IMG/VR virus record: IMGVR_UViG_3300046010_007959
Span: 1 to 49,453 of that record
From: a virus
DNA length: 49,453 bases
Reading direction: 5' to 3' (one strand)
The position numbers and the translations under genes are program-made. Below are positions 1 through 49,453 of this stretch, in pieces. Position 1 is the first letter of the stretch; each line of letters begins with the position of its first letter. Below the pieces are notes generated by a model that worked only from the letters and a program-made list of their open reading frames with translations, had not been told where the DNA came from and made no database searches.

Positions 1-612
1 TAATTTAACACCGTTTTCGTTAGCAACACGCACCAAGTCTCTGACTGTGTCAATTTCAAATGTGCCGGCTTGATGATCTTCGTGACATAGGCTACCTGTC
101 TGTGCTACTACGAATTCTAAATTAGGTATGTTCTTAGCAAAGGCCACATCGTTCTTATACTTGATAGCACCTGCGGCTACACCTACGTTTTCTTCTGTGC
201 CAAACTCAAAGCGGATGTTGGGATTTAAGTCTATGCAGAATTTAAATAGTTCTTCAGCAATGCCATAGGTATCATCTACACGACTGGTGTCAATGTGGAT
301 TAAATTAAAACCTTGTTCAATATCGTAGGCGATGGTTTTCTTAGTCGCTTCAACGGCATCTTTAAGGCTTAAGCCTTTTTCACTATCTAAGAAGTATGGG
401 CCGCAATGATCGCGACACATCCAAACGTAGTCAGTTGGTAGTGTGTTTAATAGAGCTCGCAGTTCTGGAGTAGTCATTACATAACCCGTTTCTGCATCAA
501 CTTGATTACGGCTTGCGATAATCATCAAAGGTCTTTTTGTATCGTGTGTGTAGTTACAGATTGCTGTAATCACTTCACGACTCATTGGACCAAATCCCAG
601 TCTAAAATCCAT
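1..612 (-). CDS. GatZ/KbaZ-like TIM-barrel protein, 3' end cut by window edge
   Basis: The first 204 codons of a minus-strand gene that runs off the left edge. The translation begins MDFRLGFGPMSREVI and contains an IASRNQVDAETGYV stretch followed by a CRDHCGP motif. This resembles the class II tagatose-bisphosphate aldolase GatZ/KbaZ family, which has a similar SNQV...GGYTGM...GGDHLGP pattern. GatZ/KbaZ proteins are TIM-barrel non-catalytic or chaperone subunits, but homologues in polysaccharide clusters may act on other sugar phosphates. The ATG at 612 overlaps the last codons of the upstream phosphatase gene by 11 bases, so it is the last visible gene of a translationally coupled sugar operon. 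The substrate cannot be told from sequence. Confidence 0.6.
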   Translation of the reverse strand, partial: MDFRLGFGPMSREVITAICNYTHDTKRPLMIIASRNQVDAETGYVMTTPELRALLNTLPTDYVWMCRDHCGPYFLDSEKGLSLKDAVEATKKTIAYDIEQGFNLIHIDTSRVDDTYGIAEELFKFCIDLNPNIRFEFGTEENVGVAAGAIKYKNDVAFAKNIPNLEFVVAQTGSLCHEDHQAGTFEIDTVRDLVRVANENGVKL

Positions 613-1072
613 TTTCAATCCCCATTAAATACATAATATGCACGCAGGCATCCATAACCGCTCCTTTACCGCCTTCACGGTCTGTAACAACGTCTGCGTT
701 TTCAATTGCTGTTTTCCAAGCCTGTGCTGGGGCAAAACTTAAACCCACGTGTGGGAATATCTTTGCATCGTAAGGTCCGTCACCCATGAAGATAGTTTCC
801 GTTGGATCTCCCTTGCTTAAGACCCATTTAAGTCTATCCTTTTCTTTAACCATAGTCACAGGAAACTTCATATGCGTAGTAATACGGTTATAGGTGATAG
901 GCCAGCCATTTTCATCAGCACTGACAAACTCTATGTCTAGATGATCACGGAGCATTTTTAATCCGTCGTGATCATAATTACCAAAGGCCTTGAATGGTTT
1001 CCCATCTGCGCCCCAATACAGCATGCCATCATTTAATACACCATCTACATCCATGATAAAACGTTTATACAT
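602..1072 (-). CDS. HAD phosphatase, KdsC-like
   Basis: A 156-residue protein with the short, capless architecture of KdsC-type HAD phosphatases, which remove phosphate from sugar-acid phosphates such as KDO-8-phosphate. Motif I is DVDGVLNDG at residues 8-16, with D8 as expected nucleophile and D10 as acid/base. Lysines at 77 and 79 are candidates for motif III, and GDGPYD at 97-102 is motif IV. A GGKGAV segment near 134-139 matches the GGxGAVRE end of the family. Motif II is SAD instead of the usual SGR. The start at 1072 touches the stop of the nucleotidyltransferase-kinase gene, and the 3' end overlaps the GatZ-like gene. The context suggests synthesis of an activated sugar; the exact substrate is unknown. 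Confidence 0.8.
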   Translation of the reverse strand: MYKRFIMDVDGVLNDGMLYWGADGKPFKAFGNYDHDGLKMLRDHLDIEFVSADENGWPITYNRITTHMKFPVTMVKEKDRLKWVLSKGDPTETIFMGDGPYDAKIFPHVGLSFAPAQAWKTAIENADVVTDREGGKGAVMDACVHIMYLMGIENGF

Positions 1073-2676
1073 TATCCTAATACCTTGCTAAAGTGTAACT
1101 GTGCTAATGCTACCAAGAACTTGTCAAATGGTGCTTCATGTAACGGGCTCATGTTCAAGTAGATGATTGGCACTAAGGTCTTGACTTTCTTCCAATCTAA
1201 TCCTTGTTTAACTACCCAACGCTGTAAGATATCTTCATATACCTGTACATCTTTTACGCTGGGAACTTCTATTGTAGCATAATCATTGCGTTCTGTATAG
1301 CTGTAACGTTCATGTTTGATATCTTTATAGCTCAGATGTAGGCCACCTAGCATCTTGGCTAGATCGTAGTATTGGTCGCCATATAGTGCGCCACCAAAGT
1401 CAGTGCGCCAATCAATGGCAGTGAACTTATCTTTATAATGTTCTCTATGTATTTCTGTATCAGTTAGAGGGCCAAGATACTGTCCATGTTGATAAATGGT
1501 ATTATCAAAGTGTAGGTCACCGTGGATAAACTTCCATGATGTTTCTGTTGTTAACCAAGTAAAGTCAATCTTGCTTAGGTATGTGTCGATAGTATCTACT
1601 TCGACACCATTGACCACACAGGGTTCACTCCAGGTAGCATACTTGGCACGGAACATTTCTACACGTTCCATGGTTTTATCATGATAGAATTTATTACAGA
1701 TAGTAAAATGATCGATATCAGCATCGTTCTCAGATGGAGCAGGTTTCCACAATGTTGTTTCACACCACTCTAACATTTTTTCAAATACTTCTGGTGAATA
1801 TTGATTATAAACGATATCACCTTTGGCAAAGTCGTGTATTAGGAAGTTACCTGATTGTTCTACGTTGCTAGGCATGGCTTCTGGATTACAATTAGCTCGT
1901 TTAACACGCATTTCTGCCTGCTTAGGATTAGTCCAGAACTTGATGATCTTCTTATTATCGTTGTAGAATAGTTCATCTGGCTTAGGAAAACTCACATCAG
2001 TGAATTCACTAGATAATTCTTCCCATTTCTCATAAGTGCCAAAGTCTTTCCAACCACGGACTGTGTGTGCTCGTAATTTTAATCCATCAAATCCTTCTGG
2101 AGTTTCTTTGGCTTTACGATGTATTAAGTTGTTTAGGTATTGATCATCTTTAGCATACATCAAACCAATGAACGCATCAACTGCGGTCTTGCTAGGTATT
2201 TTATTCTTTACACTGATGATCTTATCGGCTTCACGTTCAATCCAACAGTAGTCCTGTGAGATATTACTATCAACTGGATGGACACCAATCCAATCGTGAT
2301 CTAGTTTATCACGGTATTCAAAGTCAAATAAGGTATCACAGGCTAACCACATGAATCCACCATGTAGATATTTGGCACAGGCCTGTATGCTTGTAGCAGG
2401 ACCCGTATCACCTTCCGCATAGTTAGGAATATCTACAAACACCACATCTTTATCACTATGGACTACACCAACATAATCTTTAATATACTGTCCCATGTGC
2501 CCACAGGCAACGACGAAGCGTGTGCCCACATCAAACTTTTCCATGATGTGGCTGATCAATGGTTTGTTGTCATAGGGTATAAGTGCCTTAGGTACCATGC
2601 GACTGAATGGACCCATACGACGACCGTAGCCCGCGGCTAGGATTAATACTGTGAGTTTATTGTTGATGTTCGGCAT
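1072..2676 (-). CDS. Nucleotidyltransferase fused to a choline-kinase-like phosphotransferase
   Basis: A two-domain protein of about 534 residues. The N-terminal half is a sugar or choline nucleotidyltransferase: LAAGYGRRMGPFS followed by PKALIP at residues 13-34 is the NTP-binding signature. The C-terminal half has the kinase signature of the aminoglycoside phosphotransferase/choline kinase family, HGDLHFDN at about 385-392 (catalytic Asp) and IDWR at about 421-424 (metal-binding Asp). One polypeptide could therefore phosphorylate a small alcohol or sugar and then activate it with a nucleotide. I chose the ATG at 2676 because GGAAG lies 5 bases upstream; the reading frame is open to 2775 inside the cupin gene. 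It overlaps the cupin gene by 20 bases and abuts the HAD gene. Substrate unknown. Confidence 0.75.
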   Translation of the reverse strand: MPNINNKLTVLILAAGYGRRMGPFSRMVPKALIPYDNKPLISHIMEKFDVGTRFVVACGHMGQYIKDYVGVVHSDKDVVFVDIPNYAEGDTGPATSIQACAKYLHGGFMWLACDTLFDFEYRDKLDHDWIGVHPVDSNISQDYCWIEREADKIISVKNKIPSKTAVDAFIGLMYAKDDQYLNNLIHRKAKETPEGFDGLKLRAHTVRGWKDFGTYEKWEELSSEFTDVSFPKPDELFYNDNKKIIKFWTNPKQAEMRVKRANCNPEAMPSNVEQSGNFLIHDFAKGDIVYNQYSPEVFEKMLEWCETTLWKPAPSENDADIDHFTICNKFYHDKTMERVEMFRAKYATWSEPCVVNGVEVDTIDTYLSKIDFTWLTTETSWKFIHGDLHFDNTIYQHGQYLGPLTDTEIHREHYKDKFTAIDWRTDFGGALYGDQYYDLAKMLGGLHLSYKDIKHERYSYTERNDYATIEVPSVKDVQVYEDILQRWVVKQGLDWKKVKTLVPIIYLNMSPLHEAPFDKFLVALAQLHFSKVLG

Positions 2677-3130
2677 CGATTCTTCCATGTCCTCTGTTTG
2701 CAGAGTCTTCAAGACGTATAACGTCATCCAATTGAGTAGTGCTGGCTTCTGTGTAGTGTAGATCATTATGTGCAACCATACGATGAATAGTGCAAGGTGG
2801 AGTATGGAATACTGCTCCGGGTGCTAGTTCTTCAGTGATCAATTCACTTTTGATCTGTGCGATTTCCTCAGCTGAATATCCGCCAGCTAGATAACGCTCG
2901 CAATCAAACGGTTTAGGATGATAGATCAGCGCACCATTGCCCACATGTAAATGGATACTTTCTGATTTAAATTGGTGGACTTGTAGGCTAGTAACAAAGC
3001 CTGCTTTTAAGATTAATTCTTTGAGTGCAAATGGGTAAACATCGCTACCTGGCATTAGCCAAGTTTCGGTTCCCCAAGGTTTATGAACTACGTGACAGTT
3101 CTCTATTCTTTGAAAATCTACAGTCATCAT
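2657..3130 (-). CDS. Cupin protein, mannose-6-phosphate isomerase C-terminal type
   Basis: A 157-residue single-domain cupin. KPWGTETW near residues 17-24 and the late segment TQLDDVIRLED resemble the cupin domain of type II phosphomannose isomerase/GDP-mannose pyrophosphorylase. Candidate metal ligands are the histidines in VHQFKSESIHLH and the later PPCTIHR. It is the first gene of the left sugar operon and probably isomerises or binds a sugar phosphate for the fused nucleotidyltransferase next to it. A ribosome site (AGGGG) precedes two adjacent ATG codons. Upstream lies a sigma-70-type promoter with a late-type box in its spacer. The exact reaction is inferred only from the family. Confidence 0.7.
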   Translation of the reverse strand: MMTVDFQRIENCHVVHKPWGTETWLMPGSDVYPFALKELILKAGFVTSLQVHQFKSESIHLHVGNGALIYHPKPFDCERYLAGGYSAEEIAQIKSELITEELAPGAVFHTPPCTIHRMVAHNDLHYTEASTTQLDDVIRLEDSANRGHGRIDAEHQQ

Positions 3131-3150
3131 TGACCCCTAGTTGATAATAC

Positions 3151-3179
3151 ATTTTACAATATTTATCGACCAGTGTCAA
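3151..3179 (-). promoter_or_regulatory. Sigma-70-like promoter with embedded late box
   Basis: On the minus strand TTGACA (3179-3174), a 17-base spacer and TAAAAT (3156-3151) form a near-consensus host promoter about 20 bases upstream of the cupin gene. The spacer contains GATAAATA (3167-3160), which matches the T4-type late box seen elsewhere here. It is likely the promoter of the left sugar operon, perhaps used both early and late. Confidence 0.6.
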
Positions 3180-3199
3180 CGGTAAAAAAATTTATTTGA

Positions 3200-3355
3200 T
3201 TAACAGCAATCGCTTAAACTATCAATCCAACGTCTATTACACACTGTGTCTTTATCGTCACATGGTGTTTCTACTTGTGGTTGAACTGGTTTAGCAGGAA
3301 TGCTTGCGACCATAGCTTCTGTAGCTAAGTCGGATAGGTCCGCTTGTTTAGTCAT
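3200..3355 (-). CDS. Small protein of 51 residues, function unknown
   Basis: A short reading frame starting MTKQADLSDLATEAM and ending in LSDCC, with four cysteines in its C-terminal third (residues 32, 39, 50, 51). A strong ribosome site, AAAGGA, lies 8 bases before the ATG, which is the main reason for calling it real. A proline-rich linker (about 20-31) separates an acidic N-terminus from the Cys-containing tail. It lies between a terminator-like hairpin and the cupin operon promoter. I do not recognise the family; metal binding or disulphide formation is only a guess. Confidence 0.55.
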   Translation of the reverse strand: MTKQADLSDLATEAMVASIPAKPVQPQVETPCDDKDTVCNRRWIDSLSDCC

Positions 3356-3386
3356 TTTATTTCCTTTCGCCTTTTGGGCAGTTGTT

Positions 3387-3411
3387 AAAATATAGCGATT
3401 GTGTCGCTATA
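3387..3411 (-). terminator. Rho-independent terminator
   Basis: Perfect 8-bp inverted repeat TATAGCGA / TCGCTATA with a 5-base loop (3391-3411). Read on the minus strand it is followed by TTTT. It lies 15 bases after the end of the single-TM protein gene and would end that early transcript. Confidence 0.65.
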
Positions 3412-3425
3412 CAATTATTTAGTTG

Positions 3426-3749
3426 TTACGGTAGTTTAGGTGCACCTAATGCGTCTAATAAGCTGTCCACACTGGCATACCAGTTTTCTGTAATGTTAAT
3501 ACCATAGAATATCACACCGCGGGCGGTATCACTGAACCCGCTGAGTATGATGATAAATGCTATAACCCAAACTATAGTCCAAACACTGACTTTGGTATCT
3601 GTGCCATCATGAAACAGTGGGCGATCTGGACGATTCGTTGACCAATGTTTTGGTGTTAAGTCATTTAATCCACGCGAGGATTGGAACCAATCAGTTCTAT
3701 TTGGATTACCGTGCTTGCCCCAATTTGGGTCTTGATATCTATCACTCAT
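3426..3749 (-). CDS. Single-pass membrane protein, function unknown
   Basis: A 107-residue protein with a polar N-terminal half rich in Asn, Arg and Trp (about 1-52) and one hydrophobic segment, roughly VWTIVWVIAFIIILSGF, at about 56-72. The rest is a short amphipathic tail. The frame extends to a GTG at 3764, but the ATG at 3749 is the likely start: a consensus sigma-70 -10 box ends only 6 bases before it, so the transcript may have no leader. It lies just downstream of the SleB-like hydrolase and has its own promoter and terminator. A lysis accessory or holin-like role is possible from position alone; nothing in the sequence proves it. Confidence 0.6.
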   Translation of the reverse strand: MSDRYQDPNWGKHGNPNRTDWFQSSRGLNDLTPKHWSTNRPDRPLFHDGTDTKVSVWTIVWVIAFIIILSGFSDTARGVIFYGINITENWYASVDSLLDALGAPKLP

Positions 3750-3755
3750 GCATGT

Positions 3756-3784
3756 ATTATACACGAGTGATAGGCAGTTGTCAA
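3756..3784 (-). promoter_or_regulatory. Consensus sigma-70 promoter (TTGACA-N17-TATAAT)
   Basis: Both hexamers match the bacterial consensus exactly: TTGACA at 3784-3779 and TATAAT at 3761-3756, with a 17-base spacer. It drives the membrane protein gene at 3749. Only 6 bases separate the -10 box from the ATG, so the mRNA would be leaderless or nearly so. Confidence 0.8.
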
Positions 3785-3787
3785 TCT

Positions 3788-4351
3788 TTATTTTTGACGC
3801 TTGTAGAACACATGGTTACCAATTTTGGTAGCAACCTTGTGTGGCCAACGTGGGTTAACCTTTACTGAGTCTTCGTGGAACCACATAACATCTTGATCGA
3901 TCTTGGCTACTTTCTGACCTTCTAAGAAAACTCGCTTAGCGGCAATGTAACTAGGCTCACTCGGCCTGATGACACGTGATTTATTAAGGTCGCTGTCACA
4001 ATACCATGAGAATTGACACACCTTGGTATTGCTACCCACTATAGTGGATTGTGCTACTACCGCGCATAAGTCCTTGGGGAACAAGCCACTGCGGGCACGA
4101 TTGACTGTGACCTGAGCCACTGCCATCTGTCCTGCCATAGGTTCGCCATTGGCTTCGTAAAATACATTACGGGCTAGGCAGGCCAATTGACGTTCTAAGA
4201 TTTTGGTTTGTTGTTGCTGTGCTCGGGCTATCTTAAAACCAAAGGCACGGTCTTGATTACCGCTGGCTACTGATGTTACTGTTAGTGCTAAAACTGCTGT
4301 GGACATTATTGTCCAGGTTAGTATTTTTTTGAGACGTGAAAACTCGCTCAT
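3788..4351 (-). CDS. SleB-like cell wall hydrolase with N-terminal membrane anchor
   Basis: A 187-residue protein with a hydrophobic N-terminal segment (about 11-30, signal anchor) and a Hydrolase_2/SleB-type domain. The domain shows LARNVFYEANGEP (59-71), where the Glu after Tyr is the likely catalytic residue, and AQVTVNR (79-85), both typical of SleB/CwlJ lytic enzymes that cut peptidoglycan. A CQFSWYCD segment follows. Four cysteines could form disulphides in the periplasm. A GGAGGG ribosome site lies 7 bases before the ATG. It is the best endolysin candidate in this window; the anchor suggests export by the host Sec system, as with SAR-type endolysins. Confidence 0.8.
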   Translation of the reverse strand: MSEFSRLKKILTWTIMSTAVLALTVTSVASGNQDRAFGFKIARAQQQQTKILERQLACLARNVFYEANGEPMAGQMAVAQVTVNRARSGLFPKDLCAVVAQSTIVGSNTKVCQFSWYCDSDLNKSRVIRPSEPSYIAAKRVFLEGQKVAKIDQDVMWFHEDSVKVNPRWPHKVATKIGNHVFYKRQK

Positions 4352-4391
4352 ATCTTTCCCTCCTGTTAGTCTTGTCTTAAGGCTGATCTTC

Positions 4392-4595
4392 CTAAGATTT
4401 TACACCGGTCGCATGATTGCGATCGATATAATGTTGGCATGATTTAGTTGGCGTTCTTAGTGCTACTAAATCATAATCTTCAAATGGAGCATGGTTAACT
4501 CCTGTGCTTGATGTGTGTCTGTGACAACTTTCTCTCATTGTGCAATATCTCCCTGCGCAATAGTATCTTGATTCGGTTTCATGGTTATTACTCAT
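4392..4595 (-). CDS. Small Cys/His-rich protein
   Basis: A 67-residue protein with cysteines and histidines in an N-terminal cluster (CAGRYCTMRESCHRH, about 13-27) and another CQHY near 53-56. The pattern could bind zinc. A strong GGAGG ribosome site lies 8 bases before the ATG. It precedes the SleB-like gene with a gap of 40 bases, so the two may be cotranscribed. I do not recognise the family and assign no function. Confidence 0.6.
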   Translation of the reverse strand: MSNNHETESRYYCAGRYCTMRESCHRHTSSTGVNHAPFEDYDLVALRTPTKSCQHYIDRNHATGVKS

Positions 4596-4677
4596 TCTGA
4601 ATCCTCCGAACGTAGTAATATGTAGTCATATGGATATGGACTTTTATGCGTATATTACTTGGAGGTAATTGAGATAA

Positions 4678-5517
4678 CTACTCTAATCCTAAGATATTAG
4701 GAGTTTGCTGTAAGATTTTAGTCCTATAGTAGTTCCAAACAGCATATAATTCAGCACTTTCATATCGATTTACCAATGTTTTCAGTGTTGATAATGTTTG
4801 GATATCACCCAAGACCGGCATATACTTGGGCAACGCTGTGGCACCTGTATAAATGAATGGGCAGACCTTAAACCCTTCCAATTCTAAAAATGTAGGAATC
4901 AATCTCTCGATTAAAAATGTGAAGTTTGGCAATGAGTGATCATGTGCATAGTTACTTCGGCCAGCACCAAATACTTCTTCTTTAAATTTTGGATCTTTAT
5001 CTGCTTCTGTGAACAGGCTACGACTGAAGGTCATGAACTTTTCCCAAAATCTGCGATTGCCAATAACATAGTTAGCAAATACAGTGCGCTTGTTATCTAA
5101 CATCATGCTTTTAACATCTATCGTTTCATAGCCCAATTTAGCAAAAAACTTGTTGCCTATTCCACTGATATCGGGATGATGGAGATCACCTTGTTCCCAA
5201 CTGTTGGCAAACAATGCTTCGTTAACTATGCAGGGATTGAATAGGTAAACTTCGTAATCCGGATTGTTAGCAATATGATCTAACACCTGTTGACCTGACA
5301 GATTTGTTTTTTCTCGAAACTTCCAGCTGACATATCCCCATAGATCTAAATTTTCCTCTAATCGTTGTTCATGGAATCTATCCCAGACATCCCACTCTCG
5401 AAGTTCTGGGCGAGGATTGGCTGTATTATCCAATGGAGCGAATTTTGGATCACATTGATCCCGTAGTTCAGGTTTAAAGTATATTTGAAAGATTTTTGTG
5501 TTGTTTGACGTAATCAT
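4678..5517 (-). CDS. Uncharacterised protein of glycan clusters
   Basis: A 279-residue protein beginning with KIFQIYF and rich in aromatic residues (PELREWDVWDRF, DLWGYVSWKF). It resembles uncharacterised proteins found next to glycosyltransferases in bacterial polysaccharide clusters; I recall the pattern but no assigned reaction. A FNPCIVNEA segment and a DHSLPNFTFLIERL segment look conserved. It overlaps the upstream glycosyltransferase gene by 44 bases, so it is the last gene of the 4.7-10.9 kb operon. A role in transferring or modifying sugar is inferred from context only. Confidence 0.55.
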   Translation of the reverse strand: MITSNNTKIFQIYFKPELRDQCDPKFAPLDNTANPRPELREWDVWDRFHEQRLEENLDLWGYVSWKFREKTNLSGQQVLDHIANNPDYEVYLFNPCIVNEALFANSWEQGDLHHPDISGIGNKFFAKLGYETIDVKSMMLDNKRTVFANYVIGNRRFWEKFMTFSRSLFTEADKDPKFKEEVFGAGRSNYAHDHSLPNFTFLIERLIPTFLELEGFKVCPFIYTGATALPKYMPVLGDIQTLSTLKTLVNRYESAELYAVWNYYRTKILQQTPNILGLE

Positions 5518-6262
5518 TGATGTCCTCTGTTAAATCTCTTGATCTAGGAATGAATTCATTTTCAAGCCTATAGGTTAGCGTTTCTTTATTGGTTATGTGA
5601 TGGAATCCCCAACCTCGTTGGCGATCTATCCATGGTATCTGTGTCTGTATCTGTAGCTTACGAGCGATACCACCATGATCAAACGGGCACCAACCATAGT
5701 AAAATATAGCCAAATCCATATTGCTGTACATATTATAATGACGACCTGGCGCCATACATTCTCTTGTGCTCTGTATAGGATAAGGTATGTTAGTATTATG
5801 TAGTCTGCGGCTGCGGCGTTCTAAGAAATCACGATCGCTGTCGCGGAAGCTAAATCCATTGCGGTATTGTTCATACAACGGCGAGTCTGGATTAGCCGTA
5901 CGTGTCCGATATTCTGTATCTACCATAAAGATACTTGGCACATATATTTCATTTGGTGCGTCTGTGTCCATCACCGTGTAGTCACCAATCAACTGCTCTG
6001 TTACGTTGAGACAGATCTTCCAACCTGTGATTTCTCTTTCAAGCTCGTTAACTTCAACATCGATTAAGTCTGCTTGGAAATCATTGTTGCGGCTGGTGAT
6101 GATGTCCCAAGTAGGGCAAATTTCTTTGATGATTTCTACACTATGATCAGTGCTGTGGTAATCGATCATTACACCATGATCAAATATCTGCTTATGGTGA
6201 TTGAGGAACCACGGCAACAGATATTCTTCGTTATAGAAATGACTGATTAAGGTTTTCTTCAT
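5474..6262 (-). CDS. Glycosyltransferase-like protein, paralogue A
   Basis: A 262-residue protein starting MKKTLISHFYNEEYLLPWFLNHH. The FYNEE...PWFLNHH...DHG pattern is that of GT2/GT92-like transferases that begin with a nucleotide-binding beta-strand and an Asn-Glu-Glu loop. DYHSTDHSVEII (about 34-45) fits the following nucleotide-binding strand, and VMDTDAP (about 97-103) may supply the metal-binding acidic pair. It is clearly paralogous to the next gene upstream (6265-7050), which shares FYNEE, DHG, MIDY.STD and CLNVTE. The gap between them is 2 bases. Donor and acceptor sugars are unknown. Confidence 0.7.
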   Translation of the reverse strand: MKKTLISHFYNEEYLLPWFLNHHKQIFDHGVMIDYHSTDHSVEIIKEICPTWDIITSRNNDFQADLIDVEVNELEREITGWKICLNVTEQLIGDYTVMDTDAPNEIYVPSIFMVDTEYRTRTANPDSPLYEQYRNGFSFRDSDRDFLERRSRRLHNTNIPYPIQSTRECMAPGRHYNMYSNMDLAIFYYGWCPFDHGGIARKLQIQTQIPWIDRQRGWGFHHITNKETLTYRLENEFIPRSRDLTEDINDYVKQHKNLSNIL

Positions 6263-6264
6263 TA

Positions 6265-7050
6265 CTAATCCTGTTTTGTAATGCGTTGATGATGTTCTAT
6301 AATAGGTGCGATTTCCGCTCTCAAATCTCTACTCAGAGGTCTATGTTGTTCTCTAATCCTTGATCTGGCACCATCTTCATCGGCTGTATGATGGCCAGCC
6401 ATAGCGTCTCTTTCGGTTTCTGAAATTTTCCCATAGATTTGGGTTTTTCTTTTAATCGCGGCCGGCGACACACTTGCATGACCATAATAAAAGATCACTA
6501 GATCTTTAAAAGATTGAGGTCCACCATGAAAATGCCTACCGGCCGAGTATTTTACTGGATAGTTGTGTATGCTGCGGTTCATTCTACCCATAGTACCACC
6601 TTTCATAATGCCGTTATTTATAAATTCATCGTATCCCCAATGGCATTGTTTGTGTAATGGATAGTTATAATCTAATATTGTTTGCCCTTGATCAGGATTT
6701 TCCATGTCAACAAAAACATAATTACCAACAAAATACTGTGTCGGGTCCAATAACTCTGCAAGATGATCTGTATTGCCGTACAAGAATTCAGTGACATTAA
6801 GACACATGCGCCATCCACCTAACATTTTTTCAATGTTCATGACTTCTTCGTCGACTTCAGCCGCATTAAAATGTTTGTTACGTGTATAACGGATTTCCCA
6901 GTCTGGACAGATCTCACGGATAATTTCCATGCTGCGATCAGTGCTGTAATAATCAATCATGATGCCATGATCAAATACTGCTTTATGATGCTTTAACCAC
7001 CATGGTAATAAAAACTCTTCATTGTAAAAGTGACATACAACTGTTTTCAT
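6265..7050 (-). CDS. Glycosyltransferase-like protein, paralogue B
   Basis: A 261-residue paralogue of the neighbouring transferase. The N-terminus MKTVVCHFYNEEFLLPWWL and the segments DHGIMIDYYSTDRSMEIIREICPDW and CLNVTEFLYG align with paralogue A, while the middle and C-terminal parts differ more. The pair looks like an old tandem duplication with divergence of the acceptor-binding half. An acidic pair VDMEN (about 109-113) is a candidate metal site. The start at 7050 touches the stop of the C-methyltransferase gene. It probably adds a different sugar in the same glycan. Confidence 0.7.
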   Translation of the reverse strand: MKTVVCHFYNEEFLLPWWLKHHKAVFDHGIMIDYYSTDRSMEIIREICPDWEIRYTRNKHFNAAEVDEEVMNIEKMLGGWRMCLNVTEFLYGNTDHLAELLDPTQYFVGNYVFVDMENPDQGQTILDYNYPLHKQCHWGYDEFINNGIMKGGTMGRMNRSIHNYPVKYSAGRHFHGGPQSFKDLVIFYYGHASVSPAAIKRKTQIYGKISETERDAMAGHHTADEDGARSRIREQHRPLSRDLRAEIAPIIEHHQRITKQD

Positions 7051-8261
7051 TACTCTACCTTAATAGTCGGAAAGTATCGAATAAACACATCACCTTCTTG
7101 GTCACGTTTAGTCTTAATTTTGCTACGGATTTCAGTGAAGAAATTCCAAGCCAATGGTACAAATGCTACCTTAACATCTTGACATTCGTCTAACATATCA
7201 ATATCTACTACAGGTATATTACTACCAGGACAGAACAATCCCTGTTTTAGAGGATTGTCATCTATGACGAAATCTAAGTTAATATCGCCAAAATTGATCA
7301 ATGTCATGCCCTTGGCCGCGGCGCCATAGCCCGCGATGACATATCCCAGACCGCGATAGTGTTGAATAGTCTCGTTGAGATCTTCCACGATAGTATAGCA
7401 ACGATCAGCATAGGTCGAATAGGTATTCATATCCTGCAGACCTTGTTCTCGTTCTTGATCTAATTGGAGCTGTACTGATTTCCTAGCACCAGGAACTTTG
7501 CTAAACACAAATACATAACTATTTCCATGTATTGGAGTTTTAGTTATGTCGATTATGTGCAGTCCGGCACGTTCAGCTAGAGCTGTCATCGACTTGCTGT
7601 TGAAGAAACTTAGGTGTTCATGATAGATAGTGTCAAACTCATTGTTCTTGATCATGTCAGCCTGACTGGTTTGTATGAATAAACGACTCTTGTCGTGCAT
7701 GATTTCTTTACACTGTTTTAAAAATTCCAATGGATAGCTGTTGTGCGCAAACACATTCTGCGCTGTGATGATGTCTAGATTCTTGCTGCCATAATGATAA
7801 GCATATTTGTCAGTGAAATAATCGCAGACCACGTCGTGGTTAGCTGAGCTCAACGGATGTAGGTTTTCAGCCGGATCAACACCATAGGTCTTTAATCCTA
7901 GAGCTTTGAATGAATTTAATTGACTGCCGTCGTTGCAGGCTATATCTAAAACTGTTTGTGGCGGAGTCTCAAAATATTCTAAGGTACGTTTAGCGAACCA
8001 ATCGAAGTAGTCACGGAGTGTCTGGCTGGTGCCACTTACATATAGATAGTTTTTAAACAATAAATCTGGATTTACTGCGTGGCTTAACTGTAGGTGTGTG
8101 CAGTCTTCACAGATGTTCAGCTTCAGCGGAAATAACAATTCCTCATCTTCCGCGGCTTTCTTAAAGCTGTTAGCCATTGGTTGTTCTTTTAGATCTAATA
8201 CTAGTTTTAATCTCTCACTGCCACAACACAGGCATTCTTTTAATTCTTTAGCATCTTGCAT
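7050..8261 (-). CDS. SAM-dependent sugar C-methyltransferase
   Basis: A 403-residue protein with the three-part layout of NDP-sugar C-methyltransferases (TylCIII/NovU type). An N-terminal zinc site is formed by C10/C13 and C51/C54 (CLCC and CEDC). A Rossmann domain carries the SAM motif VLDIACNDGSQL at about 104-115. A YHEHLSFFN segment near 213 resembles the conserved HEH region of the family, and the C-terminal domain contains a GYGAAAKG loop typical of the second nucleotide-binding fold. It would methylate a 4-keto sugar nucleotide, fitting the dehydratase encoded upstream. It overlaps the SDR gene by 14 bases. Confidence 0.85.
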   Translation of the reverse strand: MQDAKELKECLCCGSERLKLVLDLKEQPMANSFKKAAEDEELLFPLKLNICEDCTHLQLSHAVNPDLLFKNYLYVSGTSQTLRDYFDWFAKRTLEYFETPPQTVLDIACNDGSQLNSFKALGLKTYGVDPAENLHPLSSANHDVVCDYFTDKYAYHYGSKNLDIITAQNVFAHNSYPLEFLKQCKEIMHDKSRLFIQTSQADMIKNNEFDTIYHEHLSFFNSKSMTALAERAGLHIIDITKTPIHGNSYVFVFSKVPGARKSVQLQLDQEREQGLQDMNTYSTYADRCYTIVEDLNETIQHYRGLGYVIAGYGAAAKGMTLINFGDINLDFVIDDNPLKQGLFCPGSNIPVVDIDMLDECQDVKVAFVPLAWNFFTEIRSKIKTKRDQEGDVFIRYFPTIKVE

Positions 8262-9171
8262 AATCTTGTTCCCGATTATAAATTATATATTTGTCTCTCC
8301 ATTGCGGAGTTGATTGTTCATAACTTTCTATTAAACTATCTACTATTGTAGCAGGTGTAGCAGTAAACGTAAAGTCAAATGTTTGCTCAAATAGTCTAGT
8401 ATCTAATGCAAAATCATAGGCATTCACAGTAGTGCCTCGATCAATGATTTCAACACCTAGTTTAGCACTAACTGCCTTGGCTATCTCACCCACTGTGGCA
8501 TTGAAACTGGCAAGATTATAAATGCCCGGTACTGGTCGCTCAATACAGCTATTTACAGCACGGCATAAATCTTCTATGCCTAACATAGCACGGCTAATCT
8601 GCTTGTTCATTACCTGTATACCTGTGCCCATTTGTACGCTATGGTACATACTGTTAATCATAACGTCAACACGCAGGTTAGGTGCCCAACCATTGACTGT
8701 GCCAAAGCGTAGACCAATTACTTGACGACCGTTAAGGTTGGCTATGATTGCTTGTTGATCCAATGCGTATTTGGTAACATCATAGTTATTAACTGGCACA
8801 AATATCTTGTTAGTTTCTTTGTGTCGTTCACCGGGGGCACTGTTACCATAGACACTTGCTGAACTAGCATAGATAACCAATTGATCATCTAATTTTTCTA
8901 ATAGGTCTGTAAAGTTAGTTACATTGTTTAACCATGGACCCGGCAGTGCACCGTTGCAACTAGGAACACTACTGTGTCCAGCTAGGACCACAACTACTTC
9001 AAACTCTGCTAGTTCTTCTCTAGTAAGTTTTTGATAGTCTCTGCGGTCACTGGTTTCATCATGAGAAAACCAACAAATGTCGTTGGTCTTAACAAAATGA
9101 CTTTGTCTTAGTACTTGGCGTAACCTAGATCCAATGTAACCATCGCCACCTAGAATTAATACTTTTTTCAT
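8248..9171 (-). CDS. NAD-dependent sugar epimerase/reductase (extended SDR)
   Basis: A 307-residue extended short-chain dehydrogenase. GGDGYIG at residues 8-14 is the Rossmann NAD(P)-binding loop, SSASVYGN near 103-110 contains the catalytic Ser region, and YDVTK near 129-133 is the YxxxK pair. The C-terminal half has the substrate-binding helices of nucleotide-sugar epimerases. It lies between a glycosyltransferase-like gene and the C-methyltransferase with small overlaps, so it probably epimerises or reduces the keto sugar made by the dehydratase. Which reaction it performs cannot be decided by eye. Confidence 0.8.
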   Translation of the reverse strand: MKKVLILGGDGYIGSRLRQVLRQSHFVKTNDICWFSHDETSDRRDYQKLTREELAEFEVVVVLAGHSSVPSCNGALPGPWLNNVTNFTDLLEKLDDQLVIYASSASVYGNSAPGERHKETNKIFVPVNNYDVTKYALDQQAIIANLNGRQVIGLRFGTVNGWAPNLRVDVMINSMYHSVQMGTGIQVMNKQISRAMLGIEDLCRAVNSCIERPVPGIYNLASFNATVGEIAKAVSAKLGVEIIDRGTTVNAYDFALDTRLFEQTFDFTFTATPATIVDSLIESYEQSTPQWRDKYIIYNREQDYARC

Positions 9172-9908
9172 TAGTCAATGATCATCATGCCATTAGGAGC
9201 GATATTACCCATTAGTCCTACTGTTTCAATTTCAACTAATTGGTCTCTTGGAATAAACTTACTCATAGCATGTTCATTGTCAATATACTTGCCTTCGTTA
9301 AACAATTTAATCATGGTCTCAATGATATCTTTATACAACTGCATAGCATTCGATATCATAGCAGGAGTAAATGACCATAGACGTGTTTGTAATAAGGTAT
9401 TAACTCCGGTATCAGCTGGATTGATCCAGCTTGGTTGTGCTCGTTTAAACACGTATTTGTCTTTAGTATCAGCGTTGCTGAACTTAGCAATATCAAACTT
9501 GTCAGTTACTTGATAGCGACCACTGAGTTTAAAAATACGATCAGCATCAACAATAACTTTTTTCATGTCTTCATCACCGTTGATATAAGTCAATGCCTTC
9601 ATCATACCTAGAGCTTCCATGGCGTTCTTACCAATGTCATAGTTGGTAACATTGGCATGGAAGTACTTGATATCATCATCGTCACTGTTGTCGATATAAT
9701 AGTCGACCGTGTCGATCAGTTCTTCAAACTCTGCGCTGGTATCATTCTGCACATCCGTTTTGCTGTTGTCTACTAGAATGATGACTGCCCCAGGAATATA
9801 TTTCTTAGCACTCTTGGCCGTTTCTAATGTCTGCTTGATACGTTCTACAGGATTATAGATACCATAGTTAGTATACACTGCCGATGTTAGTAATACGATA
9901 TTTTTCAT
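9171..9908 (-). CDS. Glycosyltransferase-like protein
   Basis: A 245-residue protein beginning KNIVLLTSAVYTN, with ERIKQTLETAKSAKKYIPGAVIILVDNS typical of the first strand-helix-strand of a GT-A fold. The segment VDADRIFKLSGRY (about 118-130) resembles the Lys-Ser-Gly-Arg-Tyr signature of small phage and bacterial glycosyltransferases. It overlaps the SDR gene by one base and follows the dehydratase by 9 bases. An acidic run (NSDDDD, about 74-79) is unusual. Sugar specificity unknown. Confidence 0.6.
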   Translation of the reverse strand: MKNIVLLTSAVYTNYGIYNPVERIKQTLETAKSAKKYIPGAVIILVDNSKTDVQNDTSAEFEELIDTVDYYIDNSDDDDIKYFHANVTNYDIGKNAMEALGMMKALTYINGDEDMKKVIVDADRIFKLSGRYQVTDKFDIAKFSNADTKDKYVFKRAQPSWINPADTGVNTLLQTRLWSFTPAMISNAMQLYKDIIETMIKLFNEGKYIDNEHAMSKFIPRDQLVEIETVGLMGNIAPNGMMIID

Positions 9909-9917
9909 AGTTGTCCT

Positions 9918-10949
9918 TTATTCGCAACGTAACCAACGATCGTTTTTTAGTGTCCACTCAACCACTTCACCGATACGTTCTGTTAAACTAACCTTAGGTT
10001 CCCAACCTAAACTGCGCATGTAGTCACCGCTAAGAGCATAACGTAGGTCATGTCCTGGGCGTGAGCTATGGAAGTCAACCATTTCGTACTTCAATTCTTT
10101 TCCTTGCGCATCAGCGATAATCTGTGCTAGTTGTAGATTATTGATTTCTTGCTTGCCTACTAGATTAAACTTAGGACATTTAGCATCACCGTAGTCTGCT
10201 TCTAATTTGTTACTATCTAATCCCAACAAGAACATCATAGCATCTGCTACGTCCGCCGCATGGATATAGAAACGACTGCCCGGAATAGTACGGGTTGCGT
10301 CACTGTGGATAGTGATAGCATCGCCATCGTTTACCTTACGGATACACATTGGAATAAACTTTTCTGGGTGTTGGCGTTGACCAAACACGTTCATGGTATG
10401 TGTGATATAGATTGGCATCTTGTAGGTATTTTCAAATGCCACTGCTAGTTCTTCACCTCCAGCTTTGGTCGCTGAATATGGATTGCTTGAATTGTAACGA
10501 TCACGTTCAGCGTAATTAACACCGTTAGGTGCTGGACCAAATACTTCATCGGTTGAGAAGTAGATGAAACGTTCTAGATTTTTTAGTTTACGAGCAAACT
10601 CTAAGATATGGCCTGTGCCTACTACGTTGTCCCATACAAACTCCATTGGGAATTCGATACTGCGATCAACATGGCTACCGGCGGCTAAATGTAAGACGTA
10701 ATTCACATCACCAATATCTCTGGCTACCATTGGATTTAGTTCTGCCCGTAGATCATGAAACACGATCTTCACACGCTTACGTGTTTCTTGATCAAAATCA
10801 GTCATCATATCTGATAAGCGATTTAGATTACCCGAGAAGTCTAGTCTGTCTAAGCTGACTACGTTCCAATCGGTATTTCTTAAAATATTTTCAATAACGT
10901 GGTGTGCGATAAAACCCGCACCGCCAGTCACTAAGACGGTTTTTGACAT
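9918..10949 (-). CDS. dTDP-glucose 4,6-dehydratase-like enzyme
   Basis: A 343-residue extended SDR of the RfbB class, first gene of the glycan operon. TGGAGFI at 8-14 is the NAD loop, STDEVFG near 131-137 matches the STDEVYG active-site segment of NDP-glucose 4,6-dehydratases (Thr, Asp, Glu triad), and YSATK near 156-160 is the catalytic YxxxK. The length is close to the bacterial enzyme. It would make a 4-keto-6-deoxy sugar nucleotide, the usual substrate for the C-methyltransferase and epimerase genes downstream. GDP-mannose or UDP-GlcNAc dehydratase activity cannot be excluded. An AATAAATA late-type box lies 39 bases before the ATG. Confidence 0.8.
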   Translation of the reverse strand: MSKTVLVTGGAGFIAHHVIENILRNTDWNVVSLDRLDFSGNLNRLSDMMTDFDQETRKRVKIVFHDLRAELNPMVARDIGDVNYVLHLAAGSHVDRSIEFPMEFVWDNVVGTGHILEFARKLKNLERFIYFSTDEVFGPAPNGVNYAERDRYNSSNPYSATKAGGEELAVAFENTYKMPIYITHTMNVFGQRQHPEKFIPMCIRKVNDGDAITIHSDATRTIPGSRFYIHAADVADAMMFLLGLDSNKLEADYGDAKCPKFNLVGKQEINNLQLAQIIADAQGKELKYEMVDFHSSRPGHDLRYALSGDYMRSLGWEPKVSLTERIGEVVEWTLKNDRWLRCE

Positions 10950-10988
10950 TGATTTCTCCAGTTTTCGTTGAATTTTACTGCTTTTTGA

Positions 10989-10996
10989 TATTTATT
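10989..10996 (-). promoter_or_regulatory. T4-type late promoter box (AATAAATA)
   Basis: AATAAATA on the minus strand, 39 bases before the ATG of the dehydratase gene. One mismatch to the T4 late consensus TATAAATA. It would place the 4.7-10.9 kb glycan operon under late control. Confidence 0.45.
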
Positions 10997-11018
10997 CATA
11001 CCAAAATAGGCGTAAAAA

Positions 11019-11192
11019 TTATGCTTCTACTCGGTCTGCTACTGTGCGTGCTACCTTAGTTTCTACGTATTCTTTGATAAACTTTATAGCTTTACGGCTA
11101 GTATCAAAAACATACTCACTAGTTTCATCTTCTTGTGTTAGGATCACTACGAATCCATTTGTTACTTTACGAATTTCAATTGAATCAAACAT
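11019..11192 (-). CDS. Small protein of 57 residues, function unknown
   Basis: A short frame starting MFDSIEIRKVTNGFVVIL and ending in a basic-acidic helix (KAIKFIKEYVETKV). It looks like one small beta-sheet followed by a helix. GGAG lies 7 bases upstream of the ATG, and a sigma-70-type promoter lies 35 bases further upstream, so expression is well supported. Small proteins of this shape are common in T4-like genomes, but I cannot name the family. It probably belongs to the early class. Confidence 0.65.
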   Translation of the reverse strand: MFDSIEIRKVTNGFVVILTQEDETSEYVFDTSRKAIKFIKEYVETKVARTVADRVEA

Positions 11193-11226
11193 GATTTACT
11201 CCATAATTATAGAATGTTACTGTAAT

Positions 11227-11255
11227 ACTATAGCATGATATCAAAATTAAGTCAA
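11227..11255 (-). promoter_or_regulatory. Sigma-70-like promoter (TTGACT-N17-TATAGT)
   Basis: TTGACT (11255-11250), 17-base spacer, TATAGT (11232-11227), upstream of the 57-residue protein gene and immediately after the terminator hairpin of the outer-membrane protein gene. Confidence 0.7.
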
Positions 11256-11256
11256 G

Positions 11257-11288
11257 AAAAAAGGCTACCTAAATAGCCTTTTTTTTTT
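11257..11288 (-). terminator. Rho-independent terminator, probably bidirectional
   Basis: A stem of AAAAAAGGCTA paired with TAGCCTTTTTT, loop CCTAAA, with T tracts in both directions. It ends the outer-membrane protein transcript on the minus strand, 10 bases after its stop codon. Confidence 0.85.
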
Positions 11289-11298
11289 GATTATGCTA

Positions 11299-11889
11299 TT
11301 AAAACTTAATCATGTAACCTGCATTGTAACCAACGAAGTCACTGGCACCATAGCTACGATCAATGCCTAATGTCAATGCTTGATCTTTAGCGATAGCGTA
11401 TTCAGCACCAAATCGCACTGTGTTTGTTTTTTCAATGTATGAATCATTGAACGCATCACGGAAACGGTATCCTGCTTTAACTGCTAAGGCATCTGTTAAA
11501 GAGTATTTAATACCTGGCTCAACTGAATAGTATGTATAGTCTTGATTTGAAGTAAACTTCTGACCCAGACCGCCACGTGTGTATAATGACACAGCTGGAA
11601 GTAGATTATATGAGTATGTAGCACCTGCTTCTAAACGTGTTGTGCTTACACCAGTATCATTGTTCAGACGTTCAGTACGGAACTGTTCACCTAGGTCAAT
11701 TGTTAGATTATCTAACACCTTGCGGCCAATCGTAAAGTTAACACCTTGTCTATTAGGTGCAGCTTTGTCATCAGCGATCGTGTCACGAAATGTGTACTGG
11801 ATGTGAGCAAAGTTTTTGCCGTCTTCAGCCATTGCTACTGTGCTAAATGATAGGCCAGCGATAAGTGTTGCGATTAAAGTTTTTTTCAT
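11299..11889 (-). CDS. Outer-membrane beta-barrel protein with signal peptide
   Basis: A 196-residue protein with a textbook Sec signal peptide: basic MKK, hydrophobic TLIATLIAGLSFSTV, and an AMA cleavage site at about residue 21. The mature part is made of alternating-hydrophobicity beta-strands (LEAGATYSYNL, VSLYTRGGLGQKF, LAVKAGYRFRD, TVRFGAEYAI) and ends in Phe (GYMIKF), the usual BAM recognition signal. This predicts a small 8-stranded barrel of the OmpA/OmpW/Lom size class inserted in the host outer membrane. A perfect TATAAATA late box lies upstream and a strong terminator follows. It may block superinfection or alter host permeability; host-derived porin decay is less likely because the frame is intact. 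Confidence 0.8.
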   Translation of the reverse strand: MKKTLIATLIAGLSFSTVAMAEDGKNFAHIQYTFRDTIADDKAAPNRQGVNFTIGRKVLDNLTIDLGEQFRTERLNNDTGVSTTRLEAGATYSYNLLPAVSLYTRGGLGQKFTSNQDYTYYSVEPGIKYSLTDALAVKAGYRFRDAFNDSYIEKTNTVRFGAEYAIAKDQALTLGIDRSYGASDFVGYNAGYMIKF

Positions 11890-11958
11890 TTTATTTCCTC
11901 TCGGTTAATGTTGCAAAAAAGCCACAGAATAAAATCTTGTTGCTTTAAAGCCACGTTT

Positions 11959-11966
11959 TATTTATA
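11959..11966 (-). promoter_or_regulatory. T4-type late promoter box (TATAAATA, perfect)
   Basis: Exact TATAAATA on the minus strand, about 69 bases before the ATG of the outer-membrane barrel gene, giving a transcript with a leader of around 60 bases. Confidence 0.65.
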
Positions 11967-12004
11967 TACATAACCCGTAGGTTAAAATATTACTTAATGA
12001 TCTA

Positions 12005-13291
12005 TTAATAACGATAACTATCAGGTTTATATGGACCATCGATTGCAACGCCAATATATGTAGCTTGTTCAGCGGTCAGTGCTGTCAATTCCGCACCAAT
12101 CTTAGCCAAATGTAATTGGGCAACCTTCTCATCTAGATATTTTGGTAGTAGATATAGATATCCAGTTTGATAATCTTCAGTGTTGTTAAACATTTCAATC
12201 TGTGCTAGAACTTGATTAGTAAAGCTGTTTGACATAACATAGCTAGGATGCCCTGTAGCACAACCTAGATTAACTAATCTGCCTTTAGCCAAGATGATGA
12301 TCTTATTACCGTTTGGCAATTTCACATGATCTACCTGTGGTTTAATTTCGTCCCAGACTAAATCCTGTATACCAGCGATGTCGATTTCACTGTCAAAGTG
12401 TCCGATGTTACAGACAATGCTGTTATGTTTCATCTTAACCATGTGTTCACGAGTGATAACATCGATGTTACCTGTAGCTGTTACAAAGATGTCTGCCTTG
12501 TCTGCGGCATAATCCATAGTAACTACGCGATAGCCTTCCATAGCTGCCTGTAGTGCGCAGATTGGATCAATCTCAGTAACCCATACTTGTGCTGATAATG
12601 CTCGCAATGCCGCGGCACTGCCTTTACCTACATCACCAAAGCCTGCTACCACTGCTACTTTACCTGCAATCATTACGTCAGTGGCACGTTTAATACCATC
12701 TACTAAACTTTCACGGCAGCCATACAAGTTATCAAACTTGGCTTTGGTTACTGAATCGTTAACGTTGATAGCACGTAGTTTGAATGTGCCTTGAGCAATA
12801 GCTTCATTGATCTTATGGATACCTGTAGTTGTTTCTTCTGTAACACCACGGATTCCTTCTAATAGGTGCGGATGTTTTTCATGGATGTACCAAGTTAGGT
12901 CATGTCCATCATCGAGTAACATATTTGGCTGCCAATCGTTGGGACCACTGACTGTCTGTTCGATACACCACCAGTATTCTTCTTCTGTTTCGCCTTTCCA
13001 AGCAAATACAGGTATGCCTTGATCAGCTAGTGCGGCAGCGGCGTGATCCTGGGTTGAAAATATGTTACATGAACTCCATCTAACTTCTGCGCCTAATGCT
13101 ATTAAGGTTTCTACTAGAACTGCTGTCTGGATAGTCATATGTAAACTACCTGCGATACGAGCACCTTTCAATGGTTGACTTTGTCTGTACTCTTCTCTAA
13201 CCGCGATAAGACCTGGCATTTCAGTTTCTGCGATAGCAATCTCTTTATGTCCCCAAGCCGCTAAACCTATATCTTTTACTTTATAATCCAT
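12005..13291 (-). CDS. ahcY: S-adenosylhomocysteine hydrolase
   Basis: A complete 428-residue adenosylhomocysteinase, which splits SAH into adenosine and homocysteine and so relieves inhibition of methyltransferases. All hallmarks are present: SLHMTIQT near residue 49-56 (His51), [11 protein letters not shown] with K183 and D187 matching the human K186/D190 pair, the NAD loop GFGDVGKG at 217-224, and the C-terminal PYKPDSYRY tail that ends in the Lys and Tyr needed for NAD binding. It lacks the roughly 40-residue insertion found in many bacterial forms. The frame is open to a GTG at 13330 but ATG 13291 gives the standard N-terminus. It begins one base after the end of the QueF-like gene. Confidence 0.95.
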
Positions 13292-13292
13292 A

Positions 13293-13697
13293 TTAATCCT
13301 TATGATGTTGCCAAAGTTGATCAGTACCACCTAGGTGTCCCCAGTCACTGTCTACTGTCATTCTACTACTTATACCTCCACGAGGTCTATATTCAATTTC
13401 AATGCGTATACGATCTGGTTCATACACTGCCATGAGATCTTTATACATAACATCTAGTGCTCGTTCATAACTTAAACGAGTATCTCGATATTGGAAGATG
13501 TATTGCTTGAGGCTTTTTAATTCTATGGTCTTTTCTTTACCGTAGAACCAAATAGTCACGTCACCAAAGTCTGGTTGATTGGCACCACCTAAGAATGTAA
13601 ATTCAGGTATGCTGATACGTTGTTCGTATCCTCTAGCGGCATTTGGCAGACTTTTAAGCATCGATCGTTCGATGCTATCCCATAATTTTTTTTCCAT
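13293..13697 (-). CDS. QueF-like protein lacking the catalytic cysteine
   Basis: A 134-residue protein clearly homologous to the unimodular NADPH-dependent preQ0 reductase QueF. PEFTFL (31-36), QPDF (41-44), the hallmark ELKSLK (59-64) and RPRGGIS (104-110) all align with Bacillus QueF. However, the residue aligned with the catalytic Cys (LCPKTGQPDF in QueF) is Gly here (LGGANQPDF), and the His of the FHED motif aligns with Tyr in LSYERA, with only the Glu (78) kept. It therefore cannot form the thioimide intermediate used for nitrile reduction. It may bind a 7-deazaguanine or do different chemistry on it. It is translationally adjacent to the gene upstream and to ahcY. Confidence 0.8.
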
Positions 13698-13891
13698 TAA
13701 GTTGCTGTCTCTCTATTAGGGCGTTGACTGGTTGCTGGGTCACTAAACTTACGATTCTTACCAGCAGCTTCTGCGGCTTCTGCGGCGATCATCATATTAA
13801 GGAACGTCCTGCGTTCGTGTTTGTCTTGGATACCACATGCTAGTTTTTTACTAGTTTTTGAAAGATTGAAACTTGAGTTAGTTTTTGCCAT
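13697..13891 (-). CDS. Small basic protein, function unknown
   Basis: A 64-residue basic, Ala-rich protein (MAKTNSSFNLSKTSKKLA at the start, a helical IAAEAAEAAGKN segment in the middle). The stop codon shares a base with the start of the QueF-like gene, and the omega-like gene lies 8 bases upstream. Short basic proteins of this type occur in T4-like phages near late genes, but I do not know a function. Its place in the omega-QueF-ahcY transcript is the main information. Confidence 0.6.
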   Translation of the reverse strand: MAKTNSSFNLSKTSKKLACGIQDKHERRTFLNMMIAAEAAEAAGKNRKFSDPATSQRPNRETAT

Positions 13892-13899
13892 TTTTATTC

Positions 13900-14145
13900 C
13901 TATCTAAGTTTGTTTAAATATTCTTGACCGATCTTACCTTGATCAATTTCACATAGTGCTTCAACTACAGGTTTATTTGTGTGTTTGGTGCGGTCACCAC
14001 CTTTTTCAGCAAAAGTGCGTTTATTAGCGATTTCTCTGGCACGTGCGGCGCCAGCCAGGATCATTCGATAACGACTGCCGTCAAATGTTTTTACGCAGTT
14101 ATCGATATTATATCGTTCTACGGTGTTTACGGTTTTTACTGACAT
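13900..14145 (-). CDS. RNA polymerase omega subunit-like protein
   Basis: An 81-residue protein whose core matches bacterial RpoZ: an Asp-Cys-Val start of helix 1 (NIDNCVKTF), then SRYRMILAGAARAREI, aligning with NRFDLVLVAARRARQM of E. coli omega, and KPVVEALCEIDQGKI, aligning with KTTVIALREIEEGLI. Omega wraps the C-terminal tail of the beta-prime subunit and helps RNAP assembly and ppGpp response. The phage copy could replace host omega and alter promoter choice, fitting a phage that uses both host-type and late promoters. It has its own sigma-70-type promoter and a GGAG ribosome site. The match was made by eye; no phage-specific family is claimed. Confidence 0.75.
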   Translation of the reverse strand: MSVKTVNTVERYNIDNCVKTFDGSRYRMILAGAARAREIANKRTFAEKGGDRTKHTNKPVVEALCEIDQGKIGQEYLNKLR

Positions 14146-14178
14146 TGATCTACTCCATGATGGTTGAAAATACAGTTA

Positions 14179-14207
14179 ATTATAACAGGAATTTAGATCG
14201 AGGTCAA
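14179..14207 (-). promoter_or_regulatory. Sigma-70-like promoter (TTGACC-N17-TATAAT)
   Basis: TTGACC (14207-14202), 17-base spacer, exact TATAAT (14184-14179), about 33 bases upstream of the omega-like gene. It probably drives the omega, small basic, QueF-like and ahcY genes as one unit. Confidence 0.75.
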
Positions 14208-14219
14208 CTAATTTTATGA

Positions 14220-15233
14220 TTATACTACTTTGCCTTTTGCGTTTACCAAAACAATGTTTTTGTCGCCACCGCCAATTGCTCTCTTATAAGCAGCAGCATA
14301 TACACGCACACCAGGTATACCAATGGTAGCAATATTTCTACTAGAATCGTTGCGAATTAACCACATCATTAGGTGACTTTCTGGTATATCTTCTTTGGTT
14401 TTTATGACAGCATGAGCATGTATAGTTACGTTGGCGCCATCTTGAATAAAATGTTCAGGTAAGAAAGTTTGGATTATAATACCACCCTCTGGATTAATGT
14501 CTCCACCAAATATCACATGCTGTGCTTCTTGTTCTGTGGGCTCAACTACAATTTCTTTATTGAGTTTAAAAATACCAGGTTTATCTGTTTTTAATAGTTT
14601 GACATGCCCTTCTTGGCGTAATTTTTTAACCAACACACCTGCTTTAGCACCATAATAAGTATCTGCACTTTCCCAATATTCAGCATTTATTTTTTTGATA
14701 GATACTGGTAAATGTCCTCGTAGACTACGTAATACAACATCAGCTTTTTTAACTTCGCCACCTTGTTTACGTGTTCCTGAGCTTCTACCTGAAATGTCTA
14801 CTTGTGTAACATTTTTAATTGTAAGTTTTCTTTTTTGATCATCAACAAATGTCACATTGGCAGATCCGTGAACTTCAATGACTTTTTCGATCATCTCTGC
14901 TATGGCTTTTTCGTTACCAATTCCGGCACTGTTGTCACCTTTTTTACCTATGTCTTTGACATAGATCTTTGTTGGATTGTCTGCAAATACTATACGGCCT
15001 ATGCTACTACCTAAAGGATCATATGCAGCCTTGGCGGCTTTGAGATTTTTTAATAGAGTTAGTAATACTTCTTTTCTAAAGGTATCTTTGTTCTTTGGAG
15101 GAGTATCTACCAATACTTCTATGTTGTTACCCTTGACAAGGGTTTTAAGTTTGACTTTTTTTAGGAACGCCAATATCGCAGGCTCTGGAGCCTCTTGGAT
15201 TACTGTGCTTTCTACTATATCTCTAATTTTCAT
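14220..15233 (-). CDS. Late protein with nuclease-like segment and capsid-targeting-like N-terminus
   Basis: A 337-residue protein. The N-terminus MKIRDIVES fits an (L/I)xE prohead-protease site at E8, like the leader of T4 internal head proteins. In the middle, KKADVVLRSL...HLPVSIKK (about 162-180), followed by NAEYWESAD, resembles the Asp...(S/E)xK core of divergent PD-(D/E)XK nucleases. The rest has mixed alpha/beta character. A late box AATAAATACT lies 7 bases before the ATG, so it is probably made late and may be packaged in the head. Known T4 internal proteins act against host defences; a nuclease or nuclease-fold role here is inference. Confidence 0.55.
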   Translation of the reverse strand: MKIRDIVESTVIQEAPEPAILAFLKKVKLKTLVKGNNIEVLVDTPPKNKDTFRKEVLLTLLKNLKAAKAAYDPLGSSIGRIVFADNPTKIYVKDIGKKGDNSAGIGNEKAIAEMIEKVIEVHGSANVTFVDDQKRKLTIKNVTQVDISGRSSGTRKQGGEVKKADVVLRSLRGHLPVSIKKINAEYWESADTYYGAKAGVLVKKLRQEGHVKLLKTDKPGIFKLNKEIVVEPTEQEAQHVIFGGDINPEGGIIIQTFLPEHFIQDGANVTIHAHAVIKTKEDIPESHLMMWLIRNDSSRNIATIGIPGVRVYAAAYKRAIGGGDKNIVLVNAKGKVV

Positions 15234-15240
15234 GATATAG

Positions 15241-15248
15241 TATTTATT
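15241..15248 (-). promoter_or_regulatory. T4-type late promoter box (AATAAATA + CT)
   Basis: AATAAATACTAT on the minus strand matches the extended T4 late consensus in 11 of 12 positions. Only 7 bases separate the box from the ATG at 15233, which predicts a leaderless late mRNA. Confidence 0.6.
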
Positions 15249-15282
15249 CTTTCTCTGTATCTAACATTTGATAAGTAAAAAT

Positions 15283-16068
15283 ATGATAAACTTAGTTATT
15301 TTTACTAATAGATTTTACCAAGATATCCTACTCCCTCATTGTATAAACAGTATTGATCGGTTTGTTCAAGATGAGATCAGTTCATACACTATAATCAGCG
15401 AAGAACCTTACTCTGCCGACGGTAGGTTCACTGTAATACGGGATCGTGAATTTTGGGATTTGATTGATCCTAACTTTAAGTATCCGTTGTTATTTGATTG
15501 CAAACATTTTATGCAACAAATTATGAAATTGTCCGTTAATCAAATACTAAAAGATAATGTATTAATAGTTGATGCTGATTTAATATTTCTAAAACCTGTT
15601 AATTTCATTCAACAAGATACTTTTAATTTTTATCTAGCCAGAGAATATGATCAAAGATTCTTTGATGCTAATAGATATTTACTAGGAATTGAAAAACAAA
15701 CTCTAAGGAAGCAGTCTTTCATATCTGATTTTTCTATTTTTAATACTAATATATTAACTTCGATGCAACAAAGTATAGAGGAAAAACACGGCAGAAATTG
15801 GTTAGAAACTATTTACAATTACGTAGAGTTTCCGTCCGGATTAACAGGTGCAACAATATCCGAATACGAAATGTACGGAAACTATTTTTTATCCCAAGCT
15901 AACAATGCTCACAAGTATAATTTAATTGATCCAATTGATTATGCTATGTGGTATAATTTTTTAATTTCTGAGTTTACTAATGCAAATTGGCAGACAGATA
16001 ATCTAATCAACGAAATAAAAAACAAAACTAATAATTATTACCAATGTATTAAACTAGACCCTGGTTAA
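15283..16068 (+). CDS. Glycosyltransferase-like protein (DUF6492-like)
   Basis: A 261-residue protein, alone on the plus strand in a minus-strand region. NLVIFTNRFYQDILLPHC starts a GT-A fold, and VLIVDADLIFLKP (about 89-101) contains a DxD motif for metal and nucleotide-sugar binding. LPHC...IDRF and FDCKHFMQQIM segments resemble DUF6492-type transferases. The frame is open from a TTG at 15268, but the ATG at 15283 fits the fold start; no clear ribosome site is seen. It is visibly more AT-rich than most neighbours and overlaps the 3' end of the convergent transferase gene by 20 bases, which suggests a transferred glycosyltransferase pair. Confidence 0.65.
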   Translation: MINLVIFTNRFYQDILLPHCINSIDRFVQDEISSYTIISEEPYSADGRFTVIRDREFWDLIDPNFKYPLLFDCKHFMQQIMKLSVNQILKDNVLIVDADLIFLKPVNFIQQDTFNFYLAREYDQRFFDANRYLLGIEKQTLRKQSFISDFSIFNTNILTSMQQSIEEKHGRNWLETIYNYVEFPSGLTGATISEYEMYGNYFLSQANNAHKYNLIDPIDYAMWYNFLISEFTNANWQTDNLINEIKNKTNNYYQCIKLDPG

Positions 16069-17257
16069 TTACTCCCCACTGCTCTGCTACGTAACTATCA
16101 AATCGTTGTCTGTTAAACTGAATTTTTTCAAATAATTGATTGTATTTCATCGTTAAATAACTTGTAGGCTGCGCACATAGCTGTGTTAAGAATATAGGAA
16201 TATTATCGGGTTGTGTTAGATCTAAATCAGATATATCAGCGAAATCATTGCAGTAGTGCAGAAATCCATGCTCAGTTAATATATTAACACAGCCATTAGG
16301 GGCATATACCAAAAACGGTCTATAACCAATGATTGGTTTAAATATTTTTTCACTCCAAAAGTTGGAATATTCAACGTCCCACTCTGTTTCAGTTACTACA
16401 TTTAAAAAATGCCTATTCCAATTATTAATATCACCAAAGCTCATCGAGTCAAAAATGTCAAAATTTACACCATACGGTCGTATATGATTCTCAGGTATAG
16501 AAATAGGTCCTATATAATCATCGGTGCCTTTTAATTCCTCTGATTGACCACCAAATGATACTAGTCCTAATTTATCTAATCCTAAATCTAATAGTGCTTT
16601 AACTATATTATACCGGTGACTGTGTGGTTTTCCATTTAAACACATAAAGGGAATATCTATCTGCGATGATGTTGCAGATAGATAATCGTCGATAACAAAA
16701 AACTTATCCACAAGCACAGCTTGAAAATCTACCCAGTTGTTGGGTTTGGGATTTCCGCCAATCTTAATTACATTAAATGGTTGATTATCTAAGAAAGGCA
16801 ACATTTTTGGAGGATCTAAAAAAGAATATACTATTACGTTGTCAATCTTAGACTTATGTTCTAAAATATAATCTTTTACTTGTGTCAGAGGAGGTACGTT
16901 ATGGTTATTTAATCTTAGATCATTTTGGCACTGATTAATTTTAAATTTAAAGTTTAAAATCTCTAAATTAATTGATTCCGGTAAATTTTCAAAAGAATCC
17001 AATGACATAATTTGTTGCAGATCCGGCCAAGTCGATCCAGCAAAAATTGCGTACTGGTCGTTGGCGAAATTAATCACTTCTTGATCTATTTGATCTTTAG
17101 TTTTACTAGGTGTAGTAGTTTCGAGCCAAGTTGTATTAACCAGCACTGTATTAGAGTGGTCTTCATAGTACTTTCGTAAGTATGTTGTTAATATTTGTTG
17201 TTGAAGTTCTACTGATTTTACTTCCCGCCAACCAAAATCAAAATTTTTTGTTATCAT
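16049..17257 (-). CDS. Fucosyltransferase-like glycosyltransferase
   Basis: A 402-residue AT-rich gene. The C-terminal region NVVTETEWD...FWSEKIFKPIIGYRPFLVYAPNG (about 288-325) is the signature of a phage family related to GT10 fucosyltransferases, where SEK...KPI...RPF forms the nucleotide-sugar site. The N-terminal 200 residues show no motif I know. It converges with the plus-strand glycosyltransferase (20-base overlap) and directly follows the nucleotidyltransferase-cupin gene. It probably transfers the sugar activated by that fusion enzyme; this is inference from neighbourhood. Confidence 0.65.
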   Translation of the reverse strand: MITKNFDFGWREVKSVELQQQILTTYLRKYYEDHSNTVLVNTTWLETTTPSKTKDQIDQEVINFANDQYAIFAGSTWPDLQQIMSLDSFENLPESINLEILNFKFKINQCQNDLRLNNHNVPPLTQVKDYILEHKSKIDNVIVYSFLDPPKMLPFLDNQPFNVIKIGGNPKPNNWVDFQAVLVDKFFVIDDYLSATSSQIDIPFMCLNGKPHSHRYNIVKALLDLGLDKLGLVSFGGQSEELKGTDDYIGPISIPENHIRPYGVNFDIFDSMSFGDINNWNRHFLNVVTETEWDVEYSNFWSEKIFKPIIGYRPFLVYAPNGCVNILTEHGFLHYCNDFADISDLDLTQPDNIPIFLTQLCAQPTSYLTMKYNQLFEKIQFNRQRFDSYVAEQWGVINQGLV

Positions 17258-18016
17258 CTATCTACGTTCTATGTCATCTTCACCACAGTAGTCGCCGTAT
17301 TGTACTTCGATGATATGACAGGGTTTGTTAAAAGGATTGAATAGTCTATGCCACTTGTTTATACTTACATGGTATGTGTGATGCTTGGTTAATATTTCTT
17401 GTATTAAACTGTTAGAAGGTAGCGTATAATGCTCAACCATACACTTACCGTCTGCAACTATCCACTCTTCAGAGCGTTCCATATGTCGTTGCATACTTAG
17501 ACTTTGCCCGGGACTGATAGTTAATTCCTTTACTTTAGCTCCAGAAACGTCATGTAATACACGATAATAGCCCCAAGGTCGGATGGTTTTCGGCGCTTTC
17601 CACTCCTCTAATATCCAACTGCTACTATTGAGCTTGTTTTCACCGCCTACACCAAATACAAACTCCACATCAGGTTCTGTCATCTCAGGTATGTTATCTT
17701 TAGTGCGATCACCACCATTGGCAAAAATGATCTGGCTGTTAGGGTACATGGTTTTGACATTACGTATAGCTTCAATAGCATGATCTTCTGTGTCGTTAAA
17801 CAATATACAATGATCAACCATACGAAGATGTTCGATGATCTGTATACGTTCATGACTGGGCATGAACTCACGACCTTTTTTACGGCGTAGCCAGCTGTCG
17901 CTGTTGACTCCTACTACTAGTATGTTACCTAGCTTCTTGGCAGCCTTGAGATATTCTATGTGTCCTGAATGCAGAGGATCGAATCCACCAGTACATAATA
18001 TCACACGATTGATCAT
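17258..18016 (-). CDS. Nucleotidyltransferase-cupin fusion
   Basis: A 252-residue protein joining two domains. Residues 1-135 are an RfaE/TagD-type nucleotidyltransferase: GFDPLHSGH at 11-19 is the HxGH-type active site, NSDSWLRRKKGR (38-49) binds nucleotide, and NSSSWI near 130-135 corresponds to the later family motif. Residues 145-252 are a mannose-6-phosphate isomerase-type cupin (RPWGYY, LSMQRHMERSEEWIV, KWHRLFNP, EVQYG) with candidate ligands in QRH and EE. The fusion suggests isomerisation or binding and activation of one sugar phosphate. It overlaps the methyltransferase gene by an ATGA junction and abuts the fucosyltransferase-like gene. Confidence 0.8.
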   Translation of the reverse strand: MINRVILCTGGFDPLHSGHIEYLKAAKKLGNILVVGVNSDSWLRRKKGREFMPSHERIQIIEHLRMVDHCILFNDTEDHAIEAIRNVKTMYPNSQIIFANGGDRTKDNIPEMTEPDVEFVFGVGGENKLNSSSWILEEWKAPKTIRPWGYYRVLHDVSGAKVKELTISPGQSLSMQRHMERSEEWIVADGKCMVEHYTLPSNSLIQEILTKHHTYHVSINKWHRLFNPFNKPCHIIEVQYGDYCGEDDIERR

Positions 18017-18927
18017 TTTGATTTGTAACTCTTTCTCGTAGGTGGTGTAGATTTTATTTTCATTGGTTTAAGCAAGGATGTTTCTTTGGTCTTAGGTTTA
18101 GCCTGTTCGATTGACATCTGCTCTGAGCTTGTGGTCTCATTGAAAACTCCTGTTGTTTCTGTGGCAGGAGGAAATTCCATCTGCCGACTGACATAGTCAA
18201 TGAAATAATTTTCCTTGTCTAGCCATGGCATGACTATTTCTTCTTGTTTAAGAAAGCCATTACTATTGATGCTATTCACTATGCTAGGATGTAATAGATT
18301 CTTATCAATGAGATCATACCATGTGGTAGTCATGGGGTCCATGGGTGCGATATCTGTCTTATAAACTGCCATCTGTATCCAGGGATCTTGGAATTTCTTT
18401 AAAAGATAAGCATCACGACAATCAAATCCATTAACTGCCAGCATGTAGATCAACATGATTGGAGTCCAATGGAAATAGGCTCCACTATAGCCTCTACTAA
18501 AATATCTATCATACTCTATACCTGTGTGTTGTTGCACCGTGACTAACAACATGCCATTTACTGTCATGTAGCTGTTCCACATGCGTAGAGTTTCCAAGGG
18601 GTTTAAACTATAGGTAAGGCTATCGTGTGCCCAGATTAGATCTATGCTGACCGGAAACAAGATTGGTCGATCATAGATGTCATGGATCTTGTGTATATTC
18701 TTGAGATTAGGAACCTGTGCTAGCCTGTCCTTGTTATTATCAACAGCAAAGCAATTGAAGTTATAGGGTTCTGGTGGATTATCGTTATTTTCTAAGGTGG
18801 CCCACCAGGTAATATCTTCACCAGATCCGCAACCTAGATCAGCTACGTGGCGTATACTTTCTAGAAAAGTGTCATACTGACGTATGGTTTCTAGTATATG
18901 TAGACTATGTCTAGCCAATTGATGCAT
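18013..18927 (-). CDS. SAM-dependent methyltransferase
   Basis: About 304 residues. VADLGCGSGEDI at 28-39 is motif I of a class I methyltransferase, a DN pair (FAVDNNKDR, about 60-68) binds the ribose of SAM, and DLIWAHDSLTYS (about 97-108) is the motif IV region. The last 60 residues are Lys/Thr/Pro-rich and likely disordered. I place the start at ATG 18927 (MHQLARHSLH); the frame is open to a TTG at 18987 and the GGAGG just before 18927 is too close to be an ideal ribosome site, so the start is uncertain. The substrate is unknown; context allows a sugar or a small molecule. Confidence 0.7.
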   Translation of the reverse strand: MHQLARHSLHILETIRQYDTFLESIRHVADLGCGSGEDITWWATLENNDNPPEPYNFNCFAVDNNKDRLAQVPNLKNIHKIHDIYDRPILFPVSIDLIWAHDSLTYSLNPLETLRMWNSYMTVNGMLLVTVQQHTGIEYDRYFSRGYSGAYFHWTPIMLIYMLAVNGFDCRDAYLLKKFQDPWIQMAVYKTDIAPMDPMTTTWYDLIDKNLLHPSIVNSINSNGFLKQEEIVMPWLDKENYFIDYVSRQMEFPPATETTGVFNETTSSEQMSIEQAKPKTKETSLLKPMKIKSTPPTRKSYKSK

Positions 18928-19366
18928 CCTCCATACCTGCTGTACGCAAGCGTGTAACGTGACCGAGCATGAAGTTCTTGCTTTCAAGTCCTTTCATGAT
19001 TCCCAACCACTTGTTTCGTAACAATGCTACTTCATTGATGATAGTCTCAAAGTCGATTACTTCATCTTCACCGTCTACATATTTTTCAGCATCGCGACTA
19101 GTTAAAGCACGAGCGTATCCTTCAAGATACTTCTGGAAGTGTTTTTTGCGTATTTTTCTTAATTGAATGTTGAGGTAATTAAGAACTGCTTCAATCTCTT
19201 GTAGTTGATTGAACCGTCGTTCTGTAATTCCGGGCAGGCCAGCAAGATTCTTTTCTATGTTACCATAGACTCCAACTTCCTTTCGTGCGTCTTCTAGTTC
19301 CCGTTCATAGTGCTGTATGAAATCAGGAATACTACCTAAACTTGCTACTACGCGGCTATACCACAT
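18911..19366 (-). CDS. uvsY: UvsY-like recombination mediator
   Basis: A 151-residue, mostly helical and charged protein two genes downstream of uvsX. T4 UvsY loads UvsX onto gp32-coated single-stranded DNA. The C-terminal part, with a D...VID..TIINEVALLRNKWLGIMKG pattern followed by SKNFMLGHVTRLR, resembles the UvsY ending (KSRGFAIKHIQDMR). Basic residues cluster at RKIRKKHFQKY (about 73-83), suitable for DNA binding. The start shares bases with the stop of the small acidic gene (TAATG). Sequence similarity is weak by eye, but gene order strongly supports the call. Confidence 0.75.
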   Translation of the reverse strand: MWYSRVVASLGSIPDFIQHYERELEDARKEVGVYGNIEKNLAGLPGITERRFNQLQEIEAVLNYLNIQLRKIRKKHFQKYLEGYARALTSRDAEKYVDGEDEVIDFETIINEVALLRNKWLGIMKGLESKNFMLGHVTRLRTAGMEDASIG

Positions 19367-19611
19367 TAATAATCATCACCTTCATCTTCATCATAGTCAG
19401 CTTCCTCGACTTCATCTTCACCTAGATATTCTACTAATGCTCGTTTGAGATAGCTGTCGGTTCCACCAAATGCTTTAAGATCGCTCTCGACGATGTTGTG
19501 ATCGGCTACGATAGCTAATACATGATCAGCAGCTGCCTGGCGATCCTTGGGTGCGATATACTCTTTGCAAGTTAACCATACTTCAGCTAATGCGTCTAAT
19601 TCAATGCTCAT
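19366..19611 (-). CDS. Small acidic protein between uvsX and uvsY
   Basis: An 81-residue protein with a helical N-terminal part (WLTCKEYIAPKDRQAAADHVL) and a strongly acidic C-terminal tail (EDEVEEADYDEDEGDDY). It is joined to uvsX and uvsY by TAATG overlaps on both sides, so the three are translationally coupled. Similar small acidic proteins occupy this position in marine T4-like phages as I remember them. A DNA-mimic or recombination accessory role is possible but unproved. Confidence 0.65.
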   Translation of the reverse strand: MSIELDALAEVWLTCKEYIAPKDRQAAADHVLAIVADHNIVESDLKAFGGTDSYLKRALVEYLGEDEVEEADYDEDEGDDY

Positions 19612-20693
19612 TACACTGTCTCCTCATCTAATATCGCTGGTGCTTCTGGCGCTGGACCTCCATCTAATAGTTTAGCATTAGCTGAAATCTCTTTCATGAC
19701 AATGTCTAAACAACCTTCTTCATTTGATTCCCAGGCTTTACGGAACTGTTTGATTTCTTTGCCATCAGCTGTAATAAACGCTAGACGGTTACCATCTTTC
19801 TTAAGCAGGCCTTTTGATTCCATCATGTCAGTTAAACCACTGTATGGATTCATACCTGTTTCATATGGAATCTTGATCTGCACTGATTCAAATGGTTTAG
19901 CATATCTAGTCTTCATGATCTTACATGCGGCACGAATACCTTTAACTTCACTAATCTTGTTACCATCTTCATCTTCTTTAAGTTTAAGTTTACGCATAGC
20001 AACTACGATTGAGCTAGCATAGATAAAGCCTTGACCACCTGAAATCTTATCATCTGGGTCAAACATGTCTTGCGATGCATAAGTGTGGTTAGTTGCCACT
20101 AGACCAACGTTATGACTACCAAACATGTTTACACAGTTACGAACAAGTGCTGTAAGTGCTTTAGGTTTACGGCCCATGTCACCTTTCAAATCACCTGCTT
20201 CAAATTGGTTGATGTCTGTTGGAGTTAGTAACATACCTAAACTGTCGATGACAAACAGAACTTTTGGACAGTCTTCTTTTGGTAATGTCTTGTATTCTTT
20301 CATAAACTCATGGATAGTTTTAGCCACGTCATCAATCATAGCTAAGTTAAGTTTTAATAACTTATCTTCGCTGGTATCTACACCCAGGTCATGCAACCAC
20401 TTTTCATCAAGTGCATTTTCTGTATCGACTAAGATAACATAGATGCCATCTTTCTGAGCGTTGCGGATTAAATTACCTGAACAGATAAATGATTTGCCTG
20501 CACCCGATTCACCTGCAAATACTGTGACTTTTCCCAATGGTACTCCGCGGTGGAAGTCTCCACTGATTAGGTAATTAAGTGTGTAATTGCCTGTTGAAAT
20601 CCAATCAGTAGGATCGTTAAATCCTGTACTAAGTCCGTCGATTGACTTGGTAATTGATTTTCTAAATTTTGATATATCAAATGGTTTTGCCAT
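19611..20693 (-). CDS. uvsX: RecA-like recombinase UvsX
   Basis: A 360-residue recombinase that catalyses strand exchange in phage recombination-dependent replication. Walker A is GESGAGKS at 61-68, and Walker B is LFVIDSLGML in the 140s-150s. GGQGFIYASSIVV further on resembles the DNA-binding L2 and core region of RecA-like proteins. The acidic C-terminus (LDEETV) is short. It starts 2 bases after the stop of the first radical SAM gene, with its ribosome site (AGAGG) inside that gene, which ties uvsX translation to the accessory cassette. Confidence 0.92.
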   Translation of the reverse strand: MAKPFDISKFRKSITKSIDGLSTGFNDPTDWISTGNYTLNYLISGDFHRGVPLGKVTVFAGESGAGKSFICSGNLIRNAQKDGIYVILVDTENALDEKWLHDLGVDTSEDKLLKLNLAMIDDVAKTIHEFMKEYKTLPKEDCPKVLFVIDSLGMLLTPTDINQFEAGDLKGDMGRKPKALTALVRNCVNMFGSHNVGLVATNHTYASQDMFDPDDKISGGQGFIYASSIVVAMRKLKLKEDEDGNKISEVKGIRAACKIMKTRYAKPFESVQIKIPYETGMNPYSGLTDMMESKGLLKKDGNRLAFITADGKEIKQFRKAWESNEEGCLDIVMKEISANAKLLDGGPAPEAPAILDEETV

Positions 20694-20695
20694 GA

Positions 20696-21853
20696 TTATT
20701 GCCTCTCTAATAAATTATATAATTCTGGAAATACTGTCTTGCTGTTAACGTTACGTCGTTGATCCATCTTTGCTATCTCTGCTAAACAGTATTCGATATT
20801 CTTTTCTACGGGTTCTTTTATATACTGTAACACATTTCTAAGACCGTTTTCAAGTAAAAATCCTGGTTTCTGATTAATCCAGTTTTCTAATTCTCGCTCT
20901 ATTGATTGTAACATAGTATTTGGTAAATGTCTAATATTTAGGTAGTCTGGATTCAATAGTGCTCCTATCACAAAACTATTATCATGAAATCCCATATTTT
21001 TAAAGAATCTAATAGTATCAAATATCGATCGATAATTTAACAAGTGATGTAACATATTAAATGATATCTTATGATTGAGCTTACTGATTTGTTTAAGATT
21101 ATCTAGAAAATCTTGCCAGGTTCCGCCATGTCTAATATATTCAAATTCTGTGCCCATTTCGTCGATACTCACGGTCCAATGTACATTAGGAAACTCACAT
21201 ATTTTTTCAAATACTCTTGTGCCTGTCTTGCTTAAATTAGTGTTTATCCTAAGATTAACTTGAGGATTTTTTTCCTGCAATAGTTCTAATAACTCTAGAT
21301 TTTCTTTCATCAGCAAAGGTTCACCGCCTGCTAGATAAACATGCTTTAATTGTTCTACACGATCAAAAACATATTGTTTCATCTGTTGTAATCTGCGTTG
21401 TGGAACCTCATCAAACTTTACTCCTAATTCAGTAGCCCATTTACTGCTGAATTCTGGACTGCAATATGCGCAGGCAAAATTACAGGTATTGTTCCAGCGT
21501 ATGTCAATAGCACTTAAATTAAATGTGTCGATACTTTTATAAGTGTTAAGATCAACATCTTTAAGTTCTTTAAGATAAAACACACGATCGCTGATAATGT
21601 CAAAACTTTTAGTATCTCGTTCTAAATCGTAACAAACATTACAAGTCGGACCGGGTTTGTTATAATACATATTGTGCTTGGTTGTTAAGTTAACTTCGCC
21701 TTGCAGTATCTCTGTAATACTATTTTCTTTTAAATTACCGATAGGTGCAGGATTGCGGATACAGTTCTTCACTGTGCCGTCAAAGTTATACATAAATCCT
21801 GTCCAGGGAATAGGACAGAAGTTTTTATCTGTTAGATATTTTTTGCTATCCAT
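20696..21853 (-). CDS. Radical SAM protein with N-terminal cysteine (twitch-like) module
   Basis: A 385-residue radical SAM enzyme. The 4Fe-4S/SAM motif is CNFACAYC (C124, C128, C131), and AGGEPLL (about 155-161) is the SAM-binding GGE motif. Ahead of the core, C13, C31, C71 and C74 form a CX17C...CX2C set that could hold an auxiliary cluster, as in SPASM/twitch proteins, though placed N-terminally. WTVSIDEMGTEFEYIRHG fits the beta-4/5 region of the barrel. It overlaps the short SDR gene by 22 bases and precedes uvsX by 2. Substrate unknown; peptide, sugar or nucleotide modification are all possible. Confidence 0.85.
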   Translation of the reverse strand: MDSKKYLTDKNFCPIPWTGFMYNFDGTVKNCIRNPAPIGNLKENSITEILQGEVNLTTKHNMYYNKPGPTCNVCYDLERDTKSFDIISDRVFYLKELKDVDLNTYKSIDTFNLSAIDIRWNNTCNFACAYCSPEFSSKWATELGVKFDEVPQRRLQQMKQYVFDRVEQLKHVYLAGGEPLLMKENLELLELLQEKNPQVNLRINTNLSKTGTRVFEKICEFPNVHWTVSIDEMGTEFEYIRHGGTWQDFLDNLKQISKLNHKISFNMLHHLLNYRSIFDTIRFFKNMGFHDNSFVIGALLNPDYLNIRHLPNTMLQSIERELENWINQKPGFLLENGLRNVLQYIKEPVEKNIEYCLAEIAKMDQRRNVNSKTVFPELYNLLERQ

Positions 21854-22323
21854 TCTACTATTCCTCGAGCATATTCATCTACATCCATATACTCAGGTGG
21901 ATGTTGCCTTGGTTGTGTTGCGATGGCCCCTGGACGCACCAACAATAGTCTCGGCCATTCGGATCTTTGTTCTAATAACTGTGTTGATAAATCTAATGCT
22001 TTTTTCTGTATGATATATTCGTCCCATTCTTCTTTCGGCGGTAAGAACATGTCAGTCATCTGTGTGCCAACGTTGACGATATATTTCTGTTGTCCTCTCC
22101 AACGTCGCCAAACTTCAAATAATAATTCTGTTTGAGCATATCCAACTTGTGCGTTGTTAATAAACATATCACAAGGTTCAATCATACCTGCTACCTTAGG
22201 TATGCTACGAATGTTATAACCATTACGACGGCTAAGTCCGACTATTTCATGGCCCTGACTATCATATATTTTTGCTAGGGCTTGTCCTATACCTGCACTA
22301 TGTCCTGTGATAGCTATCTTCAT
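21832..22323 (-). CDS. Short SDR oxidoreductase-like protein
   Basis: A 163-residue minimal Rossmann protein. TGHSAGIGQALA (6-17) is the classic SDR nucleotide-binding loop TGxxxGIG, NNAQ near 56-59 matches NNAG, and YIIQKKAL gives the YxxxK catalytic pair. The C-terminal substrate region is very short compared with the usual 240-260 residues, so this is a minimal or specialised form. ATGA overlaps join it to the oxygenase-like gene, and it overlaps the first radical SAM gene by 22 bases. It may reduce or oxidise the product of the cassette. Confidence 0.75.
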   Translation of the reverse strand: MKIAITGHSAGIGQALAKIYDSQGHEIVGLSRRNGYNIRSIPKVAGMIEPCDMFINNAQVGYAQTELLFEVWRRWRGQQKYIVNVGTQMTDMFLPPKEEWDEYIIQKKALDLSTQLLEQRSEWPRLLLVRPGAIATQPRQHPPEYMDVDEYARGIVEWIAKNI

Positions 22324-22874
22324 CGTAATAAATGTTGTGGATCGTTAACAAATGTAAAGCTGGCCACTACCCTTGGTAATTTTGTCGCTGTTATTTTAAT
22401 AACACTGTGTGGTATTCTCGAATTGAACACTACAGGTTTAGATAAGTCATGTATTTCTGCTAATACAGGTAATGTATCAGCATCTAAACTGCTAACATCT
22501 TCCTGCTCACTACCAAATTGATTTTTGGTTTTAGGTAACTGTGCTATTTCTTTTTCGCTTACATTATACCAACGATTTATCCATCCTTGTGTGTTTAGTA
22601 TAGGAATATTAATTTTTGCTACCATTGGTGGTGCGTCTAAATGCAAAGGTAAATCATCATATAATACCGTAACTGCGGCATTTTTAACATATAGTCTATG
22701 TTTTAGAAAAAATTTAGCCAAGTGTGGACTAGAAGTTACTAATTTTTTAGTTTCAACAAACTGCCAATTTTTAAAATCGAGTGACCCTAATTCTGTTTGA
22801 TCTGAGAGGAATTTATAGATATCACACTGTATGGTGTGCAGATCATCGCAGGTTAATTCTGCATAGGGTTTCAT
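22320..22874 (-). CDS. 2-oxoglutarate/Fe(II) oxygenase-like protein
   Basis: A 184-residue protein with the layout of aspartyl/asparaginyl hydroxylase-type 2OG oxygenases: LHLDAPP with H78 and D80 as Fe ligands, AKINIPILNT (86-95) as the strand after them, the distal IPHSV with H156, and PRVVASFTF with R168 for 2-oxoglutarate. The spacing is normal for the double-stranded beta-helix fold. It would hydroxylate a protein, sugar or small molecule. It is coupled by ATGA overlaps to the radical SAM gene upstream and the SDR gene downstream, so it is part of one cassette. Confidence 0.7.
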   Translation of the reverse strand: MKPYAELTCDDLHTIQCDIYKFLSDQTELGSLDFKNWQFVETKKLVTSSPHLAKFFLKHRLYVKNAAVTVLYDDLPLHLDAPPMVAKINIPILNTQGWINRWYNVSEKEIAQLPKTKNQFGSEQEDVSSLDADTLPVLAEIHDLSKPVVFNSRIPHSVIKITATKLPRVVASFTFVNDPQHLLR

Positions 22875-23755
22875 TCCATACCTCTTAATCGTTTTTGTTC
22901 TTGTATGTATGCCAGAGACTCCAGAGTATCTTTATTTTCAACCGCCAGTTCTGATGGTTCTTTAAGATAGGCATAACTATGATCTAATTTGTGTAATTTA
23001 ACAAACTCTAATATATTAGGTAAGTCATCTACGTTCAATACACTAACCGTAGTCCAAGTGTTTAGTTTAACCGGCATTTCCATATAACGTTGCAAGTTTG
23101 CATAGAACTTATCCCATTTAACAGGCCAACGCACTAGATCATGTACGGGGCCGATACCATCGAGACTGACTGTTACTGTGACCTGTACACCACGACGGCA
23201 TAGGATCCACAGTTCTTCTAATACTGTGCTACAGTTTGTATTGAGCCTGACACTTTTAATATTCTTAGGTAAGTTTGCTAGTATATGTTTATAGTTTTTA
23301 CTATAGCTAGGTTCACCGCCATTGATATCTAAATGTACTACCCTATCTAAAGGTAACTCCCAAAATTTACTAGAATTGTCCACAATTGGATATGTTTTAC
23401 TTTTTAATCCGCCAATTAGTGTGCTTAGATTTTCGTTACAAGTCAGACATGCGCTATTACATATATTATCAAGCACCCCTCCCACTGACAGATAATCTTC
23501 TTGTTTTTGCAATTGATCAAATTTAATAGCGTTTAATCTAATACTAGTGTTATTTTCCTGTTCTGTTTGTTTACATCTTTCACACCATTTAGGCCAGAGG
23601 CCTTTGTGCATAGATAATTTGACATTACGCAACCACAGGCTTTCGTCCATTTCCTCAAGTGTATTAAACTCTGGTGCATCAACCATGTGGCCACAACGGC
23701 CGACAGTACCGTTGGGATTTAATCGCACGAAATGATCTAGTCTAGGGCAATGCAT
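22871..23755 (-). CDS. Radical SAM protein with the same N-terminal cysteine module
   Basis: A 294-residue radical SAM enzyme. The cluster motif is CNSACLTC (C99, C103, C106), and NGGEPSYS in the 145-155 region is the SAM-binding GGE motif. The N-terminal cysteines C3, C21, C58 and C61 have the same CX17C...CX2C spacing as in the other radical SAM protein of this cassette, although the two sequences are otherwise quite different. VTVTVSLDGIGPVHDLVR is the barrel beta-4/5 region. It overlaps the sulfotransferase-like gene by 19 bases. The substrate is unknown; the shared module suggests a related substrate or partner. Confidence 0.85.
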   Translation of the reverse strand: MHCPRLDHFVRLNPNGTVGRCGHMVDAPEFNTLEEMDESLWLRNVKLSMHKGLWPKWCERCKQTEQENNTSIRLNAIKFDQLQKQEDYLSVGGVLDNICNSACLTCNENLSTLIGGLKSKTYPIVDNSSKFWELPLDRVVHLDINGGEPSYSKNYKHILANLPKNIKSVRLNTNCSTVLEELWILCRRGVQVTVTVSLDGIGPVHDLVRWPVKWDKFYANLQRYMEMPVKLNTWTTVSVLNVDDLPNILEFVKLHKLDHSYAYLKEPSELAVENKDTLESLAYIQEQKRLRGME

Positions 23756-24369
23756 TGTAATTTTGAATATGCTATAGGATCTTGACTGTGTAAGTGAGCC
23801 AATATCTCACTGAATGTAACTTCCTGACCTATCATTTCTAATAGATAATGATCCAGACGTTGATACATTTCATTATGTAAATTATTTTTTAGTCGGTCTA
23901 CTACTTCTGCAGACAGCATATTTGTTTCTTCTGGTTTAATTGATATGTTGGTAAACTTACTTATCGCTGTCATATCATGCAATCGTAGCACAGTATCTTT
24001 GTTAATATACTTAGACAAATTAACAATCCAACTTATTTGAGGGGCATAGTGTCTATTTAAAAACAAATACTCTTCAGCAAAGTATATAACAGTATCTACG
24101 TCTAATTGTGGATTATTACGTTTGGTATTGTAGACATAGGTGTTAAATCCAGACAAAAATCTCTGCATAGGATCGCGCAAGATGATATCTACTATCGGTA
24201 TACGTTTAATTTGGTCGTTTATTAGTATCTTACAGTTATTCTGGCGAACATGTTCATAAAAACTACTACTGCCATTTTTATAAATGGGATAGATGCCCCG
24301 TTGTGAAGCTTCTATTTCTATAACTTCACAACGGTTAGGAAAGATAATGTCATCAATCCTACTTAACAT
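23737..24369 (-). CDS. Sulfotransferase-like protein
   Basis: A 210-residue protein with two PAPS-binding signatures: IYPIYKNGSSSFYEH (27-40), where K31 and the Ser/Gly loop match the 5'-phosphosulfate loop, and ILRDPMQRFLSGF (63-75), matching the 3'-phosphate site RDPxxRxxSG. The middle is helical, as in sulfotransferase family 2 proteins. It follows gp32 by 11 bases and is the first gene of the five-gene cassette before uvsX. It likely moves sulfate from PAPS to a glycan or small molecule; the acceptor is unknown. Confidence 0.7.
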   Translation of the reverse strand: MLSRIDDIIFPNRCEVIEIEASQRGIYPIYKNGSSSFYEHVRQNNCKILINDQIKRIPIVDIILRDPMQRFLSGFNTYVYNTKRNNPQLDVDTVIYFAEEYLFLNRHYAPQISWIVNLSKYINKDTVLRLHDMTAISKFTNISIKPEETNMLSAEVVDRLKNNLHNEMYQRLDHYLLEMIGQEVTFSEILAHLHSQDPIAYSKLQCIALD

Positions 24370-24380
24370 CTACTTACTAC

Positions 24381-25394
24381 TTAGTTTGTCTTTTGACGGT
24401 TACGAATCATCGCTAGGATGTCTTCGGCACGTGCTGTTCCACCTGCAGGGGGTGTTGCAACCGGTGCTGTAGGAGCCGCTGGTGCAGCCTCTGTAACCAC
24501 TGGAGCTGGTGTGTCTTCAATTTCATGCACATCACCATGACCATCAACTGTCAGTGTAGGAGCGACTACTGCCGGAGCAGCTGATTCAGCCGAGACGATT
24601 GTTACGCCTCTTGGTTTGTAATAATTACCCCAACGATCTGCGTCATATGCTTGACCATCAACTGACGCTTCAAACATCTCTTTCATGACTTTAAGTTCAA
24701 CTTCGCTTGGTTTCTTAGGTAAGAAATCTTTCAAGTTGTATAAGCCATGAGTTTCGATTGCTGCCGCTTCTTCTGCTGTTAATGCAGATTCTTTACGTGA
24801 CCATTTACTTGTTGAATAATCAGCATACCCACCTTTTGATGTTTTAGTAACTGTAAAGTCTAAACCACCTTGGTAGTCTGTTGGTAAGTTTTCTAACTCT
24901 GGATCAAGCAGTGCTGATTTGATCAAGTTAAAAATCTGTGGACTAATAATAAATCTACGGATTGGATTTTCTGGTGTCTTATCGTCTGTGATAGGATTCT
25001 CACGCACAAAACCTTGGAACAAGTATGATCTTTTCTTCCAATACTTACGACCCATTTCTTCTAGACTTTGGTCTTTAAACCAAGTACGAACTTCTGCTAA
25101 GATTGGACATGCTTCACCCCACATCTCAACGCATGGTACTTGTACAGTGACTGGTTTACTATCTGCTTGACCTTTAACGCCAGCAAACGGTAAATTGATC
25201 ATTGCTCGTTCTGCCCAAAAGAATGTGTTTTTTGTGTCTGCGTCTGGAAGGAATCTAATGCGAGCGTTTGTGCCTTCTTGGATGTTCCAGTGTGCGTAGA
25301 TAGCGTTGTCGCCACCACCTTGTGAATTACCGCCTGTGCCACGGTTTTCTGATGCTTGTAACTTTGCACGGATTTCTGCTAATGATGTTGCCAT
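24381..25394 (-). CDS. 32: Single-stranded DNA-binding protein gp32
   Basis: A 337-residue protein with the T4 gp32 layout: a short basic N-terminus (LAEIRAKLQASENR) for cooperative binding, an OB-fold core (ARIRFLPDADTKNTFFWAERAMI, RRFIISPQIFNLIKS, GLDFTVTKTSKGGYADYSTSKW) and a Pro/Ala-rich C-terminal linker (about 270-320). Only two cysteines occur in the core (88 and 96), so the T4-type zinc site (His/Cys3) looks incomplete. The C-terminus ends in a basic helix (AMIRNRQKTN) instead of the usual acidic tail, which is odd. An AAGGAG ribosome site precedes the ATG. It is the first gene before the cassette and uvsX/uvsY. Confidence 0.88.
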   Translation of the reverse strand: MATSLAEIRAKLQASENRGTGGNSQGGGDNAIYAHWNIQEGTNARIRFLPDADTKNTFFWAERAMINLPFAGVKGQADSKPVTVQVPCVEMWGEACPILAEVRTWFKDQSLEEMGRKYWKKRSYLFQGFVRENPITDDKTPENPIRRFIISPQIFNLIKSALLDPELENLPTDYQGGLDFTVTKTSKGGYADYSTSKWSRKESALTAEEAAAIETHGLYNLKDFLPKKPSEVELKVMKEMFEASVDGQAYDADRWGNYYKPRGVTIVSAESAAPAVVAPTLTVDGHGDVHEIEDTPAPVVTEAAPAAPTAPVATPPAGGTARAEDILAMIRNRQKTN

Positions 25395-25471
25395 GTTATT
25401 ACTCCTTGTGTTTTAAGTTGGTCTTTAATATGCCTAAACGTACTATGCATTTATATATAATACGCTATAAT

Positions 25472-25479
25472 TATTTATT
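25472..25479 (-). promoter_or_regulatory. T4-type late promoter box (AATAAATA)
   Basis: AATAAATA on the minus strand 77 bases before gp32. A second AT-rich stretch, TATATATAAATG, lies about 20 bases nearer the gene. gp32 is expected to be expressed through several promoters. Confidence 0.4.
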
Positions 25480-25510
25480 CCGCAAGTGATATTTTCAATT
25501 ATTTTAGCCA

Positions 25511-25537
25511 AAACAAAAGGCACTATAAAAGTGCCTT
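25511..25537 (-). terminator. Rho-independent terminator
   Basis: Stem AAGGCACT / AGTGCCTT (25517-25537) with a short loop; on the minus strand it is followed by TTG and TTTTGG. It ends the 778-residue protein gene, 19 bases after its stop. Confidence 0.75.
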
Positions 25538-25556
25538 GGTCTTGTGATATTGTATC

Positions 25557-27893
25557 TTATTTTACGCCTGCTAATTTCTTCATTTGTTCTCTTTCTTGAT
25601 CGTATTGTGCTTTTCTCTTGTAAGCAGGTTCAGCAGTATTAATACCTGCCCATGGTTGTTTTTCTCTTTGAGCTGTTGGATTAACACCTGGCAAAGTGCC
25701 TGTGGGTTGACCTGGAGTGATGCCTTTACGTTGGAATGTTGGTTTATCATATGGTTTGTAATCAGGATTGTCTGGTAATTCTATCGCTTCTTTGGCTACC
25801 TTTTCTGCTTCAAGTTTTGGAATTTGATATTGGTCGTCGTCAACTTGGATAATATAGTTTTCATATTCTTCGCCTGTTACTTTACCTTGGATTTCTGGTG
25901 CACCTTTCTTCTGAATAATATCGCCTACGTTAATAGCACCTTCGTTTACTAATCTTTCAAATGCTTCTTCTAGTGTTTCATCTTTAGCCATCTTTTCTGT
26001 TCGTCTGCGGGCAACGTCACTCATGTGATGGATTTTACCTACAGGATCTTTCTTCTTAGTTTGTTTTTTCCAATCACCTTCGTGTTCCCAACCTGTTAAT
26101 TTGCCTGTCTTGGGATCGTATGTTACTTTGTCTTTGGCTTCGTTTACTTCATTGTCTTGGTCAAATTCTTTCTTTGAGATAAAATGATTTTCTTCACAGC
26201 AACCAAACTTATCATCACGTGGTTCGCCACAGTAAACACAAACTTCTTCGCTGTCGTCAATATCTCGTTCTTCTGTTACTTCTTTACTTTCGATACCAGC
26301 GTCCTGTTCAATTTGTCGAACCCAACCACTGACATCACTAGTGCCAATTTCTTCAACAGGCGCAGTCCAATTGGCGATTTCACGTGCCGCTTCTAATACA
26401 CCATCTGGACCTAGTTTCATCAATAGTTCATGATGGCTGTGTGCGATCCTACGGATGATAGCTGACTGGATCGCTTCAAAGCCGCCGTCATCATCTTGGC
26501 TGTCATCATCTTCTTCGTAGACCACACCATCTATGCCACTGTTGCTTGAGCCATAAGTGTTGCCTTCATCTACTTCTTGATTGTCTTCTGCTGGTTCTGC
26601 TGGTGTATCTTGGTCACCAATTTCATTCATGATCTGTTGATAGATGTGCGGTAGGTTATCCTGTAGCCAATCAACTACCAGATCACGTGCATCTGCTTCT
26701 GGATCTGAATCAGCCAGTTCTCCTAAACGATCGAACAGTCTGTCGTCACCGATGATATCGTACAGTGCGTTGGTAGCGTTCTGCCCATCTACTCCTACTG
26801 GCAAGGGTTGATTTAGTACGTCGATCAACTTACCAACTTCATCATCACTGTCTGGCACTGCCCAAGTACCTTCACTGACTGTATCAGCCCAGCTTTCAAA
26901 TTGTTCTGCAAATTTATTTTCTTTCTTCATGTTATATGCCTTATGTACCAAAGGTAATGCTTCCTCTAAACGTTCATCAAATGTGCGTTTAACGAAACGC
27001 TCTTTCATTTCATCGGTGTCAACTTCCGGAATGTACGAAGTCGATGTTGCTACGAATTGTTCTGCGCATTTTTTGTAACCTTTCTTGCCTGTCATGCGAG
27101 TTAGTGTGTTGTTTAATAGGCCATGATATTCAAATGCTGCTTCTACCATCGCGTGTGTTTGCGTGTCTTCAAATGTTCTGCGGCGGACCTTGTTCAAGAA
27201 TGGTTTCAGTTTGGCTGCTTCTATAGCCATTTCACAGATATGCTGACCTAGATCATCGTGTAGATCACCACCTTGTTTGAAATGCTGTGCTACTGCACGG
27301 GCTAGTTTCAAGCTCTTGACTGGCATCTTGAAACGCTCGCCTTCTTGATTTTCAACGTAGATGCTGTTGATATGATGTGCTCGGGCACGGCGATTTTCTT
27401 CATCTAGGATAGGTTGGCTGTGGCGAACTATGATGCGTACAGGGCCTTTCTTTTCGTAGCTTGATCGTCGAGTACCATATAGGCTTTCGCTGACCACATC
27501 GTCTCTAGTATAGGTATCATCTGACTTGCTGATCTGCTGTATATCACGATGTTTTAGAGTCGAGCGTGTGATGTCTCTGGGTTCAAAGCTGAGCAGATTA
27601 CGCTTGGCAAATTCACGCAGTTCGCGCAGGAATCTATACCATTCTTGCTTGTGTTCGTCATCCAGATCATCGCTGATGTTCTTGCTAAAATAGACTTTTA
27701 GGCTGGTTTCATCTATCAAACTGATGGTGATATTACCGTGATCATGGTCATCTATCACATAATCAAAGTTGAAAAAACGTGCAGATTCTGGATCTGTGGT
27801 GGCCTTGGCTTTGTCATCACCCAAGCTGACATCCTCAAATCTATCACGGATTTTCTCAAATAGACCTTCTGCTATCTTGTTAATTTCTCTCAT
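25557..27893 (-). CDS. Large late protein of 778 residues, probable virion or prohead protein
   Basis: The N-terminus MREINKIAEG places an (L/I)xE cleavage-like site at E9. The first 330 residues are charged and helical. A central acidic stretch (about 420-480) is followed by a Cys cluster CVYCGEP...GCC (about 550-570) that could bind zinc. The C-terminus is basic and Pro-rich and ends REQMKKLAGVK, a KLAG motif also found in two neighbouring genes. A late box lies 5 bases before the ATG. It sits directly after the terminase gene. I recall large uncharacterised proteins of this kind near the terminase in marine T4-like phages. A head-interior or scaffold-related role is inferred. Confidence 0.6.
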   Translation of the reverse strand: MREINKIAEGLFEKIRDRFEDVSLGDDKAKATTDPESARFFNFDYVIDDHDHGNITISLIDETSLKVYFSKNISDDLDDEHKQEWYRFLRELREFAKRNLLSFEPRDITRSTLKHRDIQQISKSDDTYTRDDVVSESLYGTRRSSYEKKGPVRIIVRHSQPILDEENRRARAHHINSIYVENQEGERFKMPVKSLKLARAVAQHFKQGGDLHDDLGQHICEMAIEAAKLKPFLNKVRRRTFEDTQTHAMVEAAFEYHGLLNNTLTRMTGKKGYKKCAEQFVATSTSYIPEVDTDEMKERFVKRTFDERLEEALPLVHKAYNMKKENKFAEQFESWADTVSEGTWAVPDSDDEVGKLIDVLNQPLPVGVDGQNATNALYDIIGDDRLFDRLGELADSDPEADARDLVVDWLQDNLPHIYQQIMNEIGDQDTPAEPAEDNQEVDEGNTYGSSNSGIDGVVYEEDDDSQDDDGGFEAIQSAIIRRIAHSHHELLMKLGPDGVLEAAREIANWTAPVEEIGTSDVSGWVRQIEQDAGIESKEVTEERDIDDSEEVCVYCGEPRDDKFGCCEENHFISKKEFDQDNEVNEAKDKVTYDPKTGKLTGWEHEGDWKKQTKKKDPVGKIHHMSDVARRRTEKMAKDETLEEAFERLVNEGAINVGDIIQKKGAPEIQGKVTGEEYENYIIQVDDDQYQIPKLEAEKVAKEAIELPDNPDYKPYDKPTFQRKGITPGQPTGTLPGVNPTAQREKQPWAGINTAEPAYKRKAQYDQEREQMKKLAGVK

Positions 27894-27898
27894 GTAAG

Positions 27899-27906
27899 TA
27901 TTTATC
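27899..27906 (-). promoter_or_regulatory. T4-type late promoter box (GATAAATA + CT)
   Basis: GATAAATACTTAC immediately before the ATG at 27893; only 5 bases lie between box and start codon, predicting a leaderless late transcript for the 778-residue protein. Confidence 0.6.
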
Positions 27907-29475
27907 TTAAGTGATAAAGAATGGCATGGGCTCGATTATGTCTTCTAGGCTGTCTTTCATGGTCAAATCCAGCTGGCTGTCAAAGCTCTGCAGCATCTGT
28001 GCCATGCGTACTATTAAGATCAAGCTCATCACTAGATCGTCGGTTTCGCCCGGTTTTGCCGCATAGCTGCTACCATGTGCCACAAATGTTTTTAGCTCTG
28101 ATATTAGTGGACGGCTGACGATCATCATACGCTTGGATTCTATTAGATTTTTAAGTTTAGCACAGGCTGATATCTTGCTGGAATTAGTGGTATTAAATCC
28201 CTTGCGATAACGTCGACCGGAACCCATACGTTTAGGTTCGCTCAGGAATATACCCTTGATGTTCTCTTCACCAATTTCACTGATGCTGATCAGAGCCGCT
28301 TCGCCTACGGTGTTATTTTCGACACTGTAATAGATATTATTAGGACTTACAGTTTCAGCTAGATATTTGGTAATCTCTGTTAGGATTCCCACCTGTTGCT
28401 GTATGGGTGTGCGATTATGCTGCCATTCACCTACTTGCCTAAATGTGGGCAACTCAAATATCTGTATACCAGCTGGGTCACCACCTGTACCTAGGCTGGG
28501 ATCTAAGGACACCACATAGGTATACTGTGCTTCTGGACGTTTATACCAACGTACCTGCCCTTGGCGTTCTATGGGATCTAACCCTTGCATTTCAACTAAG
28601 AAACTAGGACTGATCAAGGTTTCTTCCCAGATGATAAATTCACAATCCATTTCTCTACGGAAACGTTCATCGCCTAGCTGACTACGAGTCTGTACTGCCC
28701 ATGCTTCATCGCGATCTGGATGTTCATTCCAATAGCTACGAAACGCTTTGAATCCGTTAATACCTATTTCAGTTGGATTGCCAAATTCATCAAACTGCTT
28801 GTTAGCACCTTTCCATAGGGTAGCAAACTGATCTTCATCACTGTTAGGTGTACTAGTGATAATACATTTACCACCAGTGGCCAATGTGGGGCTGATTGAA
28901 GTCCAGAACTCACGACCAATAGTAGGACGGACGAAAGCAAACTCATCTGCATATAGTAATGATATAGACATACCTCGACCAGTGTTTTCTGTTGTAGTAG
29001 CACTCACTATGCGACTACCATTGTCAAAGTCTATACTACCCTTGTTGTAACTCACAGCACCAGCACGTATAAAATCCGGCACGCTTTCGTAAGCGTAGCG
29101 TATACGTTGCATGATTTCTTGTGAGCCTGTGTATTTGTGTGCGGCAATTAGGATAGTTGCATCAGCAACAAACATAGCATACCAAAGTAGGTATCCTGCG
29201 GCTGAAGTTGATTTACCTGTTTGCCGAGGCATTAGTGAGATGCTGAATCGGTAGTTATGGTATGAATGTATCAGGCGTTTTTGATACTCAAAAGGTGTAT
29301 ACAGCATACGGCCACGAGTAGGATGCTGTATATAAAAGTAGTGACTCATAAAGTATTCAGGGCCCAAGACGGGATCTGCGCACTTTGCGAATTCTCTTAA
29401 TTGTTCTTCTGTAAAGCTCTCACGAGTATGAGGTTTCTTTACTAGAACGCTGTCTGTACCTTTAGCTGTTGCCAT
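27907..29475 (-). CDS. 17: Terminase large subunit gp17
   Basis: A 522-residue packaging ATPase-nuclease. The ATPase shows LMPRQTGKST at 81-90 (Walker A, with the Arg typical of T4-like terminases) and LLYADEFAF near 173-181 (Walker B plus catalytic Glu). The nuclease domain has VSLDPSLGTGGDPAG near 331 (first Asp), YYSVENN (Glu) and a final DDLVMSL (Asp). It cuts concatemers and drives DNA into the prohead with the small subunit. It is shorter than T4 gp17 (610), lacking some N-terminal length. The next gene downstream is the 778-residue late protein. Confidence 0.95.
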   Translation of the reverse strand: MATAKGTDSVLVKKPHTRESFTEEQLREFAKCADPVLGPEYFMSHYFYIQHPTRGRMLYTPFEYQKRLIHSYHNYRFSISLMPRQTGKSTSAAGYLLWYAMFVADATILIAAHKYTGSQEIMQRIRYAYESVPDFIRAGAVSYNKGSIDFDNGSRIVSATTTENTGRGMSISLLYADEFAFVRPTIGREFWTSISPTLATGGKCIITSTPNSDEDQFATLWKGANKQFDEFGNPTEIGINGFKAFRSYWNEHPDRDEAWAVQTRSQLGDERFRREMDCEFIIWEETLISPSFLVEMQGLDPIERQGQVRWYKRPEAQYTYVVSLDPSLGTGGDPAGIQIFELPTFRQVGEWQHNRTPIQQQVGILTEITKYLAETVSPNNIYYSVENNTVGEAALISISEIGEENIKGIFLSEPKRMGSGRRYRKGFNTTNSSKISACAKLKNLIESKRMMIVSRPLISELKTFVAHGSSYAAKPGETDDLVMSLILIVRMAQMLQSFDSQLDLTMKDSLEDIIEPMPFFIT

Positions 29476-29511
29476 ACTATTACTTATCTTGGCAGTGTGT
29501 GTGTATTACAA

Positions 29512-29742
29512 TTACCAGGGTTTTTCGTTCGTCATCAGCGGAAGCGCAAACCAAAGCCTAAACCACTCTGGCGTACCTGGTTGGATGTTGTGCTCTTTTT
29601 GATAGTTGATTTTTTCCATAGCTGTGATGCTAGGATTACTACCTTCTAATCTAGTAGGAGTGTCGTAGCCTTTATATTCAGCTAATTTACCTGCATTACC
29701 ATTGATGCCAGCTAACTGCTTAATTTGATCTATATCATCCAT
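29512..29742 (-). CDS. Small late-region protein with KQLAG motif
   Basis: A 76-residue protein starting MDDIDQIKQLAGINGNAGKL. The KQLAG motif near the N-terminus resembles KLAG stretches in the 778-residue protein (C-terminus) and the 1078-residue protein. The C-terminal half (PGTPEWFRLWFALPLMTNEKPW) is rich in aromatic residues. It lies between terL and the head-related gene block, with a 1-base gap to the next gene. No function known to me; a small head or packaging accessory is plausible. Confidence 0.6.
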   Translation of the reverse strand: MDDIDQIKQLAGINGNAGKLAEYKGYDTPTRLEGSNPSITAMEKINYQKEHNIQPGTPEWFRLWFALPLMTNEKPW

Positions 29743-29743
29743 G

Positions 29744-30109
29744 TTAAACTCCGTATTTGTTACGTTTAGGTTTAGCTACTGGACTGACTTTGTTGATTTT
29801 TTCTAATTCTTCACTGCCTTTTCCGCTGTGTTTTCTTGTTTTTAATCCAAATTCTTTGCGTGCATGATCGATGATTTCTTGATCAGCATCACTATATCCA
29901 ACCGTTGTAAATTCACTACCAATTGGACCTAGAGGATCAATTACGTCATCGGGACTTCGTGCTAGTGCCATACCAAATCTGTAAGCAACATAAGGATGTG
30001 AATTATTATCTAAATATGGATAACTATTTACGTTTGATAGAGATTGGCGAGTTGACTTACGAAGCTCACCTCTTTTTATTACTTCAGTGATGATCTCATT
30101 GATTTTCAT
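29744..30109 (-). CDS. Conserved late protein with capsid-targeting-like N-terminus
   Basis: A 121-residue protein starting MKINEIITEVIKRG; I-T-E at 7-9 is an (L/I)xE prohead-protease-type site. The middle segment (LDNNSHPYVAYRFGMALARSPD) and the end (KPKRNKYGV) match, as I recall, a conserved uncharacterised family of T4-like phages. The frame runs up to a GTG at 30139, but ATG 30109 is the likely start, overlapping the upstream gene by 14 bases. The C-terminal basic tail could contact DNA. Likely packaged or head-associated; inference. Confidence 0.6.
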   Translation of the reverse strand: MKINEIITEVIKRGELRKSTRQSLSNVNSYPYLDNNSHPYVAYRFGMALARSPDDVIDPLGPIGSEFTTVGYSDADQEIIDHARKEFGLKTRKHSGKGSEELEKINKVSPVAKPKRNKYGV

Positions 30110-30428
30110 AATCGTCTTGATCTTCGTCTTCGTCGCCACTGTTAATTAACATATTGCGTAGGCTAGCTATGCTACCTGGTTGGCGGCGATCATCTATGAA
30201 ACTTTCTAAATGTGGAGCAAGATAACTACGGATCTGGCCTGCGAATGGACCCGGAAGATCACGTCCATAACGTGCTAGATCACCAGCGATACCTGCAGCT
30301 TGATTAAGATGTTCTTCGAGCTGGTCTAGCATATCACTGAGATGTGTTCTATCTACAGCATCTTCCTTGATAGGTTCACCTGCAGCAATAGCATCCATCA
30401 TCTCAACAAATTCTTTAAGCTCTTTCAT
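30096..30428 (-). CDS. Small acidic-tailed late protein
   Basis: A 110-residue helical protein. The N-terminus MKELKEFVEMMDA is close to, but does not fit, the (L/I)xE rule (F-V-E). A long helix (LSDMLDQLEEHLNQAAGIAGDLARYG) is followed by a Pro-Gly turn and an acidic tail (GDEDEDQDDYENQ). It is one base away from the 1078-residue gene and overlaps the next gene by 14 bases. Function unknown; scaffold or head accessory is possible from context. Confidence 0.55.
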   Translation of the reverse strand: MKELKEFVEMMDAIAAGEPIKEDAVDRTHLSDMLDQLEEHLNQAAGIAGDLARYGRDLPGPFAGQIRSYLAPHLESFIDDRRQPGSIASLRNMLINSGDEDEDQDDYENQ

Positions 30429-30429
30429 A

Positions 30430-33400
30430 TTATGCCTTAACGTCGTTAATCATACTTTCGTATGCTTTCCAAAGACTTTCTTCTTTGGCTTCTGCTACTG
30501 CCATTGGATTGTCACCACGGAATGGTTTATCACTGTATGCTTTCTTAGAACGATGTAGATCAGTACCACTCGGAATAGCTGCATCTGTTCCTGCAACTTC
30601 TTCACGTGGAGTGTTTGTATACTCTATGTCACGCTCTTTAGGACCTTCTTCAGCAACGACTTCTTCAGCCATCGCTGGTTGTGCTTGGATAGCAACCACT
30701 GGCATGCCACTTAACTTGCGGATTAGATTAACTACATCTTCTTCGCCGTTAGCTGATACGTTTAAGTTGATATCTTCTTTTACTGTGTATTTTTTACCGT
30801 CCACTTCAAACTCCTTTTTCCCGTCGGCGCGAGCTTTGGCTAATGCACCTGAGAATTCGTTACCTTCTTCTACTTCTGCTTCGCCGACCAATACTTCATC
30901 TTCAACATCTTTGATAGGAGTAGTGTCAACCCCTGCGGCTGCTAAAAACATTTCTTTCTTGAAACGAGAATTTTGTTGCTTGAATATATCTGCGTGATAC
31001 ATGGCTAATTCTGTTCGTTTTGCCATATCAGGAATCGATTTAAGTAGATCAGCTACCATGCGGAAATCTTTGCGTGTCGCGGCTTCATTCAATTCTTCTT
31101 CGCTACAGCCCATACCTTCGTCCATGGCTTTTACATCCTCACAACAGCAAGGATCAGCATTACATTTTGAGCAACCTGCATAGGTCAATGGACTTGCTGA
31201 GTCACCTGGTACCATTGGATTGAAGTCCTCACGTGCTAGGCCTGCTAGTTTAGCAATTTCTGCTAGCTCGTGTTCTGCATCTAATAGAGGTTCTTCACTG
31301 ACGAAACTGTTCATCGGTGCACCACATTCCATGGCTTCTTTTTCTTTGCTAGCACAGAAATGTCCGTATGATGTAGCGGCATCACTGATGAAGTCTTCAT
31401 CATAGTGTACTAACCAACGTGCGGCTTTAGGTGTTAATTTTAATTCAATCAGTTCATCGTAGACTGCTTTAACGAAAGCTTCTGAATTAACATCTAATCC
31501 TGGTTGTTCATCACACAAGACTCGACCTATTGTTTCATAAGTGTATTCACTGCTTTCTGCGTTGCGTCCTTCTTTGACCATTTTGTGTTTTTTTAATTCT
31601 GCTTTGGAATTTTTAACTGTGTCACCAAATTTTGTAGCTTCTTCTACCTGACCTTTATTACGTGCTTTCCATGCTGTTGCGTAAGCGATACCTTTTTCAC
31701 GTTTAGATAGTTTACCGTCTTTAGCATAGCCTTTCTTGATGTGTTTAACCATGCGTTCAGCTTTGGCACCTGGAGGTGCTACTTCATCAACTTGTTTAGC
31801 ATTTTTGGCCGCTTTCTTCATTGGTTCTGTTTTGTTGCCATCTTTGTCGAGATCGATATAGTCTGGTTTAGCTGATTCATCAAACTTGTCATGTCTAGCA
31901 CGTAGCTTAGCCATGGTCTCTTTGCCGGCACCTTCACGGCCTGCTTGCTGTAGAGCTTTCATGCCTTCTTTGCCATATTTCTTTTTACCTAAGTATGCTT
32001 GTAAACCGCTCTCATCTAGATCTTTTTCTTCATCGTCTTTTTGTGCAGAGCCACCGTAAGCACGACCTTTGATCTTACGTGTAGATGATTTTTCATCATA
32101 GTCGCCCTTTTCTGCACGTTCGTCTTCTTGTTTGTCTTTTAGTGCCTGTAGGCGTTTGCGTTTAGCCACTGCGTCTTTGTCTATCTCAGCTGGTTCGTGT
32201 TTTTTAGCACTCTTAGCCGCCAATTTCATTGGCTCATCAGTGTCACCATCTTTGTCAAGATCTAAGAAGTCTGGTTTTGCATCTTCACTGAATTTTGCAA
32301 ATCTTTCCATCAGACTTGTTGCTAGTTTGTTAATAGTTTCATTCATAGTAGGGGTTCCTAAATCAAATTGTCCTTGTGTTCCGGTTGGAGTGTTTGCTAG
32401 TGGAGCAAACAGATCTTGTGTTTGGCCTTTCTTTAATGGTGCTGGTGCTGGTGCAGCTTTTTTTGGTGCTGGCTCATTTATATTGTTTATGAACCAAACA
32501 AACTGACTTCTATCACCCAATACATTATTAATAAACTGATCTTGCTGTTTAGCAGACATTTTAGTAAGGATCGTGATAAATTTGTCCATGGTAGCTTTGG
32601 ATATGTTAACTACTCCGTCTTCAAATTCTAATTTAATAGATTCTTGTGGTGCAGTTGGTAATGCCTGTCCTGGTTGTGGTCCTAGTTGCGTCGCTTCTTG
32701 ATATTTTGCCCAAGCATCTGACCATTGATATAATGCCGCTGTATTTTTTGATGCCGTTGGTGATAGTTCATTGAGTAATGCTTCTTCCAACTTGGCTCCT
32801 GATCGCTTCTTAAAAACAGCTGCAGCTTTTCCATAATTCTTTGGTTGTGTCTTTGGAGCTGTTGATATTGGTGCAGGAGTGATTTGTGGGATTTCACCTG
32901 GTGATGGTTGATCCGTTGAGTTAGTTTTAGATTTTGGCAAATCAGTACCTTTTACGGATTTTAATGAACTCCACCCAGTTGTACTAGTAGTCGCTGTTGT
33001 ATCTGGTTCTTTTTTATCTGTAGTAGCTGTACTGGCAGGACTAATTGATGGTTGCTCTTTTTCTTTAGCCTTGGCTTTTTCTTTGGCCTTGGCTACGATC
33101 TCTTTACCTCGCGCAGCTATTTTTTCTGGAGCCGCTCCGGTATCTTTCGTTGCCTTGGCAAAATCCACAGATGCTTGAGCCTGTTGTTGGACTGGTAGGT
33201 TAGCCGCAGCTACCTGTTGGGTGAAATCTTGGAATCGTTTTTCCTGTGCATCATAGCGTGCATTAGCGGCAACGATGGCCTGTTCTGTTTGTTTGATTTC
33301 TTTCTGTTGGGCATCAATAGTAGACTTGGCTTTGTTCATCCACTCGCCGGTTTCTCTATCGCGCTGATCCAGTTCTTCGGTCTTGTCTCCCATCGCTGCG

Positions 33401-33666
33401 ACCACTGCTTCGAGATCGCTGGCAGTTTCAGGATATTTGGCCTTGGCCAGTTGGACTGTGCGTTTGGCCTTGGGATTTAACCAGTTGCCTTCATTATCAT
33501 CCTCGGGATTAAATTTATTGAATTTTTTTTCTAATAAACTAACAGCACCAGATAGATCATCGGGGTCTATGCTTTCTACGATGGTATCAACTTCAACAGT
33601 GCTGGATGGTATCTTGCCCATAGCACCATTTAATTTAGATAAGATATCGTAGATATTTTCACTCAT
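30430..33666 (-). CDS. Large modular late protein (1078 residues)
   Basis: A low-complexity, modular protein, probably a head-core or virion protein. A coiled-coil, Ala/Gln/Lys-rich region covers about 60-220 and a Pro/Thr-rich linker about 195-270. Two copies of a KPD(F/Y)(L/I)DLDKDG...EPMK.AAK module occur near 465-495 and 600-630; the DxDxDG core resembles an EF-hand/dockerin calcium loop. Between them a GKKKYGKEGM...REGAGKETMAK module occurs. A Cys-rich CSKCNADPCCCED lies near 837, and an IAKLAGLA motif near 810-820. The modules are familiar from marine T4-like phages but without known function to me. The start has no strong ribosome site. Confidence 0.55.
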   Translation of the reverse strand: MSENIYDILSKLNGAMGKIPSSTVEVDTIVESIDPDDLSGAVSLLEKKFNKFNPEDDNEGNWLNPKAKRTVQLAKAKYPETASDLEAVVAAMGDKTEELDQRDRETGEWMNKAKSTIDAQQKEIKQTEQAIVAANARYDAQEKRFQDFTQQVAAANLPVQQQAQASVDFAKATKDTGAAPEKIAARGKEIVAKAKEKAKAKEKEQPSISPASTATTDKKEPDTTATTSTTGWSSLKSVKGTDLPKSKTNSTDQPSPGEIPQITPAPISTAPKTQPKNYGKAAAVFKKRSGAKLEEALLNELSPTASKNTAALYQWSDAWAKYQEATQLGPQPGQALPTAPQESIKLEFEDGVVNISKATMDKFITILTKMSAKQQDQFINNVLGDRSQFVWFINNINEPAPKKAAPAPAPLKKGQTQDLFAPLANTPTGTQGQFDLGTPTMNETINKLATSLMERFAKFSEDAKPDFLDLDKDGDTDEPMKLAAKSAKKHEPAEIDKDAVAKRKRLQALKDKQEDERAEKGDYDEKSSTRKIKGRAYGGSAQKDDEEKDLDESGLQAYLGKKKYGKEGMKALQQAGREGAGKETMAKLRARHDKFDESAKPDYIDLDKDGNKTEPMKKAAKNAKQVDEVAPPGAKAERMVKHIKKGYAKDGKLSKREKGIAYATAWKARNKGQVEEATKFGDTVKNSKAELKKHKMVKEGRNAESSEYTYETIGRVLCDEQPGLDVNSEAFVKAVYDELIELKLTPKAARWLVHYDEDFISDAATSYGHFCASKEKEAMECGAPMNSFVSEEPLLDAEHELAEIAKLAGLAREDFNPMVPGDSASPLTYAGCSKCNADPCCCEDVKAMDEGMGCSEEELNEAATRKDFRMVADLLKSIPDMAKRTELAMYHADIFKQQNSRFKKEMFLAAAGVDTTPIKDVEDEVLVGEAEVEEGNEFSGALAKARADGKKEFEVDGKKYTVKEDINLNVSANGEEDVVNLIRKLSGMPVVAIQAQPAMAEEVVAEEGPKERDIEYTNTPREEVAGTDAAIPSGTDLHRSKKAYSDKPFRGDNPMAVAEAKEESLWKAYESMINDVKA
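31795..32289 (-). repeat. Two-copy protein repeat with DxDxDG loop
   Basis: Within the 1078-residue gene, codons around 32203-32289 and 31795-31875 encode two similar 28-residue modules sharing AKPD, DLDKDG and EPMK-AAK-AK. The copies differ at several positions, so this is an old internal duplication. Confidence 0.7.
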
Positions 33667-33667
33667 G

Positions 33668-34291
33668 TTATTTTGCGCTTGGTATCTTATTTTGTTTGCT
33701 CAATGGAGCATCCTTACCGCTCGGAATATCATTAGTAGTCTTACCATGGGCAGGATTTGCAACACCACCGATAGTATTGTCACTGCCCGCTATCTCAAAC
33801 TCTGCTGGTTTGCTTAATTCTTTAAGTATGGTTCCTGCTAGGCTGTAAGCCTTGCTGGCTGCTTTTTGATCTGCATCAGCTTCTGGAAGAGGTTTAGTTA
33901 GGACGTCTTCACCCTGCACATATTCTCGTAGTTCGCTTTGTCCATCTATATCCCAGCGCCAAATTTCTTCTGGATGATTCTTAGGAACAACCACAACATT
34001 AGCTATAGGACAACCAAGGCGTTCTGCCACGATCGTGCGCAGTTGTTGATCATTCACTGGATATTTTAGCACAGCATCCATCAGGAATACTTCGCAGTTA
34101 GGAATGCTAGGGAAATCAATGTCGTTGGCTTTGATCGGCAAGCGTTTAGCTGTGCTGACGCTTTCCACTGCATATTTAGATAACCCAACCTTAAGACCAT
34201 CTAACTGATCCTTGGGATCACAGTTGGCGATCTTGATGCGGAATTCGTAGGTTTTTTGTACTTCGCTTAGATATTTTAAAAAGTTTTTCAT
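33668..34291 (-). CDS. Conserved late protein with T4 internal-protein-like leader
   Basis: A 207-residue protein whose start MKNFLKYLSEVQKTYEFRIKI closely parallels the T4 internal-protein leader (MKTYQEFIAEA): Met-Lys, an aromatic residue at 4 and (L/I)xE at 8-10. The core (EFRIKIANC, IPNCEVFLMDAVLKYPVNDQQLRTIVAERLG) looks like a small alpha/beta domain, and the tail is Gly/Pro/Lys-rich. Homologues with this MKNF...L.E opening are, as I recall, common in T4-like phages of water. A late box lies 21 bases upstream. Likely cleaved at E10 and packaged; inference. Confidence 0.65.
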   Translation of the reverse strand: MKNFLKYLSEVQKTYEFRIKIANCDPKDQLDGLKVGLSKYAVESVSTAKRLPIKANDIDFPSIPNCEVFLMDAVLKYPVNDQQLRTIVAERLGCPIANVVVVPKNHPEEIWRWDIDGQSELREYVQGEDVLTKPLPEADADQKAASKAYSLAGTILKELSKPAEFEIAGSDNTIGGVANPAHGKTTNDIPSGKDAPLSKQNKIPSAK

Positions 34292-34312
34292 ATGAATGTA
34301 TCCTATTAGTGT

Positions 34313-34320
34313 TATTTATC
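34313..34320 (-). promoter_or_regulatory. T4-type late promoter box (GATAAATA)
   Basis: GATAAATA on the minus strand, 21 bases before the ATG of the MKNF-type late protein gene. Confidence 0.55.
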
Positions 34321-34333
34321 AAGAATCCGGAGA

Positions 34334-34810
34334 TTATTTACCTAGGATCTGCTTGAGCAATTCGTTGCGATCCAACACTACACCCTTGCCATCGGCGGCA
34401 TCTACTAGTTTTTCACCATCGTTTTTGCTGTTTTGTTGATCTAAACGAGCCTTTTTCAGCTGTAAATCAACCATACGTAGCTTTTTATCCAGCTTGGCTT
34501 GTTTAGCTGTAATAGCATGTCCTAACAGTGTGCCTGCTGTAGCTAGGATGTGTCCGCTGAAGCGTGCTTCAACGTTCATGCCTAGATCAATTAGGTCCTG
34601 GAATTTTTCTTTAGCAAGATCGCTGAGATCATCTAACTCTTTATCGCTAATATCTAAATCATTAACAAATGGCAAGGCGGCATCGATCTTGTCGATGGCC
34701 AGATCTACTTCTTTGATGATAGCACGATTTTCTTCAATGCTGGATTTAGCTTCTTCAGCTGATGTTTCTTCGGCAGGTGATAGATTAAATAGTTCTTCAA
34801 GTTTTTTCAT
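34334..34810 (-). CDS. 16: Probable terminase small subunit gp16
   Basis: A 158-residue, almost wholly helical protein, close in length to T4 gp16 (164). An acidic N-terminal helix (LEELFNLSPAEE) is followed by VDLAIDKIDAALPFVNDLD, DLIDLGMNVEARFSGHILATAGTLLGHA and a charged coiled coil (KLDKKLRMVDLQLKKARLDQQ), the pattern of small terminase subunits that form rings through a central coiled coil. T4 gp16 controls gp17 and recognises DNA. It lies between the internal-protein-like gene and gp4. A late box GGTAAATACT lies 8 bases before the ATG. The assignment rests on architecture and position. Confidence 0.6.
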   Translation of the reverse strand: MKKLEELFNLSPAEETSAEEAKSSIEENRAIIKEVDLAIDKIDAALPFVNDLDISDKELDDLSDLAKEKFQDLIDLGMNVEARFSGHILATAGTLLGHAITAKQAKLDKKLRMVDLQLKKARLDQQNSKNDGEKLVDAADGKGVVLDRNELLKQILGK

Positions 34811-34818
34811 GGTAGCAG

Positions 34819-34826
34819 TATTTACC
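34819..34826 (-). promoter_or_regulatory. Degenerate late promoter box (GGTAAATA + CT)
   Basis: GGTAAATACTGCT shares AAATACT with the extended late consensus and lies 8 bases before the ATG at 34810. Weaker than the other boxes. Confidence 0.4.
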
Positions 34827-35253
34827 GCTTGACGTTCTTGAATATATCGTATTCGGTTATGACACGGAATCGCATGTTGTTAGCACGGCACCAACTGTCT
34901 GCGGCTGCCCATTTGGCCATGTTCATTGCTACACTTAATTTATCGCGATAACTACGTGCTGATTCCATGGTAGTCTCAGCTGAGGGCTTTACTTCTACTA
35001 CTTCTGTGTGTTGCTTTTGGTTAGCATCTATATAGACTATGAGAAAGTCTGGAACATAGATAGTATTCTTACCACTGACTGGATTGTAGTAAGGAATCTT
35101 AACACTCTCTGACGTCCAATTCAACACCGCTGGGTTATTGTCACAGAAGTTCATAAAGGCAAATTCCCAACTGCTGCGATATGTGGGGCTTTTCTTTCCC
35201 ATATATTTTTCTGGATTTTTAACTGTATATTTGCCGTTAGCGTACTTGGCCAT
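34822..35253 (-). CDS. 4: Head completion protein gp4
   Basis: A 143-residue protein matching the T4 gp4 (gp50) family: a basic NPEKYMGKKSPTYRSSWEFAFMNFCDNNPAVLNW opening corresponds to the T4 NPQKY...YMSSWELRFCKWCDMNESVLLW region, followed by IPYYNP and YVPDFLIVY. The fold is related to restriction-type nucleases (PDF and EVK elements, here VPDF and VEVKPS). gp4 finishes filled heads before neck attachment. It overlaps the next gene by one base and the upstream gap to the gp16-like gene is 11 bases. Confidence 0.85.
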   Translation of the reverse strand: MAKYANGKYTVKNPEKYMGKKSPTYRSSWEFAFMNFCDNNPAVLNWTSESVKIPYYNPVSGKNTIYVPDFLIVYIDANQKQHTEVVEVKPSAETTMESARSYRDKLSVAMNMAKWAAADSWCRANNMRFRVITEYDIFKNVKR

Positions 35254-35768
35254 TATGCTAAGATAGTTCTCTGTATGTATTTGCCAGTCCTGGGACTGTT
35301 ATTCAATCCAAGTAAACTGGTTCCCACGCGATTAAGATTCAACAGCATGGTTAAATATGCATCAAGTTCGCTGAGATTATTATAAGGCACGCTAGGACCC
35401 GGTTTAGCATACTGTTTTGATCCTGCGTTCCAGTTTCCTGTATTTGAATTATAGACATTTGTGTCTTGTGCATCGCTATTGGTTTCACTGGAATATGTAG
35501 GACTTGTTAGCCTATTTTTGTCACTGAATTTTTTCAACTGCTCAACAACTTCTACAGGATCTAGGCTCTGCTGTATGCAGGTATAGACCACAGCACCTGC
35601 TAGTGTTTTACCAGTTTCCCTGTCCCCTGTTATCATTTGGAAATAGGCCACCACTGCATCATTTTCGCTGGGACCGACCACGGGCTGTTGGATGTAGAAA
35701 TTATTGAAGTATTGTTGGGTGTTGTTTAACCCATCGTTGGTTGGTAGATTTCCTGAAGTTGCTGACAT
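35253..35768 (-). CDS. Conserved virion-region protein
   Basis: A 171-residue Asn/Ser/Thr-rich protein with a disordered first 30 residues, a helical AYFQMITGDRETGKTLAGAVVYTCIQQSLDP segment and a C-terminal LLNLNRVGTSLLGLNNSPRTGKYIQRTILA. The RTGKYIQRTILA ending is familiar to me from T4-like marine phages but I cannot assign a role. It lies between gp4 and the tube-like gene and shares one base with gp4, so it is very likely expressed late as a structural or assembly protein. Confidence 0.6.
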   Translation of the reverse strand: MSATSGNLPTNDGLNNTQQYFNNFYIQQPVVGPSENDAVVAYFQMITGDRETGKTLAGAVVYTCIQQSLDPVEVVEQLKKFSDKNRLTSPTYSSETNSDAQDTNVYNSNTGNWNAGSKQYAKPGPSVPYNNLSELDAYLTMLLNLNRVGTSLLGLNNSPRTGKYIQRTILA

Positions 35769-35777
35769 AGTATATCC

Positions 35778-36803
35778 TTATACGTCTGTGCGTCCTTGAT
35801 TGCTTGAGCCAAAAATACCTGAAGTAGCTTTACTGATACCTTGTCGAACTGACCCGCTGGTAGGCACGAAAATACTGCTGAGTGGGTTGCGACCTTTCAT
35901 GATATTTTCACCAATTTGGCTCAGATCCACTGCAGGTGTTTGTTTGATCTGTGTGTTGGTGCCGGTGAGGATATTCGTGGCATTGATGACATTTTGTACC
36001 GTGCTGCCTAGGTCACCATTCTCAATACTATTCAATATGCTATCACCAGCACCAATCAGCGCACCAAGATTACGCAGTGGGCTGCTGGTATTATCATAGT
36101 GTACTTCGCTGAAGCCCAGGACTGTGCCATTGCTGACTGGACCTGTGTCATACAGCACACTTTCATAGTTAACCGTCATGGTATGTTCTAATGGTTGGTA
36201 TTCACCGGCTGTGTGTTGGCCATGTTGGAATATGCTGATCATTGGGCGGATTAGATAATAGCTGCTGAAACGTTTTTGATGCAAACTATAAATTCTTATG
36301 CTGGTGATAAAAGGAATGTTACCTGCTAGATCGGTCTTGGGCGTGTAACCCCAATTCTGTTGTTGGCGTTGCTTATACTTGCTGTCATCTTTGAAATTTT
36401 CTAATGGATAATCGCTGTCTCTGTAGTAGTAAGAATAGTAGTTATACCAGAACTTGCGAACCACATCAGCACTATCATCATGGAAGGTGATGGTCACTGG
36501 ATCATAGGTAACCTTTTCTTGTTGTACTGTCTTTCTATTGTAGGCATTATGCGTTTTGGTGGTGACAGTAAATTTAGGTAACTGTACTTGCTTGGCCATG
36601 AGCCCCGTTTCTATCTGGCTCAATTGATCCATGTTGGCTATGCTTGGATTTACATCAATAAACACGTGGAATAGATTATTTAATTTAGGACTAAGTCTAT
36701 ACAGGCCATCGATAAATGTTCGTGCGGCATGTTGATAGTCTCTAACGTTTCTATTAGGTGCTATTGACTGTAATATATCGCCCCAGATGTTGTTTCTTGC
36801 CAT
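35778..36803 (-). CDS. Tail-tube-fold protein, probable baseplate tube initiator (gp54-like)
   Basis: A 341-residue protein. LFHVFIDVNP followed by AKQVQLPKFTVTTKTHNAYNRKTVQQEKVTYDPVTITFHDD (about 70-110) is the beta-sandwich signature of gp19-type tube proteins. The length is close to T4 gp54 (320), which begins tube assembly on the baseplate; gp48 is another candidate. The C-terminal 100 residues are Ser/Gly/Asn-rich. It sits one gene from gp19, has a late box about 18 bases upstream, and is separated from gp19 by a terminator. Confidence 0.65.
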   Translation of the reverse strand: MARNNIWGDILQSIAPNRNVRDYQHAARTFIDGLYRLSPKLNNLFHVFIDVNPSIANMDQLSQIETGLMAKQVQLPKFTVTTKTHNAYNRKTVQQEKVTYDPVTITFHDDSADVVRKFWYNYYSYYYRDSDYPLENFKDDSKYKQRQQQNWGYTPKTDLAGNIPFITSIRIYSLHQKRFSSYYLIRPMISIFQHGQHTAGEYQPLEHTMTVNYESVLYDTGPVSNGTVLGFSEVHYDNTSSPLRNLGALIGAGDSILNSIENGDLGSTVQNVINATNILTGTNTQIKQTPAVDLSQIGENIMKGRNPLSSIFVPTSGSVRQGISKATSGIFGSSNQGRTDV

Positions 36804-36821
36804 GATCGTTTCCGTTTTATA

Positions 36822-36829
36822 TATTTATC
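36822..36829 (-). promoter_or_regulatory. T4-type late promoter box (GATAAATA)
   Basis: GATAAATAT on the minus strand, 18 bases before the gp54-like gene and just after the gp19 terminator hairpin. Confidence 0.55.
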
Positions 36830-36833
36830 CGAT

Positions 36834-36866
36834 AAAAAAAGCTCGGTTTTTTACGCCGAGCTTTTT
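36834..36866 (-). terminator. Rho-independent terminator after gp19
   Basis: Stem AAAAAGCTCGG / CCGAGCTTTTT with loop of about 9 bases. On the minus strand it ends in TTTTTTT. It separates gp19 from the next late gene. Confidence 0.88.
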
Positions 36867-36883
36867 GAGAGGTTTCGTCTGGA

Positions 36884-37501
36884 TTAGCCAGTGATCACTG
36901 TGCCTAGTGTTCTTGTTATCTGAGCACCAATACCTGAACCTGTAGGTGTTTGCAGTGCGTTGTCGTAACGTATTGTTAATGATACTGTCATTGGATCATT
37001 AGTAGCATAGTTATTATCACCATAGTCTGTGTTGCTGAGATAACAACCATACATCTCCCAAGTTTCAAGGATGTTAGGAACGTTCGTACCATTGCCACCA
37101 TCAAGGACTTCAAGAACTGTAGTAAATTTGTAGTCAATCCCTGAACTTGCAGAACTTTGTTCAAAGAAATCATATTGTTTCTGCATCTGTTCACCAACAC
37201 GTTTGCTCACTTCACCACCCGCATCATCACGTAGCATACAAGTAACTGGTTGCCAGGTTGGTTTACCTGCTAAGTATACCTTGCTGTTATAGATAGGAAT
37301 AAGGATTTCTTCAAACTCTACTGTTGGACGTTTGAAATCCATGATCTGTTTGGTCAGCTCAGTAGTAGGTTGTGTAACACCAAAATTCAAGAAAGTCACG
37401 CGAAAGCGGAACTTTAATTTTGGCATTAACAGACCCTGTGAACTAGCACTCTGATTTGTGCTTAGGGGTACTGTAAAATTTGTTAATGATGATGTTGCCA
37501 T
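36884..37501 (-). CDS. 19: Tail tube protein gp19
   Basis: A 205-residue tube subunit. KLKFRFRVTFLNFG (about 28-41), MDFKRPTVEFEEILIPIYNSKVYLAGKPTW (about 54-83) and GCYLSNTDYGDNNYATNDPMTVSLTIRYDNA (about 151-181) are the conserved beta-sandwich segments of T4-like gp19. Hexamers of this protein form the inner tube through which DNA passes. A late box (GCTAAATACT) and an AAAGGA ribosome site lie upstream, and a strong terminator follows. Usual position next to the sheath gene. Confidence 0.9.
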   Translation of the reverse strand: MATSSLTNFTVPLSTNQSASSQGLLMPKLKFRFRVTFLNFGVTQPTTELTKQIMDFKRPTVEFEEILIPIYNSKVYLAGKPTWQPVTCMLRDDAGGEVSKRVGEQMQKQYDFFEQSSASSGIDYKFTTVLEVLDGGNGTNVPNILETWEMYGCYLSNTDYGDNNYATNDPMTVSLTIRYDNALQTPTGSGIGAQITRTLGTVITG

Positions 37502-37528
37502 CTTATTTTCCTTTAGATACTATAATAG

Positions 37529-37536
37529 TATTTAGC
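37529..37536 (-). promoter_or_regulatory. Late promoter box (GCTAAATA + CTATTATAG)
   Basis: GCTAAATACTATT matches the extended T4 late consensus TATAAATACTATT in 11 of 13 positions; 27 bases before gp19. Confidence 0.55.
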
Positions 37537-37550
37537 TGTTTTTATCTCAT

Positions 37551-37578
37551 ATTGGGGGAGGATCACTCCTCCCATAAT
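37551..37578 (-). terminator. Terminator-like hairpin after gp18
   Basis: Perfect 7-bp stem GGGAGGA / TCCTCCC, loop TCAC (37556-37573), flanked by ATT/AAT. It lies 10-30 bases after the sheath stop codon. The T run is weak, so it may slow or stabilise rather than fully terminate. Confidence 0.5.
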
Positions 37579-37587
37579 ATGCGTATA

Positions 37588-40500
37588 TTAATTAATAGTC
37601 AAAGCTGCTCCGGTGTTTTGTAAGCGAACCGGAATATAGATAAACTCAATAGCTTTAACTGGTTGTATAGCGATATCAATATACAATTCATTATTATCAA
37701 TCCTGATAGGAGTGTTATTTGATGTATCACACACTACCAAGTAATCATAGATACCACGTTTAGCAACTAGATCATTAAACACTGAATCAAATGCTCCTTT
37801 GACTTGGCTACGTGTGATCGTGTCGTTCGGTTCAAATATAAATGGCTGTGCAATCCTACCTAGTATTGTTCTTAGATAAACAACTAGTCTTGCCACATTG
37901 ATACGATCCATCGCACTTGCTTGCGCACTGCGAGTTTTCTGACCATATGCTACCAAACCAACACCAGGTAATATAGTGATTGGATTAACTCTGTTTCTGT
38001 ATAGAACATCACGCAGACCAGCTGTTACACCAATTGACTTGAACGTATTATTGTCTGCTGTATCAACATAACCAATAGCTGTGACATTATCGATTAAACC
38101 GCGGCGCACACCTGCTGGTGCAAACCATGGATAACTAACAGCGTCACTGCGGATGATAGTTCTCAGCATCATATGGCTTGGAGGAACCACGACGCTTTCT
38201 CCATCTAGATTAGTAGCGAATCCACTTGGATAGTAAACTCCTAGATATTCACTGTTGCTGACTAGGCCATCTACACCATTGTCTACCACAAGGTTGGTAT
38301 TTCTAGCCCATGCATCAATGCTAGTTGAATCACTAGTTAGGTCTAATGGACTATCACCAATAATAAAAGCTGTGTTAAGGCGATCATTGTTTAAGGTGAT
38401 CATGTCTTGGATCAGTTCAGGGTATCCTGGGCAACAGATCAAGTTGAAATTTGTCTGTTCTTCACGTAACACTGTGCTTGCGGCCACTGCTGCTTTGAGT
38501 GCTTCAACCACTGTTGATCGTTGTGCTTTAGTACCAAAATATGGAACTGCTGTTGTAGGATCAACTCCACTTTGTGTGAACCATGTTGCTGCTTCTGTGC
38601 CTGTGACTGTTGCTAGTTGAGCACTGGTAAATCCTGTGCTGTCAAAACGTTTAACGTTAAATCCACTGCGACGTGTATTGAATAATATTGTACCACGTGC
38701 ATATAGTTGATATGCTGGACAATCTGCATCTACGTAATCGCTGGTAATCAAACTTGTGATAGTTGGCAAGCTGCCTGTGACAACGTCAACGTTACCTGTA
38801 GCTGACCAACGTGCATCTGCAAACACTATACCATTAGCATCAACATCATCTGCGTTGTCAAATAATTCCCATGTCGCACCATTGTAGCGATACAATACAG
38901 GATAGTTGGCTAGATCAGCATCACTGGTACTGATCCATAAGTCACCTTGGGCTAATTGACTAGTACCGTCATTCTGTGTTAGTGGTTGGCTAGCTGCAAA
39001 AATTGGGCCAGCTGGGTCTGTTGCCGTTAGATCATATCCACGTGCATCATTTGCCACGTTTCGATAACCTTTCCAACCTGCACCATCATTGATTAGGATG
39101 TCAGCTACTAATGGATCACTATAGTACCATAACGTACCATCGCGTGGATCACTGTAAGGCTCTGTTGCTGAATATGTATAGGTTAGTTCTGTAAATGGAC
39201 TAGCTAGATATACCACGTTTGGAGTTAGTTCTTGTACACGAATAGAACTATTTAACCCAGCTGTGTTCATCGGAGTACCAACTAACTGCGTCCATCCAAT
39301 AACACCACCAGCCAGATGGCTAATAAAAACTTGTCCATCTGAGTTAATACCTGCTGTGACATTTGGAAAATTAGCTGCTAGTATAGCACTAACCAATGCT
39401 GTTGCTGGTTGTACGTTACCGCTACCGCCGATAGTCACTGTGGCTGTGTTTAGTGTTGAACTACCTGGAACACTTACACTCATGCTAAAACTGTCATTGG
39501 CTCGATATGTTAATGCTGATCCACCTGCTACTGTACCAGTGACAGTCAAGATACCTTGGACGTTCTTGATTAAAGGAGTAAATGTAGCTGAATTTGTACC
39601 TAATAGGTCATATTTGACATATAATGCACCTGCATCAAGGCCAGCACCACCACCTACTGGATCTAGGCCATAGATAGCTGCTGCATCACCTATGTACAAT
39701 GGAGCACTTAACAGTGTGAAACTGTCTAATACAGCACTGTATTCTTTGATTGCATAGCTAGCACCGTTACCAGTGGCTGTTGTTTTAAACCATACAGAAC
39801 CATCTGGACGTGGAGTTACATCACTGGTTCTCCAAGCTGGAGGTGATGTGTAACCAGCAAATGCAACAGTTGGGCCATTGTAAGTATAGACATTACCACC
39901 ACTGCTGATAGTAGCTAGTCCTGATTGTAGGATACCTAGATTAGCCGCGCAGTCGACGTTTGCCCCAAGCAGCACTGATCCTCGAATAATTTGTAGCGTG
40001 CTTGGTGCACTTGTGCTAGTGTCAATTACACCGCGAACGTTACCAGCTGCATTACTGTAAACAACAGTCAGACCGTTTGAGAAAATTTCTAATTGATTAC
40101 TAGAATTTACAAATGCTGAAACTCCTATGATACTTGCTGAGTTAATGTTAGTTGCAGCAGTAGAAGCTGTCGTGCCTGACATAGTAACAAGATTACCATT
40201 AATGAACATCTTATGGCCGGCTGTAACTGTGGGACTTGCGATATTACCTGTAACAGTTGGAACTACTGATTTCCAATCGTCGCTGCCTACTAATTTCCAC
40301 GCATTGTCAAAACCTTTGTAATAGATTGGATTAGCTGAACTTGTGGCTACCACAGCATACTCACCAATGCTACCATATGAAGCTAGTGGTATACCACTAC
40401 TTAGATAACTAGTTGATGTGATCACTGATGGTGTTGTTAGGGTAAATCCAGTATCTTGTGACCACTCATAAAGACCATAGTTAGTAGTGCCTACATCTAA

Positions 40501-40908
40501 CCAGTATGTTCCATCGGGTGGTGTGCCTGTTGGACGTGTGCCCGTTCCTTCTAGTTGTGCTAGATTAACATTGGCTCGTTGCACATACATGGTATTTGTC
40601 ACACCTAGTGCTGAGTAAGCCGCTAATAAACCATATTCGTTGCGTTCATCGCCGTTAATTGGATTATCACTTGCATCAACTGCGAAGAAAGGATTACCAA
40701 ATAAATTAACGAGATCGCGTTGGCTGGTCACTGTGATGATTTTTTCAGAATTGGCTATTGTTGTGCCTGCTGCGATTGTATCACCTGGAGTTAATTTGTC
40801 TTGTGCTGTTGCAAGTATAACCAAGGGTACTGAACCAGCTTGGGTTGGTGCGTATTGGCTTTGATCGATGATCGTTACCTGAACGCCTGGGGAAACTAAT
40901 GATGCCAT
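37588..40908 (-). CDS. 18: Tail sheath protein gp18, greatly enlarged
   Basis: A 1106-residue sheath protein, against 659 in T4. The conserved start (SPGVQVTIIDQSQY) and C-terminal core (LYARGTILFNTRRSGFNVKRF, ADNNTFKSIGVTAGLRDVLYRNRVNPI, RLVVYLRTILGRIAQPFIFEPND, YDYLVVCDTSNNTP, IDIAIQPVKAIEFIYIPVRL) are sheath hallmarks. The inserted middle (about 120-700) carries about five modules of the form (P)DG(T/S)xW...LY.Y....W, plus one Ig-like stretch rich in Val/Thr. These outer domains would decorate the contracted sheath. A perfect TATAAATA late box and AGAGGATC ribosome site precede it. The frame is complete. Confidence 0.93.
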   Translation of the reverse strand: MASLVSPGVQVTIIDQSQYAPTQAGSVPLVILATAQDKLTPGDTIAAGTTIANSEKIITVTSQRDLVNLFGNPFFAVDASDNPINGDERNEYGLLAAYSALGVTNTMYVQRANVNLAQLEGTGTRPTGTPPDGTYWLDVGTTNYGLYEWSQDTGFTLTTPSVITSTSYLSSGIPLASYGSIGEYAVVATSSANPIYYKGFDNAWKLVGSDDWKSVVPTVTGNIASPTVTAGHKMFINGNLVTMSGTTASTAATNINSASIIGVSAFVNSSNQLEIFSNGLTVVYSNAAGNVRGVIDTSTSAPSTLQIIRGSVLLGANVDCAANLGILQSGLATISSGGNVYTYNGPTVAFAGYTSPPAWRTSDVTPRPDGSVWFKTTATGNGASYAIKEYSAVLDSFTLLSAPLYIGDAAAIYGLDPVGGGAGLDAGALYVKYDLLGTNSATFTPLIKNVQGILTVTGTVAGGSALTYRANDSFSMSVSVPGSSTLNTATVTIGGSGNVQPATALVSAILAANFPNVTAGINSDGQVFISHLAGGVIGWTQLVGTPMNTAGLNSSIRVQELTPNVVYLASPFTELTYTYSATEPYSDPRDGTLWYYSDPLVADILINDGAGWKGYRNVANDARGYDLTATDPAGPIFAASQPLTQNDGTSQLAQGDLWISTSDADLANYPVLYRYNGATWELFDNADDVDANGIVFADARWSATGNVDVVTGSLPTITSLITSDYVDADCPAYQLYARGTILFNTRRSGFNVKRFDSTGFTSAQLATVTGTEAATWFTQSGVDPTTAVPYFGTKAQRSTVVEALKAAVAASTVLREEQTNFNLICCPGYPELIQDMITLNNDRLNTAFIIGDSPLDLTSDSTSIDAWARNTNLVVDNGVDGLVSNSEYLGVYYPSGFATNLDGESVVVPPSHMMLRTIIRSDAVSYPWFAPAGVRRGLIDNVTAIGYVDTADNNTFKSIGVTAGLRDVLYRNRVNPITILPGVGLVAYGQKTRSAQASAMDRINVARLVVYLRTILGRIAQPFIFEPNDTITRSQVKGAFDSVFNDLVAKRGIYDYLVVCDTSNNTPIRIDNNELYIDIAIQPVKAIEFIYIPVRLQNTGAALTIN
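38870..40518 (-). repeat. Repeated DGTxW-LYxYxxxxW modules in sheath
   Basis: At least four divergent copies: PPDGTYWLDV..YGLYEW near 131, PRPDGSVWFK..YAIKEYS, DPRDGTLWYY..GAGW, and QGDLWIST..VLYRYNGATW near the end of the insert; a fifth, looser one is EYAVVATS..IYYKGFDNAW. Similar modules occur in the gp14-like and gp15-like proteins. Confidence 0.65.
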
Positions 40909-40941
40909 AGTATGAGATCCTCTAAATAGATTGCTTTAAAC

Positions 40942-40949
40942 TATTTATA
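40942..40949 (-). promoter_or_regulatory. T4-type late promoter box (TATAAATA, perfect)
   Basis: Exact TATAAATA on the minus strand, 33 bases before the sheath gene. Confidence 0.7.
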
Positions 40950-41021
40950 GATATTTGGCAATTTTAGTGTTCTTAGGTGCCCTTTGAAAGGTTCATCCAC
41001 TACTGTAAGCTAAATAGGTGT

Positions 41022-41372
41022 ATGGAATACCGAAAAATATGTCTAATCTGTGGTAAAAAGCCTGTTGCAGTCAACTATAAGATGCACGGTAAAATTTACT
41101 ATAGGACCCGCTGTGATAGTTGCATTAGGAAAAAGCGTAATTTGCCGGCACCCAGACCACGCTGGATGGAACTAGGCTATAAAAAGAAACCACACTGTGA
41201 AAAGTGTGGGTTCAAGGCTAAGTTAAAAGAACAGTTATATGTCTATCATGTCGATGGTGATCTAAACAATACCAGCATGACTAATCTAAAAACAGTCTGT
41301 GCTAACTGCCAATTTGAAGTTGCCCGAGAGGGTTTAGGATGGCGTCAAGGCGATCTTGTACCTGATTATTGA
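41022..41372 (+). CDS. HNH-like zinc-finger protein
   Basis: A 116-residue plus-strand protein with four Cys pairs: C7/C10, C31/C34, C59/C62 and C93/C96, enough for two zinc sites. YHVDGDLNNTSMTNLKTVCANC (75-96) follows the HNH layout (His-x-Asp, Asn, then CxxC), but the last His is Gln, so catalytic activity is uncertain. This type is common in T4-like phages and often annotated as an HNH endonuclease. The frame is open to 40977, but ATG 41022 has an AGGTG ribosome site. Its last 71 bases overlap the 3' end of the convergent dNMP kinase gene. A GCTAAATA late-like box is 5 bases upstream. Confidence 0.7.
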   Translation: MEYRKICLICGKKPVAVNYKMHGKIYYRTRCDSCIRKKRNLPAPRPRWMELGYKKKPHCEKCGFKAKLKEQLYVYHVDGDLNNTSMTNLKTVCANCQFEVAREGLGWRQGDLVPDY

Positions 41373-42003
41373 TTATATTAGCTTCAATCTGTTGATATAA
41401 TTCTTCAATATTCCCATCGTTGTTTAATACTACATCAAACTTTTGTCCTACCCAGGCAGTTTCGCTAGCATGTACTTTGAGTTTTTCTATTTTTTGTTTG
41501 CTTAATGCCCATGACATATTGCGATTAGGACCTTTGTTCATACTCACTGCCTCATCAAACCACTTAGGTTCTGGACCACGTTTGATACGCACTACACGGC
41601 CACCTGCGTTGCGAATAGCTTTAATTTCATTAGGAAAACGACAATCAGTAATCACTATGTCATTTTTAGTATTACGTAGGCGATTTTCTAAGCTGGCCAC
41701 CCACATGTCATCATGAAATCCTTTGCGGATTACTTCTGTCCCCCAATACTGTAGAACATATCTAGGAGTAATGTCTTTCTTTAAGCGTTTAGTCCACCAT
41801 TCATCACGAGTTTCGCGCCATTCACGACTTTCTTTAGTCCTACCTTCTAGCAGTTCACGGTCCCATCCAAATACCTGGCTTACAGCATCTTTTAGGCTGT
41901 TAGCAAAGCTCTCACGTTTAAATCTATGAAAGTTAACCAGATAGTCTGCAACCGTATCTTTACCTGAACCGATAAAGCCTACGATACCGATGATTTGACT
42001 CAT
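41302..42003 (-). CDS. 1: Deoxynucleoside monophosphate kinase (gp1-like)
   Basis: A 233-residue P-loop kinase. GFIGSGKDT at 9-17 is the Walker A loop with the Lys-Asp-Thr typical of T4 gp1 dNMP kinases, SFANSLKDAVSQVFGWDRE follows, and DIVITDCRFPNE in the middle is the Asp-Arg segment of the family. It phosphorylates dNMPs for phage DNA synthesis. A sigma-70-like promoter with a palindrome in the -35 region and an AAGGGG ribosome site lie upstream, fitting early expression. Confidence 0.88.
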   Translation of the reverse strand: MSQIIGIVGFIGSGKDTVADYLVNFHRFKRESFANSLKDAVSQVFGWDRELLEGRTKESREWRETRDEWWTKRLKKDITPRYVLQYWGTEVIRKGFHDDMWVASLENRLRNTKNDIVITDCRFPNEIKAIRNAGGRVVRIKRGPEPKWFDEAVSMNKGPNRNMSWALSKQKIEKLKVHASETAWVGQKFDVVLNNDGNIEELYQQIEANIINNQVQDRLDAILNPLGQLQIGS

Positions 42004-42028
42004 TGAAATCCCCTTAGTTGATACTACT

Positions 42029-42057
42029 ATTTTACGAGAGTTTTAGACAGTTGTCTA
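42029..42057 (-). promoter_or_regulatory. Sigma-70-like promoter with palindromic -35 region
   Basis: TAGACA (42057-42052), 17-base spacer, TAAAAT (42034-42029). The -35 is part of the perfect palindrome TAGACA-GT-TGTCTA (42044-42057), a possible operator. Confidence 0.6.
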
Positions 42058-42063
42058 GACTTT

Positions 42064-43257
42064 TTAACCCATTATCCAAGTTAATGGAGCACCACCATCA
42101 ACAAAGTTCTTGATTTCGTCATCAAGTTTGTCCAATAGCGCCTGTCCTTCTTGTTTGAGTGCTGTACCATTTAAACTGGTTCCGCCTTGTGGGCCTGCGA
42201 TTGATGCAAATTTTTCACGTGCCTGACCTATACTCATTGATGTCAGAGCGTAAGCATAGTCTTGTATCCAAGGAAATACCTGTGGATCGTTTAACAACAT
42301 GATATCTGGTTTGTAGTTATACAAATGTAATAACACTGTTTCGGTTACAGCAGTTTCTGGACTACTAGGAGAACTCACGTATGTAGAAGCCAATGCCATA
42401 TCATTGACCACAGTAGCACCAAGAGCAGCTGTATTTAAAAATGTAAAGACTTGCTGTGTTGGGTCCACACTGGTAATAACATAGCTACCATTGTATCCTG
42501 AAACAGGGCAATTAGTAATAGCAACAGTGCTACCTACGCTAACACCATTCCAAGGACCTTGACTTGAAATTTGGAATGTAACTGTGCTACCTGGAGCTGT
42601 GCCACTTGCTGATAAACTTTTTAATCTTAATGTAGCACCGCTACCTTGGAATGGTATTTTACGAACTAAAGTCATTTTTTTAGTGACTTTATTCCAAGTA
42701 AAGTTCATAAAGCCGCCAAACATACGCATGGCTAATTTTTGATAGTCTACAAATAATTCATAATTAGTTAACCCGCCAACTCGCCCAGCTACCAACATAT
42801 AAGTGTTTAAGTATCCTGATGCAAATGGTTCAAATTGGCTAGCTGTTGTGCCTGTTACGCTACCAATACCACGACGATAAATCGCTTTAACATCCATGAC
42901 TGTGTTAGGTAAGATATATTCTTGTGTTTCAGGATACAAATCTAAAAATGCATAACTTTCTTCTACACTGTTTGAACTCTTTTGGCGATAGCGGATCAGT
43001 GCTTGTTTAATACCCATGTCAAAGTGTTCTTTATCTGCTTCAACATCGATCATACCATAGCCTAGGCGTAGGCGGATATAATCAATAATATCGTTTTGTA
43101 GACTTGATACTTGTGTTAATTGTGCTTGTAGATTAGCATCAAATGCTATATGTCCAGCACCTGTACCTGTATAGGTATTATACAAGCTCTCAGTTTGCAT
43201 ACTAAGAGTTGCTGTTAGATTACCGGTTGATGTAACGTTTGCTGGAAGTAAAGACAT
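42064..43257 (-). CDS. 13: Neck protein gp13
   Basis: A 397-residue protein, longer than T4 gp13 (309). Early segments (DYIRLRLGYGMIDVEADKEHFDMGIKQALIRYRQKSS) and the end (DIMLLNDPQVFPWIQDYAYALTSMSIGQAREKFASI ... GAPLTWIMG) match the T4-like gp13 family, which closes the head portal and joins the tail. Between about 215 and 300 an Ig-like insert (VGSTVAITNCPVSGYNGSYVITSVDPTQQVFTF) replaces a loop; a similar sequence occurs in the gp14-like protein. A late box in the centre of an inverted repeat and an AGGA ribosome site lie upstream. Confidence 0.8.
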   Translation of the reverse strand: MSLLPANVTSTGNLTATLSMQTESLYNTYTGTGAGHIAFDANLQAQLTQVSSLQNDIIDYIRLRLGYGMIDVEADKEHFDMGIKQALIRYRQKSSNSVEESYAFLDLYPETQEYILPNTVMDVKAIYRRGIGSVTGTTASQFEPFASGYLNTYMLVAGRVGGLTNYELFVDYQKLAMRMFGGFMNFTWNKVTKKMTLVRKIPFQGSGATLRLKSLSASGTAPGSTVTFQISSQGPWNGVSVGSTVAITNCPVSGYNGSYVITSVDPTQQVFTFLNTAALGATVVNDMALASTYVSSPSSPETAVTETVLLHLYNYKPDIMLLNDPQVFPWIQDYAYALTSMSIGQAREKFASIAGPQGGTSLNGTALKQEGQALLDKLDDEIKNFVDGGAPLTWIMG

Positions 43258-43262
43258 TTAAA

Positions 43263-43302
43263 TTATCCTGTTATAGTGTATTTATTATCTACAACAGGAT
43301 AA
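43263..43302. repeat. 14-bp inverted repeat around the gp13 late box
   Basis: TTATCCTGTTATAG (43263-43276) and CTACAACAGGATAA (43289-43302) are complementary except one base; the 12-base centre contains AATAAATA on the minus strand (43279-43286). It may be a regulator-binding site or cruciform. Confidence 0.8.
43279..43286 (-). promoter_or_regulatory. T4-type late promoter box (AATAAATA)
   Basis: AATAAATACAC on the minus strand, 21 bases before gp13, enclosed by a nearly perfect inverted repeat. Confidence 0.55.
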
Positions 43303-43329
43303 CTTTGCCTTTCGCTACCTTGAGGGGGA

Positions 43330-43545
43330 TTAGGTTTTTTGAATCTTTCTTAAATTATCACAGGTCTGCTGTATTTTGGCATAAACTTCTGGCGGATTGA
43401 ACTCACCATCATCTGCTTGCTCTAATTGCTTGTAATGTCCGCAATAGTAGTCAATTATTTCTGTTCTTAACTGTTGTGCTTCTTGGCTAACCGGTTGATG
43501 TGCCAGGGCTAGACCAATCACTACCATTGCCGCTTCTATTTTCAT
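43330..43545 (-). CDS. Small protein with signal-like N-terminus
   Basis: A 71-residue protein with a hydrophobic start (MKIEAAMVVIGLALA, about 1-15) and a helical remainder with two cysteines (35 and 62). The N-terminus could be a signal peptide or a weak membrane anchor, giving a small periplasmic protein. It overlaps the end of the 396-residue gene by an ATGA junction, so it follows that early gene in one transcript. No family recognised. Confidence 0.55.
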   Translation of the reverse strand: MKIEAAMVVIGLALAHQPVSQEAQQLRTEIIDYYCGHYKQLEQADDGEFNPPEVYAKIQQTCDNLRKIQKT

Positions 43546-44732
43546 AGTGTCTTAAGTAGTATAGTATCGGAGTTGATACGTCCGTTAAGTTTGATTTCTG
43601 TAGTCTTGATATTTTCAAGATACTTACGTAATTCGACCTTGCTTGAAGCTAGAAATTGTTTGATCTGTTCTTCTGGTTTACGCAGAGTTTTTTGTGTGCT
43701 CTTGTTTTCGTTAAAGCCTGTGATAGTAGTGCCCTTAACCCCAAGCACGCCACCTTGATCTTCTGCTACATACTTGCCTAACTTACGATTTTTAACATTG
43801 TAGACCCATAAAACTTCTGCACCAACGATGTCTACTGGATTAATTGACACTATCTTAAGTGCTGTATCTTGTTTGAGATATTTCAAGCTCTTGACTAATT
43901 TTTCTTTTTGTGGTGGCTTACGGACTGCGGCTTTCTTAGTGGCTTTCTTAGTCTGATTGTAAGCGGTCAAGTCTTGGAATAGCTTGTCGTAAAATGCTTC
44001 ACAGCGTTTATAGTCTGCGGCTTTGTAGTGGTTGTAGGCTTCCTTTAGCTGTTCACATTCGCCCTGGCGTGCTTCTTTGAGTTCAGCATAGCGTGGTTCA
44101 AACACTGCCTGTATCTTACCTATCAATGCCTGCGGTACCGTGTTCTTAACTAGATATTCATAGGCTTTAGGATCTACAGTTTCGCCTGCGAATAGTGTAT
44201 CTTCAAGGATCTCAAAATAAAGGATATGTTTCTTGGCTACTTCGTTCATGCGATCTTGGATGGTTGGAATTTTTATCTGAGGTTTAGCGTCTACTTTCTT
44301 TTCCTCAACTTCTTCATCGTCGGCACGCATTTCAAGTACACGATGTACAGCATCAAGGATATATTCTACGTGGCGATCACGCAAAGGCATACCCTGTTCG
44401 TTAGCTTTGACTAGAGCGCAGACAGTAAATGGTGTTAGGCTATCTGAAGTGCGAGAATAACGATCGATAGTGGCTTTGTCTAACTTATGTACTCCGCTGT
44501 CGCCTTCATGCTGGCGCAACCAAGCTACTACGTATTTCTTTAGATCTTTAGGGCCATAGTAGTAATTATAATAGGCTAGGCTTTTACGCAAGTGATGATC
44601 AAATTCTTCGTCTGAAAAAGTCAAGGCGCGATCATAGTCCCACGTGGGTTCTTTACCTGTGTATTTTTCATCGCTAAAGTTAATGTTACTGACTTTAGCT
44701 TTCTTTTTCATTCCGTCAATCTTGATCGCCAT
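43542..44732 (-). CDS. Conserved T4-like hypothetical protein of 396 residues
   Basis: A charged, mostly helical protein. The N-terminal part (WDYDRALTFSDEEFDHHLRKSLAYYNYYYGPKDLKKYVV) is Tyr-rich, the centre (about 205-275) is coiled-coil-like and Lys/Ala-rich (KKATKKAAVRKPPQKEK), and the C-terminal part (IVGAEVLWVYNVKNRKLGKYVAED) looks like a small beta domain. I recall similar uncharacterised proteins in marine T4-like phages. It has a TTGACA-N16-TATAAT promoter and a GAGAGGA ribosome site, so it is an early or middle gene. Function unknown. Confidence 0.65.
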   Translation of the reverse strand: MAIKIDGMKKKAKVSNINFSDEKYTGKEPTWDYDRALTFSDEEFDHHLRKSLAYYNYYYGPKDLKKYVVAWLRQHEGDSGVHKLDKATIDRYSRTSDSLTPFTVCALVKANEQGMPLRDRHVEYILDAVHRVLEMRADDEEVEEKKVDAKPQIKIPTIQDRMNEVAKKHILYFEILEDTLFAGETVDPKAYEYLVKNTVPQALIGKIQAVFEPRYAELKEARQGECEQLKEAYNHYKAADYKRCEAFYDKLFQDLTAYNQTKKATKKAAVRKPPQKEKLVKSLKYLKQDTALKIVSINPVDIVGAEVLWVYNVKNRKLGKYVAEDQGGVLGVKGTTITGFNENKSTQKTLRKPEEQIKQFLASSKVELRKYLENIKTTEIKLNGRINSDTILLKTL

Positions 44733-44754
44733 AGTATCCTCTCTTATTTAAACT

Positions 44755-44782
44755 TAATTATACAGGATTTTATTCTGCTGTC
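44755..44782 (-). promoter_or_regulatory. Sigma-70 promoter (TTGACA-N16-TATAAT)
   Basis: Exact hexamers, TTGACA (44782-44777) and TATAAT (44760-44755), with a 16-base spacer. The -35 lies inside the 3' end of the preceding gene. It drives the 396-residue protein and the small gene after it. Confidence 0.78.
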
Positions 44783-44970
44783 AACTGTTCAACCATATCA
44801 ATTATACCACTTAGGCAAGTTGGACAGAAACTAGCCGGCAATATACCTATATAACCCGTGATACCGCCTTCATCATCAGTGTAGTCACAAGAGCAAACCG
44901 AACACTCATGATGTTCGTTCGCCCATTGTTCATGCTCTAACGTCTGCTGATGTGCTTCTGCACTAGTCAA
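44770..44970 (-). CDS. Small zinc-ribbon-like protein
   Basis: A protein of about 66 residues with two CxxC pairs (CSVC and CPTC) about 30 residues apart, the pattern of a small zinc ribbon. There is no ATG; I place the start at TTG 44970, where GGTGGG lies 4 bases upstream, giving TSAEAHQQ as the opening; a GTG at 44979 and a TTG at 44991 are alternatives. It ends the small early operon that begins at 45574. Possible nucleic-acid or protein binding; no specific role known. Confidence 0.55.
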   Translation of the reverse strand: MTSAEAHQQTLEHEQWANEHHECSVCSCDYTDDEGGITGYIGILPASFCPTCLSGIIDMVEQLTAE

Positions 44971-45175
44971 TAGACCCACCTTCTGATTCAACTATACTTT
45001 TTTCTAATTCACGTTTAACCTGTTTGTAAGCCGCACGTTCCATGCTGTCTAGATCATCCCAATTTTCTTCCATGCTGTTTAGAGCTCCAAAGAGATTGCG
45101 ATGGCCATATTCTTCACCGTGCCATTGGACGATGCTATAGGCTTCTTCTATTTCCATATATACAGGTGTTCCCAT
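44963..45175 (-). CDS. Small acidic early protein
   Basis: A 70-residue acidic protein starting MGTPVYMEIEEAYSIV, with an aromatic EYGHRNLFGAL segment and a helical ERAAYKQVKRELEKS segment. GGAG lies 7 bases before the ATG, and the start follows the stop of the 57-residue gene by one base. It belongs to a four-gene early operon driven from 45598-45626. No family recognised. Confidence 0.6.
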   Translation of the reverse strand: MGTPVYMEIEEAYSIVQWHGEEYGHRNLFGALNSMEENWDDLDSMERAAYKQVKRELEKSIVESEGGSID

Positions 45176-45176
45176 A

Positions 45177-45350
45177 CTATTTCTCCAATCTAAACTTCAT
45201 GAGATATTTATTCGCTTCTGTTAAATCTTTGACTGGCTCAACAGTGTCTAACAGCATGACGTGGCGTGATAGCTGTAGGATACGTTGGGCACGGAACAAT
45301 CGTTCATAACGGCTTTCACCGGGATAGGGTTGGCTCCATTTATATTCCAT
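45177..45350 (-). CDS. Small protein of 57 residues in early operon
   Basis: A short frame starting MEYKWSQPYPGESRYERLF and rich in Arg and Leu (RAQRILQLSRHVMLLDTVEPV). Its ATG shares one base with the stop of the membrane-protein gene upstream (TAATG), and its stop lies one base before the next start, so translational coupling supports it. No motif I recognise; basic helix content would allow nucleic-acid or protein contact. Confidence 0.6.
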   Translation of the reverse strand: MEYKWSQPYPGESRYERLFRAQRILQLSRHVMLLDTVEPVKDLTEANKYLMKFRLEK

Positions 45351-45574
45351 TAGATAGGCTCCACTGCTGATTTAAAATCGTTGTCCCAGGGGGCTTGTTG
45401 GACAGTGTCCACCGGAGTAGCCATGATTTCTTCTATGGTCTTTCTCACGGGCTTATGTTGGACAATTGGTTTTTTAACCCAATCTAAATTATATGCCCAA
45501 GCAAATACAGCTATCCACAATATAACAGCTATTGTGGCCTTGCTATCCCATAGTTTTCTAATAAAATCATGCAT
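45350..45574 (-). CDS. Small single-TM protein
   Basis: A 74-residue protein with a basic start (MHDFIRKLWDSK), one transmembrane segment (about 13-28, ATIAVILWIAVFAWAY) and a polar, Pro-rich tail probably in the periplasm. It is the first gene after a perfect sigma-70 promoter and has an AAGGAGTGA ribosome site 5 bases before the ATG, so it should be strongly made early. Early membrane proteins of phages often alter host envelope functions; this role is inferred. Confidence 0.65.
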   Translation of the reverse strand: MHDFIRKLWDSKATIAVILWIAVFAWAYNLDWVKKPIVQHKPVRKTIEEIMATPVDTVQQAPWDNDFKSAVEPI

Positions 45575-45597
45575 TTAGTCACTCCTTTATTATGTGT

Positions 45598-45626
45598 ATT
45601 ATACTATCTTTTGGTAGATTTGTCAA
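45598..45626 (-). promoter_or_regulatory. Consensus sigma-70 promoter (TTGACA-N17-TATAAT)
   Basis: Both hexamers exact: TTGACA (45626-45621), TATAAT (45603-45598), 17-base spacer. Drives the small early operon 45574-44770. Confidence 0.82.
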
Positions 45627-45889
45627 CCATTTAATAGCACACCAAAAGTCAAATATTGCTCATAATTGGCTATTTCTTGGTTGATTTGTCCTAGCAATTC
45701 CTTGTGTCGTTGGGTCTGGCGCCCTTGCCTGCGGCAGTTGATTTCTTCTTCTGACAGCTTTTTAACCATATGTCCTATAGCACTGCTCATTTTCAGCATA
45801 TCGCCAGTGTAGCGTTTCATCTTATGTGCAGGTGCTTCTAGTGCTATCTGCACTTCTGCCCAATCTAAACTCTGAGTAATTTCAGCCAT
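45623..45889 (-). CDS. Small helical protein, function unknown
   Basis: An 88-residue helical protein (MAEITQSLDWAEVQIALEAP...). Charged residues dominate, with a basic stretch INCRRQGRQTQRHK near 50-63. The frame is open to a GTG at 45904, but this falls inside the promoter; ATG 45889 lies 5 bases after the -10 box, so the mRNA is likely leaderless. It is divergent from the gp14-like gene. I recall small proteins of this size in marine T4-like phages but no role. Confidence 0.6.
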   Translation of the reverse strand: MAEITQSLDWAEVQIALEAPAHKMKRYTGDMLKMSSAIGHMVKKLSEEEINCRRQGRQTQRHKELLGQINQEIANYEQYLTFGVLLNG

Positions 45890-45894
45890 AATAC

Positions 45895-45923
45895 AGTATA
45901 ACACATTTTGGCTAGCTTGTCAA
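45895..45923 (-). promoter_or_regulatory. Sigma-70-like promoter (TTGACA-N17-TATACT)
   Basis: TTGACA (45923-45918), 17-base spacer, TATACT (45900-45895). The ATG of the 88-residue gene begins 5 bases after the -10. Confidence 0.75.
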
Positions 45924-45927
45924 TGTC

Positions 45928-45935
45928 GATAAATA
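45928..45935 (+). promoter_or_regulatory. T4-type late promoter box (GATAAATA + CT), plus strand
   Basis: GATAAATACTAGATAA on the plus strand, 20 bases before the gp14-like gene; the only clear plus-strand late box. It probably drives gp14, gp15 and the Nudix gene. Confidence 0.6.
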
Positions 45936-45955
45936 CTAGATAATAGGATTAGGTA

Positions 45956-47614
45956 ATGCCAAGATTATCACTTTACAAGCCCACCAAAGGTAATGACGAT
46001 AAATTCATCAACAAGACAATGAGTGAAATGTTCACCGTGGGTGGTGTTGATGTTTACGTCCACAAATATTTAGGTCCATTGGCACAGACCAATGCCAGCG
46101 CCACAGAAACGGGTGCCACTGGAATCATGGGCATACAGGATTTGTTATTCCTCGAAAATCGTGATCGCAAATATGATACCAGCGTTTATACTATCCGCAC
46201 TATCTATCGCATCAATGACAATGACTTCGATCTAACACAGTTTGGCTTGTTCCTAACTGGTGATACCATGTTTGCTGTATTCCACTATGATGACATGATC
46301 GACATTATAGGTCGCAAACTCATGGTAGGTGATGTACTAGAACTACCAAATCTAATAGACTACTATCCGTTGGATGAAGGTATCGGCGCTGCACTCAAAC
46401 GGTTCTATGTGGTTAATGATGCTAGCCGTGCTGCGGAAGGATTCGCACAGACTTGGTGGCCACATCTATGGCGTGTTAAACTACAACCGTTGGTAGACAG
46501 CCAAGAATACAAGGACATACTTGATAATTTACCAGCCACAGACAGTGGTGACAGCGATAATACGCTCGGCGAAGTTATCAGTACTTACAACAAATATATT
46601 GAAATCAACGATGCTATTGTTACACGTGCAGAACAAGATGTACCTAAGAGCGGATATGATACTACCACTATCTATACTGAAGTATTAAATGAACATGGCT
46701 ATCCGGTAGATCCTGGCGCTCTTGACGCTAGTGACATGAATCCAGATGCTAGCTCAAACATTGCTGATGCCAGCGCACAAACATTAACCAGTGCGGTTAA
46801 AGTTGAAGGATATCTAACAGGTGATGCACTACCACCAAACGGTGCCACAGTGGCTGCAGGTATCGCATTCCCTGTGACTCCTGGTCAAGGCGATTACTTC
46901 CTACGTTTAGATTATATTCCTAATAGACTGTTCCGATATGATGGACGTCGTTGGGTCAAAGTAGAGGATGCTGTGAGAACTAACCTAACACCAGGCACAG
47001 AAAATCAAACGCAACTAAGTGGATTCATTAATGATACTAACCAGTTTATGAGTAATAGTGCCGCCTGGGACGCTATACGTATTTCAAGTTCATACGTTCC
47101 ACCGGCCAATGCCGCAACCTTATCATTTACACTTTCTACCAAGACAGTGGTTACCAAAGTCGCATATAATAACAAGTATGGTGCCAGAACTCGTCTAGAC
47201 GGATTACCTATCACTAATACCATATCTAACAGCAGTGGTAATATAGCTGTTACTATCACTGGTCCACTGTATCCAAGAAAACTAAGGATAACATCTGCTA
47301 CGGCCACAGGTGGTAATGCTACCGTACGATTCGCTAGCCAACCAACGACACCGTTCGTAGTAGGTCAAGATATCTTGATAGCAGGTGTAACTGGTAGTAC
47401 TGCCTTCAATGGCAGTTACATCGTGACTGCAGCCAATGCATCAAGTGCGAGTTATACCCTAGCTGGTAACTTAACTGGTGTAGTATCAAGTGCTACCATA
47501 GCAGATGCGAGCCCATTGCCAATTGGCAGTGTATTAGAATATACAATTTACAGAAATGTAATCAATGAACGCCAGAGCTTGAGCCAAGCTCTGCGTCCTT
47601 CAGCGGATAATTAA
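45956..47614 (+). CDS. 14: Neck protein gp14-like, enlarged
   Basis: A 552-residue protein, over twice T4 gp14 (256). The N-terminal 200 residues follow the gp14 pattern: GVDVYVHKYLGP corresponds to GVECYYVPR, IQDLLFLENRDRKYD to DLIFGED, FGLFLTGDTMFAVF to the FGMQVQDEV region and GDVLELPN to GDLIYFPM. gp14 joins the head and tail. The second half carries a GDYFLRLDYIPNRLFRYDGRRWVKV module like those in the sheath, and an Ig-like GSTAFNGSYIVTAANASSASYTL stretch (about 480-510) resembling one in gp13. A late box is 20 bases upstream. The match is moderate by eye, but gene order gp14-gp15 supports it. Confidence 0.65.
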   Translation: MPRLSLYKPTKGNDDKFINKTMSEMFTVGGVDVYVHKYLGPLAQTNASATETGATGIMGIQDLLFLENRDRKYDTSVYTIRTIYRINDNDFDLTQFGLFLTGDTMFAVFHYDDMIDIIGRKLMVGDVLELPNLIDYYPLDEGIGAALKRFYVVNDASRAAEGFAQTWWPHLWRVKLQPLVDSQEYKDILDNLPATDSGDSDNTLGEVISTYNKYIEINDAIVTRAEQDVPKSGYDTTTIYTEVLNEHGYPVDPGALDASDMNPDASSNIADASAQTLTSAVKVEGYLTGDALPPNGATVAAGIAFPVTPGQGDYFLRLDYIPNRLFRYDGRRWVKVEDAVRTNLTPGTENQTQLSGFINDTNQFMSNSAAWDAIRISSSYVPPANAATLSFTLSTKTVVTKVAYNNKYGARTRLDGLPITNTISNSSGNIAVTITGPLYPRKLRITSATATGGNATVRFASQPTTPFVVGQDILIAGVTGSTAFNGSYIVTAANASSASYTLAGNLTGVVSSATIADASPLPIGSVLEYTIYRNVINERQSLSQALRPSADN

Positions 47615-47616
47615 CG

Positions 47617-49029
47617 ATGGCAGCTAATCAGCAATTTTTTTATGATGCTCAAATAGAGCGTTTCCTAGCACAGTTCATACGCATGGTATCAGGATTCCAA
47701 GTAGAGTTTGGACAGGATCGAGAAGGTAATACTACCTTACAGCGTGTGCCTGTTTACTATGGTGACAGCAGTCGCCAGGTGCAGGCCATACTCAGCCAAA
47801 ATACCGCTGGTAATATGTTACCCACGGTGCCGGCCATGGCTGCTTGGATCAACAACATTACCTATGATCGCGATCGCGTACAGGATCCAGCTTTTATTGG
47901 CAAGATGCAGATCAGAGAACGCTATTACAATGAAGACACCATGGAGTACGAGAATCGTCAAGGTAATGCCTTCAGCATCGAACGCCTTATGCCTGTGCCC
48001 TATACCATAGATCTAAAATTGGATATCTGGACATCAAATACCAAACAAAAACTACAGCTACTAGAACAACTGATGGTGCTATTTAATCCAGCATTGGAAA
48101 TACAATCAACCGACAATTATATCGACTGGACCAGCCTAAGTGTGGTCTATCTCGAAAGTCCAACGTGGACCAGCCGTACTGTGCCAATTGGTACTGAAAA
48201 TCCCATCGATGTGGCTACCTTGACATTTAAATTGCCTGTGTGGATCAGTCCACCAGCTAAGATCAAAAAGCTGGGAGTCATACAGAAGATCATCGCCAAC
48301 ATACACGATAGCGATGGCAATCTCAGTGCCGATGCTATGAGTGAAGATAATCTACTAGGTCGTCGACAGTATTTCACTCCGCTGATGTATGGAGTATTGC
48401 TGATCGGTAATCAGCTGACCTTGCTCAAGATCAGTGAGATTGCTGACCCAAGAGATCCACCAACATTAGAAACTCCAACCAAAGTCGGCACTAAGGACAT
48501 ATGGCGTAGTTTAATTAGTGTCTATGGTGAGCTGCAGAATGGCGTCAGCCAGGTCCGGCTGCTACAGGAAGATGGCCTTAATGAAGTCATTGGCACGGTC
48601 AGCTATCATCCAACTGATGACAGCCTATTGATTTTTAATGTTGACATAGATACCAAACCCTCTAATACCTTATCACCGATCGATGCCATCGTTGATCCTC
48701 GCAAAGATTCCGCTGTATCATTAGCTCAATCAGCAGTTAACGGCACACGTTATCTGATCTTGGATGATATCGGAAGTTTCGACAATGCTCCTGGATACGG
48801 TGCTCCAATTTGGACTGGTAGCGATGGACAACAATTGGTAGCACATGCCAATGATATCATACAGTACAATGGGATTCATTGGGACATATCATTTGACAGC
48901 CGTACTGATACGACACTACAATATGTAAGTAATCTCAATACTGGAACTCAATACAAGTGGAATCAATCTCAATGGGTAAAAAGCTACGAGGGCGAATACA
49001 AAGCAGGACTATGGACCCTAGTCATATAG
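47617..49029 (+). CDS. 15: Tail terminator/sheath stabiliser gp15-like
   Basis: A 470-residue protein, longer than T4 gp15 (272). RVPVYYGDSSRQ (about 44-55) matches RVPITYASKEH, MLPTVPAMAAWINNITYD matches ILPRINLHLVDFSYN, and MPVPYTIDLKLDIWTSNTKQKLQLLEQLMVLFNPALEIQ matches the PSPIKMIYELSIFTRYEDD...QILPYF region of T4. gp15 caps the completed tail and binds the neck. The extra C-terminal part (about 380-470) contains two DGxxx..QYNG..W modules like those in the sheath and gp14. It starts 2 bases after gp14. Confidence 0.8.
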   Translation: MAANQQFFYDAQIERFLAQFIRMVSGFQVEFGQDREGNTTLQRVPVYYGDSSRQVQAILSQNTAGNMLPTVPAMAAWINNITYDRDRVQDPAFIGKMQIRERYYNEDTMEYENRQGNAFSIERLMPVPYTIDLKLDIWTSNTKQKLQLLEQLMVLFNPALEIQSTDNYIDWTSLSVVYLESPTWTSRTVPIGTENPIDVATLTFKLPVWISPPAKIKKLGVIQKIIANIHDSDGNLSADAMSEDNLLGRRQYFTPLMYGVLLIGNQLTLLKISEIADPRDPPTLETPTKVGTKDIWRSLISVYGELQNGVSQVRLLQEDGLNEVIGTVSYHPTDDSLLIFNVDIDTKPSNTLSPIDAIVDPRKDSAVSLAQSAVNGTRYLILDDIGSFDNAPGYGAPIWTGSDGQQLVAHANDIIQYNGIHWDISFDSRTDTTLQYVSNLNTGTQYKWNQSQWVKSYEGEYKAGLWTLVI

Positions 49030-49439
49030 AAGGTGTAGGCACTTTCATCTACTCAATATCAACTCACCGTTATCTATTCCTACTGCGCAACAGCACCAAG
49101 TATGCAGGCACCTGGGGATTAGCTGGTGGCAAGATCGATGCCAATGAACAGATACTTGATTCTTTGACCCGTGAATTAAAAGAAGAACTTGGGTATGAAT
49201 TCCAGGATGTCAAAGTCATTCCTATAGAAAAATTTACCAGCGATAACGGATATTTTGCCTATCATACTTTTCTCATACCTGTAGAAGAAGAATTCGTTCC
49301 CATATTGAACTATGAACACCGTGGATACTCATGGGTGAGCCTAGAAGATCATCCAAAACCCCTACATCCCGGAGTTTGGCGCACTATTAATTTTACTGCT
49401 GTTATGGAAAAAATTAAGACTTTAGAAACAGTTTTATAG
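49011..49439 (+). CDS. Nudix hydrolase
   Basis: A 142-residue Nudix enzyme. GGKIDANEQILDSLTRELKEELGY fits the Nudix box (Gx5Ex7REUxEExGU), with E in RELKEE as metal ligands. Such enzymes hydrolyse nucleoside diphosphates linked to other groups, such as NDP-sugars, NADH or oxidised dNTPs. I place the start at ATG 49011 (MDPSHIEGVGTFIY), which fits the first strand of the fold; an in-frame ATG at 48957 would give 18 more residues. It overlaps gp15 by 19 bases. Its substrate could relate to the sugar genes of this phage, but this is inference. Confidence 0.85.
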   Translation: MDPSHIEGVGTFIYSISTHRYLFLLRNSTKYAGTWGLAGGKIDANEQILDSLTRELKEELGYEFQDVKVIPIEKFTSDNGYFAYHTFLIPVEEEFVPILNYEHRGYSWVSLEDHPKPLHPGVWRTINFTAVMEKIKTLETVL

Positions 49440-49453
49440 ATCACACTCTAAGA

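Follow-up and report, generated by a model that had tools for sequence, protein, structure and literature searches.

The window, by which we mean the whole 49,453-nucleotide stretch of viral DNA that was analyzed, contains a row of five genes that fills the gap between genes for a gp32-like single-strand DNA-binding protein and the uvsX recombinase, all of them on the minus strand. The gp32-like gene (24381–25394) lies on the 5′ flank and is the first gene of the transcription unit. It is followed, in transcription order, by genes for a sulfotransferase-like P-loop protein of 210 amino acids (SULT, 23737–24369), a radical SAM enzyme of 294 amino acids (rSAM2, 22871–23755), a protein of 184 amino acids with a predicted 2OG-Fe(II) oxygenase fold (OXY, 22320–22874), a compact short-chain dehydrogenase/reductase of 163 amino acids (SDR, 21832–22323) and a second radical SAM enzyme, of 385 amino acids (rSAM1, 20696–21853). 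The uvsX gene (19611–20693) forms the 3′ flank. This is the cassette that a first-pass annotation had proposed from the sequence alone, and its five reading frames lie where it had placed them. Profile matches likewise agree with the identities it gave to the flanking genes, gp32 matching phrog_1192 (1.7e-66) and uvsX matching phrog_97 (1e-68). The window's uvsX is 60–70% identical to that of isolated jumbo phages.

The genes are tightly packed. The stop codon of gp32 is 11 nt from the start of SULT, that of rSAM1 is 2 nt from the start of uvsX, and the successive cassette genes overlap by 19, 4, 4 and 22 nt, in accordance with the 4 to 22 bases first reported. Just upstream of gp32, on the minus strand, there is a terminator-like hairpin (25537–25517) and a promoter-like site (25498–25470), with the caveat that such promoter-like sites are no more numerous than in shuffled sequences. 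In relatives, the overlap between SULT and rSAM2 is kept in 173 of 173 junctions and that between SDR and rSAM1 in 201 of 203. Moreover, dN/dS of the cassette genes relative to these homologs is 0.04–0.13, which indicates purifying selection on all of them. Because the overlaps recur and the genes are under such selection, we do not regard the layout as a product of chance.

Both radical SAM proteins carry the CxxxCxxC core and the same additional N-terminal CX17C...CX2C set, as had been noticed earlier, and these cysteines are invariant in relatives. In rSAM1 they are C13-X17-C31, C71-X2-C74 and C124-X3-C128-X2-C131 (44 of 44 relatives); in rSAM2 they are C3-X17-C21, C58-X2-C61 and C99-X3-C103-X2-C106, with all seven present in 46 of 46 sequences. 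Outside of the cysteine sets the two proteins are only about 27% identical, consistent with the remark that the rest differs. Both exceed the cut-off of PF04055 (29.5 bits), with 62.9 bits for rSAM1 and 32.3 bits (1.4e-7) for rSAM2. As judged from sequence, the additional N-terminal set is a putative auxiliary-cluster "twitch" domain, a known domain type (NCBIfam NF033640, N_Twi_rSAM). Like members of NF033640, rSAM1 has the twitch before the radical SAM domain, and it scores well above the family's cut-off of 170 bits (257.5 bits). However, rSAM2 has the same cysteine layout but scores below this cut-off (131.9 bits over residues 10–274), and we therefore treat it as a relative rather than a member. 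The family's definition includes no fixed partnership with SDR, SULT or OXY, and its name gives no function.

A further comparison is with BtrN, the radical SAM dehydrogenase of butirosin biosynthesis (4M7T), which acts on an aminocyclitol and has a four-cysteine auxiliary cluster (PMC9012708). The N-terminal twitch of rSAM1 (residues 12–87, 21593–21820 on the minus strand) aligns by profile to the C-terminal twitch of BtrN (4m7s, 168–249), and PF13186 (SPASM) is recognized at residues 13–74. The order of domains differs, however: the twitch is C-terminal in BtrN, while in rSAM1 it precedes the barrel (residues 122–283, matched by PF04055). By analogy with BtrN-type twitch dehydrogenases, the four auxiliary-cluster ligands would be C13, C31, C71 and C74 in rSAM1, and C3, C21, C58 and C61 in rSAM2, the latter encoded at 23573–23749 on the minus strand. 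We also considered viperin-like and QueE-like roles, but these weak matches reflect generic radical SAM similarity, and rSAM1 fits its own family far better. A scan of a genome collection with rSAM1 found only distant proteins (22–27% identical), mostly in arrays in Bdellovibrionota. An SDR-like gene lies beside one of these distant relatives (L117) and aligns to the phage SDR with an hhalign probability of 95%; when the genomes with distant rSAM1 relatives were searched with an SDR profile, this pairing did not generalize.

The SDR protein scores below the cut-off of PF00106 (19.7 bits against 26.6 bits; 6e-4) and has only 163 amino acids; its TGxxxGIG, NNA and YxxxK motifs are invariant in 48 of 48 relatives. 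For OXY and SULT, searches of PDB sequences with the profile of each protein found nothing relevant, and we therefore predicted their folds. The OXY protein of the window also has no match in profile searches of Pfam, PHROG and NCBIfam. With its AF2 model (pLDDT 94.8, pTM 0.90), 132 PDB structures match in fold at E≤1e-3, and among the 50 matches listed nearly all are named as 2OG-Fe(II) enzymes, with TM-scores of about 0.5. The candidate iron ligands H78 and D80, in an HxD motif at 22635–22643, are conserved in 29 of 29 and 28 of 29 relatives respectively, and the predicted site is completed by H156 (22407–22409) and a predicted 2OG-binding arginine, R168 (22371–22373), each present in 29 of 29 relatives. 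We therefore assign OXY to the superfamily on the basis of its modeled fold together with the HxD...H...R arrangement, and the earlier call of an oxygenase survives in spite of the lack of a sequence-family match.

The match of SULT to PF03567 (Sulfotransferase family 2) covers only residues 62–84 and is below the curated cut-off of 22 bits (16.6 bits; 0.009), and 10 of its 59 relatives match this family. The best viral fold match to its AF2 model (pLDDT 88.9) is a sulfotransferase-family protein (E 1e-14). The viral proteins BFVD A0A6J7WGY4 and E3SP23 of Prochlorococcus phage P-SSM7, both of the sulfotransferase family, share the predicted fold, the best one with 33% identity. PDB fold matches are weak, with heparan-sulfate sulfotransferases on top at E 0.02 or worse. 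Two conserved segments are candidates for PAPS binding: YPIYKNGSS (residues 27–35, 24265–24291) as a 5′-PAPS loop, in which K31 and N32 occur in 58 of 59 relatives, and RDPMQRFLS (residues 65–73, 24151–24177) as a 3′-phosphate-binding motif, in which R65 and R70 occur in 59 of 59 and S73 in 58 of 59. The modeled fold and these motifs thus uphold the prediction of a sulfotransferase.

We define SULT, rSAM2, SDR and rSAM1 as the core genes and OXY as an optional member. Among 123 non-redundant gp32–uvsX intervals, 75 have all four core genes, 41 have none and 7 have partial sets. A survey anchored on gp32, whose sample was not retrieved by cassette genes, gave 11 full, 48 empty and 2 partial intervals (one of them a stub), plus 3 with only an unrelated SDR. 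OXY occurs in 30 of 76 sets that have at least three core genes and was never seen apart from other cassette genes. A second location in the genome, near genes for a DnaB-like helicase and primase, also carries all five genes, in a changed order and with OXY on the opposite strand. Throughout these rearrangements two pairs survive: SULT directly precedes rSAM2 except in one clade with OXY between them, and SDR directly precedes rSAM1 in all arrangements apart from a few losses. Evolutionary distances of the module's genes correlate with each other beyond the effect of uvsX (partial rho 0.31–0.52). Isolated relatives have an empty gp32–uvsX site, and tblastn searches of 50,697 phage records with four cassette genes found nothing, and the search with SDR gave only a weak Rossmann match; the module was not found among isolated phages in those records.

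It is important to consider that the gap between gp32 and uvsX is an insertion slot, which is empty in many relatives and holds unrelated cargo in others. The five genes might accordingly have no joint function and merely travel together by descent, and there are partial sets that fit such an explanation: SULT and rSAM2 alone (L030, L033, L188), rSAM1 alone (L273) and a stub of SULT (L140). However, partial sets make up only 7 of 123 intervals, the cassette is present again at a second site and with its genes in several orders, and these genes have coupled overlaps and are under strong purifying selection. We thus consider this explanation largely refuted and give it only a slight residual chance. 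Rather than being carried singly at random sites in related phages, the pattern that the first-pass annotation had set against its own proposal, the core genes are all-or-none and recur together elsewhere, which supports its idea of a small co-transcribed modification pathway. Given the all-or-none sets, the second site, the persistent sub-pairs, the purifying selection and the empty site in isolates, the block is very probably one co-inherited, co-functional and dedicated biosynthetic pathway. A homing endonuclease was considered as the agent of insertion and dropped, as no such match was present in nine representative inserts sampled. Neighboring nucleotidyltransferase/cupin and methyltransferase genes are present with or without the cassette.

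The locations themselves might suggest that the pathway modifies phage DNA or nucleotides, since the first site is within the replication and recombination block, the second is near helicase and primase genes, and the window holds a QueF-like T-fold gene. Yet the first site is the slot described above, the block has no DNA-binding or base-synthesis gene, and we know of no case in which a PAPS enzyme sulfates DNA. We therefore rate this role as very improbable.

The inheritance of the block as a unit in uncultured large tailed phages makes a sulfated, oxidized product probable, with a modified sugar its most likely form. To our knowledge, no such product is yet known from any phage. We favor a carbohydrate as the substrate, whether a sugar, an aminocyclitol or one residue of a glycan at a surface or on the virion, with a confidence somewhat short of even. 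In favor of it are the likeness of the rSAM1 twitch to that of BtrN, which dehydrogenates an aminocyclitol, the heparan-sulfate sulfotransferases among the PDB neighbors of SULT, and further nucleotide-sugar genes of the phage. The PDB neighbors of OXY, among the matches listed, include the antibiotic sugar-tailoring enzymes AviO1, KanJ, EvdMO1 and SnoN, but also prolyl hydroxylases and FtmOx1. Taken singly, each carbohydrate hint is weak: the SULT–PDB matches have E of at least 0.02, the TM-scores for OXY lie near 0.5 and its neighbors are mixed. Glycosyltransferase and nucleotide-sugar genes occur elsewhere in the window (4678–10949 and 17258–18016), and none was found within the block. In addition, the function of twitch/SPASM proteins cannot be read from similarity networks, as has been cautioned by the authors of such an analysis (PMC6231123).

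Alternatively, the substrate could be a ribosomal peptide or a virion or host protein that undergoes RiPP-like modification, hydroxylation by OXY and side-chain sulfation. The nearest solved radical SAM cores include the sactipeptide synthase SkfB, many weaker NCBIfam matches are peptide maturases, 1 of 29 OXY relatives weakly matches PF05118 (Asp/Asn hydroxylase; 0.024), and a clear Asp/Asn hydroxylase is another insert at the same site (L159). However, a median of 0 nt is uncovered inside the module across 164 loci, leaving no room for a precursor peptide gene, and neither radical SAM protein has an RRE-like N-terminal extension, because the N-terminus is the twitch, with its first cysteine at residue 3 or 13. 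We consider modification of a peptide, or of a protein encoded elsewhere, unlikely, though worth keeping in mind. Less probable still is a small diffusible metabolite, antibiotic-like or signaling, as has been suggested for cyanophage S-SSM6a and its halogenated amino-acid/sugar cluster (PMC7824862). That precedent, and the resemblance of the enzyme set to enzymes that tailor aminoglycosides and orthosomycins, must be set against a block that, at either site, has no recognizable transporter, self-resistance, scaffold-building or activation enzyme.

Under the carbohydrate reading, the chemistry that we infer for these co-inherited, overlapping genes, properties established by comparison of relatives, would run as follows. 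The four core enzymes and, where present, OXY would be made by coupled translation of the gp32–uvsX transcript and share one substrate. The twitch radical SAM pair would take hydrogen from C–H bonds and pass an electron to the auxiliary four-cysteine cluster, so that an alcohol carbon is oxidized by two electrons, as with BtrN. SDR, partnered with rSAM1, could then reduce the resulting carbonyl, for a net inversion or deoxygenation; OXY might add a hydroxyl; and SULT, partnered with rSAM2, would transfer sulfate from host PAPS to a hydroxyl or amine as a cap. The pathway would probably serve to decorate glycans of the infected cell or virion, e.g., against superinfection or host recognition. 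In its full form, in which two circularly permuted BtrN-like enzymes, each partnered by SDR or a sulfotransferase, remodel and sulfate a sugar of the host or virion, this proposal is tentative, and we hold it as a possibility rather than an expectation. If it is true, large aquatic phages would widely produce a sulfated glycan and use it to alter the surface of the virion or of the cell they infect.

The first-pass annotation had stated that it knew of no described phage pathway with this combination. Our literature search on phages, radical SAM and sulfotransferases found no description of this enzyme set; however, radical-SAM-rich T4-like phages (PMC5332604) and phage glycan and secondary-metabolite clusters (PMC7824862) have already been described. 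The cyanophage clusters for glycan/LPS and halogenated sugar–amino-acid products (P-SSM2, S-SSM6a) are, like the cassette, multi-gene tailoring clusters, which contain 2OG oxygenases, nucleotidyltransferases and cupins and vary between relatives; no core of radical SAM, SDR and sulfotransferase is described there (PMC7824862). In contrast, the cassette lacks glycosyltransferases and has a conserved order between gp32 and uvsX. Work on radical-SAM-rich T4-like environmental phages reports many radical SAM genes (12 in one genome) and Fe-S assembly genes (PMC5332604), and work on pelagimyophages reports radical SAM cassettes (PMC7029224). As far as these texts go, both resemble the cassette in its gain and loss, but the genes are counted and neither a pathway nor a sulfotransferase module is named.

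Radical SAM genes are abundant in some aquatic T4-like phages, and the module offers a well-delimited unit for experiments on their role: a core of four genes with one optional member, kept as a set in more than 100 contigs of uncultured phages and at two positions in the genome, and with single genes lost in nature. Its expression would show phage use of such chemistry and could reveal new reactions of permuted-twitch radical SAM enzymes along with a viral sulfation step. One second-site relative encodes a ferredoxin, SufE and an Fe-S assembly protein, similar to the radical-SAM-rich phages (PMC5332604).

The cassette between gp32 and uvsX is co-inherited, with conserved gene overlaps and intact active-site residues. 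Its host contig, a 49,453-base IMG/VR virus sequence, belongs to a myovirus with genes for a tail sheath, a T4 gp15-like protein, a large terminase, gp32 and uvsX; in its uvsX protein it shares 60-70% identity with isolated jumbo phages, e.g., Vibrio phage 2.275.O, Agrobacterium phage Atu_ph07 and Sinorhizobium phage Phosso. The five ORFs of the first-pass annotation were located at its coordinates (20696-24369, minus strand). They overlap by 19, 4, 4 and 22 nt, and are spaced 11 nt from gp32 and 2 nt from uvsX. A terminator-like hairpin immediately 5' of gp32 is consistent with a single predicted gp32-cassette-uvsX transcript; terminator-like sites number 6, versus 3.4 in shuffled sequence, and promoter-like sites are not above the count expected by chance.

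The radical-SAM protein rSAM1 belongs to NF033640, N_Twi_rSAM (257.5 bits, cut-off 170), while rSAM2, at 131.9 bits, is under this cut-off and is a relative only. The additional N-terminal cysteines previously noted in both proteins are indeed present, and can now be identified as an auxiliary-cluster domain: rSAM1 residues 13-74 exceed the PF13186 cut-off, and in a profile alignment residues 12-87 match the C-terminal twitch domain of BtrN. BtrN oxidizes an aminocyclitol alcohol and ligates its auxiliary cluster with four cysteines (PMC9012708). However, the twitch is C-terminal in BtrN and N-terminal, i.e., permuted, in rSAM1. All seven cysteines are invariant in 44 relatives for rSAM1 and 46 for rSAM2.

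The short dehydrogenase/reductase (SDR, 163 aa) keeps TGxxxGIG and YxxxK in 48/48 sequences. Profile searches with the oxygenase-like protein (OXY) gave no significant family match, but its predicted structure (pLDDT 94.8) resembles that of 2OG-Fe(II) oxygenases; PDB matches at E<=1e-3 number 132, and the HxD...H...R motif is conserved among relatives. The sulfotransferase-like protein (SULT) is under the PF03567 cut-off in the window, and 10/59 relatives match this family at E<=0.05. Its predicted structure (pLDDT 88.9) resembles a phage sulfotransferase-family protein (1e-14), and named sulfotransferases make up 8 of its 10 best viral fold matches. Heparan-sulfate sulfotransferases head its PDB matches, with weak E values.

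The first-pass annotation had proposed a modification pathway, to be checked by co-occurrence. We scanned IMG/VR with rSAM1, rSAM2, OXY, gp32 and divergent members, and re-annotated the close to 300 resulting loci, from uncultured contigs often under 10 kb, with profiles built in this analysis. Among 123 complete gp32-uvsX intervals, non-redundant by k-mer similarity only, 75 have all four core genes (SULT, rSAM2, SDR and rSAM1), 41 have none and 7 have part, although the share with the cassette is inflated because most loci were fetched using cassette genes. The gp32-anchored survey alone gave 11 full and 48 empty intervals, one with SULT and rSAM2, one with a SULT stub and three with an unrelated SDR. 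OXY is found in 29 of the 75 full sets, one partial set and no empty interval. Exceptions to the full set are few: rSAM1 occurs alone in L273 and, at another site, in L208; SDR is missing in L145 and rSAM1 in L015/L058; L030/L033/L188 have only SULT and rSAM2; and L140 retains 56 residues of SULT, which we read as a deletion scar. In the isolated jumbo phages, uvsX directly follows gp32 and no radical-SAM gene exceeds the family cut-off. The cassette is therefore either an insertion into an otherwise conserved gene pair or an old cassette lost many times.

The most telling evidence on whether the cassette is a unit comes from rearrangements. One order is SULT-rSAM2-(OXY)-SDR-rSAM1. Others are SDR-rSAM1-SULT-rSAM2 (L090, L211, L236-L240, L265, L266 and L269) and SULT-OXY-rSAM2-SDR-rSAM1 (the L180 clade). 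L204-L207 carry the module at a second site, close to DnaB-like helicase and primase-like genes, in the order SDR-rSAM1-SULT-rSAM2 with OXY adjacent on the opposite strand; L209 has a variant arrangement there, and L108 has the four genes other than OXY. In nearly all arrangements SDR directly precedes rSAM1 and SULT remains beside rSAM2, and overlaps are kept at almost every junction. With the uvsX signal removed, pairwise distances of module genes correlate, most highly for SDR-rSAM1 (0.52) and SULT-rSAM2 (0.41). Values of dN/dS against relatives (0.04-0.13) are similar to or under that of uvsX.

These pairings suggest two steps with one radical-SAM enzyme each. The two twitch enzymes would activate a C-H bond and pass an electron to the auxiliary cluster, SDR might reduce or epimerize at a carbonyl, OXY would hydroxylate, and SULT would transfer sulfate from host PAPS. 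Three independent but weak hints, none decisive, point to a carbohydrate substrate: the BtrN twitch, sugar-tailoring oxygenases among the fold neighbours of OXY, and the heparan-type sulfotransferases. The phage also encodes further nucleotide-sugar genes. We disfavour a RiPP pathway, since the module leaves no sequence free for a precursor and has no fused RRE. We likewise disfavour a DNA-related role, which the neighbouring genes might suggest, because the gp32-uvsX gap is a cargo slot that is empty or holds other genes in relatives.

Described phage clusters include ones for LPS and one for a halogenated sugar/amino-acid product (PMC7824862); T4-like phages rich in radical-SAM genes, with Fe-S assembly genes, are also known (PMC5332604). 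In the literature searched, we found no description of this module, its two sites or its pairings.

Other genes accompany the second-site module. Most such loci retain both a third radical-SAM gene, SPASM-like at its N-terminus by profile match (e.g., L205 7990-9027, plus strand), and an opposite-strand protein (e.g., L205 12636-13352, minus strand) that looks SGNH-like by eye, with no Pfam match. The L207 phage contig carries ferredoxin, SufE and FeS_assembly_P genes (2940-4043), a possible supply for radical-SAM enzymes. A second cargo slot lies downstream of uvsX, between the g81 and g151 genes (e.g., L017 5300-6604, L101 11249-13815). It often holds one or two more radical-SAM genes, about 25% identical to rSAM1; of 70 loci with both flanks seen, 24 have them. 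Alternative gp32-uvsX cargo in L135, L136, L143, L159 and L150 includes a four-gene set of 3.3 kb, with a distant SDR, an Asp/Asn-hydroxylase-like protein and proteins that look SGNH-type by eye. The 260,723-base IMG/VR contig of L186 (G015) has 12 N_Twi_rSAM matches, 11 above cut-off, and no strong SULT match, so the family has expanded beyond the cassette in that phage group. Bacterial arrays in Bdellovibrionota (L110-L117) combine several N-terminal-twitch and other radical-SAM genes; an SDR-like gene (L117 9291-9863) adjoins one of the former.

Elsewhere in the window, all on the minus strand, a nucleotide-sugar block (4678-10949) encodes a GDP-mannose dehydratase-like protein, an epimerase, a sugar C-methyltransferase (PF08421/PF08484) and two GT2-like proteins. 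An outer-membrane beta-barrel protein (PF13505) is encoded at 11299-11889. At 12005-13697, an S-adenosylhomocysteine hydrolase (441 aa), which seems unusual in a phage, adjoins a QueF-like T-fold protein (134 aa); the hydrolase could recycle by-products of the phage's SAM-dependent methyltransferases. A HIGH-type nucleotidyltransferase fused with a mannose-6-phosphate-isomerase-type cupin, with an adjacent methyltransferase (17258-18957), is kept 3' of uvsX with or without the cassette.
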